A stretch of 64,000 nt of DNA from Anadara kagoshimensis (lineage: Eukaryota > Mollusca > Bivalvia > Arcoida > Arcidae): the NCBI GenBank assembly GCA_021292105.1, contig CM037865.1:66213630-66277629 (forward strand). Direction: 5' to 3'. The stretch's first letter is position 1. Every line of letters begins with the position of its first letter. Below the pieces are notes generated by a model, which saw only the letters and a list, made by a program, of their open reading frames with translations, was not told where the DNA came from and did no database searches. Shown piece by piece: positions 1 through 64,000 of this stretch. The position numbers and the translations under genes are program-made.

Positions 1-1372
1 TTCTCGTATCTTGTGTTCAATTTTCTTGTGGGTGAAACTAGTCCCACAGTTTTTAACTGATTGCTTTTTAAGTTGACATGTGTGATGGGGATCACATGAA
101 GATGTGCATATTATAAAATGAATGTTCTGCGAGAAATTTTACCTTCTCTTATTATTCCTGTTTATATTATAGACATTGACGGGCGTATATTGCCCAACTA
201 AGTGCTCTTGTTTTTATGTGTAACAAATGAAGGATTTTTATTTGAATATCGGTCTTCAACACTATCTTTCACCAAACTAATGAGCGTGATACAGAACTTG
301 AACATGAAACGGAACCTCGATGAAACTGAAGCACAATCAATGATACGAATCATATATATATATATATATATCGAACATCCCACTGTAATTAACCAACTAT
401 AGTGACAATCTTCAATACCCGTGTTTAATTAAAAGCAAAATTATTCGATATTCATGATATATTTTTTGTTTGAATAACAACAAAAATGCAATGGATTGTA
501 AAAAATAGATGCATAACGTAAATTATAAAAACCCAACCCAATACAAACTTTCAGCATGGCAAAAAGGTATTCTACTGTATTTCCAGTAATTCAGTGTACA
601 TGGAAATTGCAAGAATAAAGTCGTATTTTCCAACAAACTCACAAAAAATTGTTAAAACTTAATACAAAATATACTGACCTAATAGGGAAAAATATTTTTC
701 ATTCATGAAACAGTGAACTTAATTCTGTACATAGAGCAATTTTTTTTAACTTTTTAACAAAAAAACAAATATGACCATGTCAAAATTATCCCTTCTGTAC
801 CTTCTTACTTACAACAACTATAAACGTTATGTCATATTTGAATATTCATGATGATCACACCTGGAAAAAACCCGAGCAACAATGACCTACCTGACCCTAA
901 ATGCACTGATGTAACTTTGAATAAGGCCCAATTGGTGTATAAACTTGATCAAATTTCCACAATTTTCGCAAAATTTCTCTATGTACAAAAGAACTGAACA
1001 ATAATGCTTTTGATTAAAAATATAATTTGGTTAGGTCAGTGCATTTTAAATGCATTTTATTGATAGTTTAATGGAAACATTTTCAATTAAAAGAAATAAA
1101 GAATAAAAACCATCTGCCATCAATTTATGGAAATACAGTAGTCAGAACATCATCGTTCGTTACATTGGTCAATCAAGGTATATAAACAATCCCGTAACCA
1201 GTGTTAATCGATAAATATTTGCGGTGTAGCTAGAATATCGAATGCTTAAAACACCTTATTGTACTAGTTTGATAAAGCTAAATGGAATCCCACTTCAATC
1301 AAAAAGATGTCGATCAGAAAATGGCAGCGTAAACACTTTCTCTAACAAATAGAAACAATAGGGTATCACAAA
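1..1372. other. AT-rich non-coding stretch with (AT)10
   Basis: No convincing gene. The only structure seen is a perfect AT dinucleotide run at 352-371. The two short open frames that cross it, one per strand, are explained by the microsatellite and have no protein-like composition. Confidence 0.6.
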
Positions 1373-1633
1373 TTTTTTGATAAGTTTGATGTCTGTGTGT
1401 CCAGGATTGCCCTGGATATATTTGAAGTTTCATAGTTCCATGATCCTTTCACACAATTTTTATTACATAGGTGGCTGGTGTAGCTAGCTAAACAGGAGGT
1501 GCTTACACTTCTGGCGCACCGGTCTCACTTCTCTGGTGAAAGTTCACGTGTTTAACCTAACTTGTCTGTTTCAAAGTTTTTACGTTGCTTCTGGTTTGTG
1601 ATTCGGACACGGGTCAGTATGTTTGTTTTTGAT
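1373..1633 (+). mobile_element. 5'-truncated Penelope-like element tail
   Basis: This matches the last ~260 bp of the longer Penelope-like copy at 40213-41795. It begins in the last codons of the reverse-transcriptase frame (GATAAGTTTGATGTC), passes the conserved stop and the GTAGCTAGCTAAACAGGAGG block, and ends at the family's shared 3' end, GTATGTTTGTTTTT. It is one of about 20 such tails in the window. Confidence 0.85.
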
Positions 1634-3539
1634 TTGCATAAATGTTAGCAGGGTTTCTCCAAAAGTGTCTGTGTTTAATGCACAATAGTAAAAACGTTTT
1701 ATTGTGTTAACACATCTCGGTAAGAAGAGACACTTCGATAAAAAGCCAATTAAAAAACAAACAGCAACATACCATTCTTTTGATTAAAGATATACATATA
1801 TTTTGACCCCGTAAATGTGCTTTTTGATGTTTTGATAAAAATACCTTAAAATAATTTGTCTAATTGTAAATTTGATTAATACAGGTACAAACAGTGTAAT
1901 ATGTAGGGCAATGGTTTATGTACAAACAGCAATTATATAAATCATCTTTTGTTGTTTAGTCAAAATAGTCTTAAGATTTTTTTAAATTGTGACGTGTTCT
2001 GTTCAAAGTCCATCACGATGTAAAGTTTTGTGTACAAAGTCCACTATTTAGTTTGGATCGGTTTACTTATATACTTATATACACACAAATAATAATTAAG
2101 GTCATAAAATATATTGATAAAGATATGTCATATATAGATAAGAATAACACAAGTCAGTCATCCACAAAGCCAGTCAGACAGCCACCCAGCCAGTCAGACA
2201 GCCACCCAGCCAGTCAGTTAAACGAAACATTATAACATTCATTAATTGATCGATAAGCATTACTATACAATAACAATTTCATATTGTACACTATATACAG
2301 ATTGTATAATGCAATACCCTCACAGAGTAAAAGTGAGTAGTCACTCAAATAAGTGTGTACGCCCAAGTCTAAATTATGATTAGATACGTCATCAAAGAAC
2401 ATGGCACAGCTGATTCATAGGATCCAGTGAAACAAAAATATATCTTTTAGCAGGTGTCCATCAAGATAATATATGGTGTTAACGCAATGTTGGCTTCAAT
2501 TATCCAATAGGGACTTGATTAGGTGTTCTTGGACAGTCAGTCTCATCTCCTGTCCACAAGAACTGTAATAACCGTGGCATAAGATTAGACTGATGCCGTC
2601 AGACCAAATCACTGATATGTAAAAACTCTGCATAATTCAGGAAAAGTACGCAGCCACATGTGGTTTTTACAGAGGACGCAAAATACTGTGTTCAAAATTC
2701 ACAGACCAAGTACAATTTAAAGATCATTAGCTAAACATTCATTTTGACACAACTTGTGTGTGTGTGTGCGTGTGTGTGTTTAAAAAACATAAAAAAACAC
2801 GTGTCTGTAATTTCTTTCTGCAGATCCCGAGATCAATGAATGTAGATTTATGTGTATAGTGAAATAGACATAGCTACACAGTTGATGGTAACAATAGTGA
2901 CAGAAGTACTTTTTTAAAAATAATAAAAATACAAAAAATATTTCATCTCAATGTATTACGTAATATAGACATATATATATATGTATGATAGATGTATTTG
3001 TTAACGGCAACACCTGATTGAAATGAAAATCGATAAAAAAGAAAATGTTTGCAGTCTCACTTTCCATATTAACCAAAGACGATCTATCTTATGGTGCTTT
3101 ATTATGTAATTCCCCAGTAAGGCGCCTAGAATGAAACTTTTTTCGATTAACGGATGGTATCGTAAACCTTAATGTAAGGAAAACAGATAAATCATAATTC
3201 TACTGACAAAAATAGTGGCCAGAATCAATAAGAACTTTGAACTATTATGTAATATTATGTAATATTGGTAGATTCTAGGTGTAAACCTGCATTTAGAACT
3301 GGTAGCAAATTGATTTCCCGCCAATATTAAAAAAAAATTCTATCTCTGTAACGATAACATGGTTCAATATTGATCATCGGACATTAAAATGTATCACAAT
3401 ACAAAGTTCTTGCATTAATAGTTGGAGGAAAGGGGACAATAAAGTTGATATTTTCTTCATATAAGGGCTTAAAGAGCTTATCAAAATAAATATAGAACGT
3501 TATACCTTACAATACACCGATGCAATAATAACAAACCAG
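1634..3539. other. Non-coding, with a small tandem repeat and a GT run
   Basis: No gene seen. Positions 2169-2217 hold about 2.4 copies of a 20-bp unit (GCCAGTCAGACAGCCACCCA). Positions 2755-2780 are a GT-rich microsatellite. The rest is AT-rich sequence without recognisable protein similarity. Confidence 0.55.
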
Positions 3540-3850
3540 ACAAAACTAGAATTGTCTCTCTCAAGAGACATACCCCCGCCTTCAACATTTAATGTATTCC
3601 CGTGACCTTGACATTTACGATATGACCTTGGTTCAAGTTCATGACACACCTTTAGACCATGAAGATTATTCATGTAAAGTTTTATGACCGTCGTTCAAAG
3701 CAGATATATGGCCTGGACACGATTTTATACGGAAGGACATACAGGCATGATGGTTCTTATATACCTCCTCAAACAAGTTTGCAGGGGTATAAAACCCATC
3801 AAATACCAATCACAACTTCCGTAGCGACCATTGTAGTATCTGTCTTTTAA
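3540..3850 (+). repeat. Interspersed repeat, copy 1 (pairs with 20005-20245)
   Basis: Shares several blocks in the same order with 20005-20245: a GTCTCT..GAGA start, the block CCTTTAGACCATGAAGATTA, then AGTTTTATGAC, an ACGGAC-rich stretch and an end resembling GTTTGCGGGGTATAA. The pattern is that of a short non-autonomous interspersed element. I cannot tell whether it is a SINE or a MITE. Confidence 0.6.
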
Positions 3851-5356
3851 AGCATTTTCTCTAGATTTTAGTTATCTCAGGATGATATGAGAATTTGGGT
3901 TTTTAGGTTCCAAACTAGAGTTTTCAGTAAACGTGACAATTTTCAGATAGGGTGCTGTTTCACGATTCATTGAATAAATTGTCCAGCTACCTAGCTTAGG
4001 TTACAATTGATATTTGGTGACTATGTTATTATCTGCGTTAGTTTTTTTCAGATTAAAATTTGATTGTTTTAAAAAAAATTGAACTTTTAGTCACTTTTTG
4101 CACTTAAATCGCTGTGTATTTCCAAATTATGTAGTTGGTCAGTTTTGGAAATTTTTGGCTAGTTTATTCTACGACCGTTCATTATAACGTAAAGTTAAAG
4201 TCCGTAAATAAAATTATGTATGATATGGCAAATTCTGATTACAAAACTCCGGATTTTGACTCATAACTGATAACATTATGTGTGCAAACAACGTAAGTCA
4301 AAAAAGCAAAAATAAAAGTTATTTAAAACATTGGTATGCACTCGCACTATATTGTTGTGATATATACCAATCCACAAATGGAGCACTAGAATTATCTTTA
4401 TCCTATTCTATACAAACAATTTATAAATATGAGATAACCTGATGGGTTACCCTAATAGTCCAATGTTCTGCTGCACCATAAACAATAATGAAGGACAAAA
4501 CAAAACAAAACACATTCCACTGCAGTTGACACGAAGTTATGACATGAAATATGTTTAAATCTGCAGGTTTTAAATGCAATTGTAACGTTCACGACTGATC
4601 TTGTGACCCCCACAAAATCGTGATTTTCAGTTGTGCGGCTTGTCACTGAGCAAGACATGACATACGTTTAATTACTTCATTTGACACTGGTAACTGAGCA
4701 CTATATGTAGGGGTTATACTTGCGGTGGACTGACGTCACATCCAAATTAGTACCATACGTACAGTAGATTCACAAGTACCGGCTTGACGTGCTATTTTAA
4801 CCTCAATTCACTTTATTCACTCAAGCCCACAGGAGTGGTACATGAGGTAATATACATACAAGAATACAAGAAAGCAGTACACAGTCGATACAGACACTTA
4901 AAAAATCCGGCGTTATACAAATGGACAAAGCACGCTTTTATTTCTGACTGTGTCGCTCTACTGCCTCTAGCCTAGCTATCGTCATTTTTGTTTTTCATAT
5001 ATAAAAGCTTTATTTCGCCAAGTAAATTCAATTTAGTAATTTAATATTAATGTGATTTAAATTATGCAGTAATCAATAAATATACAGGCAGATGCAAATG
5101 TATGCGGATAACTATCTACCCGATATTAACATTAGAGGTTTGTACCAATCAAACTTATAACAGAAATGAATTACTCAACCAACATGTTCCCACTTGTTTG
5201 ATATAACTATATTTTATAAAAATGCAGCCCGTCCTTTTGTTTTTAATTCTTTATTAATATTTTTCATTGAAGTTGATACCAAGGACGTCTCGACATTGTT
5301 TTTGGGGTGCAGATGCCAGATATGAAGCTGTACCTGTTGTTATATAAGATTAACCC
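3851..5356. other. Non-coding stretch, no gene seen
   Basis: AT-rich sequence. Short open frames at 4452-4658 (minus) and 4784-4975 (plus) lack codon structure or motifs. A TGACGTCA cyclic-AMP-element-like octamer lies near 4729, with nothing downstream to give it meaning. Confidence 0.45.
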
Positions 5357-6161
5357 TTTTGTGAACAAGCTCTTTTTGTGATATTTGCGATAAAACTCGT
5401 TATATATACGACAGTGCGCGCGAAAAGTAAAAGTTGCAGAAGGTGATAAATGACAAGTGTCAGCTTCCGTAGTTTTGTGAGCAAGCTCTTTTTGTGATAT
5501 TTGCGATAAAACTCGTTATATATACGACAGTGCGCGCGAAAAGTAAAAGTTGCAGAAGGTGATAAATGACAAGTGTCAGCTTCCGTAGTTTTGTGAGCAA
5601 GCTCTTTTTGTGATATTTGCGATAAAACTCGTTATATATACAACAGTGCGCGAAAAGTAAAAGTTGCAGACGGTGATAAATGACAAGTTTCAGCTTCCGT
5701 AGTTTTGTGAGCAAGCTCTTTTTGTGATATTTGCGATAAAACCCGTTAGATATACGACAGTGCGCGAAAAGTAAAAGTTACAAAAGGTGATAAATGACAA
5801 GTTTCAGCTTCCGTAGTTTTGTGAGCAAGCTATTTTTGTGATATTTGCGATAAAACTCGTTATATATACAACAGTGCGCGAAAAGTAAAAGTTGCAGAAG
5901 GTGATAAATGACAAGTTTCAGTTTCCGTAGTTTTGTGAGCAAGCTATTTTTGTGATATTTGCGATAAAACTCGTTATATATACAACAGTGCGCGAAAAGT
6001 AAAAATTGCAGAAGGTGATAAATGACAAGTGTCAGCTTCCGTAGTTTTGTGAGCAAGCTATTTTTGTGATATTTGCGATAAAACTCGTTATATATACAAC
6101 AGTGCGCGAAAAGTAAAAATTGCAGAAGGTGATAAATGACAAGTTTCAGTTTCCGTAGTTT
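5357..6161. repeat. Minisatellite, seven units of 114-116 bp
   Basis: The marker GTGAGCAAGC recurs at 5361 (as GTGAACAAGC), 5477, 5593, 5707, 5821, 5935 and 6049, giving spacings of 116, 116, 114, 114, 114 and 114 bp. The last five spacings are multiples of three, so the minus strand stays open with a 38-residue repeating peptide. The frame follows from the period and is not evidence of a protein. Confidence 0.93.
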
Positions 6162-7256
6162 CTCGTCTCAAGGTTGAAGAAAAATGAAGAAATGTGTTAC
6201 TTACAAAAATCTAAAAACGCAATTTTAATTTCACAGAAATAAACTTGTAAAAATGAAAGAATATATCATAAATAATAAGCAAACATGCGCTACATGTAAA
6301 CTGTTGTATGCTTGTATTGGCGGCTTATATAATGATATTAATGTAAAATTCGGTCAATCAAATATTTATCATAAAGAACATTGAATAGAACCATACTTTC
6401 TAATACAGAACTTGTGGTATACGCATTAACGTAGAAATGAGTACTATATCTGCTAATATAGAAATATATACAAATATTCAAACGAGTACTTTAAACACGA
6501 ATTCATATATTGGACTAAACTAAATTCTACTTACAATATTCTAGCATAATATTGCCGTTAGTAATAATAATTTATTGATAGATAATATTATATAATATTA
6601 CATCAAAATGTATTACCACCAGTTAAATTGTATACGAGAAATTCTGTTAACCCAAATCGGTGATGTAAGAAGATATACACATTGCAATAATAATATAAAC
6701 AATAACAAAGATGTATAGCATGTTTAACCTTTACATATACAAAAACAAACTTAACCCATACGTACCTAAAACGCTCATACTATCACAATAACTGTACTCT
6801 CATCTGTATCACGTAACTGTATTATCACATTATCACAATGCAAAATAGTACAATACATCAGGTACCGGTTTGTAGACCAAATGCACTTGCTGTAATTTGA
6901 GGGTCATTTAACCGGTTTAAATCGGTTTACGTTTGTAGACATGTGCATTGTAGGTAGTGGTAGCGTCATGTCAATCTGCTGAATGTGTATTGCGTGCTAC
7001 ATAATGCATATATACAATAGGTTGTATACTATCCCATTACTAAAGAAGATTATTGATTCTTACGTTTCCTTAGTAACGGATAATTTACAGAAATATTGAT
7101 CATTAATCTTTAACACTTTATCTGTTTAAGTGACGTATTAATGCCGCGTATAAATATTTAAATTAAATTAGCATGTCTCATTATCGGAAATGAATCTGTA
7201 TCTCTTACGTAATTTTTTTCCGGAGCAAATTGATAATGCCCCAGTTCCTAATCCTG
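6162..7256. other. Very AT-rich non-coding stretch
   Basis: No open frame of note and no recognised repeat. The sequence is rich in TAATATTA-type words. Confidence 0.5.

Positions 7257-7284
<28 letters not shown>
7257..7284. repeat. (AC)n microsatellite
   Basis: Uninterrupted ACACAC run of about 28 bp. Confidence 0.95.
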
Positions 7285-7291
<7 letters not shown>

Positions 7292-7649
7292 TTAATCTCA
7301 CGTAAGAAAACAACATTTATTTGACTAAAGGCAGAGCGACACAAAACATCATATTAACAAAATATGGAACAAAACAAAAATAAATGATCATGTTCTGTAT
7401 ATTAATACCGATAGAAGATCTAGGTCTATAAGTCGGGTATAATCGATTTCTTGATGTTTACATAACATTCTTAAATCCCCTTATATATAAAATAGGACTG
7501 GATTTTTTAGGTCATTACACTTTAGTTTAAAATAGTATTTGTGTATTCATTCAGTATTATGAATGGAAATTGAACAAACTGGGAGGTATTATCCTATTAT
7601 CGCGTACGATAAGGGGAGAAAAGGTACGAAAGCCTGCTAGGCTCATAAA

Positions 7650-7905
7650 TAAAAAAAATAAAAGGCGTAATATTGCAAAATAAAGGCGTTATAATACGAA
7701 TAAAGGCATTATAACGTCTTTAGAAAGTTAAGGCGTAATAACGCGAATTGAAAAGCTTTATAACGCAAAATAAAGGCGTAATAACGCAAAATAAAGGCGT
7801 TATAATGCGAAATAAAGGTCATATAACGCATTTAGAAAGGCGTAATAAACGCGAATTAAAAGGCGTAATGACACGAATTGAAAGGAGTTATAATGCCTTT
7901 GAGCA
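7650..7905. repeat. Degenerate short tandem repeat (GGCGTAATAACGCGAA-like)
   Basis: Roughly a dozen imperfect units of about 18-25 bp, each with a word like AAAGGCGTAATAACGC or AAAGGCGTTATAACGC. TAATAACGC and GCGTTATAA are partly complementary, so neighbouring units could pair. An open frame at 7748-7984 is a by-product. Confidence 0.75.
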
Positions 7906-8559
7906 GCCACTTCCCTGGAGAACTATTTCTTTCCAAAGGTTAACAACCCTCACAACAAATTTAAACAGATTGGGTTTGGTTTGAATTCTTTTAGACAGCT
8001 TAAGGCTACTGCAAGTGATTAAACCTTGATCTATTCATACCAAGATGTGACAATTGTCATTTAATCATTGTTAAAAGTTAGCGATTGACAATTGGGCAGG
8101 AACTAAGTATAAATAGCCAATTGTATTTTAGATTACTTGACTTACTTGACTTATGTCCATCTCTCCTTGTGGAGAATTGGGCCAGTAATTAGATTACTTA
8201 CAATATATAAAATTATACTTATTATGAAAAAATGAAACAATTCGGCTGTTGAGATTACCTCCAATGAAATAAAATGATTATATGAATGAACATTACGTCA
8301 CAAACATTGTTCGCTGAACGTACCACTAACATCATAAGAAAATCAAGGGAGTACGTCATTAAAACGGAACAGCGATGTTATACCACGAAGTTTCATATGA
8401 AAGAAAACGCAGGTCATGTTAGAATACGCCTTTATTTTGTGTTATTAAGCCTTTTAATTTTTTTATTTATGAGCCTAATAGGCTTTTGTAAAAAAGAACA
8501 TTTATTGTATTAAAACGAAACAAAATTGGTTCAGTATGTGCAAAATTTCTAATATCAGT

Positions 8560-9380
8560 CTATTGTACATATGTGATGTCATTCCATAGCATTACATATC
8601 TGATGTCACAATATGTCTATATCATTGCATATCTAATGTCAGTCCATGACATTCCATATTTGATGACAGTCCATGTCATTCTTTATCTAATGTCAGTCCA
8701 TGTCATTCCATATCTGATGCCAGTCCATGTTATTCCACATCTAATGTCAGTCCATGTCATTCCATATCTGATGTCAGTCCATGTCATTCCATATCTGATG
8801 TCAGTCCATGTCATTCCATATCTGATGTCATTCCATGTCATTTTATATCTAATGACAGTCCATATTATTCTATATCTACTGACAGTCCATATCATGCCAT
8901 ATCTAATTTTAGTAAATTCTATATCTGATCGATCCATAGCATTACATATCTGATGTATTTCTATATCTAATGTCAGTCCATAGCATTACATAGCTGATGT
9001 CAGTCCGTAGCATTACATATCTGGTGTCAGTCCATAGAATTACATATCTGGTGTCAGTCCATAGAATTACATATCTGGTGTCAGTCCATAGAATTACATA
9101 TCTGGTGTCAGTCCATAGCATTACATAGCTGTTGTCAGTCCATAGCTTTACATATCTGATATCAGTCCGTAGCAATACATATCTGGTGTCAGTCCATTGC
9201 ATTGGATAGCTGATGTCAGTCCATAGCTTAACATATCTGATATCAGTCCGTAGCATTACATATCTGATGTCAGTCCGTAGCATTACATATCTGGTGTCAG
9301 TCCATAGCATTACATAGCTGATGTCAGTCCGTAGCTTTACACATATGATCTCAGTGCATAGCATTAAATATCTGATGCTC
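8560..9380. repeat. 27-bp minisatellite, about 30 units
   Basis: The unit is close to TCTGATGTCAGTCCAT plus GTCATTCCATA in the first half of the array (to ~8930) and AGCATTACATA in the second, so there are two subfamilies of one 27-bp period. Because 27 is a multiple of three, long nine-residue-repeat frames stay open on both strands (8573-8953 plus; 8683-8937 and 8942-9364 minus). These are by-products, not genes. Confidence 0.93.
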
Positions 9381-9703
9381 CTATCATTATATTATATACG
9401 ATGTCAATTCATACCAATTCATACATTATATATCTGATATCATCAAGTAGATTTATATCTGACTTTCCTCTACAGCAATACATATTCAATATTCCCTAAC
9501 ATCCATAAGTTTTATAATCTTTAACGTACCGTTCTTTGTTCCTGATATTGTCCAAATTGCCTTCTCTTTATCTGAAAGTTAAATATACATGGATATGTAT
9601 TTGTGGAAGAGAGATAACTCTTACACTTAAGTTTAGATTGCGTCTTCATTTCTATATTCAAAGGTTGACGAGAGGCTTCCATACCGGATATACGGACATC
9701 TCA

Positions 9704-9742
9704 ACACACACACACACACACACACCACACACACACACACAC
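9704..9742. repeat. (AC)n microsatellite, interrupted once
   Basis: CA/AC run with a single CC interruption near 9725. Confidence 0.95.
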
Positions 9743-10250
9743 TGTATCTCATGTTAATATTTAATGGGTGTGATTTCCTTGTCATGGTTTTGGCGATCAA
9801 TTATAGGTCCTGTGGAAAATTAAAATTCGTATCAAAGATGGACCTTTCTCTCTTCTACACCCCTACTCTGCAAGTTAATCAGATAAGAGTTAATACAAAA
9901 CTAAAGTTTTAATTACACAACTGGAATTTCCGTTGACAGTTTTTTATACAAGTATCTGTGCATAGCCCTCAAAACCCTTTAGCGGGTACAAAGGATTCCG
10001 GTTTGGGAGCGTGCGAGACGTGTTCGAAATTAGTATCAACTACATTATTTTTTACGGTTCTTAACAGGAGATGAAATTTTAAGCAACTCCGATTAATGGA
10101 ATTTCTTTTTGCATTTGCGTCTAACTTTAAATGAAACAGAAAACACGCATATTCCTTGATAACATCAACACAATTTTGCTGAGCATGTCAATTTTGTTCT
10201 TCTATTTCAAAGTAATATATGTAGATACTTAAGAGGTTTGAAGAGTCTTA
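9743..10250. other. Non-coding stretch between microsatellite and mariner
   Basis: No gene or repeat recognised. The TA at 10249-10250 is the left target-site duplication of the mariner that follows. Confidence 0.5.
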
Positions 10251-11431
10251 CGAGGGGAGGTCAAAAAGTTTATAGAACGGGGTATATATTGTCGCAACAA
10301 ACATTTTATTATTATTTTTCAATATAGTCTCCATTTACCCCAATGCACTTAGCCCACTTTTCTTTCAGACTGTCTATACCTTTGAAATGGAAGTCTTCGG
10401 TTTGGTTCTGTAACCATGCCTCTGTGGCAGCCTTAAGTCCATCATCATCAGGAAATCTGATTCCCCGTAAATGGGATTTCAAATTTCTAAATAGGAAATA
10501 ATCACCGGGTGCCAAATCGGGACTGTAGGGTGGGTGATCAAGTTGTTCGAACTTGCATTCACGAATGGCTGCTTGTGCAATCCTTGACTTGTGCACAGGA
10601 GCATTGTCGTGAAGAAGCAATAACCCTCGGCTCAACTTTTCCCTCCTTTTTAATTTAATAGCAGCTTTCAGCTGCTTAATTAGATTAGCATAGTAAGCCC
10701 CAGTGATAGAGATTCCAGCAGGTTTAGAATTGATTAACAGCATACCCTAGAATCCCAAAACACAGTGGCCATGACTTTGCCAGCTGATGGTTGGGTTTTG
10801 AATTTCTTTGGTGGGGTGAGCCAGGGTGCTTCTATTGCATGGACTTTTTTGGGGGTTTCTGGGTTCCAATGATGAATTCATGTTTCATCATCAGTTACTA
10901 AACGTAAATGGAAGCTCTTCGGGTTATCATTATAAATGCTAAGACGCTCCCGACTTTACTGGAGTCTTTGGAAGCGATCTTGCACAATAAGGTTTCTGGG
11001 AACCCATCTTGCGGATACTTTTGACATCCCAAGATGCTCGTGGATAACCGTGTATAGACTTCCATGTGAAATGTCGCATCCCCTAACTATGTCATCAATC
11101 CTAATTCGACAATCATTCATGATGGAGGTCTCCACAGACGCGACAATTTCCTTTGTGATGGCATCAGCTGGTCGACATGACCGTGGGTCATCCTTCAGTG
11201 AGGTGCGCCAACGTTTTAATTCAGATGACCACTTTGCCACTGTGGAATAGGCAGGACCACTGTCACCGTACACCTCGGCTATTAGCCGATGAATTTCTTT
11301 TGCATTTGATCCCTCTACTGCGAGGAACTTTATTACAGCCCTAAACTCAACATTTTGATTTTCCATCATTGATTGATGTGTGTTACGCTTGGATGAATAC
11401 GCTGTTCTATGAACTTTCTTACTTCCCCTCG
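10251..11431 (-). mobile_element. Mariner (Tc1/mariner) transposon, full length
   Basis: A 1181-bp element bounded by near-identical inverted ends: CGAGGGGAGGTCAAAAAG at the left, and CGAGGGGAAGTAAGAAAG as read inward from the right. It is flanked on both sides by TA, the mariner target duplication. Inside, on the minus strand, is a mariner-type transposase with helix-turn-helix and DD34D catalytic parts. Length and ends fit an autonomous mariner, although the gene is now broken. A second copy of the 5' end of this family lies at 50277-50515. Confidence 0.93.
10312..11369 (-). pseudogene. Mariner transposase, inactivated
   Basis: In life this enzyme cuts and rejoins the element at TA sites. 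The start MMENQN lies at 11369 and the N-terminal frame runs to about 10956, with the DNA-binding helices (RAVIKFLAVEGSNAKEIHRL; ..SHGSLYTVIHEHLGMSK). The first catalytic aspartate is in VTDDET near 10890, but the expected W codon after it is a TGA stop. After FWDS, near 10745, one base is missing and the frame shifts. The C-terminal part (10312-10743) keeps HDNAPVHKS and YSPDLAPGDYFLF, whose aspartates are 34 residues apart, the mariner DD34D signature. Total length fits the usual ~345 residues. The stop and the frameshift make it a dead copy. Confidence 0.92.
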
Positions 11432-12845
11432 TAATACAAACACGAAATGCTTCCATAAAATGATACGAGAGAAAACTTAGTGGCAAAAGGAGGTCTACAT
11501 CAACTACGTAAAATTCTTGCATAGATTTAACAGTAATTATTAAAATATTCTTCAAGGAATACCTGATGTCAACTTAAATACCGATCAACTGATCAACGAA
11601 ACAGACATTCTTAACTAGTAGATCAAAGTTTTAAACTGCTCTATTTTAATCCTGGGGTATCTATACTCATGTATAATGTATATACACGCTATAACCTTCG
11701 TATAATGCTAAAATTCTGCATATGACATGAAATAATTATAATAAGAATTAGACAAAGACACACTTCATGCATATCTATACCTTCCCTCCGTTTAGGTAGT
11801 ATTTTGGTTTTACAATAATGGTATGAAGTCGTCATAGTTTTATTTTTCCTGGATAGCTACACGATCTTTCCATGTTGCATTAATATATCAATCAAGTAAA
11901 AAATATATTGTTAATTAATAACAACTTCCGAAAAGGAAATGGCATACAATGATTTTTCCGGCTACCATTAAGAAAAATATGTACGTATTTCGTACGATGT
12001 TTTATGGCGTTTGAACATACAGAAAGAACTGGTAAATGACACTTAACACTCTGGTGGGTTATTTTCGATGAGCAGCAAAATAAAAGACCAGTATTATTAT
12101 TTACAATTAAATTAAATCTTCAATTTTTGTCGATCAAAGAATTTTTTTTGTCATTTTCGTCCAATCCAAACTGATAAATAAATCTAAAAATATTAATCCC
12201 TAACTCATGATAACGGTATGTATGATTCCAATTTTTATTTATCGGTGTGTTCAAGTTTTATGCACTGTCGTTATCTGATGACAAGGGGACAACAAGTAAA
12301 CTGTATGTCTCAGGATTCTGAATATTGAAACATAAACTAGTACATATGGGATTTGACTGCAGTTATAATGCTCTAGGTTAGCCCCTGACGCAATCATCAA
12401 ATTTCCTCAGGTATAGTGACAAGACTGCTAGAAGTTCCAATAGCTGAAACAGTCGAGCGCTATTATATTGGGAAAGGTGTTGGTAAAGCCCAACCCTGTA
12501 GTGCAGAGGTATTACTGTTAATTTCACGTGTTTAAGTTTGCACATTTTGACATATGTGATAGATGTGCAGATTATTGGCACCTACGTATATCCTTAGGTA
12601 TTGTTATGCGTTGTACCAATTCCTAATGAAGTCTAAGATTGAGGCTCCAGGCGAGAAGTCTTTTTCGTATTGCAAAACAAAAATCGTTCTCAAAATCGAA
12701 TGCCTGTATTTGACTTGTCGTCTGGATCCTCAATTTTTGAACTTCATTTGGCGTCAAAATGGTGACAGCCTAAATATGGACTTCATTAGGAATTGTAATT
12801 TCGACGCCTAATAAACTTCATTGGGTGTTGGACTTCATTAGGAAT
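11432..12845. other. Non-coding stretch
   Basis: No gene seen. The word ACTTCATTAGGAATTGT occurs twice, near 12779 and 12833, the second lying at the edge of the segmental duplication that follows. Confidence 0.45.
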
Positions 12846-13835
12846 TGTTACAATGCGTTTTATTTTATTTGTTGAAGCATTGCTATTCTGGCTGCATTAC
12901 GATGCAGTAAGAAACCAATAAAGTAACATGTAGCTTTCAGTGGACCGACTTCCATTATGTCTTTATACTATTTTAGACTTTATGTTTCAGAAATATCTGC
13001 GATAGACCGATTTGCATGTTAATTTCTCTGATATGTACACTTTTATGTTCAGTCGTCAATGTTTGGTGTTCTTTTCCATAATTGGTTAAACAGGTTGTCC
13101 ATCGGCTTACTAAGCACTGACTTTTTCACTATGTACATTTGAAGACAAAAATTATTAAATCCAAATTCCCGCAAACAAATGATCAAGATATAGTGCTCTG
13201 AAATTAGTTGTTGCAATGCAATGTTTGGGCATATTCATGCCAGGTTCGGTGATTGAATTTATTTGATTACTGCGAAAACCTGATTTTTTGATGATATTAA
13301 GAATCAAATTATCAATATATCCACAACATTTTTACATTCAAAAGCTTATAGTATGTAGCAGTCATAACTAAGTCATTGTCATTCTAATTTTCGACAAAAG
13401 AAGATGAGAAAGTTATCGGACGGATGAAACAAAAAGTTAACAAAATTCGTCGTTTGTTCTCAAAATCCAATTAAGTCTTTTAATGGGTATTTTTCAAGTG
13501 AAGCAAATTACATAATAATGAAGCGTTTTTATTACAAGCTGTTTCTTACAGAAAATAAGTATGTGTAGCTTTATATATCAAATTTTCGTTCCCAAGCCTT
13601 TGAAAGATAATTGATTACAAATACTTACCCGAACCACGGCTACTCTCTAAATTGTTTTGAGTTTTTAAGCGCTTTTGCTTCTCATTTTTCTTCTTGTTAG
13701 TATCCATCATGTATTATGTACAAACGGACAGTAACTTGAATGTTTGAGTTTTAACACATAATTACTTTACAATTTTCGTTGGTCTTCTTTTGATGCTGAC
13801 ATCACCAGAATGTTGACCTTGTTAACGACCGTATA
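12846..13835. repeat. Segmental direct duplication, unit A
   Basis: Long collinear similarity to 16397-18420. Shared landmarks in order: GTTACAATGCGTT.TATTTTATT, GATAGACCGATTT, ATGTACACTTTTATGTTCAG, CAGGTTGTCCATCGGCTTAC, GGTTCGGTGATTGAATTTAT, GTCTTTTAATGGGTATTTTT, the putative exon at 13629-13710, and CATCACCAGAATGTTGACCT. The second copy is longer because it carries an extra block and homopolymers. Confidence 0.85.
13629..13710 (-). CDS. Putative first coding exon (copy A), unknown protein
   Basis: The minus strand reads ATGATGGATACTAAC... for 27 codons (MMDTNKKKNEKQK..., ending ..ESSRGS) plus one base, then a consensus splice donor GGTAAGTATT. The second copy at 18191-18272 has the same length, start and donor, and keeps the frame open with conservative changes. 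The product start is highly charged (Lys/Glu rich) and I do not recognise it. Later exons should lie at lower coordinates but were not identified. It could belong to a transposon gene carried by the repeat rather than to a host gene. Confidence 0.4.
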
Positions 13836-14315
13836 CCATTGATGCGTTTAAGAACTTGGTCTCATCACCTTTTATTAAGTCACTTGTGCGATCGCTCGGC
13901 CATCGAACTTGATACACCCGATTTTCAAATTTAAAATATTATTTTCTAAAAACAGTGAAAAATACATTCTGTCACGAATATTCAAATATAAAAATGATTA
14001 AAGTATCTTGAAAAAAAATCCATTTCATTTTTTAATTTAAAATATGATGATATTTTACTTAATTTCCCTATGAAACTCATTTGTAAGTTCACACCAATGT
14101 TTTTATAAACAGGGTTTTTTTCTTTTTAAAGATATAGAAAAGTGAAAATGTCTGGTTATCATGATAAAAATCACATCGCAATGAAAATTCAGATATAAAT
14201 ATCTTTGTGGTACCGTTAAAAAGCCATTCCACTTTTAATTTAAAATTTAGGTGGTACAATATTTGTTTCAATATTTCAGTCGGTGGATAAGAACCAATTG
14301 GATAGACTATGGTTT

Positions 14316-14442
14316 ATTCCCACTTAGCCAACATTTTGAAATTTTGTACCTGTAGGTAAAATTCCAGGTAAAATCTTAAATGCTTATTTAACGATGTTGA
14401 CTATGTGGGAATAGCAAATTTTCAAATGTTGGCTAAGTGGGA
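14316..14442. repeat. Short hairpin (MITE-like) element
   Basis: CCCACTTAGCCAACATTTTG at the left returns as its inverse complement near 14418-14441 (CAAATGTTGGCTAAGTGGG), about 27 bp per arm and ~70 bp apart. No clear target duplication was seen, so the transposon reading is an inference. Confidence 0.65.
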
Positions 14443-16088
14443 AGACACCTAGCCTACTGGATCTAATGCAACATTGTGCCATTTTCTATTAAAAATATTA
14501 GTAAAAAATAAATCAAGTTGAAAAAATAGGAAGGAATGAAATGTGCATATTTTTCTGCTCCAAATCATTTTTCATGTTGAAATAGTCAGTGTGGAGAATC
14601 TTTCTCTAGTCACATACATGTTCATCACTTGAATTAATTGACAACTTATGATGGGCCATGTTAGCTGAAATTTGATATACTCTGGCTTTTAAGTCAACAT
14701 CAGATAATGGACACATGTATTGTTGTAGGTGTAACTCGCATTTAAACACATCTGTCAAACTAAATTAAACAAAGTGATTTTAATGACTTGGCTAAGTTGT
14801 GGGTGTTGAATCAAGATTATAATGGACAACTTTAAATGTTTAGACCTATCTGTTTATGATTATAGTTAAATTAAAGTAACTGTTTCATTTCATTATTTAG
14901 CAATTTCACTAGGAAAAAGATACTGTCCCCTCTAAAGTTTTAGAGCAAAAGAACTAGAGCTGTCATGTGCTACTTTTGAATTTTTATAAAAATATAATTC
15001 AAATGTGCTGATCTTGAATGCATTATTTTAATAAAAATTCAAAATTAGCAATGACAATGTCATAAAAATTCAAATGTAGCAAATGACAGAGCTAATAACA
15101 AAAACAAAATAACAATAATGGAACCGGAAGTCATTCTGTGTTTACAGGGTAGCTTAGATCATAGATCTACACTGTATGAGTCCAGTTTATACGCTAATTT
15201 TCAATTTGTATAAGATTTCAAATGAATTTTTTCCCGTTAAAATTTGATTAAGTAAGGAAGCCGGCGTTTTTATTACACTAGAATTAAAAACATATATATT
15301 TAAGACCAGTCCAATCTTGTGATGAAATTCAAAATGTACATGTATTTAGCTAAATCCAAGTTGAAAGATGTCCCTCATCTAAGGAATATTTTATGTAAAA
15401 ATCCACAGTCCTGGTCTAAAATTTATGGTAACTGTTTTGAGTAAACCCATTGCTCATGTATTTTAAAAAATAAATAAATAAAACAAAATTGAATGTTGTT
15501 TAGCAGCCAAATAAATTGAAGGCCTACAAAGCCTACAGACCAATGTGTTGTGAGTACATATAGACCAGTGTATTGGTATCTATATTTCATATATTCAGTG
15601 GAACCACAAATCAATCCTGCATGTTACATAGTGTTAAAATCTGAATGTCGTGTACAAAATACAAAAGGATCATTCGGGAATGCAAAAAAACTTTGAGGGG
15701 GTGATGGCACTTTTCTAAGATGGCTGCCCGAAAGTAGGCCCCATAAATCAGGTAAAATCGGCTTGAAGTGTGAAGAAAATCACTATTTTAAGGGTAAAAC
15801 TTACTTTATTTGAGCAAAGTCTCTTGATTATCAAATATACACATGATGGACCATGAGGAAGCTACCGTTGCATTATTTATGTGGCAAATGAGCCGGAAAA
15901 AGGACCGACCCATGATCACATATCCGGCATTTTAATAGATTTTTTCGAATTTAAAACTTGTACGTTTTTTGAACCAGAAAATTTAATGGACGAATTATAC
16001 ATCAAAATAAACACGAGAAAAACGTCTTTCCATTCATATTAAAACATCTTTGTTGCATTAGCAAATGATTGAAAAAGATAACATTTTT

Positions 16089-16089
<1 letters not shown>

Positions 16090-16125
<36 letters not shown>
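16090..16125. repeat. Poly-A tract, 36 bp
   Basis: Uninterrupted A run. It may be the tail of an old retrotransposed insert, but no element was recognised upstream. Confidence 0.95.
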
Positions 16126-16127
<2 letters not shown>

Positions 16128-16716
16128 CGATTTTAGGCAGGTGCCCCACATTCAATCGTTATTTAAATGGTTAAATTGTCACTAAATTTGAGCAAATCTT
16201 CCTTTAATCAATTACAATTATCCAGAAATTCCAATAAAATGTCATGTGTTTCTGTAAAAATAGTCGGTAAGACAAATATTTCATTATTTCCTCGCCTCGA
16301 GTGTATGCCGTTTTTGGCCATTTTTTTTACCCCTTAAAGCTTCTGCGCGTGCAAACTTGTTTAATGAATCAATGGGTAAGCCGGGTTGGCGTTTCCCCTG
16401 TAGGAGTTGTTACAATGCGTTCTATTTTATTTTTTGAAGCATTGCTGTTCAGGTTGTATAAAGCTGTAATTAGGTACCAGTGACGTTACATATAGGTTTT
16501 AGTGTACCGTGTTCCTGTATACCATTGTGGACGTGATGCTTCAGAAATATTGGCGATAGACCGATTTTCATGGTACGTTTTTCTGATGTGTACACTTTTA
16601 TAGTCAGGTCGTTGATATTGGGGTTTTACTTCAATACTTGGTAAAACAAGTTTTCTATCGGTTTACTAATTACGGATTTTTTTCACTATGTATATTTGAA
16701 GAAATCTATCTAGTCT

Positions 16717-16746
16717 CCCCCCCCCCCCCCCAAAAAAAAAAAAAAA
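16717..16746. repeat. Poly-C/poly-A tract
   Basis: Fifteen C followed directly by fifteen A. Confidence 0.95.
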
Positions 16747-18190
16747 TTGTAATGCAGTATAGCTTTCAGTGGACCGACCTTCTTCATGCCTTTTATACCA
16801 TTGTGGACGTTATGTTTCAAAAATATCAACGATTGACCGATTTGCATAGTACTTTTTCTTTGATATGTACACTTTTATGTTCAGTCGTCAGTGTTCTGTG
16901 TTTATTTCCATACTTGGTTAAACAGGTTGTCCATCGGCTTACTAGCACTGACTTTTTCATTATGTACATTTGAAGACCAAAACCGATCTAATTCCAAACC
17001 CAGAAATGATTCCGTTTTGTAACTCATAAATATTCATTAGAATGTCACGTGACGCGTTAATTTCAAATCATTAATATTCACAGGTTAAAGTTGGTTAACG
17101 CGAGATTTTAAAATGAAGCGACTTATTAATAATGAGTTCAAAATCTGGATCAAGCCGATGCTGCTGCGAGAAGAATACTTTTTATAATAAGACCATTTTT
17201 TAACGTAAATATAATTGAGAACCTCGTGGTTTTCTCATTCACAAAATGCAGTTTTTTTCAAAATTACAATTTTTTAACAGTCTCGGGAACTTTTTTACTT
17301 CAATTTTGTGAGGCTATTTTGGCATTACTTGGAACAAATGTTCAAGGTGCTTCTTTTTAATGCTCGGAAACTAGCATAGGTCAATGTGTTTATGTTTGAT
17401 ATTCCTTGCAAGATAGCAAAAATCCATTTTTGCCACATTTTGCTTTAAAAGAATAACACGTTTTAAGTGACTCTCGCTTCAAAACTTCAAAATTCGCAGG
17501 AACCTTGAAATTTCTTTAGATGTTGCTAACAAAAATAGTCTGCCCGTTGCAAAGAATTTTGGTAACCCTCGGAAAAATGTCGATGTTCTGTTTTTAGACA
17601 GCAGGAAAGTAATAATGCATTCCTCTATGCATTGTTATGTTTGAATAAAATTACCCCAGAATTCAAAATGGCGGACACATGCAAATTGGTAACCGGACGA
17701 ATTTTGCCACATGCCGCAAAACAAATGATTGAGATAAAATGCTCTGAACTTAATTGTTGCAATGCAGTATTTGAGCATGTTCATGCAAGGTTCGGTGATT
17801 GAATTTATTTGATTACTGTAATAATTTCAACAGTAATACTTGATTTATTTGGTGATTTTATGAATCAAAATACGCACAATATGTTTTTAACATTCAAAAA
17901 CTTATAGTATGTAGTAATCATAACTTCGAGCATTAAAAAGTAAAAAATCATTTAAATTTTGACAAAAGAAGATGGAAAGGATATCAGATGAAGCAAAATT
18001 TAACAAAATCCGTTACTTTGTTTCAAAATGGAAGTAAGTCTTTTAATGGGTATTTTTCAAGTGAAGCAAATAACAATATAATGAAGCGTTTTTCTTACAA
18101 TCAATTTATTACAGTAAATAAGTATGTGGAGCTTATATATTATATTTTCTTTCTAAAGCCTATGAAAGATATAAGATTTAATATACTTAC

Positions 18191-18272
18191 CCAAACCTCG
18201 ACTACTTTCTAAATTATTAAGAGTTTTTAAGCTCTTTTGCTTCTCATTTTCCTTCTTGTTGGTATCCATCAT
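18191..18272 (-). CDS. Putative first coding exon (copy B), unknown protein
   Basis: Paralogue of 13629-13710: 82 bp, start MMDTNKKENEKQK, ending ..ESSRGL plus one base, and donor GGTAAGTATA. The sequence upstream of the ATG is also similar in the two copies for about 130 bp, as expected if promoter and 5' leader were duplicated with it. Downstream exons were not found. Coding status rests only on the shared frame, length and donor. Confidence 0.4.
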
Positions 18273-18799
18273 GTAATATGTACAAACGGACACTAACTTG
18301 AATGTTTGAGCTATAACACATAATAACTTTACAATCTTTCGATGGTCTTGTATTTATGTTGACATCACCGGAATGTTGACCTTGTTTACAGGAGATTGTA
18401 CCGATATACCCGGTGTGCCAAAACCCGTGATCTGGCATAGTGATGGATTGTTATCTTCTAATCGCTATTTACATAACATTTCAAACTCAAATTGATCTTA
18501 AGTATATCTCAAGTAACGACCGGTATCTGCCAAGTGGCCGATGTCAAAAAGTGGTGCATTTATAACAAGAGACCTAATATGGTCTGTATCTCTAAACATG
18601 CATAACATCTCCATTTGCATTTCGGACAAAAGTGCTAGAAACAAAATTGTAAATCTGCATTAACTAAAGGTCATTCACAGTAAATAATGTTCAATTTTGT
18701 CCGGTTGTTCCGAAAGAGAAGATTTTGAAAGACTTGGATAAAAATACAAACTCTGAAAAATGGACCAAGTAATAACCAGAAAAAAACTGGTCAAAGAAA

Positions 18800-19012
18800 A
18801 AACAAACATATCAATCAATGTCTGAATCACAATCCAGAAGCAAAGTAAAAACTTTGGAACTGACAAGTTAGGTTAGACACGTGAACTTTTACCAGGGGAG
18901 TGAGGCCGGGTGCTCCGGAAAGCACATCCTATTCAGTTAGCTACACCCGCCACGTGTGTAATCAAAATTTTGTGAATTGAACATGGAACTATGCGACGTC
19001 AAATATATCAAA
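18800..19012 (-). mobile_element. Penelope-like element tail
   Basis: Inverse-complement copy of the family tail. The AAACAAACAT end is at the left, then CCAGAAGCAAAGTAAAAACT, TTAGGTTAGACACGTGAA, AGTTAGCTACACCCGCCACG and GACGTCAAATATAT. It is truncated close to the stop codon of the retroelement frame. Confidence 0.85.
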
Positions 19013-20004
19013 TATCTTAAATGTATACGTAAATGTATATGTATATATCTGCTTTCTCTTTATATCGGCTATATTTCTTTTTTTATTTATAAAAATCTTG
19101 TATTTCGAACGGCTACCAGACACACTTTTAATATACATAAACCAAGGGTCTTCTTCAACAAGTTGTTTTCTATTCGTAGTAGCTGTTTTAAGGTTCAAAG
19201 GTCTGGGTAAGGTTAGGAAATAGTACGGAGTGTAGCATTTTGAAAAATTTCCACTAGATAATATGTTTCACGAAGGTTGTTTATCGGTAAATATAATGAG
19301 AACAGCATTTGTGGCTGCCAGTTCGTTTTTCCGTAGGTTTTCCTTTAGTATCAACAGATGCATTTATTTTGCAAGAAAACGTTTTTTTTTTGCCAAATTG
19401 ACACGAATAACAAGGCAAAACTACTACCAAATGTGTTTAATAACATTGAACAGACATTCATTGCTTGAGGAAACGGTGACATACTCGTATGTACATGTGC
19501 ATTTTAAGAGTGCTCTCGTGTTTTAAACTATTTGGCGTATAAAGATATAGAACAAGTTATCATGCTTCTCATCATCATGACTTACCAAGTGCGTTGTGAT
19601 CCGCAAGCCGGATGAAGGATTGTAGTATCGCACCTGTTAAGGAGGCAATAAAAACAAATCAATTATGAACTGCGAAATACTAGTACCGAGAGTATTAAAG
19701 GTCTGTTTGATAGTCGGCAGTGATTCTGTTATCCTAAAGAAGCTTGTTGGGATTTTGTTTCGAATATTTCCCGGATTTCTTTTACCATATTAGTTATAGG
19801 GAACGATTCCGGTATCATACAAACATTGTATTGGTAATCTGTCCAAGTAACAATGCCACTTATTTAATATTATACACAATGAAGTAAAGTGAATATTTTT
19901 CGATTGGCTATTAGGATATAAGAATAATATATTAAAGATAATCTTTACATAACGTTTAAATCAATGTTAACATTTATAAATCAGAAAGACAGAAAGCTTT
20001 GCTA
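19013..20004. other. Non-coding stretch
   Basis: No gene or repeat recognised. The open frames at 18977-19210 and 19263-19526 have no motif and partly overlap the Penelope tail. Confidence 0.45.
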
Positions 20005-20245
20005 AACTTAAACTGTCTCTTGAGAGCCAAATAACACCGCACCAAAAATTTCATGTTTTCCCGCGACATTGACTTTTCCGAAACGAAGACATGACACGCC
20101 TTTAGACCATGAAGATTATTCATTTGAAGTTTTATGACAGTCGTCTAAAGCAATACTAAATATGACCCGGACCGATTGACGGACGAACGGACAGACAGAC
20201 ATTGTGATTCCTATATTCCCTCCTCGAACTAGTTTGCGGGGTGGT
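20005..20245 (+). repeat. Interspersed repeat, copy 2 (pairs with 3540-3850)
   Basis: Same order of blocks as the first copy, including CCTTTAGACCATGAAGATTA, AGTTTTATGACAGTCGT, a GGACGGACAGACAGACA-like stretch and AGTTTGCGGGGTGGTGGTAT near the end. Confidence 0.6.
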
Positions 20246-20774
20246 GGTATAATAAATCTACTTAAATGGATCGCATGGTACGTAAATCGGTTTTATTATC
20301 AGCATTTAAAAATTCTTGGATTCACAACTTATCAATAAATGTGTTTTTATTATTCACTGTAATCATTTTTTGAAACTTTAACTGGAGCATATGGAAACTT
20401 CTTTACAGGCAAATTTGTCACCTTTCAAAGAAATTTTGCATAGTGATTGGTTAACTGGACTATGTTCGGAAATGAACGCATGCGACGTTTAGTGGTAAAA
20501 GGGAAGTAACTCGTACATCTCTGACGTCTATGTACAATAAACAAACATGGCGACATCGTACACAAGTCACACAAAATACGAAATAGAAGTTAAAAAATTC
20601 CAACTAGTAACGCTTTGAAGGGTGACAAAAACGTTATAGAGGGCCTTAGCAGGTTACACGGCCCCATGTACCCCGTCAAAGATGAATGTACCCGAAACCG
20701 CCAAAGCCTAACTTATAATGAACAAAAACATGTGCCATTTGGTATAAAACCTAAACATGATACAATAAAAAAAA

Positions 20775-21066
20775 CCCATACCAGTCAATGTTCAAATCAC
20801 AATCCCAAAGTAAAGTAAAAACTTTGAAATTTACAAGTTAAGCTAAACACGTCGACTTCCATCAGTGAGTTGAAGTCAGGTGCTCTGGAAGGGTTAGTAC
20901 CTCCAGTTTAGCTAGCTACACACTCCACGGGTGAAACTTAAATTGAAAATGAAAGATGAAAGGAACATGGGACCATGAGACGTCAAATATGTCCATGGTA
21001 ATGTTGTATACAGATACGATGACGACCATTTAAACCCTTTGAGAGACTTCATAAGCCTAGTTTGCA
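20775..21066 (-). mobile_element. Penelope-like element tail, slightly longer
   Basis: Diverged minus-strand copy. It extends a little further 5' than most, past the stop into the end of the retroelement frame (CTTCATAAGCCTAG is the inverse of the CCTAGGCTTATGAAG seen near 44780). Confidence 0.8.
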
Positions 21067-22789
21067 CTATCACTGCGTCAACAATTTGCAAACCAGCTTT
21101 GCTTTTTATTATAAACTTCTTATTATAAAGTTTTCGTAGTGGGAACAATTCTACCATAGCGTATTTACAACAATTAAGGTATACCGTTTTGCGGATTTGA
21201 TCAAGCATTACCTTCATCACGTTTGCTACTTAGTGTTATGTTTTTACAGTTTGCAAGTGTTGTGTTATGAGATACGTTGTCATTTAATGTACCCCAGTAT
21301 GCTAATGTGTGTAATATTACGTTTTAGCACTTTACTACTGGTGTATCGGAGGGATGGATTCTATCACCTGCTTCACCAGGTATGTTTTATCTTTAAGTTG
21401 GTTTCTCAAAAAGGGACCACGTGTATTGATTTATTTCTCCTCTTGGGATAAATTCAATCGGAATTTTAATGGAATATTGATATCACACTTTTGGCTTTTA
21501 ACTATGTTCGTGCTTATGGAAATAAACACCTATTGCGTAAAGTAAATGAGTGTTCTAAATTACTGAATACTTTAATAATTAATTGATAATCAATTATTTT
21601 TTTAACAAGCTGTGTGTCCCTTGTGCATTTGATGCAGAACTACATGTACAATTTTAATGCAATTTAATTTCCATTGTACATGAAGCATTATATATCATGG
21701 TAATTACGAAATTTCCTCCAAAGTGCATTTATCTTTAATTTCCATTTTATATGAAATATTTATTATTCAATTGCAATTTTCTGACATGTGTTCATTACAT
21801 ATAATTAGTTGTTAGCGTTCAGCTTACTGTAGTTGAAAATGTAAGTAAGAACAATACAGAATACAAGTTAGTTTATAAAACGTTTGTTACACTGCTTATA
21901 GCACTACTCGAATTTGAGTCCGAAACGATCATCTAGTGCTACAAAATAACTACTTTAAACGGGTTACCAACCATCAGACTTATTTTATAACCGGATACTC
22001 ATCAATAAATGCAAATAGAAAATATATAGGGCTACTAATTAAAGCCCCTACCATCTTTATGATTTTGAAAACTGCTTCATAGAATTACACAAAAATATGT
22101 GGATTTGTCAAGTGGAACAGTAAGTTTTTTCAACCATGATTTGTTAAGTGCCTTGTACCTTTTACCTTGTACCATACATTATAATTATTTTCGCTTAATC
22201 ATATTTTACCTCCATATAAAATAAAATATAGAAGTCTGGATGTTGGGTTTATTTATTCAAGAGGGTCTGTAAGTGTCGAAATAGCTTGAAATTAAATAGC
22301 AACACATTACATTTTTCTTACAGTAGTCATACCCTCCAATGATAAATAACGGCTTGAGTTAAAATATGTATATTTGTCATCGCATTTATCCATAAAATAT
22401 ACCAAAAAGTTAAAAAAAAATATTCGTCGGCATTCCATTTTAATTGTTGAATTGTCTCGGCTGCTCACCAAAAGCCTTTTTGCCCAAATCCAAACGTGTC
22501 TGTTCTCAAAGGCCAAAACAATTATTGATCTAAATACTCTCTAGTAATATAATTACATACAGTTGTTAACATTAGTCTCATTCCATTGTTTATTTTTGCT
22601 CGTTTCAAGGTTCATCCGATAATTTGTTTAGTAGAGGCGAATCAATCGTTAATTCTTAGATTTCCTAATAACATTTTGATTTTCAACTGAAACCATGTGG
22701 ATGAGATGTTGCTCAAGTAATCTATTTTATTTGTATTTGTTTAATAGAGGAATGATTTTATTTAATTGTTATGGGTCTTAGAGTTGGTA
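21067..22789. other. Non-coding stretch
   Basis: AT-rich. No motif, repeat or exon that I could support. Open frames of 60-100 codons here lack protein-like content. Confidence 0.45.
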
Positions 22790-22990
22790 CAGGAGTGGAA
22801 GTTTGGTGGCAGAGTGGCCGAGATATGGATAGCTAGTGACTACTAAGCTACCAAAAGATAGATAGCAGCTGGCGAAAAACTGATGTGATGTACTCGTAGC
22901 TATCGAGGGGCCAAGATGAGCCACCGATTCAGCACTTATTCGTTAACTTGGGGTTGAACTTTAGAAGGCCTGGATTGTTTGATATGTAAT
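22790..22990 (+). repeat. Interspersed repeat, copy 1 (pairs with 38025-38200)
   Basis: Shares GGTGGCAGAGTGG-like, GATAGCAG, AGCTATCGAGGGGCCAAGAT and CCGATTCAGCACTTATTC with 38025-38200 in the same order. The class is unknown. Confidence 0.65.
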
Positions 22991-23066
22991 GTGTATTTTA
23001 CGATATCTCAAAAGCATTCGACTCGAATAATAAAAAGAAAATTAAATCCCTTCAAAGTGTTCTCCG

Positions 23067-23273
23067 CGGTATACCTCTGAGGCAATGGCTAATGGCTGAG
23101 TCAAGGGCTCATCAGGACTTGTTACGACGACCAGGCGGTAGATCTCTGAGGCAATGACGTATGGCTGAGTCAAGGGCTCATCAGGATTTGTAACGACGAC
23201 CAGGCGGTAGATCTCTGAGGCAATGACGTATGACTGAGTCAAGGGCTCATCAGGACTTGTAACGACGACCAGA
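23067..23273 (-). repeat. Three 69-bp units encoding a 23-residue repeat
   Basis: Units start at 23067, 23136 and 23205, exactly 69 bp apart and without indels. The minus strand is open across 23042-23278 and reads a repeating peptide with the core VVVTSPDEPLTQP..IASE.YR. The block is visibly GC-richer than its surroundings. It could be a minisatellite or the remnant of a repeat-protein exon. I do not recognise the peptide. Confidence 0.75.
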
Positions 23274-23741
23274 TACAAACTTTTTAAGTATTGAAATTAT
23301 GAAAAAGTCGCGTGGCAAGATCTGTGTGGCAAGATGGTAGTCTGTTTTTAAATTTTCTTACTGGTTCGAAATAATAAAAGTTACGTCAACAGTAACAATG
23401 TTTGCAAATTGTCTTTGATTAAATTTTGGGAAACATTTTGAGCACTTGCTTAGCGGTTTGCAGCCGTACTCCTTTTTTTAGTCATCTGTCAATATATGTG
23501 GGATCCATCTGGCAGAAATCTTTTGTACTTTCAAAATACGCTTCTTTCAAATGAAATGCACCCACAATAGCGATATGCCAACAGCTTTGGCAATATCAAG
23601 AATCATGTATCTGCCATCAATTTCAATTATTTGCCCCGCCTGTTACAGTCACATGTTGACCAGATTTTGCTGTATATGCCAAAATGAAATGCACAAGCGA
23701 TATCGATATGCCAACAGATAACGTTTTGTGAGATTGCCTAA

Positions 23742-23972
23742 TAATATTCCCAAAGCAAAGTAAAAGCTTTGACAATTGGTACGTGGGTTTAAACCAGGGA
23801 GTGAGGTCGGATGCTACGGATGGGTAAGCAACTCCTTTTCAGCTAGCTATACTCGCCACATGAGAACATTGAAGGACTTAGAAACTCTACGATGTCAAAT
23901 AAATTCAGAATAATTTTGGAAAGAGAGACATCAAATATTAATTTAAAACTTTACTGAATTGTAGCCATTCGA
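23742..23972 (-). mobile_element. Penelope-like element tail, diverged
   Basis: Family landmarks present in inverse orientation: GCAAAGTAAAAGCTTTGAC, AGTGAGGTCGG, CAGCTAGCTATACTCGCCAC and GATGTCAAATA. Confidence 0.75.
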
Positions 23973-24048
23973 CTACATTCGTCGCTTATATAGGAAAAAT
24001 AAAATACACGTAAAATCATGCCTATGGTTATGAAAATAAATAAAAAAG

Positions 24049-27000
24049 TTTTTTTTTTTTTTTTTTATTCTTTTTCACTGTTTTACACGTATATATAATA
24101 TAAAAACATATAATTAACAGTTTTACATAAAAACAAACTTATATTCACACACTCATACAAAAACATATTTCAATAATATAGTTAAGGACACTGTTCAAAT
24201 TGTAAACTAAGAGAAAATAAAAAAGTCTTTTTTATTTTTTAAGTTACATTTCCATTTCGTGTAACAGACCCCATTTCTTCAGAAATTTACCATACTGAAA
24301 TTTTATTTTATATAAATATTCCTCAATTTTTTTATAATAAAATATTTCTTTTTTCATGCCTTCAAAGCAGGGAATACTGTTTTTTAATTTTTGTTTATAT
24401 ATATGAAATTTAGCAAGAATAATACATAAATTAGTATATCATTATTTTGGGAAAAATATCCAAATATAATTTCTGTCACAGTAAGTTTTAGATTTAAATG
24501 CAATGTATCATTTATCCACAACTGAAAATTTTCCCAAAAAGATGTGACAAACCTACATTCATAAAAATATGAATTAAAGTTTCTGGTGTTTCATGACAAA
24601 AACTACACAAATCACTTTCAACGACATGTATTTTTTTCAAAAACTGATTGTACTTAGTAATCTATGTACTATACGAAACTGAAACCATCGGAGTTTTACA
24701 TCTTTTGTGCATTTAAATATTAGTATGTTACATCTTTTCCAAAAATCATCAGAAATACCCTCTATTTTCTGTTGCCATTTAAACTCACTAACTGGTTTAC
24801 TAACAATGTTTTGACAAAAATATCGTAAATATTTCTAGTTCCTTTTTTCAGTTTTACAAGGGAAAGTATGAATTGTGACAGTATGGTAGATTGCTTTTAA
24901 AAATGAAAAAATTAAAATTTGTACAATTTTCTTTTAACGCTTTACATATACCAAAATATTGTGTGAAAGGAGGATAAAAACTAAACTTATTACAAAATCA
25001 TTATAATCTAAAATGTTACCATTTACATCTAATAAATCACCAACTAATCTAACTCCTTTAATGAACCATTGTTTAAAAAATACACACTTTTTCCCAATCT
25101 TAATTAAATCATTATACCATAAAGGTGACAATATAAACTCATCTTGCTGAACATTCATATACTCAATTAAAGATGTAAAAACGTCTTTCCAAAAAGGATT
25201 ACTGTTTCAGATATCATCTTCTTCATAAAAGAAGAGCCAAACTTAGTAAAATGTTTAAAAATGTCAGGCATAATGTCAAAAAGTAATTTATTCCAACCAG
25301 AATCAGATAACAACAACCTTCTTATCCAAGTTAATTTCAGACTCTTAATGAATGATTTGACATGTATCATTCTTAAACCTCCATTATGATAATCTTGAAT
25401 AATTGATTTTCGAGATATTCTGTCAGTTTTCGAATCCCAGATATAGTTGAAAAACAGTGTTTCTAACTCATTTAATATATTATTACTTGGATTGGGGAGA
25501 CTAATAAAAGATGAGTAATCTTTGATACCAGAATGCTTTTGACAACAGTAATTCTGCCTAAAGTTGTTAATTTTCTTTTGGACCATGAATTAATTAGCTT
25601 CTTTATCTCCTCAATTTTGTGTCTAAAATTTAAATCAATTATTTCTTCAAGGTGTACAGAAAAAGTTATGCCTAAGACTGTAAATGGTTCATTAGTCCAA
25701 CTCAAATTGTATTCTTTACACAACTTTTCATTGCTAAATCGTTTTGAGCCAATCCAAATGCATTTAGTCTTATCATAGTTGGGACGTAAACCTGAAAATT
25801 TTGAAAACTGCAAAATTAAAGATAATGTATTTCTCACAGAAGACTCTGTTCCATCTAGGAGAATTACAGTGTCATCAGCGTACTGAGATATCAGATACTC
25901 TCTGTTCTTTATTAATATACCCTTTACATTTTTACTATTTCTAATCATAATACCAAGGATTTCTGCACATAATATAAAAAGGTAGGGGGATATTGGGTCC
26001 CCTTGTCTACAGCCTCTACCAATATTAAAAAAATCTGAAAAAAACCCGTTTTGAATGACACATAGTTTTATATCTTTAAACATTGTCTTTATCCACCCTA
26101 TAAAATATTTTCCAAAATTAAAAAAGTTAAGAACGTTAAAAATAAATTCCCATGATACAGAATCAAATGCCTTTTCAAAATCTATTAGCATTAGCAGCCC
26201 AGGCATATTATTTTCTTCTAGATAGTGCAACACATCATAAAGCAGTCTTGTGTTTTCACCAATATATCTGCCAGCAATAAAACCTTTTTGGTTTTCATGA
26301 ACTAATTTATCAAGAACTGTCTTCATCCTACTTGCAATTGTACCAGATATTAACTTATAGCTAACGTTGAGAAGTGTTATAGGTCTCCAGTTTTTTAGAT
26401 ACTCTTTAGGCTTATTTCCTTTAGGCAGCAATGTAACGATTCCCTGTTTTTGAGTATGAGAAAGTATACCTTTATCGTAACTAAATAATAAACTTCTGAA
26501 CAAAAAATCCCCCAAATCTACCCAAAACATTTTAAAAAATTCAGCCGAAAAACCATCTGTACCCGGAGATTTATCACTTTTCATTTTTTTTAGGGTGGAT
26601 AAGATTTCTGATTTTGTAATCGGACAGTCTAAGTGATTTTTCATTTCTTCATTTAATTTATCAACCTTATATTTCTCAATAATTCATCTAAACAGACTGT
26701 TTCTAATTCATTATGTCTATTACTATATAAATGAAAGTAAAATTTTCGAGTCTCCTGTAATATATCTTTCTGATTTATTAAAAGTTCACCATTATCTTTT
26801 TTTAATCTAGATATTGTTTTATTTATAAAATTTCGCTTTTCAAGGTTGCAAAAATACTTGGTTGGTTTTCGCCCTCTTCTATCCATTTGGCTTTGTTCTA
26901 ATCAATAGACCCTCTAGTTCAATTTTCCTAATTTCTTCTAATTGTAACTTTAAGTCATGTAAGACTTCATTCAGAAGACCATCATGATTTTCATCAAGAG

Positions 27001-28029
27001 CTACAGCTAAAATAGCAATCTGATCTTTTAGGATTTAGTTTTTTCTTGCTGTTGACGCTTTTTTGATGCACAATATGGTAGTGTCATTTGCCTAATTTTC
27101 ATCAAAAGTGTTTCAAAAAACAAATTATCATCAATAGTGAACTGAATATCATCATTAGAGATTTCGTGTATCTTTTCCTGAAGATAAATTGGAACTGCAT
27201 ATTCTTTTTTAACTTGTAAAATGACTTCTTTTACTTTTTTAATATATTCATGATCTTTAAGTAAAGAATTATTGAATCTCCAGAAACCTTTGCCTTTTTT
27301 AATATCAGAGAAAGTTAGCTGAAGTTCTATCATTGAATGATCAGTGCGATAGCCAGGTAGAATATCTACTTTGCTCACCAGAGATAATAATTTTCAGATA
27401 TTAAAAAAAAATCTAATCTGGCTTTTTTGATAGGATCGTTTCTAAACCAGGTGAATCTCTTTTTTTCTGGGTGATAAACTCTATATGCATCGACTAGATT
27501 GAACTCATTTTTTAAATTTTCCACACAAGTTCTATTTTTTGGATTGTTCACATTTTTATAATTAAAGCAATCTTTTTCCTGATCCTGAACAACATTCCAG
27601 TCCCCACACATAATAATAAATTCATTATCAAAATCGTTAATTATGTTCTTAATATCATTAAAAAATTCAGGGGAATTACTATTTGGACCATAGATATTTA
27701 CTAAAGTTATGTTATAATCTCCAGTTTCTATTTCTGTCACTAATAAGTTACCATTGCTATCTATTTTTTCCCTACCCAGTTTGTAAGAATAATCTTCCAA
27801 GCAAAGATGCCACACCCCGCGAGTTACTGTTCCCTGGACTGAAGTGACAGTCTAGACCCCATTCTGATCTCACCTGGCCTAGAACCGATCCATCAAAATG
27901 TGTATCTTGCAGACAGTATATTGATGCTTCTTTTTCTCGCAAATACTTAAAAACATCCTTTCTTTTCTTATAATCTTGTAATCCTCTACAATTGAGGGAT
28001 ACTATTTTTAGTGTATCACTCATAATTAA
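24049..28029 (-). mobile_element. L1/Tx1-type LINE, decayed, minus strand
   Basis: About 4 kb comprising an endonuclease plus reverse-transcriptase ORF2, ending in an 18-T run at 24049-24066, which is the poly-A tail read from the minus strand. No ORF1 was recognised between 28030 and the next gene, so the copy is probably 5'-truncated. Domain order (AP-type endonuclease, RT, C-terminal region with a cysteine-histidine motif) and wording place it in the L1/Tx1 group; the exact clade is an inference. Confidence 0.88.
24244..28023 (-). pseudogene. LINE ORF2 (endonuclease-reverse transcriptase), broken
   Basis: The start MSDTLKIVSLNCRGLQ (28023) is the AP-endonuclease N-terminus; IYGPN and CGDWNVV follow near 27700-27590. 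The frame breaks near 27800, 27375, 26890, 26650, 25520 and 25160. The RT core in 25472-26644 holds IDFEKAFDSV (motif A), RGCRQGDPISPYLF (motif B) and YADDTVIL (catalytic YADD). Downstream pieces read LWYNDLIKIGKK.VFFKQW and, near 24600, a CSFCHETPETLIHIF-like Cys/His motif, with the stop near 24244. At least five frameshifts make it non-functional. Typical ORF2 length (~1250 residues) is retained overall. Confidence 0.88.
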
Positions 28030-28754
28030 TATAGATTAAAAAATCATTCAACCAAAAAGGGTCTACTTTCATATATGAAAATTTGAAAGGTGCTATTAAA
28101 AAAACTGAAACACATTCATACTACATACAAACCAAAGACAAGACAATAAAATATTAACATAAATTCCGTTCACCATGGTACTGCTGAGTAATAATTGCCC
28201 AGAAAATTTTAAACAAAATCACTGCCAAAGGCATATATAAACTCTGAAATGTTATTTGAATCCACTTGATAAGACAGTTGTCTAGTGACTATGTATACTT
28301 ATGAAATAACTATATCGGTTGAACCAGAGACTTACGGAAATATGTGTTCATCTACTTAATGACCTTCAATATGAAACTTCAGTTATAGGTAAAAACTAAA
28401 AGTTATTATTTTCCATCATGTACTTATACACAGGTAAGATTATATTGAAATAAATGTAAATAAAAAAGTTAAAATGTAACCATTTACTAAAACACATTAT
28501 AATATATATTATACATGTATATACAATTATATCGATTTTTATAAATAGTATGCATGCAGGATAGTTATTTTGAAGTCTCAAAATGTAACAAAATACTTTT
28601 GCTTTGGTCTAATTGACGTATCGCCAGCCACGCCCGAAATGTCTTGAAAAGGGCCCGACATGCTTGAATTACTCACAAAAAATGAAAACTTGACCTGAAT
28701 TGTGTCCTTTAATAACGTCACTGACACAAGAACGAAGTTTGGGGAGACTTATTG
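28030..28754. other. Non-coding stretch upstream of the LINE
   Basis: AT-rich, no exon recognised. Confidence 0.45.
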
Positions 28755-28990
28755 TTTTACCCCCGCTTCTTCTTCTTTTTCTTTTTCTTCTTCTTCTTCA
28801 TTATTATTGTTATTCTTCTTTTTCTTCCCCATTGAACTTGTCCGCGCGTTTTCTCTGAGAAGAATAGTCAAATCTTAATAAAACTTCACACAGAGATGGA
28901 TCCCCATCCTAAGTGGTGCAATTAGGTATTCGAAATTTTAAAATGACGGCCGTTGCCATGGGAACGAAAAAAAGGCGAGGACATCCATCA
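28755..28990 (+). repeat. Interspersed repeat related to 58970-59260
   Basis: Begins with a CTT-rich run (28760-28830) after TTTTACCCCCG, then AAACTTCACAC..GATGGAT..CATCCTAAG and CCGTTGCCATGG. The same series appears at 58970-59120 in the same orientation. Confidence 0.65.
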
Positions 28991-29580
28991 TTACATTAAT
29001 TAATGCTCATTGCATTATGTTTGTTTCGTGGTTGCATAACCTAATAGAGTCAAATACATGTTTGAAGTTAACAGGTTTCATTACAGCGATAATACTAACT
29101 GTCCATACGACAAAGTAACACATACCCATGGCTATTTCTACTATCAATGGTTAAATATAAAAAAAATTTTCAATTTAAAATTGTGATTGAAAACAAAAGT
29201 TAGGGTACTAAAAGTAAATGAAAGATTACATCATGCTGACACATGTTTCCCGTTTGTTTCAATAGTAATGAAATATATGACAAATCCTACATGTAATTAC
29301 AAATAGAAAACGACAATTTGTAAAACACGTACGCAGCAACAACCAATGCAACAATAAGACTGAACAATAAAAACTAATGACAGAAAACATTTACATAATA
29401 AAGACAAAAAATCATAATTTTAAACAATACTTCATAACATCATACATTTTACATTTTACATTTAAAAGCCCGTGACTCTATGGCACTTATGAAAGTTACA
29501 GAAATGCTACTAGAAAAATTCAAAACAATTTTTAAACATTTGAAAACGGGAGGGGGGGTTGAAATCCTTCAATATAAAAA

Positions 29581-29807
29581 TTACATTCGGCGTATTTTTA
29601 TCTCAGTTGTCTTTAGAGAGTAGTAGTGTCCATGCCATTGGAACCAAACTACTCCTTTGCCGAATTGTGTGTTACCATACAGTCCATTCAGATTAGAAGT
29701 GTGACACAAACCATACCACCAAGCTCCACTATAAAGCACCGAACAATCGTTATGGTCATTGTCGTATGTTGCAAATCCACATCCTTTGGTAAAGTCTAGT
29801 GCATCGC
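29581..29807 (-). CDS. Lectin gene (left), exon 5: calcium and ligand-binding part
   Basis: 227 bp, acceptor ATGTTTTAG, stop TAA at 29581-29583. Contains the YDND calcium site, the C-x12-C pair around GAWWY and the C-terminal KIRRM. This is the exon that differs most, by replacement changes, from the paralogue. Confidence 0.9.
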
Positions 29808-31402
29808 CTAAAACATAAAACATGATAGCTTGTTGAAAAGACAACTAATATAAACTTCCCTGGTTAAATTTTGCGTAATTTACCAAATTCGTTAGTCCAC
29901 AATTTTTACTTTGATTTTGGATTGTTTACATGGACTGGTATGTTTGTTTTTTATGTTATATTTACCAGTCTCATCTTAATGAACAAACAAAACCAATAAT
30001 CCAATTAATTAATTTATTAATTAAATTATAAATGAAAAAAAACAAACATACTAATCGGTGTCCGAATCACAATCCAGAAGGAAAGTAAGAAACTTTGGAA
30101 CTGACAAGTTAGGTTAGACACGTGAATTTCCTCCAGGGAAGTGAGGCCGGGTGCTCCGAAAAGGTAAGCACCTCCTGTTTAGCTACCTATACTCGCTGCA
30201 TGTGTAATTAGAATTGTGGGAAAGGAACATGGAAATTTGGGACGTCAAATATATCCAGGTCAATTCTAGAGAAAGAGACATCAAACTTATCAACAATAAT
30301 GTGATGGCAGCCATAAACTTTTTGAGAGCCTTGATTATTCAGGTTCCATAATTATCCTCATCCCCAATTGGGTTGTTGAAGTAGGACCCTTTAAGATTCT
30401 GTTACAAAAATTGTTAAAGTTTCTGATTTTTATTTCTTCGACATGGAACATTGAAATATGATCATAAAACAACATATATCATCATGTATTTTTATTGAAG
30501 AAATCATGTTTTTCATATTAATTGGTCTCAGAATAATATGGGGGAGTGGAAATTGGAATTTCTAAGGTTAAAAAATAGACAATATTTTAAATGTAATTGC
30601 AACAACATATTATTCACATATTCTGTTACATATCTTACATTTGTTGACCAATGTTTAATAGAATATGTAAAAATTTGTAAGTAATAAATCTGTAGTCCTT
30701 TTTCCAGAAAAAATGTGTATGATGATTCTATATACGAAATTTTAAATTATGATATTGTAATTGGATGGGAATGAAGCCCAGTGCCAATGGAAATGCAATG
30801 AAAAAATCCTCTATTTCTGTTCATCCGTAATAAGAACCATATCTTCACCTGATATTTTAGATTCCAGGGGGATGAACAAATAACTTAAAATAAATGTTTA
30901 TACTTACACTCAAAATCAAATCAAACATAAAACAAATAAATAAATAAATAAATATTCAGTATACAGTAACAATGACACATTGAAACTAGTCAATCATGAT
31001 TAAGTATACAATATAAGCGTATTTTTTTCGGCGCAAGTGAAACAGTTTTTAAAGTTAATATTCTGCCTTTTGGGTTGTGATTTGAACATGGATTGGTCAA
31101 GTTGAGGTTGATAATATAGGACACAAAGTTTTTATAGTTAGAATGTAGAAGATTACCTGCGGTCCCTGTGTAGGAATCATAATTCAAATTGTAATTTACC
31201 GATGGGTCACCTAGTCTAAAGTTACTGTACACTGCGTATTTCCAAACCCCAGAATGATCTTCCAAATCAAATCGTAATGAATAGGTGGCGGAAGATGTAA
31301 GTTCATATAATTTGTCAAGACCTACAAAATTAATAAAAACAAGATTAAGATTAAGCGCATCTCGTATTTAGCGAAAATATTAGGTAAATATCGCGCGCGC
31401 GC

Positions 31403-31433
<31 letters not shown>

Positions 31434-34400
31434 CGATTTGGTCACGTTTGAAATAACATGCATGTATTTCAAAAGGAAAAAAAATTGTCATATATTTGGT
31501 TTTTTATGTATTGGTATTGTTTCTGTTACAATATATGGATTCTCAAGTATTTTTCTACAACTATAGGTTTCACTGGCATCCTGGACAGAAATACTTCGAG
31601 AGAAAGAAAAACGATGACATCGATAAAAACGCGACAAGTAAAATGTAAAGGATCAACCCACACGTTTGGAGGCCTCTTAAGTTCATTGCAAGAATTGCCC
31701 TGGATATATTTGACGTATCATAGTTCCATGTTCCTTTCACACAATTTTGATTACACACGTGGCGGGTGTAGCTAGCTAAACAGGAGGTGCTTACCCTTCC
31801 GAAGCACCCGACCTCACTTCCCTGGTGGAAATTTACGTGTCTAACCTAACTTGTCAGTTCCAAAGTTTTTACTTTGCTTCTGGATTGTGATTGGGACATG
31901 GATTAGTATGTTTGTTTTTTATTGTAACCGGACACCGGTTTGTCAACTATAAAACAATTTTACATTTTGTATTTGTTTTTATATTTATCTATAGGAGGCT
32001 AACTAAAAGTCCTAGCGGACACAGTTAATGAGCAATGCATTTGCGAAAGGCATATAGTAAGTTATTTTGCCAAAATACAATTCAGGTTACCTTTATACAA
32101 TTGATGCGTAAAAAATCTGCTTGTGTAGAAAGATTTTCAGTGATCAAAGATATGATTCAAAACTAAATTATATCCTTTCTTTCTGTCAAATGTTATTGTA
32201 AAGCAACTCTCATAGTAGTAGTAGCAGTAGTAGTAGGGAATGCAGATTATAGTACCAAAAGACCAATTCTTTGATATGATTAAAAAAATATCAGTTTTTT
32301 GTTCCATTTTTAAATGTTATATTAACTGGATTTATTTGATAAAATTGGATGTTATGTTCAAATATTATATAATTATTATTGTAAAATGTATAATATCTGA
32401 ATTACTAACATAATTAAACATTACATAAAAACTTTCCTGCAACCCCGGTATATATTCCGTGAGTTGTCCATAAAAGCATTCCATTGACAGACAAATTTAT
32501 CAGTTTACAAGAATTAACTTTTTTGTCAAACTTTTATATATATTGTTGCATGATAACCCTTTTTGCGTTTGATTTATACAAAGCGAGATAATTACCAAGC
32601 CAGAATTCGCCAGCTGTGTTCCCAAATCCAGTGACATAAGAAGTCCAATTTCGATAGAAATCTGTGGAACCATCCAATCTTCGCTGGAACACCTGAAATA
32701 ATTACAAATAAACAATTAAATACTTTTTGAAATTATATTTGACCTTCAGCTTATTATTATGGTTCTGAAAGATTGAATTGAAGTCATACATACTGTTTAA
32801 ATTTCAAAATACTGCTGAAATAGATATACATGAGATGTCGGGGCATCTAGGTATTTTACGCAACAATCGAACAAACTGGAAATACTTAGTTTTTTGGCTG
32901 TACATTTTGTCATTTTGGTAAATCAAACGTTTTTCAGAATCTTGTCAGTTTCAAAGTTTTTACTTTGCTTTGGAATTATGATTTTGACATTTATTAGAAT
33001 TTTTATTAATTAGGAGGTACTTGCCCTTTTCAAGCACCTGGCCCAACGTCCCTACCGGAAGTTCACAGGTTTAACTTTCTTGTCAAGTTTTACGTTATTT
33101 TTTCTCTGCTTTGGAATTGTGATTTGAACATAGATGATTATGTTTGTTTTTCATTAGTATGTTTTTGATGTAATTGTATTTCTGCTACAGCTTTTTAGTG
33201 ACAGATAGACCGCCTATTTTTGAGGACGTGACCCATTGTTTTTAAAACCTTTTGGAGGATAGTCGTATAAAATATGATATTATATATTGAATGTAAATGT
33301 ATAACGGTTATGCTTGTGATTACATTTTTATGGTATATCTCAACATTGTAACCAATCATGACCTAATCACAGCAATCCTTATAAACAAAGAATGAGTCAT
33401 TTAGAAATGGCCAAGACAAGTTGATTGTCACTGATAACCTTCCGATATCTGCATATACAGAGCGTATAATTCACGAAGTATGTATGGTCATGATTGTGAA
33501 TTTTCATGTGAGATTTAAAATAAATCAATTAGCGCATTAGTATCTCTTGGTCGTCATTGCTAGAGTTATGTTGGTCACAGTCTAGTAGATAAGTGTACAT
33601 TTGATATGATCGTTATATGATTTAATGAAATAGAAACCACAATAATAATGTTGACAATGTATTTTAATCGACTACGATCTGATTTATTTGATCATCAACA
33701 TTTTGAATATAAAATATAAGGTTTTCGTGATAACATAAATAACTAAATGCAAATGAGCTTAACTATCGATTAACTTCAATGTTTTAATTATTTGTATTAA
33801 TTCAGTTTCATTTAGTTTATTTTTTTCACTGAGTTTTGTTTTATACAGGTAAACTAAGGTCTTGAGGGTATTCTTTGTGTATCTGCCTAAGAATAATAAA
33901 AAATATACAAAAGCTTAACCACCGATGTACTTCAATGTTTTTATTATTTGTTTTAATGCATTTTCAATTAGTTTAGTTTTTTCACTTAGTTTTGTTTCAT
34001 TTATCATAAAGGTAAACTCAGGTCTGTAGGGTATTCTTAGTAGCTGTTGTCCCTCTGATACGTTGATATATCATTATCGACAGCTTCATTCATATAAGTC
34101 ATTCAGAACTGAGTTCTGATCGGCTAATACGTATTCACGCGATACGTGTTTATACAGGCGTTTCTTTTCCTAACCAGTATACGTCAAGGACTAGCCCATT
34201 GTCTTTATTTATGAATGAACAACAGGTAAAACAACACACGAATAAAATTCATTTATTACACTTTTTTGGCCTAAAGTCTCGATGAAATGAAATATTCTTG
34301 ACTTGGATATTACACTTCGTGAAATAAAATCTTGTTTTAAAGTAGGCTTTAATGAACTGAATCGCGATAATTCTACCAGAGGAAAGCGTTCTTTATACTT

Positions 34401-36955
34401 GATTCATGCGGCGTAGCATGATTGCCTGTTGTGGATATACCCGTACAGTAAAGTATGAGCTACCTGTACAGTAAAATATGAGCTATCTGTACAGTCTACA
34501 GAAAATCACGCAGCTAATATATCGGTTTTTTAAGTTCTCCAATCTTATCAAACTGTAACAAATCAAATTTCTTTTAACATTCATAATTTGCCCACTGATT
34601 GCATTATGTTTATAAATACTAGCCGAATAAAGAGAAAATAAAGAATATATAGGGAATTCATGACAATTCCGCTCTGAATTACCGTGTTCAACACACGAAT
34701 AAATGTCATAGGCTTCATGTTTTCAAAAACGTTTTAAATAAATCAAAAGTAAATTTGCTTAGTGAGAGCCATGAACAGTTCATAACAACAATGGTTTTAG
34801 ATAATTCTACTTAGGTTTGACCTAGTTGTTTTCGTTCTTCGCATCAGATTGTAGAGCTACCGGCGACTGTACAGTTTGGCTGAACTTCCGTTCCCACACT
34901 GTGAGTTCAGGAAAGTATGATGTCTGTGTCAAAAATTACTCTGCATATATTTGACGTTCAATAGTTCCATGTTTATTTCATTTTAATTTTTTGTTTAAAC
35001 ACATGGCGGTTGTACATAGATTACCAGGAAGTGTATACCGGTCCGGAGGAACAGGTCTCATTTTCTGGTGGAAGTTCATGTGTTGAACTTAATATGTCAG
35101 TTTCTAAGTTTTGCTTTGATATTCCCATTTAGACGTTAGTTTTGTCTTTACTGATGAAAACTCAATGTTCCAAGCATAAAATATTTTGACGAATTTTGGA
35201 GAAATGTATAAAAGAGATATTACAACATATTATCCACAAAATGTATTCTATTTCAAAACAATTATTATATGTATAATACGATACATACCGTCCATCCATG
35301 TCTGTTCATATCGCAATAAACCTCATACTGACTGTTATCTCTGTATATTGTATATACTCCATCTATTGTATTTCCCAAGTTGAAAACTTCTTCACAATCT
35401 CTTGGTTTAGGTTCTAGAAAAATTAACATTTTCATTCGTCTATATGGTATATCATCATATACTGGTTATACATTTAGTAGGATAAGACTTTCACTTTGTA
35501 TATATTTTTCATGACAATAGTACTTACTAGTAACCTGCAATTTTAGAGATGTTTGTTATCTTGGTTTTGAGTCGACATGGGTATAATGATAATTTCATTT
35601 TAATCAATTAAAACTCCATGTGTTTAGTATTGAGGAGAAAATTACAAGAAATTGTCCTAAGAATAAAACAGCGGATGAGTTTGAGAACAAAATTAAAACA
35701 CATGTCTTAGTTAGTTGATAACCATAATGTCTGTGTATCCCAAACTAGCATTGATATATATGACGTCGAAAAATCCCATCTTATTTTCATTTTCAATTTT
35801 GTTTGATGTAGGTAGCTAGAAAGGAGTGTTTACACTTTTGGAGCACCCGACCTCATTTGAATGGACGAAATTCACAAGTTTAACTAGATTTGCCAGTTTT
35901 TATAATTTTTACTTTGCTTTTTGGATTGTGGTTGGAACATGGATAGGGATTTTTATGATTATGATTGATTATGACCTATAAAGTTTCTATCAACATTTAG
36001 TTCTCCTCACTGAATATATGAAACATTTAGAATATCTAATTTAAAACTAATTCCATCATGGAGTATGCCACTGTAATTACCGTGGCACTTTACTAATCAC
36101 CAATAAAGATAATTATGTGATTGTTCACTCTTTTTTATCATATCACATCTGAGAAAAACTGATACAGTACTTTTTTGTTTTATGGTAAAATTGAAACGTT
36201 TCAGTTTGCAAAAAATTATTTAAATGGTATCTGGTATAATTGACTTGACTATAATTTAATCCAATTGGTTGTCCTTAGTAGTGTGTTAATATGTTCTTAT
36301 ATTTCCTAATCACATTTGCTGGATGCATTGTATAATTTTTTCTAACTTTTTTTAAACCTACTTTTTGAGACCTTTTCATTTTCCTACATCAAAGTTACAA
36401 ATTAATGTATGAAAATTATTGATAAATATCGTCAGTCATACAAAACTGAACAGTCCCTCCACTACAACATGCAAAGATAGTCCAGGAAAATTTCAGAATT
36501 CAGCTTCCAATTGAAAATAAATTCACATTAGGATGGAACTTTATACATAGATTCATATCAAAACAGGAGCATCTAAAATGGAATTATCCAACTTTTTAAT
36601 TGGTCAGTTACTATCAAATCTTCGATGAATGTCATTGTAAAGGCTATATCTTACCCGTTTTATTCAAGTAGTAATATTTCCATCCCGTCTCAGATATTCC
36701 TGCTCTAAAATCTGTAAATATAACTGAGTGTAGCTGACAAATGTCACAGCCCTCCTGATAGAAAAATGACACACATAGAGTAACTTCCTCACATAATTGT
36801 GAACACTTGTTTAAAGATGTTTGACATCCAAAGTCTTTCCGTAGTTTGTACTTGTTAATGATTTTGTCACGGAATGAAACGTTTTCCATATATGTCAAAC
36901 TTGAACTGAAAACGTTATCCACAAATATTAAAACGATAGATAAATGTAGAACCAT
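29581..36955 (-). CDS. Secreted fibrinogen-domain lectin, five exons
   Basis: Joined exons 36655-36955, 35289-35413, 32596-32692, 31157-31321 and 29581-29807 give 915 bp, 304 residues and a stop. All introns begin GT and end AG and all phases agree (1, 0, 1, 1). Residues 1-20 look like a signal peptide. Residues 42-95 form a small PAN/apple-like segment with cysteines at 44, 51, 55, 61, 70 and 73. Residues 104-304 are a fibrinogen C-terminal domain: PRDC, GVYTIY, EVYCDM, FQRR.DGS.DFYRNW, EFWLG, calcium site YDND (245-247), C251 and C264 around GAWWY, SNLNG, and WHGHYYSLK near the end. Proteins of this family are secreted, bind acetylated sugars and act in innate recognition; the ligand here is unknown. 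It is paired head to head with a paralogue at 45959-57116. The start chosen is the ATG directly before the hydrophobic stretch. Confidence 0.9.
30040..30350 (-). mobile_element. Penelope-like element tail in intron 4 (left gene)
   Basis: Well-preserved copy from the AAACAAACATAC end through TTTAGCTACCTATACTCGC to CATAAACTTTTTGAGAGCC. It is only in the left arm. Confidence 0.85.
31062..31105 (+). mobile_element. Short Penelope-tail remnant shared with the right arm
   Basis: Only the last ~40 bp of the tail (GGGTTGTGATTTGAACATGG). The inverse counterpart lies at 55318-55360 at the same place of intron 4 in the other gene. Confidence 0.6.
31157..31321 (-). CDS. Lectin gene (left), exon 4
   Basis: 165 bp, acceptor AATTTTGTAG, donor GCAG|GTAATC. 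Encodes [11 protein letters not shown] to YTGTAG, the central beta-sheet part of the fibrinogen fold. Confidence 0.88.
31392..31434. repeat. (CG)n/(GT)n microsatellite
   Basis: CGCGCG run passing into GTGTGT in intron 3 of the left lectin gene. Confidence 0.95.
31681..31922 (+). mobile_element. Penelope-like element tail in intron 3 (left gene)
   Basis: Close match to the consensus: ATTGCCCTGGATATATTTGA, stop TAG, GGCGGGTGTAGCTAGCTAAA and the end GTATGTTTGTTTTT. It is antisense to the host gene and has no counterpart in the right arm. Confidence 0.88.
32596..32692 (-). CDS. Lectin gene (left), exon 3
   Basis: 97 bp, acceptor TTATTTCAG, donor CTTG|GTAATT. Encodes [16 protein letters not shown] through GEFWL. 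Confidence 0.88.
32935..33155 (+). mobile_element. Penelope-like tails, diverged, in intron 2 (left gene)
   Basis: Two partial, degenerate pieces: TTGTCAGTTTCAAAGTTTTT at 32942, then GGAGGTACTTGCCC through GATTATGTTTGTTTTTC. The right arm has a comparable remnant at 53360-53480. Confidence 0.65.
34912..35128 (+). mobile_element. Penelope-like tail, diverged, in intron 2 (left gene)
   Basis: ATGTCTGTGTC, TATATTTGACGTTCAATAG, CACATGGCGGTTGTA and GTGGAAGTTCATGTGTT follow the family order. The equivalent in the right arm is at 51065-51283. Confidence 0.75.
35289..35413 (-). CDS. Lectin gene (left), exon 2: start of fibrinogen domain
   Basis: 125 bp, acceptor TTTTTCTAG, donor ACG|GTATGT. Encodes ..[16 protein letters not shown]....[13 protein letters not shown]. 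Confidence 0.88.
35725..35955 (+). mobile_element. Penelope-like tail, diverged, in intron 1 (left gene)
   Basis: ATGTCTGTGTATCCC, TATATATGACGTCG, GGAGTGTTTACACTTTTGGA and TTTGGATTGTGGTTGGAACA. It matches 49178-49420 of the right arm in position and orientation. Confidence 0.75.
36655..36955 (-). CDS. Lectin gene (left), exon 1: signal peptide and PAN-like part
   Basis: 301 bp, ATG at 36955, donor CGG|GTAAGATA. The frame is open a further 55 codons upstream to 37120, but those residues are not hydrophobic and precede the signal peptide, so they are probably 5' leader. Confidence 0.85.
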
Positions 36956-37314
36956 TTTAAATAGCCTTAAACATTTCCAGTAAAATAATGACATTTCTTC
37001 TTCGAAATATCTATATCTTGGACTATATATCAATGTCGCATTTAATAAAGCCCAATGTACTTTCCATTTTAAATCTTTTACATGAATCAGGTTAACTCTT
37101 GAAGCACAATGCACAACCAAATGTCTGCATATTCTTTAGTTCTCCTTTTCTAGCCAACGGATATAATGCTTTCTTGACGAATGTTTTAAAATATCAAACA
37201 TTAATGTACTAATGTACTATTTTTTCGTTTTACAACAACTTAAAGACGACAAAAACAGAATATGATCCACTGCAAAATGTATTTCCAAACAGTAAAAATT
37301 AAAGTTTCTGAACA

Positions 37315-37515
37315 GTTTCCAGTTAAAATTTGAAATTCCTAAAAACTAAGGTTAACTCCTCATGCAAGATATTTCCTTAACTAAATTTGGTAAAATATAT
37401 TTGGTCCTTTGGGTATCTTTTCAGTATCTTGAAACAAAATTGGTTTCATAATTTTGGTCCAAGCACTACTGATGAGGAATTGTTTTCCGACACGGCCGTC
37501 TAATGCTGTAAAATA
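37315..37515 (-). mobile_element. Fragment of Penelope-like 5' region, minus
   Basis: Inverse complement of 42410-42600: shares GACGGCCGTGTCGGAAAACA (one or two differences), CTCATCAGTAGTGCTTGGAC, CCAAAGGACC and AATATATTTTACC. At 42.4 kb this block directly precedes Penelope coding sequence, so the fragment is probably the 5' leader of the same family. Confidence 0.65.
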
Positions 37516-37655
37516 AAAACTGGTATAATATCGGAACATTTATTGTTTAGTTTTTTTTGTTTGTTTTTCATTTCCTTCTGTTGTTAAAAGCCTAATTGGC
37601 GGTGACTACGTTTGATATCACATCCATTCAATGTATTTGACAATACTTGATGTTT

Positions 37656-37915
37656 ACATGTCTCGTTGTTCAGGATTGCCCTGGGTCAATTTGACGTCTA
37701 ATAGTTCCATGTTCCTTTAACTAAATTTTGATTACACGCTTACACACGTGGCGAATGAAGCTTGCTAAACAGGAGGTGCTTACCCTTCCGGGGCACCCGG
37801 CCTCACTTTCCTGGTAAAAGTTCACGCCTGAAACATAACTTGTCAGTTTTAAAGGTTTTACTTTGCTTCTGGATTGTGGTTCGGACATGGATTGGAATGT
37901 TTTGGGTTGTTTTTA
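37656..37915 (+). mobile_element. Penelope-like element tail between the lectin genes
   Basis: Good match from GTTCAGGATTGCCCTGG through GAGGTGCTTACCCTTCCGG to the GGATTGGAATGTTT end. Confidence 0.85.
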
Positions 37916-38024
37916 GTCAAAAAGAGGAGTAATTAAGTTAAATCCTTTTGCGTCTAAGATATGATACAAAGTAAGACAATATAAAATTAGAATATCCATA
38001 CAGTAGAGACCTATCTTACTCTCA

Positions 38025-38200
38025 AACTAACGACCAAAAGTCGTAAATCAGTGGCAGAGTATCGAAAATAAGGACAGCAAGGGACCAAAAAGATGTCCAA
38101 ATGTAGATAACAGTCGTTGAAAAAACTGTTGTGATATAGCTAACGAAGGGGCCAAGATGTACTGCCGATTCAGCACTTATTCACTGACTTAATCATTAAC
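38025..38200 (+). repeat. Interspersed repeat, copy 2 (pairs with 22790-22990)
   Basis: Same block order as copy 1, including GAAGGGGCCAAGATG and CCGATTCAGCACTTATTC. It lies directly upstream of LINE RT sequence. Confidence 0.65.
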
Positions 38201-38239
38201 TTTATATGGTCTGGGATTTACTTTGTGGCATGATTTACG

Positions 38240-40180
38240 ATTACTACATTATACAAAACAAAATAACATTCCCGGAATGATATTGCTGATTGACTTTGAA
38301 AAAGTATTTGACTCAGTTTCTTTGCGTTTCATAGATCAAATTTTACCATTTTTTAAAATTTTGGTAGTGGCATAAAAATTGGTTTAAAGTTCTTAACAGT
38401 GAAACAAACGCATTTATTATTCAAAATTGTATTTCATCACAACATTTAAGAATTACTCGAGGTTGTAGACAGGGGGCCCAATCTTACCTTACATTACTTT
38501 ACTGTGTGTAGAATGTTTTGGGTTGATGATACGAAAATAGAAATATATTCAAGGAATAGTTGTTGGTAATAATAAAAATACTTCAATATGCAGATGATAC
38601 TACTATACCTTTGGATGATGACTCTGAACAAACAGACTCTTAATCTCCTTGATCAATTTGCAAAATATTCTGGCTTAAAATCAAACATTGAAAAAACATG
38701 TTGTATTTTGATTTGGGCTGTTAAATTATGAAAGGATAAATTTTAAATAGAGCTCCATTTTTCCTGGTCCGATTCTTATTTTACTACACTTGGCATCCAT
38801 TACAGTACCAACCTCGAAGAAATAATATATCTTAATTTTAAAGAAAAGATAGCAAAATTATCAAAAATATAGAATCTTGGTCAAAGAGAAATATATCTTC
38901 TTTAGGAAAGATTTGACAAGTCAATTTTAATACCTAAATTAACTGATCTATTCATTATTTTCCCCTTACCAAGTCAACATATACTGCAAAATCTACAACA
39001 CATGCTATATGAATTAATATGAGGTAGCAAAATTGACAGGGTTTCTAGACAAAAAATGGTGTAATCATATAGAAATGGGGGATGTAAAATGATACACTTG
39101 AATGCTTTTATCAAATCTTTAAAATTGACCTGGTTCCGAAGATTTTTAAACAAATAGTTCTGCAAGGAAAGATATTTTGGTAGAGAGCAATTTAACAAAG
39201 AATCATGTTTTCATTTTAGTAATGTTTATTTCAATTTTTAATGTAAAATTGTGGAAATATCTTTCGGAAAGAAATGTATGGCATTTTGCTTGAATTCATT
39301 AATATTGTATCAAAGTCTTGTGATAATAATTTTATGTCCCATCCTTGTGGTACAATACAAATATTCTTATTTGATGAGAATGGAAATTTTTATGAATACA
39401 ACCAATTTTGTGCAATTTATGAGTTCTCTCCCTTGATAACAGAATTTTATGGTGTAAGAAATTCAATTTTGAAGTTATTTGAGAAACCTGGCTTTGTAAA
39501 AAATAAAACTAAATTGCTATACTCATATATTCATATATTCCTCAATGCATTTTTATTTTTTATCAAAAGAAAAAGGCACTTAGAGTAAATGATTTATTCA
39601 TAGATCAATGTAATTTCAAACCAAATCTGTTAAATGGGAAAATAATTTGAATTTTAATGGTCCTGAAACATTGTGGCAAAACGCTTATTATTTTACAGTA
39701 CAATTTTTATCAGATGTTAAGCTTAGATTGGTACAATTCCGTATTATTTATTAGAATTATTATCACTAATTATATCTTTATGGCTTAAAAGATTCGCAGC
39801 TATGTACATTTTGTCACACACTACCTGAAACCTGAAACATAATACATATATTGGGAATGTGATAAAGTAAAACATTTTTAGAATAGTATAAAAACATTGA
39901 TTATTTTAAATACAAACAACATAGACAAAATTATTATTGACAAAAACTGCATTTGCTGGCATCCATGATAAATCAGCTAATGTACTTAACTTAATTTTGT
40001 GTTTAGGCAAAAATCACATCTACAGAGTCCAAAGCTAGTTTGCTAAAGAGAAATTTATATCTTTAAATGACAAAAACAACTTTAATTTAAGATAGTCAAA
40101 ATTTAGTAATAGGTAGTGAATAAATGTATTTGATTTTAATAAGTTAATATGATTTATTGTGTATTAGGTGTATAATTGTT
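38240..40180 (+). pseudogene. LINE ORF2 remnant, plus strand
   Basis: Scattered RT motifs in shifting frames: LLIDFEKVFDSV near 38285, a TRGCRQG-like stretch near 38455, and LQYADDTTIPLDDDSEQ near 38590. The C-terminal part is open at 39274-39588 (MYGILLEFINIVSK..., DENGNFYEYNQFC, EFYGVRN), followed near 39800 by the LINE Cys/His zone. It is related to the minus-strand LINE at 24-28 kb, but many stops and frameshifts show that it is long dead. Confidence 0.82.
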
Positions 40181-40212
40181 TTGGGTTTGGTGTCTTTGTG
40201 TTTCTTACTTGT

Positions 40213-41593
40213 TAGAAGGCAATTATAACAGACATACACAGCAAATATTTTGTTGTCCCAGCTGATAAGGCTTCCAACAACATTATTCTCGTTTGTAAGA
40301 GATTCTACCTTGAATGTCTTATTAAGGAGCTTGGTTTAGATAGTATATCAAATAACCCTGCATATACTAGAACTAATTTTACCAAAGATGAAGTTCTTTC
40401 CAACCATAGGGGAGTTCTCGAGTCTTTCGGTATCAATCTTAAAGAGGAAGATCTTGATCTTCCTTACTTGTATTGGATTCCTAAACTCCATAAAAATCCA
40501 TACAAGGAAAGATATTAGCAGCTCATCTAAATGTACTACTAAATCATTATCGATAACTCTAACGCAAATTTTGACAATCGTCAAAGTTGGTCTTCAGTCT
40601 TTTTCAGAAAAAGTATATTCTACATCTGGAATCAACCAAATGTGGATTCTCAAAAATTCTAAAGAATTACTTGAACATCTCGCTTCTAATACTTTATCTC
40701 ATGTAAAAAGTATAAAAACATTTGATTTTTCTACACTATACACCACAATCCCTCATTCTAAATTGAAAGAACGTCTTAAAGAAATTATTCACTTGTCTTT
40801 CTTCTACAAAAACGGTAAGCCAAGATACAAATATCTGGTGCTGAACAAGGATTCTGGTTATTTTGTCAAGCACCATACGGATTCCAAACAAAAATATACT
40901 GAAGATACCATCAACAAAATGTTGGAGTTTTTGATAGATAACATATTTGTTGTGTTTGGTAATATAGTTTTTCAGCAAACAATCGGTATACCAATGGGTA
41001 CAAACTGTGCACCATTGCTTGCTGATTTGTTTCTTTATTCTTACGAAGCAGAATTTATGCAGAACCTTGTTAAATCTGGAGAGAAAACTGTCGCCAAATC
41101 ATTCAACTCAACATACAGATATATAGATGACGTTCTGTCTCTTAACAATCCTAAATTTGGAGACTATGTAAATGTCATCTATCCTAGTGAGCTTGAAATA
41201 AAAGACACGGCTGATTTCTCAAGTTCTGCTTCATATTTAGACTTATACCTGAATTATGACGCACAGGAAAGGCTACATTTGAAACTTTATGACAAACGTG
41301 ATGACTTCAATTTTTCTATTGTCAACTTTACTTTTTTATGCAGCAATATACCTGCTTCTCCTGCTTATGGTGTATTTGTTTCCCAATTAATACGCTATGG
41401 TAGAGCTTGTTCCCACTACGGGGACTTTGTACAACGAAGTAGGCTGCTTGCAAATAAATTATTGATTCAGGGATATTGCAAGCCTAGGCTTGTCAAGGCC
41501 CTCAAAAAGTTTGATGGCCGTCATCACAGTATTGTTGATAAGTTTGATGTCTCTGTGTCCAGGATTGCCCTGGGTATATTTGACGTCTCATAG
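40213..41593 (+). pseudogene. Penelope-like reverse transcriptase, 5'-truncated, one frameshift
   Basis: RT that copies element RNA at the target site. Upstream, the frame reads VVPADKASNNIILVCKRFY and LPYLYWIPKLHKNPYKE (40255-40512). A small deletion near 40517, where the decayed sister copy has RYIAGSSKCTT, shifts it into the long frame ending at 41593. The main frame holds FDFSTLYTTIPH (motif A), GIPMGTNCAPLLADLFLYSY (motif B), YRYIDDVLSLNN (catalytic YIDD) and LYDKRDDFNFSIVNF. It ends SVSRIALGIFDVS. The first ~43 residues of the open frame from the ATG at 40388 are out-of-frame reading and not real protein. The catalytic residues are intact, but the copy is incomplete. Confidence 0.85.
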
Positions 41594-41795
41594 TTCCATG
41601 TTCCTTTCACACAATTTTGATTACACACGTGGCGGGTGTAGCTAGCTAAACAGGAGGTGCTTACCCTTCCGGAGCACCCGGCCTCACTTCCCTGGTGGAA
41701 GTTCACGTGTCTAACCTAACTTGTCAGTTCCAAAGTTTTTACTTTGCTACTGGATTGTGATTCGGAAATGGATTAGTATGTTTGTTTTTAATTAG
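40213..41795 (+). mobile_element. Penelope-like retroelement with reverse transcriptase
   Basis: The longest well-kept copy of the family whose tails pepper the window. It is 5'-truncated at about 40213 (GGCAATTATAACAGACAT) and ends in the common GTATGTTTGTTTTT. It holds most of the RT-bearing protein and the 3' leader of ~200 bp after the stop. No GIY-YIG endonuclease motif follows the RT: the frame stops 50-60 residues after the last RT block. Confidence 0.85.
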
Positions 41796-42409
41796 CTATA
41801 AATCTGACAATGTATTGTTTGTAATGATAGATAAAGACACATTTTAAGACATAATTTCTTAGGTATATCATAGTAGTATGCACATGGTTTATATTTTATA
41901 TGTATCATTATATGTAGTCAAACTAGTCTATAAAACCATGCAAAGGAACCAGTTAATGTAGCCTTTATGGACAGGTGGTCTTTATATACAGGTTCAATAA
42001 TATGAATAAAAACAATTGGAATAAAATTCTACTGGCCTTTATAAGCAGGTGCTCCTTATATAAAGGTGAAATTAAGGCAGGTTGGACTGTACTATTAGAC
42101 TTGCACTTGGTATGTTATGTGGGTGTGGTATTATTGCAGTGAATTTGTATTGTATGTGTTTTCGTGATATGGGTCAGAATGTTGTACGTATTTTGAATTT
42201 TTTTTATAAAATATTGCAAAATTGTACAAATTATATATACATTAGTCTATACTGGAGACTGCCTTAATGTAATCAAATTACCATTTTTACTCAACAAACA
42301 ATTAACTTTTGTTTGGTGTTTTAAGACTTATTTTTTTATTTCAAAATTAAATCGCCACCAGTTTTCTACTCATTCAATAAATTACATATTATACCAGTTT
42401 TAATTTTAC

Positions 42410-45098
42410 AGCACTAGACGGCCGTTTCGGAACACAATTCCTCATCAGTAGTGCTTGGACCAAAATTATGAAACCTAAATTATTTTAATGATGTTGAAAA
42501 GCTACCCAAAGGACCAAAATATATTTTACCAAATTAAGCTAAGGAAATACTTTGCATGAGGGAGTATACCTTAGTTTTTGAGAAATTGAAAAAAACATTG
42601 CAGTGTTTGAACTTTAATATTTTGTTTACCTGCTCTTGTTCGTCTTCTTCCTATATTTATGGACCAACTGGACATGCAATAACTGGTGATCTTAATATAA
42701 TCGAGAACACCAAATTAAGATCTTTACTTTCCAAAGGTCCTAAATATAGAGAAGCTCATCATTTTACTTGGGGTCAGAATTTTAGAATTGTCATGGATTC
42801 CGTTGAAGACTACGCTAGACATTGTTAGATCTTTCGTTAAAACGAGGAATGCCAATTTTAAAGGGTTTATGAGTACTAAACCATCTTCTGTACTGAGGGA
42901 CCCAGAATGTTTGGCAATTATAACAGACATAAAAAACAAATATGATGTTGTCCCAGCTGTCAAGGCTTCCAGCAACATTATTCTTGTTTGTAAGAGACTC
43001 TACCGTGAATGTCTTATTAATAGACATTTCCAATTAAGAGGGAGACGGACTTCAGAGACCGAAACCGAGACGGACTTCATTATTTTAGGGGCGATCTCAG
43101 AAGTTGATATGTTAACATACAACAAAATATATATATGAAAAAAAATGTTTATTCATAAACAGTTTATAGAATATAGGATTATCTGAATAGTCGCTGTCTA
43201 CAGACAGCTAATGAAGCACAAATTTCTACGATTGACGAAATATACCAACGGGGATGACGCCACAGACTACCTATTGCCTGATACATTTTCATCTCCCGTA
43301 TTTTATGCTCAGCTTTTACACGATATGTACAGTGAAACCTCCCTAAACCGGACACTTTCTAAACCGGACACCTCTCTATTCCGGCCAAATATTTGGTCCC
43401 GAATTAATCCTTCTTTATTTCAACTAAAATAAACCTCTCTAAACCGGACACTGTCTTTTTGAATTTTGAAAATTTTGTTTTTTTTAATAACTTGTTTTTC
43501 TTTTTTAAATTAGATTAGTTTCAAACAGATTTATGAAAATATCTAATTAAGTACACTTTGAAATTATCAGTTATTTAGTCTTTTTTATTCTTATTTAAAA
43601 TAATTGGTATTTAATATAATTACTCATGTATTTATTTTTTAAATATGGTATATCAGATAATCCTGCATATACTAGAACTAATTTTACCAAAGATGAAGTT
43701 CTTTCTAACCATAGGGGAGTTCTTGGTTCTTTTGGCATCAATCTTAAAGAGGAAGAACTTGACCTTTCTTACTTGTATTGAATTCCTAAACTCCATAAAA
43801 ATCCATACAAGGAAAGATATATTGCAGGCTCATCTAAATGTACTACTAAATCATTATCTGTAACTCCAACACAAATTTTAACAGTCGTCTAAGAAAGTCT
43901 TCAGTCGTATTCAGAAAAAGTATATTCTACATTTGGCATCAACCAAATGTAGATTTTTAAAAATTCTAAAGAATTACTTGAACATCTTGCTTCTAATACA
44001 TTATCTCATGTAAAAAGTATAAAAAGATTTGATTGTGTACACTATACACCACTATCCCTCATTCTAAATTGAAAGATGGTTTTAAAGAAATTATTCACAT
44101 TTCACTCTTTTACAAAACGGTAAGCCAAGATACAAATATCTGGTGTTGAACAAGGATTCTGGTTATTTTGTCAAGCATCATACGGATCCCAAACAAAAAA
44201 TACTGAAGATACCATCAACAACATTTTGGATTTTGTGATAGAAAACATATTTGTTGTGTTTTATAATATAATTTTCCAACAAAAAATCGGTATACCAAGG
44301 GCGTAAACTGCGCACCATTGCTTGCTGATTTGTTTCTTTATTCTTATGAAGCCGAATTTATTCAGATCCTAGTTAAATATGTAGAGAAGAGTGTCGCCAA
44401 ATCATTCAACTCATCATACAGATATATAGATGACGTTCTGTCTCTGAACAATCCTTAATTTGGAGACTATGTGAATGCCATCTATCCTAATGAGCTTAAA
44501 ATAAAAGATACGACTGATTCCTATAGTTCTGCTTCATATTTAGACTTCAACCTGGATTATGATGCCCACAAAAGGCAACGTTTGAAACTTTATGACAAAG
44601 TGAAGACTTCATTTTTTCTGTTGTCAACTATCTTTGCAGCAATATACCTGCTTCTCCTTCTAATGTTGTATTTGTTTCTAATTTATACGCTATGGTAGAG
44701 CTTGTTCCCACTATGGGGGCTTTGTGCAACGAAGCAGGCTACTTGCAAATAAATTGTTGACTCAGGGATATTGCAAGCCTAGGCTTATGAAGGCCCTCAA
44801 AAATTATTTTTACATTACAGTATTGTTGATAAGTTTGATATGTCTGTGTGTGTCTGTGTCCAGGATTGCCTTGGATATTTTTGACGTCCCATAGTTCCAT
44901 GTTCCTTTTACATAATTTAGATTACACACGTGGCGGGTGTAGCTAGCTTAACAGGAAGCGCTTACCCTTCCGAAACACCCGGCCTTACTTCCCTGGTGGA
45001 AGTTTACGTGTCTAACCTAACTTGTCAGTTCCAATGTTTTACTTTGCTTTTGGATTGTGATTCGGATATAGATTAGTATGTTTGTTTTTTGATTATCT
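42410..45098 (+). mobile_element. Penelope-like retroelement, longer but decayed, split by an insert
   Basis: Carries the 5' region missing from the previous copy: CACTAGACGGCCGTTTCGGA, then GHAITGDLNIIENTKLRSLLS and KGPKYREAHHFTWGQNF (42670-42780), DSVEDYARH, and a block ending LVCKRLYRECLI (43020). It is then interrupted at 43027-43640 and resumes at 43645 with NPAYTRTNFTKDEVLSNHRG. Several stops and frameshifts follow (43780, 43892, 43951, 44290, 44457). The usual tail ends at ~45098. It is a dead copy, useful for reconstructing domain order. Confidence 0.82.
43027..43640. mobile_element. Insert with AACCGGACAC repeats, possibly pogo/Tigger-like
   Basis: Separates adjacent codons of the Penelope copy, compared with the intact copy near 40322. 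It contains ACAGTGAAACCTCCCTAAAC followed by two further AAACCGGACAC words (43330-43450), which resemble the terminal repeats of pogo/Tigger-type DNA transposons. No transposase was seen, and neither the exact edges nor a target duplication could be fixed. Confidence 0.5.
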
Positions 45099-45862
45099 TA
45101 CACTGCCAATTTCCGGTAAAATAATATTTCGTTATGCAAGTTTAATGGATATTGATTAGTTATAATTGGTCAGGCTTATCCATTTTATTGACCTACAATT
45201 GTACCAAATACACACCTGAAAACATTGATTTGTCAATGTTTATGTACATGGAGTGAATTATCATATAATAGGTTTCTGTGTTTTTATCTCCAGTGAATCA
45301 AAAGACCCAAAACCTTTTGTTTATCGTTATCGATTAAAGTTCTGGTAAATCAATTAATCAATTGCCAAAATCTAAACATCAAGTGTTGTCAAATACAGTT
45401 TTGAATTCATTAAAATAAAAATTACAACAATGTAATATTTGTTTTATACAAAATCAAATATGCTTTTTTGTTTATACACGTCATTGATTTGTTTCTTTTC
45501 AATTTAAAACTGAAATTTGTGTTATATCAAGCGTCATTACCACCAATTAGGATTTTAACGACAGTAGGAAATAGAAAAAAGAAGTATATCAAACAGTATG
45601 AACATTGTTTAGAAATACATAGTTTTATGTACATTGGACTATATTCTGTTTTTGTCGTCTTGGCTGTTGTAAAACAGGTATTAGAAAATGAATATTTAAT
45701 ATTTTAACTACACTCGTCAATGGAAATTTCATTCTTTGCTTATGAAAACTTAGTTTTTTTAATTAAAAGTTGATAGGGGAACTGAAGCATATACAGTGAT
45801 TTAATTGTGTTGTGCTTCAGTAGATAATTGATTGAGTGTTTAAAAACAAATAGACATTGGGC

Positions 45863-45870
45863 TATATAAA
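45863..45870 (+). promoter_or_regulatory. TATA box candidate of the right lectin gene
   Basis: TATATAAA within GGGCTATATAAATG, 89 bp upstream of the exon-1 ATG. The left gene has GGGCTTTATTAAATG at the matching place, a weaker version. Confidence 0.4.
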
Positions 45871-45958
45871 TGACAACATTGCTCCATGTCCAAATAAAAG
45901 ATATTTAGAAGAAGAAGCGTCTTGGTTTTACTGTAAACGTTGTAACAGGATATTTAAA

Positions 45959-46257
45959 ATGTTTTTTCGTTTAACTTTCTTTTTAGTATTTGTTAATAAT
46001 ATTTTTAGTTTAAGTTTGGCATTTTCAGAAAACGTTTCATTTCGTGACAAAATCTTTAACACATTCAAACTTCAGAGTTTTTGGATGCCAAATATCTTTA
46101 GACAATTGTTCACAATTATGCGAGGACTTTTATCTTTGTGTGTCATTTTTCTACAAGGATGGATGCGATATATGTCAGCTACATTCGGTTACATTTACAG
46201 ATTCTACAGCAGGTCTATCTCAGACGGGATGGAAATATTACTCTGTGAATAAAACGG
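45959..46257 (+). CDS. Right lectin copy, exon 1 (frameshifted)
   Basis: The signal-peptide frame runs from 45959. After the 2-bp loss the cysteine-rich frame continues as FGCQISLDNCSQLCED through GWKYYSVNKTG. Donor CGG|GTAAGA as in the left gene. Confidence 0.7.
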
Positions 46258-47971
46258 GTAAGAAATAGCATTTACAATTTAAGTATAAAGTTCTATCTCT
46301 TGTTAATTAAGTTTATTATTGGAGGCCGAATTCTCAACTGTTCAGGTTGTTTGGTTAACGATATTAATAAATAATGTTTATATATTAATATATATCTTAA
46401 AGAGTATCTGTAACGATTTTTGTTTGATTTCATGTTTGTGTTAAATACCATTTTAATATTACAATATCGAAAACTGCATCAAAATTGATGACCAAATAAA
46501 AAAGTTAAATCTGTTGAAATCTAAACTTCAACGCCATCGTGTCGTAAACTAGAAGAGTTGTGTTTCTCCCTGTTGTAGTAAATATAATATTTTAGAATTT
46601 TCATACAAATTACTTTATTCATTAGATTATTTTCTATTCCTATTCACTTAAATTACAGAAATAATTAAATAATGAGACATTATTACTTTAAATAGCAGAA
46701 AAGAAAGGCCTTATCATCAGAAATGAGAGTGAATAATGATACTTCGAAAATGCTGAGTCAGGAAAATTTAGTCAATGGAAACATTTCAAAATTAAAAACA
46801 TATTGAACTATTGAGACAAAATTATGACTGGGGTGAAAAAAATCATGAAATTCCAAAGCATTTTACTTGAACAGAGAAAGTGGTTGAGGACCACCGACCT
46901 TGAAAATACGTCCCTCAGAAATTATGTGCGCATTCAAATAACACTGAAAGAATTTTGAAAATCGAAACGATATTAAAAAAGATGAATTAAATTTTGTGGA
47001 AAACGTCTAAAGTTATCAATTGAAGGTATTAAAATTCCATTGTGAACTATTTGTATGTGTTGAAATCGTGTTTATTGTATTTTTTATGCTTGAAATTTTT
47101 CATAAATTTGATTTGTTTAACTAATACAAATTATGTAGTTTGTAGTTTATTCCTTGTCACTAATTTATCAAAATCATTACAGTTATATTAAGCTGGTACT
47201 TATAATAAAACCACAAGAGCGCGAGACAGAGACAACCTTGTTAGTGACTATTTTGCTGTTCAGCTGTAATTTTTTAAATCCAGAAACAGACGACTCCGAT
47301 GAAGAAACTAAGCGGAGACCAGAATTTCTGAATGGTATCCTAGACGTATCCAAAACAATGCGATGAGAATTATTGATCAAATATACGAAAATTAATTTAC
47401 ACTTGTTAAAAGCTAAAAAAATTGATATTTTAGAATGATACGGACATCCTACAATGATTGCAACCAAACTTTAAAACGTGACACTGGCTTCGTTCACACA
47501 AATGCAGATTTTTCTTAGTTAACTTATTGAGAAATGTTCAACAAATAAAGCTAATAATTACCAACAAAATAATTGTGATTTTGACAATTTGCAGTCTGAA
47601 AAATAACGCAAATTTCCACATTACAAAGGTCATATTTTCCCGATCAAAAAGACAATTTATAAATACACCTTGGGTTCAGTATGTAACCAAGAGACAAGTG
47701 TAAACTAGAAATGATAAAGGTAAATGTTTTTAATAAGTTTATAAAAATTCGGTCTTTAGAAAAGTTTGCAATACTAATGAATCGAACATCAAAATTATCT
47801 TTTCATAATCATTTTACTTACGTGTAATTTTTAATTAAAGACTACATCAAACGGTACAGGTAGTATATTACCTAACAGGTGTAATTAAATGACTTGATAC
47901 AAACACCTGCCAATCATTTTTGTTAATTGTAAGAACAAATCAGGTTCATTAAGGGTACTAGTTTCAATAAA

Positions 47972-48150
47972 AACCATATACTAATTCATGTCAGAATCAC
48001 AATCTATAAACAAAGTAAAAACTTAGAATCTAACAAATTAGGTTACGCACGTGAACTTCCACCAGGGAAGTGAGGCCAATGTTTCGTAAGGGTAAGCACC
48101 TGCTGTTTAGCTAGCTACACCCGCCGAGTGTTGAATCAAAATTGGAATGT
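47972..48150 (-). mobile_element. Penelope-like element tail
   Basis: AAACCATATACTAATTCATG, TAGGTTACGCACGTGAACTT, GTAAGCACCTGCTGTTTAGC and TAGCTACACCCGCC. It is only in the right arm. Confidence 0.82.
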
Positions 48151-48492
48151 CTACTTAAACGTTTAATCAGAGTCGACTAAAATTAATCTCTTTTTATTGG
48201 TATAGGTGTCATTCGGGTGTAAATTCATTTATCGAGAAATAGTAAAATATATTAGTAATGTAGATGAATAATATTCTGTGGGGTTTTTACTTAAGTGGCG
48301 TCACGTCATGGAATCCCTAAAACAGACCTTTTCGATTTGTATAACAGAAGGTGTATTAGAAATTTGCCGATATGGTCCTTATTTCAGCGTTGGTTTTTAT
48401 AACATATTCGCTTTAAGTCATACTTCAGTATAAAGTATAATGTATTATGCATGTCAAAATCAAACATCTTCATACAGGTACCCTTTTATATA

Positions 48493-48493
<1 letters not shown>

Positions 48494-48523
<30 letters not shown>
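48494..48523. repeat. Poly-A tract, 30 bp
   Basis: Uninterrupted A run followed by AAAC-type words. Confidence 0.95.
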
Positions 48524-48524
<1 letters not shown>

Positions 48525-49177
48525 AAACAAGAAAGAAAAGGTAATAAATAGAAAGTATCAAAAATAGATAAAAAAACAATACAACAGATCGAGCAAACGA
48601 AAAATGAAATATAATGCCTGTGTATTTCAACTATCCTTGATTATATATAGATGGACACACTGATGAGGACATTTTATCGTATTTAATGATAATATAGTGT
48701 CTAGTGGTTTGGGTAGCAACCACATAAATTTATAAAAGGTTTATTTTCCAGATGATTAAAACCGACATTCTGACTTGTAAATGCCAGATACCTATGTAGA
48801 TGTTAAGGGTGTACAGACCTTTATTTTTTAATCCGTACCGGTAAGCTCCATAAAAACAGTCGTATAACAATTGTTAACCTCTTAGGTCGTTGATACTCTG
48901 TATTTTAACAAAAACTTTGTGAAGAGCAATGTTATTGACATCGAAACCCATGATCTACCATCACCTGCCACCTATATTAACTTTTATTTTTGCGCATGTT
49001 TTGTGTGATATAAAGGATCATGATAGAATTACTTTTGGCCAGAACCGGTAGTAATTTATGTTGGAATTAGTTAAATATGAATTTTGTAAATGTAGAAAGT
49101 TAAGACAAATGTTTTATCGATCTGTTGAGGAGAATTAAATATGGATAAGAAACTTCATAGTTTGATCATAATCAAAC

Positions 49178-49420
49178 ACTAACATACCGATCTATATTCA
49201 AACAACAATCCAAAAATAAAAGTAAAAATTTTGAAAACTGACAAATTAAGCTAAACTCGTGAACTTCCACCAAGGGAGTGAGACCGGGTGCTCCGGGAGG
49301 GTAAACATATAACATTTAGGTATCTTCATACGCTACGTAATAAAACAAAATTAAAAGTGGAAGTAAAATGGGCCTACGAGCTAATATATATATCAAGGAT
49401 AGTTGAAATACACAAGCATT
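49178..49420 (-). mobile_element. Penelope-like tail, diverged, shared with the left arm
   Basis: AACATACCGATCTATATTCA, TTAAGCTAAACTCGTGAACT, GGGAGTGAGACCGGGTGCTC. Position and orientation match 35725-35955 of the left arm; the flanking CTCCTCAATACTGAACACAT is also shared. Confidence 0.75.
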
Positions 49421-49713
49421 ATATCTATCAACTATCTGAGAATTTTGTTTCGTTTTTTCTCATTAGCTGTTTTATTCTTAGGACGAGTTCTAGTATTTTT
49501 CTCCTCAATACTGAACACATAGATGAATTCATCTAATTGATTAAAATGAAATTATCAATATACCCATGTAGACTCAAAATCGAGATAACAAACATCTCTA
49601 AAATTTCAGGTTACTAGTAAGTATATTATAGTGAAAGTCTTTTATTATCCTTCTGAATGTACAATTAGTACTATTATGATATACTTTATAGATGTATGAA
49701 TTTTTTTTGCTAG

Positions 49714-49838
49714 AATTAAAGCCGAGAGATTGTGAAGATGTTTATAAGTTGGGAAATACAATAGATGGAGTGTATACAATATACAGAGATAACAGTCAGT
49801 ATGAGGTCTATTGCGATATGAACAGACATGGATGGACG
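49714..49838 (+). CDS. Right lectin copy, exon 2
   Basis: 125 bp, acceptor TTTTGCTAG, donor ACG|GTATGT. Four residues differ from the left copy. Confidence 0.85.
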
Positions 49839-49850
49839 GTATGTATCGTA

Positions 49851-50148
49851 TGCTCCCTCAAAAAGTTTTATGGCCGTCATCACAGTAATGTTGATAAGTT
49901 TGATGTCTCTGTGTCCAGGATTGCCTTGGATATATTTGACGTCTCATAGTTCCATGTTCCTTTCACACAATTTTGATTACACACGTGACGGGTGTAGCTA
50001 GCTAAACAGGAGGTGCTTACCCTTCCGGAGCACCCGGCCTCACTTCCCTGGTGGAAGTTCACGTGTCTAACCTAACTTGTCAGTTCCAAAGTTTTTACTT
50101 TGCTTCTAGATTGTGATTCGGAAATGGATAAGTATGTTTGTTTTTGAT
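49851..50148 (+). mobile_element. Penelope-like tail next to the exon-2 splice donor
   Basis: Well-preserved copy starting CCCTCAAAAAGTTTTATGGC and ending AAGTATGTTTGTTTTT. It begins 12 bp after the exon-2 donor GT at 49839. It is absent from the left arm, where the donor is followed by ordinary intron sequence. Confidence 0.9.
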
Positions 50149-50149
50149 A

Positions 50150-50275
50150 GGGTTATTGAAGTGATATTGTGAAATATTGTTTCGAGTTGACTCGGCATTT
50201 GCACGAGCATGCGAGTGAAAATTTCGAAACAACGAGGAACAATATTTCAAAATATCAATTCCATAACCAATTTAT
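50150..50275. mobile_element. Hairpin MITE-like element
   Basis: GATATTGTGAAATATTGTTT at the left mirrors AACAATATTTCAAAATATC at the right as an imperfect inverted repeat over ~120 bp. It sits directly between the Penelope tail and the mariner fragment. Confidence 0.6.
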
Positions 50276-50276
50276 T

Positions 50277-50515
50277 ACGAGGGGAAGTAAAAAAATTCAT
50301 AGAACAGCGTATTCAGTCAAGCGTAACATACATTTTCTTTACCTTTTTAGACAACACAACATTTCGCCATTTTAAACATATCAAGTTTATTTGTCACAAC
50401 ATATTTGTGTAACTCTCATAGGCATTCAAAATTGGTGACCATCAAGCAATGATGGAAAATCAAAATTTTAGTTTAGGACAGTAATAAAGTTCCTCACAGT
50501 AGAGGGATCAAATTG
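50277..50515 (+). mobile_element. Mariner 5'-end fragment
   Basis: Starts CGAGGGGAAGTAAAAAAATT after TTA, matching the right inverted end of the mariner at 10251-11431. It runs to ATGATGGAAAATCAAAAT, the transposase start, and to GTAATAAAGTTCCTCACAGT, then stops. The rest of the transposase is missing. Confidence 0.85.
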
Positions 50516-50834
50516 TTTTATTACATGTAAACTATCTTAAAATGAGAAGACAGGTGTTATATTTAACTAATAAATATCTCGCCTCCTACACTGGCCGCCA
50601 TCACGGTACCAGAGCAGCATCGTGGCAACTAATGACGTACTAGTGTCTGTGACGTCATTAAGTGGTGCACTTCATTCTTTTTGCGTTCAATTAAAGTTTC
50701 AAACGATGGATTTGATTGGCTTCGTGCAATATGGTGTTTTATCATGTTCCAGAGTGCAATATGATGAAAAACGGCTTTGCGCGTGCAAGTAGTTTAACCA
50801 ATCAAAACAAAGGTCTCAGAGTGAAATCATATCA

Positions 50835-50945
50835 TAAGTAATAAAAGGATTTATCAATCATCCTTAAAAACATAATATTCACCTCGGCCTACGACCTCGG
50901 TAAATATAGTGTGTTTGAGGTTGATAAATCCTTATGTTTACCCCA
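50835..50945. mobile_element. Hairpin MITE-like element with AAGGATTTATCAA ends
   Basis: AAAGGATTTATCAATCATCC returns inverted as GAGGTTGATAAATCCTTA. CACCTCGGCCTACGACCTCG in the centre is itself partly palindromic. Confidence 0.7.
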
Positions 50946-51064
50946 TGAAAAGTCAATAATTGTATAATGATACATGTAATAATGGTTTTGCAACAGAACA
51001 CATTTTGTGAATAATTTCTTAAATTTCGTCAAAATATTTGAAGCTTGGGATACTTTTCATGAGT

Positions 51065-51283
51065 ATAAATAATCCATGTCTAAATAAGAATACCAAAGCA
51101 AACACTGACAAAAAATAAAGTTTTACACGTGAATTTACATCAGGAAAGTGAGACCGGTTGCTCCGGAAGTTTAAAACCTCCTGTTCAGCTAGGTACCATC
51201 ACCAGGTATTAAATCGAAATTTAGGATGTAATAAACATTGAACTATGGGACGTCAAATATATCCAGGTTAATTTTGGACACAG
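51065..51283 (-). mobile_element. Penelope-like tail, diverged, shared with the left arm
   Basis: ACACGTGAATTTACATCAGG, GTTGCTCCGGAAGTTTAAAA, GACGTCAAATATATCCAGG. Counterpart of 34912-35128. Confidence 0.78.
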
Positions 51284-51289
51284 AGTTGA

Positions 51290-51460
51290 GTGAGTAATGG
51301 TGTTTAACGTCCCAGTCAAGAATATTTCACTTATATCGAGACGTCGCCAGCAATAGGGGAAGGTGCAGAAGTTTTGCCTGTGCGTTGCGCTGATGGCATT
51401 ATACAGCAGGGTTGTTTAGCGTGCCAAGCAGTTCAATACCTTCGATTTGAATTTAATAAC
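51290..51460 (+). repeat. SINE-like conserved segment
   Basis: GAGTGAGTAATGGTGTTTAA then CGTCCCAGTCAAGAATATTT, GAGACGTCGCCAGCAATAGG and TTTAGCGTGCCAAGCAG. This GTTTAACGTCCC..GAGACGTC core recurs in many invertebrate interspersed repeats, as I recall. A shorter copy lies at 55645-55715. The class is an inference. Confidence 0.5.
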
Positions 51461-53359
51461 ACAAATGGACTTTTACTGCTGTGCCCGTTACAAGTCAGGA
51501 ATGTTATGAGCAGCGGTTACAATATGTGTTTGTTTTCTTAGCATGTGGTGTTTTATTTTAACCATTTATTGTTCCTTATTGTTGTTAGAGTTTGCTATTG
51601 CTAAGTCCATATTTTTTTATTGCATAATTACTTTTACTGTTTATTTTTTTTACATTAACTGAAAATTAGACACTATTTTACACAAAAAGATAGTTCACAA
51701 AAGTTTAGCATTACTCAATATATTTTTGAGACATCAAAATTAATGATATTTATATAAAACGTGCAGGTATTATTTGAAATGCATTATTTCGATTCCGCAC
51801 CACAGATTGTTTTGAACATGTAGCTATATTCGGAAATTTAAGTAGTGTTATCGCCCTTGAAAGTTTAAAAAATAACACATTTTTAACCTGTTATCGAATT
51901 ATATGCGCTGTTAAAATGAAATAAATGGGTATGCAAACACCGTATTTGCCCCGTTCGATATTACTTCATACATGTACTAAGTATTACACTATGGCTATAA
52001 GGTTGCTGATTAAAAAGCATAATACGACGTTCATATCTTCCGACTTTGGAACGAGCAAATGTTGGACTGTTGCAATGTAGAAAACTCATGTAAAAGGGCA
52101 ACTCTCGCTATGTTACAAAAACATTCCAGTGTGTTTAAAGCGCTATTTGTAAGTTATTACAAAGGTTTGTGGCCACATTTCTGTTGGTGAATGTTCCAGT
52201 ACTGGTCGTCTAAGGAATTTCTGTTTATAGGGGTCCTGGTGAACGATTTTCTGACGTTATGTCGGGTATAACGGGCAATTCTCGTATTCATCTTTACCCA
52301 ATCAATGTCAGTCTTACAGGCCATCGCTATTTGGTTGAAGTTGCCCTATTGTGCCTTTTCTTACTTACAGTTGGCGGCACTCAATATTCCAGGATGACAA
52401 TCCTGGGGCACACAGTCGTCATGTAGTAAACTATTTCTTGTCTACAAAAATTTTACATGAATTGATTGTCCAGCTATATTTCCTGAATCAGTTTCAACAA
52501 AGCCTTGCGTTGGAATCAAATGATATTTGACAGCATGTAAAAGGGTTATTCGTACAAAGGTTGAGACGGAGATGCATCTTCTGCATCAATTTCAACATTG
52601 CTGAATTGTATACCAGCCATGTGAATTGTTAGATTATCCCTTATGGGTTTTTATAAAGATTTTTTGCACACTTTGATAATGTGTTAAAATTATGAGATAA
52701 TAACGATAAGATAATGCATTGAAGAAGTTGAATGTAGTTTTTGAATTTTTTTGTAAGATATATACCCAAATATTTAAATGATAGTAACTTTTTTGTGGTA
52801 AGTATATATCTGCACACACACGTGTCGCTTTTAACGCGTAGTAAACATTATCATTAGATCGTGAACAAACTATACAGATATAGTTTACATTAAAATATCA
52901 AAGAAAATTTTAAAGACCTAAGTATGCCGTTGTAATACATAAAACAAAACTAAATAAAACAAACTAATATATAAATCTAACTGTGTTCATATAAATAATA
53001 CATGAATTGAGATAAATCGATGATTAAGTTTTTTAATTAAGTTTAAGCATTATTTCATGTTTGCATTTATTGGACATATGATATTATCCATTCTATTTTT
53101 CATTATTAAAATATTGATGATAAAATTAATCGATCATAGTCAACTAAGATATATTGAGGAGATTATTGTTTGTTGTTTGTTTTGGGTTTTAAAAGATCAT
53201 ATAACGATCATATAAAATGTACACTTGTCTACTTTAACCAAAGAAATCCTGCAATGACTACAATAGCACTAATAATGCTCAACTATTTTTTTTAAATCTC
53301 ACATGGATAACAGGTCATAATCATGCATATTTCGTGAATTATACTTGCTGTATATGAAT
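51461..53359. other. Intron 2 of the right lectin copy, no gene seen
   Basis: AT-rich intronic sequence. The part from about 52900 on is recognisably the inverse of the left arm around 33460-33900, including CACGAAGTAT/ATTTCGTGAATTATAC-type blocks. Confidence 0.5.
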
Positions 53360-53480
53360 ATAGCAAGTGAGTCCGGTGCTCCGGAATGGTAAGCACCTCC
53401 TGTTTAGCTAGCTACACCCGCCACGCGTGAAAAAAATAAATAACAAAAATCTATGTCTAATCACAATCTCAAAGCAAAGC
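53360..53480 (-). mobile_element. Penelope-like tail remnant, shared with the left arm
   Basis: GTGAGTCCGGTGCTCCGGAA, TAGCTAGCTACACCCGCCAC, then AATCACAATCTCAAAGCAAA. It corresponds in place to 33005-33155. Confidence 0.7.
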
Positions 53481-53895
53481 AAACATTTGAAACTGAAAAA
53501 ATAGATTACTTTGCTTGTGGATTGTGATGGATAGGTATGTTTGCTTTTGATTAAACACGGAAGTTAAGGTGTATGATTAAATCCTACAATAAATGAAATA
53601 AAAGTGTAAAATGTTATAAATATAAAATATAAATAATTGAATCAGCAGGTTCTGAATAAATGTTTGAGTTACCAGATCATGAATAAATGTACAACTAAAA
53701 ATCTAAGCATTTCTTTTTTGTTCGATATTACCCATGTTGCACAAAATACCTAGATGCACCGACATAACATGTATATCTGTTTCAGCAGCATTTTAAAATT
53801 AAAACATGTAGATCTTGCAATTAATTCTTTTGAAACCCAATATTAAAATGAAGGTCAAATAAAAATTTATGAAGTATTTCATTGTTTTATCCCAG

Positions 53896-53992
53896 GTGTT
53901 CCAGCGAAGATTTGATGGTTCCACAGATTTCTATCGGAATTGGACTTCTTATGTCACTGGATTTGGGGACACAGCCGGCGAATTCTGGCTTG
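53896..53992 (+). CDS. Right lectin copy, exon 3
   Basis: 97 bp, acceptor TTATCCCAG, donor CTTG|GTATAT. Two residues differ from the left copy. Confidence 0.85.
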
Positions 53993-54920
53993 GTATATTA
54001 TCTCGCTTTGTATAATTTAAACGCAAAGAGTCGTTATCATGGAACAATATTTATCAAAGGTTGGGAATAAAGTAAATACTCAGAAATTTGCCTGCCAGTG
54101 AAATACTTCTGTGAGATAACAATAAAATTGACACCGGGGTTACAGGAAGATTTTATTACCTTTTGATATTGTTACCAAATATGAGTTAAGATTTTATGTC
54201 ATGTTTCACTATGTTAGTAAATCACATATTATACATGTTAGAATATTAAATTGTTTGATATTTGAAAATAATATCCGATTTTATCAAATAATTTTTTTTG
54301 AACTCAATATAACATTCAGAAATGGAACAAAAACTTATATTTTCGTTACCTTATTCAAAGAATTAGTTTTTTTGGTACTATACTCTGCATTCCCTTTTAC
54401 TACAAGAGTTGTGTTACAATAACATGTTACAAAAGAAAAGATTTAATACATTTTTAATCATATCATTGTTCTCTGACAACACTTTCTAAGCTAGAACATT
54501 TTTACGCTACAATTCTATAAAAATAACCCAATTTGTATTTTGGCAAAATAACTGCGCCTTTAGCAATTTATTTGAATCATTATTGGCGCACGGTAGGTCT
54601 ATTAGTTTGCCATCTATAGATAAATATAAAAACATCAAAATGTCTTACTATTTTATAGTTAATAAACCGGTGTCAAGTAAACAAATTATGGTTTGAGTTG
54701 ATCCTTTATATTTAATTTTCCATTTATCTTGGTGACATTGTTATTTTTTTAAATATAACCATGCACTTCAGTCAAAATTCTCATTATAGAAAATAAAGTA
54801 GAGTATTCATATATTGTATGGTAATAGGAACAATATCAATACATGCATAACCAAATATGACATTTTTGCATTTTTAAAATACATTTATAATTAGTGCAGT
54901 GTTGTTTCAAACGTAACCGA

Positions 54921-54968
54921 GTCTCTCTCTCTCCCCTCTCTCTCTCTCTCATCCACACACACCCACAC
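54921..54968. repeat. (CT)n/(CA)n microsatellite
   Basis: CTCTCT run with short CCCC and ACACAC parts, in intron 3 of the right copy. The left gene has a GT run in the equivalent intron. Confidence 0.9.
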
Positions 54969-55085
54969 TTTCTTCTATCTCCTCTCCTTCTCGATCGCAA
55001 ACTACGTTTACTTAACATTTTCGCTAAATGTGTATAGACATTAAGTAGACCCGATCCTTAATCTTGTACATATTAAATTTTGTAG

Positions 55086-55250
55086 GTCTTGACAAATTAT
55101 ATGAACTTACATCATCTGCCACCTATTCATTACGATTTGATATGGAAGATCATGCTGGGGTTTGGAAATTCGCAATGTACAATAATTTTAGACTAGGTGA
55201 CGCATCGGCAAATTACAATTTGAATTATGAAACCTACACAGGAACCGCAG
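55086..55250 (+). CDS. Right lectin copy, exon 4
   Basis: 165 bp, acceptor AATTTTGTAG, donor GCAG|GTAATC. Nine residues differ from the left copy. Confidence 0.85.
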
Positions 55251-55317
55251 GTAATCTTCTACATTCTTAACATTTAAACTCGTAAACTGTGTGTCCTATA
55301 TTATTCACCTCTACCTA

Positions 55318-55400
55318 ACCAATCAGTGTTCAAATTACAATCCCAAAAGCAGAATATAAACTATGGAATTTGTCAAATTAAGTAAAATAAGTGAACTTTT
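55318..55400 (-). mobile_element. Short Penelope-tail remnant, shared with the left arm
   Basis: AACCAATCAGTGTTCAAATT, CAAAAGCAGAATATAAACTA. The same remnant lies in the left arm at 31062-31105, next to the same flanking TGTCCTATATTAT word. Confidence 0.6.
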
Positions 55401-55644
55401 ATTTGTGTCGAAAAAGATACGCTCATATTGTAGACTTAATCATAATTGATTGGAGGACAGCTCTATTAAACACGGAAATGATAAAGGGGTTGGTCAATAT
55501 TTTGTAGCATGTTCTGCTAAGATTATCTTACAGAAATCCTAGTTTTTATTGTATCAACGTATTACCTAAATTAAATGATATTGTTTGTGCCAGAAATCTC
55601 AACAAAGAATAATTGTCAACAACGGTCTATTTCAGTGTTTTAAA

Positions 55645-55715
55645 AGTGAGGTGAGTTATAGTATTTAATGTCCAAGTCAAGAATATTTCACTTATTTTGA
55701 GACGTCTTCAGTTCT
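55645..55715 (+). repeat. Partial SINE-like segment
   Basis: GTGAGGTGAGTTATAGTATT then AATGTCCAAGTCAAGAATAT and GAGACGTCTTCAG, a shortened relative of 51290-51460. Confidence 0.5.
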
Positions 55716-56135
55716 TTATGAAAATAGTATTAAAATCATATATCTTTATTTGTAAGGCCGCAGACCCATGTAGTAGTTACATGGAATATACATTACATTT
55801 CGGCCAAAAGAATAACATATTTAGGATTACTAGCCTTACAAATTCTGTTTTGATTTTACAATATTTTAATATCTACCTTTCTCGATCATTAAATCATTGG
55901 AGCTAAAACGATAATTTGTTATGATTCAATGGTATTTCTTTAATTAAAAAATTTTCAATAAGGTTCTTGACAAGAATTGGTTTTGAACAATTTGATAATC
56001 TTGAAGTGTATTTTTATATTTTTTCTTCACTTTTGCAAATACAATGTATATTTCTTTTAACCTTTGTATAATTTCATTAATATAATATAACATATAAAAG
56101 TATTACTGGATTCTATATCTCATTTCAAATTATCT

Positions 56136-56655
56136 TATTTATAATTTGAAACTTTATGACAAACGTGATGACTTCAATTTTTCTATTGTCAACTTTCCAT
56201 TTTTATGCAGCAATATACCTGCTTCTCCCGCTTATGGGCTATTTGTTTCCCAATTATTACGCTATGGTAGTGTTTGTTCCCACTACGGGGACTTTGTACA
56301 ACGAAGTAGGCTGCTTGCAAATAAATTGTTGATTCAGAGTTATTGCAAGCCTAGGCTTATCAAGGCCCTCAAAAGTTTATGGCCGTCATCACAGTATTGT
56401 TGATAAGTTTGATGTCTCTGTGTCTAGGATTGCTCGGATATATTTGACGCCTCATAGTTCCATGTTCCTTTCACACAATTTGATTACACACGTGGAGGGT
56501 GTAGCTAGCTTAACAGGAGATGCTTACCCTTCCGGAGCACCTGGCCTCACTTCCCTGGTAGAAATTCACGTGTGTAACCTAACTTGTCAGTTCCAAAGTT
56601 TTTACTTTGCTTCTGGATTGTGATTAGGACATCGATTAGTATGTTTGTTTTTGAC
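56136..56655 (+). mobile_element. Penelope-like element, 3' 520 bp
   Basis: Begins inside the RT frame (LYDKRDDFNFSIVNFPF), is open at 56146-56403, then shifts frame near 56390 before the normal tail. It lies in intron 4 of the right lectin copy, only ~240 bp before exon 5, and is absent from the left arm. Confidence 0.88.
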
Positions 56656-56889
56656 TAATTAATTGATTGAATTATTTGCTTAGGTCGTTTATTAAGATGC
56701 TACTAGTAAATATAAGGTTATAAACAATCATATCATTCCATGTTAAATCACAAGAAAAAAAAAACAAAAACAAAGTAAAAACTGAAGACTACTAAATTTA
56801 GTTAAACACGCCAACTTTAACTATGAAATTTTATATAAGTTGTTCACACTTGTTCATATTTTAAACAAGCTATCATGTTTATGTTTTAG

Positions 56890-57116
56890 GCGATGCACTA
56901 CTCCACGGCAAAGGATATCGTTTCTCAACATACGACAATGACTTTAACTCATGTTCGGTGCGATTTAGTGGAGCTTGGTGGTATAATAGTTGTCACAATT
57001 CCAACCTGAATGGACTGTATGGTACCACTGTATTCGGGAAAGGAATGAATTGGAAACAATGGCATGGACACTACTACTCTCTAAAGACAACTGAGATGAA
57101 AATACGCCGAATGTAA
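56890..57116 (+). CDS. Right lectin copy, exon 5
   Basis: 227 bp, acceptor ATGTTTTAG, stop TAA. Nineteen of about 75 residues differ from the left copy, almost all in the first three quarters, around the calcium and ligand sites. The last ~20 codons are nearly identical. Confidence 0.87.
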
Positions 57117-57195
57117 TTGTAATATTTAAAAGTTTCAAAGCCCCGTTTTCAAATGTTGAAAAAGTGTTTTGAATTTATTGTTCCAGTATTATTTA

Positions 57196-57355
57196 CGGCG
57201 GGTGTAGCTAGCTAAACAGGGGGTGCTTACCCTCCGGAGCACCCGGCCTCACTTTCCTGGTGGAAGTTTACGTGTCTTACCTAACTTGTCAGTTCCAAAG
57301 TTTTTACTTCGCTTCTGGATTTTGATTCGGACATGGATTAGTATGTTTGTTTTTG
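57196..57355 (+). mobile_element. Penelope-like tail in the 3' flank of the right lectin copy
   Basis: GGCGGGTGTAGCTAGCTAAA to GTATGTTTGTTTTTG. The left arm is uninterrupted here, so the insertion site lies between the words homologous to ATTATTTAC and ATTATGTAACAATTG. Confidence 0.9.
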
Positions 57356-57911
57356 ATTATGTAACAATTGATTTCATAAGTGCATTAGAGTCATAGACTT
57401 TCAAGTGGATGATTATGAAGTATTATGTGAAATATTGAAATTATGTTACTGTTACAAGTTTATTTGTTTAGTCTTATTGTTGCATTGGCTGTTACTACGT
57501 ACGTGTTTACACATTGTCGTTTTTTATTTGTAATTTCATTGTAGAATTTGCTAAATATTTCATGATAATTAGAATAAACGAAAAACATATGTCAGAATCA
57601 TGTAGCCTTTTTTGTTACATGAACCAAGCTAATGCTGACACGACGGCAGTCGTATACGGAGGGTAAAGTTTATGGTGTGTTTGTAAGTTAATAAATAGTT
57701 GCTAATTCACATTTTTATGATGTATATTTATTAGCAATCCATAGTAACCATTATGATGTAAATTTACTAGGTTACATTTGAATGATGTGCTTATTTAATA
57801 ATCCATGGTAAGTTACATATGTATGATGTATTTATTTCAAAAACAATAGTAATCGTTGTTTATATCTTTTTATCCGCAATATTTCATAAATATGATTATC
57901 TACTAATATGA

Positions 57912-58112
57912 GTATAGTTCCATGTTCCTTTCACACAGTTTTGATTACACACGTGGCGGTGTGGCTTGCTAAACAGGAGGTGCTTGCCCTTCCGGAGCAT
58001 TCGGCCACACTTCTCTGGTGGAGGTTCGCGTGTCTGACCTAACTTGTCAGTTCCAAAATTTTTACTTTGCTTCTGGATTGTGATTCGGACATGGATTGGT
58101 ATGTTTGTTTTG
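57912..58112 (+). mobile_element. Penelope-like element tail
   Basis: ATAGTTCCATGTTCCTTTCA through GTGTGGCTTGCTAAACAGG to GGTATGTTTGTTTTG. Confidence 0.88.
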
Positions 58113-58969
58113 TTGATATATAAACTAAATTGTGCATATATGTGGTAGATTCTATCTTTCGTACATCAAACATACACTAGGTGTATACACAGAGATTAAC
58201 TGCATTCGGGGTTCTTAAAATGATGTACATAAAGTTACACATGCCATAAAGGCATTGTATTACATAACTTTTGTTTTTGAATTGAAAAATATTCAACATT
58301 TCTTTATTTAACAATTAATAGCTGTGATAGCCGCGCGTATGTGTTGCTTTTTTGTATATATTGTTTTTATTATTGCTGTAATAAAACCCGATAGCTTAAA
58401 ACGCGTAATTGGCTCTATTAGCTTATGCAACCACAGACAAAGTCAATAAAACACAATATATTATTGCATTACAAGATATACATATATACACGCCACTAAT
58501 TATATATATGTATTGTATACACATTGTGTATATGAATTTTTGAACAAGGTTATTTAAAATAATTAAAAACGCCTTTATGTAAAACAATATACATTAACAC
58601 GGAAAACACACTTAACTATTTCATGACATATGTATTGGTGTAGTGGTGTTATAACTCGGAATGTTTATGTATTTGTTTGAACAAAAATACTTACTGTATT
58701 TTATCAAGTATGGAAGAAAACAAGTCTTATGTAGGATATAATTATACAACATAGCCGTAAATTGACATAATCAAGTAAAAAAATACATGCATCTACCACC
58801 AATCTTAAAGTCTGTCTAGAACTTTTGATAAGACCAAACCATTCTTTTGTTACATTCTGTCGTCTGAAAAAAACTACCCTGTATGCATATGGTTTATAGA
58901 AATTTATATAGTTGAACATATACATGTAATATCAATTAAGTCTCCCAAACGAATTTGTAAAGACTTATT
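58113..58969. other. Non-coding stretch
   Basis: AT-rich. TATA-rich words at 58480-58530; no exon seen. Confidence 0.45.
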
Positions 58970-59600
58970 TTTTTACCCCCGTTCCTTCCGTCTTCTTCGT
59001 ATATGAAATTGTCCTCAAAGAAAAATAGTGTAATCATGATGAAACTTCACAGGATGATGGATATGCATCCTAAGCGGTTCAATTAAGTCCTCGAATTTTG
59101 AAAATAGCAACGAAAAACATGGCAACTAAAAAGGCAGAAAAAATAAAGTTCTCAAAAATAGATGAAACTTTACAGAATGAATGAAGAGAAAGCATAGAAC
59201 TCATTATAGGGCTAGAAGTTATAAAAAATGGCAGTCGTTGCCATGAAAACGGAAAAAAGGAACAAAATTATAAGTAATCCAGATTAGAGTTACAAAAAGT
59301 TTACACAAAAATTGTATTGGAAATACTGACATTATTTGCTGGCTAATCACTCCAAAACCAGGCGGCAGATGCCATGGAAATTCCATCCAAAAGGCTGCAA
59401 ACTGGATTAAACTTTACAGAAAGGTTGTATAGGAACAACATAACTCATTTTCAGGCTAAAATTTCCAAGAAAGTGGTCATGGTCATGGAAACGAAGAAAT
59501 CCAAAAGTAAGGCTGTCCAAAATAAAAAAGGAAAATCTTTTTTATCCTTTTTACAGGGGTTTCTTCCAGGTATTGAAATATACAATTTCAAGGGAAATTC
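58970..59600. repeat. Degenerate ~120-bp tandem-like repeat
   Basis: A GAT.AAACTT.ACAGA word recurs near 59037, 59162 and 59402, and a TGCCATG..AA word near 59248 and 59370. The first part matches 28755-28990. The open frame 59374-59607 lies inside it and runs into the next array; it is probably not a gene. Confidence 0.6.
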
Positions 59601-61690
59601 CCCATGAAACATTTTCGTAGAAGATTTAAAGGGACAATTTCATGTTGCCATTGACATTGCATGGACTTAACGGATATGAAATATTTCAGGGGAAATTTCC
59701 CATGAAAAATCTGATACTTTGACTTTGAAAAATTCTGATATTTTGAGTTTCCCATGAAACTTCAGATACTTTGATTCAGAAATTTTAAGGGGAAATTTCC
59801 CATGTAAACTTCTTATAGTTTGATTCTGAGAATTTCAGGGGAAATTCCCATGAAAACTCAGATACTTTGATTCTGAAAATTCCAGGGTAAATTTCCTGTG
59901 AAAATTTCAGATGCTTTGATTCTGAAAGTTTCAGGGTAAATTTCCCACGAAACTTCAGAAACTAAAATTTCAGAGGAAATTCCCGTGAAAACTTCATGTG
60001 AAAACTTCAGATACTTTGATTTAGAAAATTTCAGGGGAAATTTCCTGTGAAAATTTCTTATAATTTGATTTAGAAAATTTCAGAGGAAATTTCCCGTGAA
60101 AACTTCAGATACTTTGATTCTGAAAATTTCAGGGTAAATTTCCCATGAAAACTTCAGATACCTTGATTCAGAAAATTTCAGGGGAAATTTCCCGTGAAAA
60201 CTTCAGGGGAAATTTCCCGTGAAAACTTCAGATACTTTGACTCTGAAAATTTCAGGGGAAATTTCCCACGAAAACTTCAGATACTTTGATTCTGAAAATT
60301 TCAGGGGAAATTTCCCGTGAAAACTTCAGGGGAAATTTCCCGTGAAAACTTCAGATACTTTGACTCTGAAAATTTCAGGGGAAATTTCCCACGAAAACTT
60401 CAGATACTTTGATTCTGAAAATTTCAGGGGAAATTCTCTGTGTAAACTTCTTACAGTTTGATTCTGAGAATTCCAGGGTAAATTTCCCGTGAAAACTTCT
60501 GATACTTTGATTCTGAGAATTCCAGGGTAAATTTCCCGTGAAAATTTCAGATACTTTGATTTTGAAAATTTCAGGGGAAATTTCCCGTGAAAACTTCAGA
60601 TACTTTGATTCTGAGAATTCCAGGGTAAATTAAATTTCCCGTGAAAATTTCAGATACTTTGATTTTGAAAATTTCAGGGGAAATTTCCCGTGAAAATTTC
60701 AGATACTTTGATTTTGAAAATTTCAGGGTAAATTTCCCATGAAATCTTCAGATACTTTGATTCTGAGAATTCCAGGGTAAATTTCCCATGAAAACTTCAG
60801 ATACTTTGCTTTTGAAAGTTTCAGGGTAAATTTCCCACGAAAACTTCAGAAACTTTAATTCAGAAATATTCAGGGGAAACTTCATGTGAAAACTTCAGAA
60901 ACTTTGATTCAAAAATATTCAGGGGAAATTTTCTGTGAAAACTTCAGATACTTTGATTATGAAAATTTCAGGGGAAATTTCCCGTGAAAACTTCTGATAC
61001 TTTGATTCAGAAAATTTCAGGGGAAATTTCCCGTGAAAACTTCAGATACTTTGATTCTGAAAATTTCAGGGGAAATTTCCTGTGAAAACTTCAGATACTT
61101 TGATTCTGAAAATTTCAGGGGAAATTTCCCGTGAAAACTTCAGATACTTTGATTATGAAAATTTCAGGGGAAATTTCCCGTGAAAACTTCTGATACTTTG
61201 ATTCAGAAAATTTCAGGGGAAATTTCCCGTGAAAACTTCAGATACTTTAATTCAGAAAATGTCAGGGTAAAATTCCCATGAAAACTTCAGATACTTTGCT
61301 TTTGAAAATTTCAGGGGAAATTTCCTGTGAAAACTTCAGATACTTTGATTCTGAAAATTTCAGGGTAAATTTCCCATGAAAACTTCTGATACTTTGATTC
61401 AGAAAATGTCAGGGTAAATTTCCCATGAAAACTTTTGATACTTTGATTCTGAAAATTTCAGGGGAAATTTCCCATGAAAACTTCAGATACTTTGCTTTTG
61501 AAAATTTCAGGGGAAATTTCCCGTGAAAACTTCAGATACTTTGATTCTGAAAATTTCAGGGTAAATTTCCCATGAAAACTTCAGATACCTTGATTCAGAA
61601 AATTTCAGGGTAAATTTCCCATGAAAACTTCTGATACTTTGATTCAGAATATTTTAAGAGAAATGTCTCATGAACACTTTAGATACTTTA
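59601..61690. repeat. ~49-bp minisatellite, about 40 units, with GGGAAATTTCCC core
   Basis: A typical unit reads GAAAATTTCAGGGGAAATTT, then CCCGTGAAAACTTCAGATAC, then TTTGATTCT, 49 bp in all. Some units are shortened (for example the doubled GTGAAAACTTCAGGGG pieces at 60200 and 60320) and some carry GGGTAAATTTCCC. The centre GGGAAATTTCCC is a perfect 12-bp palindrome and resembles Rel/NF-kB binding sites. Confidence 0.93.
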
Positions 61691-62344
61691 TTATCATGAA
61701 ATTATGGAATGTCTCACCAAATATCCTTAAGACTTGTTTTCAGAAAATTGCTAGGGGAAATATCATACAAGTATTCTTTGAATAATTTACTTTAAAGGGG
61801 GTTACATGTATATTCACCAGTTCACGGGGTGAACATTTTGCGATATTCAAAATCAGACATTTCACATTTCACTCTTCATGAGTTGTTTATTTTCCTACAC
61901 TACAAACATACATACATGATCAAACTTGGAGTACTTGAATACCCTGAATAACTCAAAGTCATCTGCTGGTGCCGCGATCTAATTATTATTATACAATATA
62001 TATTACATGTATAATAAACCTTGATGGCTCTAACTTTGATAGCTCTATGCCTCAACTTGCTCGAAAAATAAAAGCCATGTTACTGATTACATAAAAAGTA
62101 ACGGAATGAAATAAAACAATTAGTCTGAACTATTAAATGTTACCAAGAATAAGTAATTAACTTTGTTCATTTATTTCTTAACTCGATTGCGATGCCTGGA
62201 GGTACTTGATCTGTAAAACACCTGGGTCATCAATGCTTATTATTGTCTGGTCATATTCCATGTAACTCAGTATACTATCTTCGTTTAGATTCTGATGATT
62301 TTAAGTCAATCCTTCTATAATAATTTTTGAAAAATTTGGAGGAA
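61691..62344. other. Non-coding stretch
   Basis: No exon or repeat recognised. Confidence 0.45.
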
Positions 62345-62673
62345 CTACTTAAACTGGTGTACCTTGTAGTATGTTATGTAAAATATTGTATTGTATGAGA
62401 ACCTTGACCATGGTTTCCTGTAGCTGCTTTTGAATTCCCTGCAAATATTTCCATCTTGAGAAAACTTAAAATGATATGTGTGGTTTGACATTTTGTTAAT
62501 AAAAGGTTTAATCCAGCCTTTTATGTAAAATACTCCATGAAGTCTTTTTGATGTAGGCATCGATTTAATAACCAGGTTGGTGCATCATTTCTCCTTAAAA
62601 CCTCCATTATCTGATTAAAACCAGCATCTATGTGTTCATGGGTGTGTCCAACAAATAGAAAAGAGAGATGAAC
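62345..62673 (-). pseudogene. Broken exon of a transposon-associated protein (DUF7869-like)
   Basis: After an acceptor TTTTTTCAG at 62674-62682 the minus strand reads VHLSFLFVGHTHEHIDAGFN then QIMEVLRRNDAPTWLLNRCL. A frameshift near 62535 follows, after which the next frame gives FYIKGWIKPFINKM, YHFKFSQDG and KPWSRF. VGHTHE.ID and W.KP.....H.FKF are hallmarks I associate with a large multicopy family of uncharacterised, probably transposon-derived proteins (DUF7869). Its biochemical role is unknown. The family name is from memory and needs a profile search. Confidence 0.55.
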
Positions 62674-63084
62674 CTGAAAAAATGAAATTAAAATTAACTA
62701 ATTTATGTTTCAAAAAGCTGTGGTTATACTTTAGTAGTTATTAGTTATATATAGACAAATATTTCATATTTTGAAATTAGGAGAAAACTGTTTATAACTG
62801 AAAACGGAGAATGAAAGAACAAATGAACATAATAAAAACAAGATAAACATATACAGGTAAACAACATTGGCATGTCCACTTGACTTTTTGTTAGGAATAG
62901 TCATATAGGATGATCCACTCAATATATATGGGGTGAATAGTAATCAGGTGTGTAATAGGTGTGAAAATTTCAGGTGTAAATTATATGTAAAATATGCATT
63001 TTAAAACGCAAGGACTTTAAAAAAGATAGGACAGTTTATTACTTTCAAGTGAATTACACTGGATTATGGTGAAAAATAACTTTG
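62674..63084. other. Probable 5' leader of the LINE that follows
   Basis: Non-coding. The part near 62935-63080, directly before the ORF1 start, is probably LINE 5' untranslated sequence, but no boundary is visible. Confidence 0.35.
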
Positions 63085-64000
63085 ATGCCACCCAGGAAAA
63101 GGAGAAAACACAAAAGTGCTAACAAAAAAATAGTGAACTGTAAATCATCAACAATGGCGAGTGGCGGGGTAGGTGAGATCAATAATATAAATAACATTAA
63201 CTTTATACAGGACTCGCAGATAGACAATGCTTTACAAATGAACAATTCTGAGCAATTAGAACAGAATATAAATGCAAATCCTCAACATAATATTTGTGTT
63301 CAAAACACATCTCAAAATATGCAGGGGTTTCAAAATGTTAATATGCAGTATAACCCGTACACAACTACAGAATCACAACCCCCACCCTGGGTCCATGAAA
63401 TATTTTCACGATTGGAAAATGTGTCTTTTATAATTAGACTTGGTAAACTGGACTTAATAGAAAGTTCCGTTAATAATCTACAGTCATCATTACAATGTGT
63501 CAGCAAAGATGTGAAGTCTTTGGACTCTCGAGTGTCCTCTCTGGAAAAAGGTTCGTCGTTGATAAACAAATCTGTTGCTGATTTAAAAACAAAAACGGAT
63601 AAAACTGAAAAATCGTTGAATGCCGTAAAAAGGAGATTAACAGTGTCAAAAATGTGAAAGAAACTTTGGCAAAACTCCAAGATGAAAATTCCAAACTTTT
63701 TGAATTAAATTTGAAATTATCAGATGAAATAAATGATCTTAAATGCAGATCAATGCGCGAAAATCTGCTTTTTTATGGCATTCATGAAAGTGAAAGTGAA
63801 AACTGTGCTGAAAAAGTACGCAATTTTTGCAAAAATGAACTACACATAACGGATGCCGAGGAGATTAAGATCGATAGAGCCCACAGGATTGGAGGTTACA
63901 GCGAGAGAAAAATTCGACCAATTGTCGTTAAATTCACATACTTTGAGCAAAGAGAAAGGATAAGAAAAAATAGTTACAAACTGAAAGGGAAAAATCATTA
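63085..64000 (+). pseudogene. L1/Tx1-type LINE ORF1, frameshifted, runs off the window
   Basis: ORF1 proteins bind element RNA as trimers. The start MPPRKRRKHKSANKK at 63085 is strongly basic. An Asn-rich linker follows, then a coiled coil (about residues 115-185, heptads such as SLDSRVSSLEKGSSLINKS). Near 63630 the frame shifts: the first frame ends at 63657, and the continuing one reads NVKETLAKLQDENSKLFEL then SMRENLLFYGIHESE, IKIDRAHRIGG and RPIVVKFTYFEQRERI, the RNA-recognition-like part of the transposase-22 type. ORF2 would lie beyond the window. The start could also be 63154 (MASGG). The single frameshift suggests a young but inactive copy, or a sequencing error in the A-rich run. Confidence 0.85.

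Follow-up and report, generated by a model that had tools for sequence, protein, structure and literature searches.

The fibrinogen-type lectins of invertebrates are candidates for variable immune receptors, and to our knowledge the position of their variation relative to the binding subsites has seldom been shown. FREPs carry one or two IgSF domains according to the accessible part of one report (PMC7588048). The accessible parts of two others describe an expansion of fibrinogen-domain genes in oyster, where the positive selection presented concerns a TLR and not a fibrinogen gene (PMC4346834), and diversified or expanded fibrinogen-type genes in Biomphalaria (PMC10875847).

Binding sites have been mapped on the fibrinogen domain of FIBCD1. 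The accessible part of PMC3908420 assigns Tyr405, Cys414, His415, Tyr431, Ala432 and Trp443 to the inner acetyl site, includes the cis Asn413-Cys414 in the acetyl pocket, and gives Asp393, Asp395, Ser397 O and Asn399 O as the calcium ligands. As far as PMC10825690 is accessible, it places Lys381 and His382 in an outer subsite, S1(2), at which the K381L mutant abolished binding to acetylated BSA, and names Asn413 (via its backbone), His396 and Arg412 as further outer-subsite residues; the outer-rim mutant H396A had no significant effect on binding.

Here we describe two copies (A and B) of a five-exon gene encoding a fibrinogen C-terminal domain (PF00147), which lie head to head in a window of 64,000 nucleotides from Anadara kagoshimensis, the window being the whole stretch of DNA that was analysed (Table 1). 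A search that scarcely covered subscription journals returned no literature on this gene pair.

A duplicated pair of fibrinogen-domain genes

Genes A and B are a duplicated fibrinogen-related (FReD) pair whose proteins are probably secreted. The Fibrinogen_C profile (PF00147; cut-off 22) scored 207.8 bits with the five exons of gene B and 213.3 bits with gene A, from the end of its exon 1 through exon 5. The frame of gene B is uninterrupted across all 5 exons and would give one protein. The signal-peptide-like stretches of both genes were judged by eye, with no prediction tool. A tblastn search of the window found A and B and no third copy, and protein patterns searched against viral and genome contig collections gave 73 and 48 matches, none of which was confirmed as a relative.

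Table 1. Positions of the exons of both genes and of the intron stretch used as a neutral yardstick
Feature	Position	Strand	Remarks
Gene A exon 1 from ATG	45959..46257	+	signal-peptide-like stretch, followed near 46075-46080 by a net loss of 2 nt compared with gene B
Gene A exon 2	49714..49838	+	beginning of fibrinogen C-terminal domain; Pfam PF00147
Gene A exon 3	53896..53992	+	
Gene A exon 4	55086..55250	+	
Gene A exon 5	56890..57116	+	predicted C-terminal ligand-binding third of domain; AG precedes, stop codon ends exon
Gene B exon 1 from ATG	36655..36955	-	signal-peptide-like stretch and Cys-rich, weakly PAN-like module; frame intact
Gene B exon 2	35289..35413	-	
Gene B exon 3	32596..32692	-	
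Gene B exon 4	31157..31321	-	
Gene B exon 5	29581..29807	-	paralogous partner of gene A exon 5
Gene A distal intron 4	56359..56889	+	alignable to gene B 30335-29808; neutral yardstick, 15% different

The introns and 3' flanks of the two genes are partly alignable. An interspersed repeat is common to intron 4 of both copies and therefore probably predates the duplication. This repeat occurs in many copies on both strands (1341-1634, 31629-31922, 37618-37911, 41499-41792, 44800-45093, 49855-50148, 56362-56655 and others), and neither the viral nor the genome contig collection contained an exact match to a 25-base pattern drawn from it.

The window has a GC content of 0.32 and contains a variety of other repeated sequence. 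Between the lectin genes, two tandem units of 3.3 kb occupy 40340-45093 (86-93% alike in four blocks), the first of which holds a reverse-transcriptase-like frame below the Pfam cut-off, and a long array of 49-bp units begins shortly past gene A, from 59757 to beyond 61568. Arrays of 114-bp and 27-bp units lie at 5357-6274 and 8521-9463, two pieces of mariner-type transposase remnants (DDE_3; HTH_48) at 10315-10746 and 10959-11573 on the minus strand, and a local duplication to which no content was assigned at 13161-13776 and 17707-18338 (85-86% alike in three blocks). A non-LTR retrotransposon on the minus strand (25475-26683 and 27378-27851) combines a reverse transcriptase frame with an endonuclease-like one that falls short of the Pfam cut-off. 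The window gave no match in Rfam or tRNA scans.

The N-terminus and the state of gene A

Ficolins carry a collagen-like region at the N-terminus. Neither a collagen nor an Ig match was found in exon 1 at E values up to 1, and exons further upstream are possible. The same scan gave PAN_1 in exon 1 of gene B at 14.2 bits (E 0.039), under the 21.4 cut-off, and no profile match in the exon 1 piece of gene A.

Exon 1 of gene A has lost a net 2 nt within 46070-46085, downstream of the signal-peptide-like start and ahead of the Cys-rich module. With the resulting frameshift, translation from the ATG would stop after 97 aa. Exons 2-5 of gene A are nevertheless open and their splice sites intact, where drift for half of the divergence would be expected to leave 4.2 frameshifting indels and 4.4 stops. 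Since these exons are unbroken against about 8.6 expected lesions, the exon 1 lesion is probably recent, an assembly error, or bypassed via another first exon, and a long-drifting pseudogene was rejected.

The frameshift, as a possible assembly error, raises the question of whether a sequencing or assembly artefact, or allelic mixing, makes the difference between the copies. This is extremely improbable: the introns, the 3' flank and four other exons have diverged independently (noncoding DNA by about 20%), and the two copies of exon 5 stand in opposite orientation 27 kb apart.

Exon 5 compared with the other exons and with noncoding DNA

The in-frame comparison of exon 5 between A and B reproduced the counts of the original prediction, which had been made by eye: 19 replaced codons (5, 6, 7, 10, 11, 13, 19, 21, 25, 26, 33, 34, 37, 46, 48, 53, 54, 56 and 70), five codons with synonymous changes only (12, 38, 39, 47 and 50), and 36 of the 41 base changes in replaced codons. 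The many codons said to carry two or three changes number 13, and the near identity of the final 20 or so codons is borne out by a single change (codon 70) in codons 57-75. In exons 2-4, 12 of 28 changes are synonymous and 16 are replacement (NG86).

These counts need a neutral expectation. Exon 5 has about 178 replacement and 47 synonymous sites, and its 31.5 replacement against 9.5 synonymous changes amount to 77% replacement, which is the neutral expectation; with 178 of the 225 sites being of the replacement kind, a mostly-replacement pattern alone proves nothing. A dN/dS not above 1 in exon 5, with more paralogues included, had been named beforehand as a refuting result, and taken plainly the claim of a value above 1 was rejected. 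The exon has dN 0.202 and dS 0.237 (dN/dS 0.85), and pairwise maximum likelihood gives an omega of 0.97 (p=0.94 against 1). The average is not above 1, which on that criterion would refute the interpretation unless sites are modelled.

Exon 5 does, as was claimed, evolve unlike the other exons. Exons 2-4 pooled have a dN/dS of 0.33 by counting and 0.32 by maximum likelihood (p=0.008 against 1) and exon 1 an omega of 0.42 (p=0.007), while the single-exon values for exon 3 (0.27, p=0.21) and exon 4 (0.61, p=0.44) are not significantly below 1. With a common neutral rate, omega is 1.18 in exon 5 against 0.28 in exons 2-4 (2dlnL 21.4, p=3.7e-6). The contrast lies in dN (Fisher p=1.2e-5) and not significantly in dS (p=0.62), and the simplest ratio test, which sets replacement to synonymous counts in exon 5 against those in exons 2-4, is not significant (p=0.11).

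Noncoding DNA of the same genes served as the yardstick. Eight noncoding regions differ by 0.15, 0.17, 0.19, 0.22, 0.23, 0.25, 0.32 and 0.55, the last two being poorly aligned. We excluded three of them: the region at p 0.55, from the 5' end of intron 1, whose homology is doubtful; the one at p 0.32, which comes from the 3' end of intron 3 and contains simple repeats; and the sequence preceding the ATG (p 0.25). The estimates of rates and lesions rest on the remaining five of the eight regions, in which 213 of 1088 ungapped sites differ (about 0.20 per site). The dS of exon 5 lies inside the 0.17-0.27 range of these five, the other three being at 0.30, 0.41 and 0.98. Taken together with a dN/dS of about 1, this indicates an overall rate for exon 5 close to that of the introns. 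Wholesale replacement of the exon by a distant paralogue was rejected: whole-exon dS, the flanking intron and the 3' flank are all at the ordinary level.

Clumped changes and a class of fast-changing codons

The changes within exon 5 are packed together. There are 13 multi-hit codons where 6.5 are expected (P=0.0003), or 7.9 if the count is confined to codons 1-56 (P=0.003), and adjacent changed pairs occur at 2.05 times expectation, against 1.25 in the introns. Such packing could inflate tests for selection if several bases mutate together, and multinucleotide rates were therefore fitted on the introns in three frames (d2 0.014-0.056, d3 0-0.019, t 0.197-0.212 per base). The test then set distributions of omega capped at 1 against unrestricted ones, using simulated nulls calibrated on the introns.

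Exon 5 yielded a class of codons with omega above 1 (about 29% of codons, mean omega about 8), with a likelihood ratio statistic of 14.6 that 0 of 400 null simulations reached. Both controls were null, 85 of 200 simulations reaching the observed statistic for exons 2-4 and 102 of 200 for exon 1. The result stood at 0 of 400 under the upper multinucleotide rates, under a faster clock and without multinucleotide mutation, and became 9 of 400 when multinucleotide rates were tripled; without multinucleotide mutation the exons 2-4 control was borderline (9 of 200) and the exon 1 control was not (50 of 200). Models of that last kind give a larger exon 5 signal (2dlnL 32.6), which we discount because adjacent changes inflate it. 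Removal of codons 5-7 or of codons 33-34 left 0 of 300 in each case and removal of both 5 of 300, whereas further removal of codons 53, 54 and 56 abolished the signal (39 of 300). Exon 5 is thus a mosaic of fixed codons and codons that changed faster than the genes' own introns, while exon 1 and exons 2-4 (pooled) are constrained.

This mosaic bears on the idea that exon 5 of one or both copies lost its function and drifts neutrally, with gene A as a pseudogene. Relaxed constraint of this kind would account for a mean omega near 1, for the equal effect on the three codon positions (13, 15 and 13 changes) and for the frameshift in gene A, and yet at the intron-calibrated rates all mixtures with omega not exceeding 1 are rejected. 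The family motifs and codons 57-75 are conserved, exons 2-4 are constrained, and the downstream exons of gene A are free of the lesions that drift should have left. We consider it unlikely.

A second alternative is harder to set aside. About 15% of the codons of exon 5 may be short patches that arrived by gene conversion from distant family members or by complex multinucleotide mutation, the rest being ordinary. A null with rate heterogeneity in which omega is at most 1 and about 15% of codons are saturated neutral patches reaches lnL -132.80, against -131.59 for omega above 1; it fits nearly as well, which leaves selection and the import of patches unseparated. M1a combined with a free multinucleotide model comes similarly close (lnL -435.8 vs -434.5). 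Codons 5-7 differ at 7 of 9 bases and codons 33-34 at 5 of 6, and the clumping is alike in the three reading frames (13, 10 and 12 multi-hit triplets) and hence not specific to the codon frame. Synonymous divergence is also uneven, with dS at 0.32 in codons 1-55 and 0.02 in the remainder, compared with about 0.20 in introns, and all five synonymous-only codons lie at most 2 codons from a replaced codon (P=0.085). The raised dS in codons 1-55 led us to weigh selection slightly lower and patch import slightly higher. Against import, whole-exon dS stays within the range of the five noncoding regions and is not significantly above that of exons 2-4, exon 2 alone already has a dS of 0.33, the multinucleotide rate that would be needed (d2 0.28) is far above the intron-fitted one, and a donor sequence was not found in the window. 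We regard patch import as possible, if on the whole unlikely. Consequently, the original proposal of diversifying selection or conversion in exon 5 is upheld as far as it calls for sites beyond neutral expectation, while the choice between its two causes is not made by these data.

Changed residues on the FIBCD1 domain

To place the changed codons we used the register in which codons 22 and 35 of exon 5, the C-x12-C pair present in both copies, correspond to Cys401-Cys414 of human FIBCD1, and counted positions along the alignment. An AlphaFold model from the two-sequence alignment had a pLDDT of 40.9 and was set aside in favour of the published FIBCD1 residues.

The changes had been said to cluster around the calcium site and the C-x12-C ligand pocket. 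What holds of this is the outer rim of the pocket: the equivalents of outer-subsite residues 381, 382, 412 and 413 (codons 6, 7, 33 and 34) differ between the copies in 4 of 4 cases (P=0.003 by a hypergeometric test and 0.008 if restricted to codons 1-56, for a set picked post hoc after the papers). His396 was left out of this set, falling as it does in an alignment gap, so that codon 19 is not its equivalent. The inner pocket does not share the pattern, as only one of its six residues differs, the Tyr405 equivalent at codon 26 (Phe in A, Tyr in B). At the Asn413 equivalent A has Ser and B has Leu, and the acetyl-pocket His and Cys are kept in both, as is the CHxxNLNG motif of the S1 site, present as CHN/TSNLNG.

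The calcium part of the claim fares worse. Four residues of the calcium loop are missing in both copies, and in the gene A alignment two of the four FIBCD1 ligand positions fall inside the gap, so the label "calcium site" is doubtful for either exon 5. The inner pocket is itself noncanonical, with Phe, Gly and His in both copies at the equivalents of Tyr431, Ala432 and Trp443. Given this pocket and the gapped loop, calcium-dependent ficolin-like chemistry should not be assumed.

Comparison with four human FReD sequences indicates which copy moved. At the 19 replaced sites A is closer to them at 9 and B at 8, with 2 ties, in an alignment whose gaps at codons 19 and 45-46 differ slightly from those of HMMER's FIBCD1 alignment, so that the assignments of codons 19 and 46 may change. 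Both lineages have therefore changed, which also speaks against relaxed constraint, and B departs at codons 13, 54 and 70, which are nearly constant in the four human sequences.

Discussion

We favour divergence in ligand specificity after duplication, with replacements favoured at outer subsites and the inner pocket and fold retained, and we put its probability at a little under one half (about 0.47) from the two sequences compared. According to this proposal, the ligand specificities of copies A and B would have diverged once the gene had duplicated, with selection acting at the equivalents of FIBCD1 Lys381/His382 and Arg412/Asn413. Shifting microbial or other glycan targets may have been the driver, a part of the proposal that is less certain. 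Gene A would later have gained its exon 1 frameshift, unless the assembly is in error there or another 5' exon is used.

Several points were counted against selection: a mean omega that is not above 1, the nearly equal patch null, the elevated dS of codons 1-55 and clumping in all frames. Counted with them were the backbone nature of the Asn413 contact in FIBCD1 and the normal binding of H396A, both taken from the accessible part of the source. It is also conceivable, and we think quite improbable, that this FReD family's last exon acts as a cassette. Short codon blocks around the outer subsites would then be exchanged again and again, through selection together with conversion from a reservoir of family members, around an unchanging inner pocket and fold, and gene A and other broken copies could serve as donors.

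Should selection on specificity be confirmed with more paralogues, it would locate the rebuilding of specificity after duplication in the outer glycan subsites, as opposed to the inner acetyl pocket and the calcium site. The pair also illustrates how raw replacement counts mislead, since the average is neutral-like and the excess becomes visible only in a site-level analysis calibrated on introns.

Among known systems, the fibrinogen-like domain of tenascin-C/-R is the best PDB sequence match (best E 9.5e-56, with exons 2-5 of gene A); here, unlike in the tenascins, the domain belongs to a protein that is small and has a Cys-rich module at its N-terminus, and neither FN3 nor EGF matched the Pfam-scanned exons. 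Mollusc FREPs (e.g., Biomphalaria FREP3) and the oyster expansions resemble the pair in being fibrinogen-domain genes duplicated in clusters and, in the accessible parts of the reports, diversified (PMC4346834, PMC10875847), but the IgSF domains of FREPs gave no match in exon 1 of the lectin pair at E values up to 1. In Anopheles, the fibrinogen-type gene FBN8 likewise has sites for which a dN/dS above 1 was reported; the accessible part of that report differs in describing a single exon, a within-genus comparison and a negative McDonald-Kreitman test (PMC2811201). Compared with the FIBCD1 domain (PDB 4m7f), copies A and B are without the four calcium-loop residues, depart at Tyr431/Ala432/Trp443 and differ in outer-subsite residues, while they have in common with it the PF00147 domain, the C-x12-C disulphide pair, the CHxSNLNG motif and the acetyl-pocket histidine.
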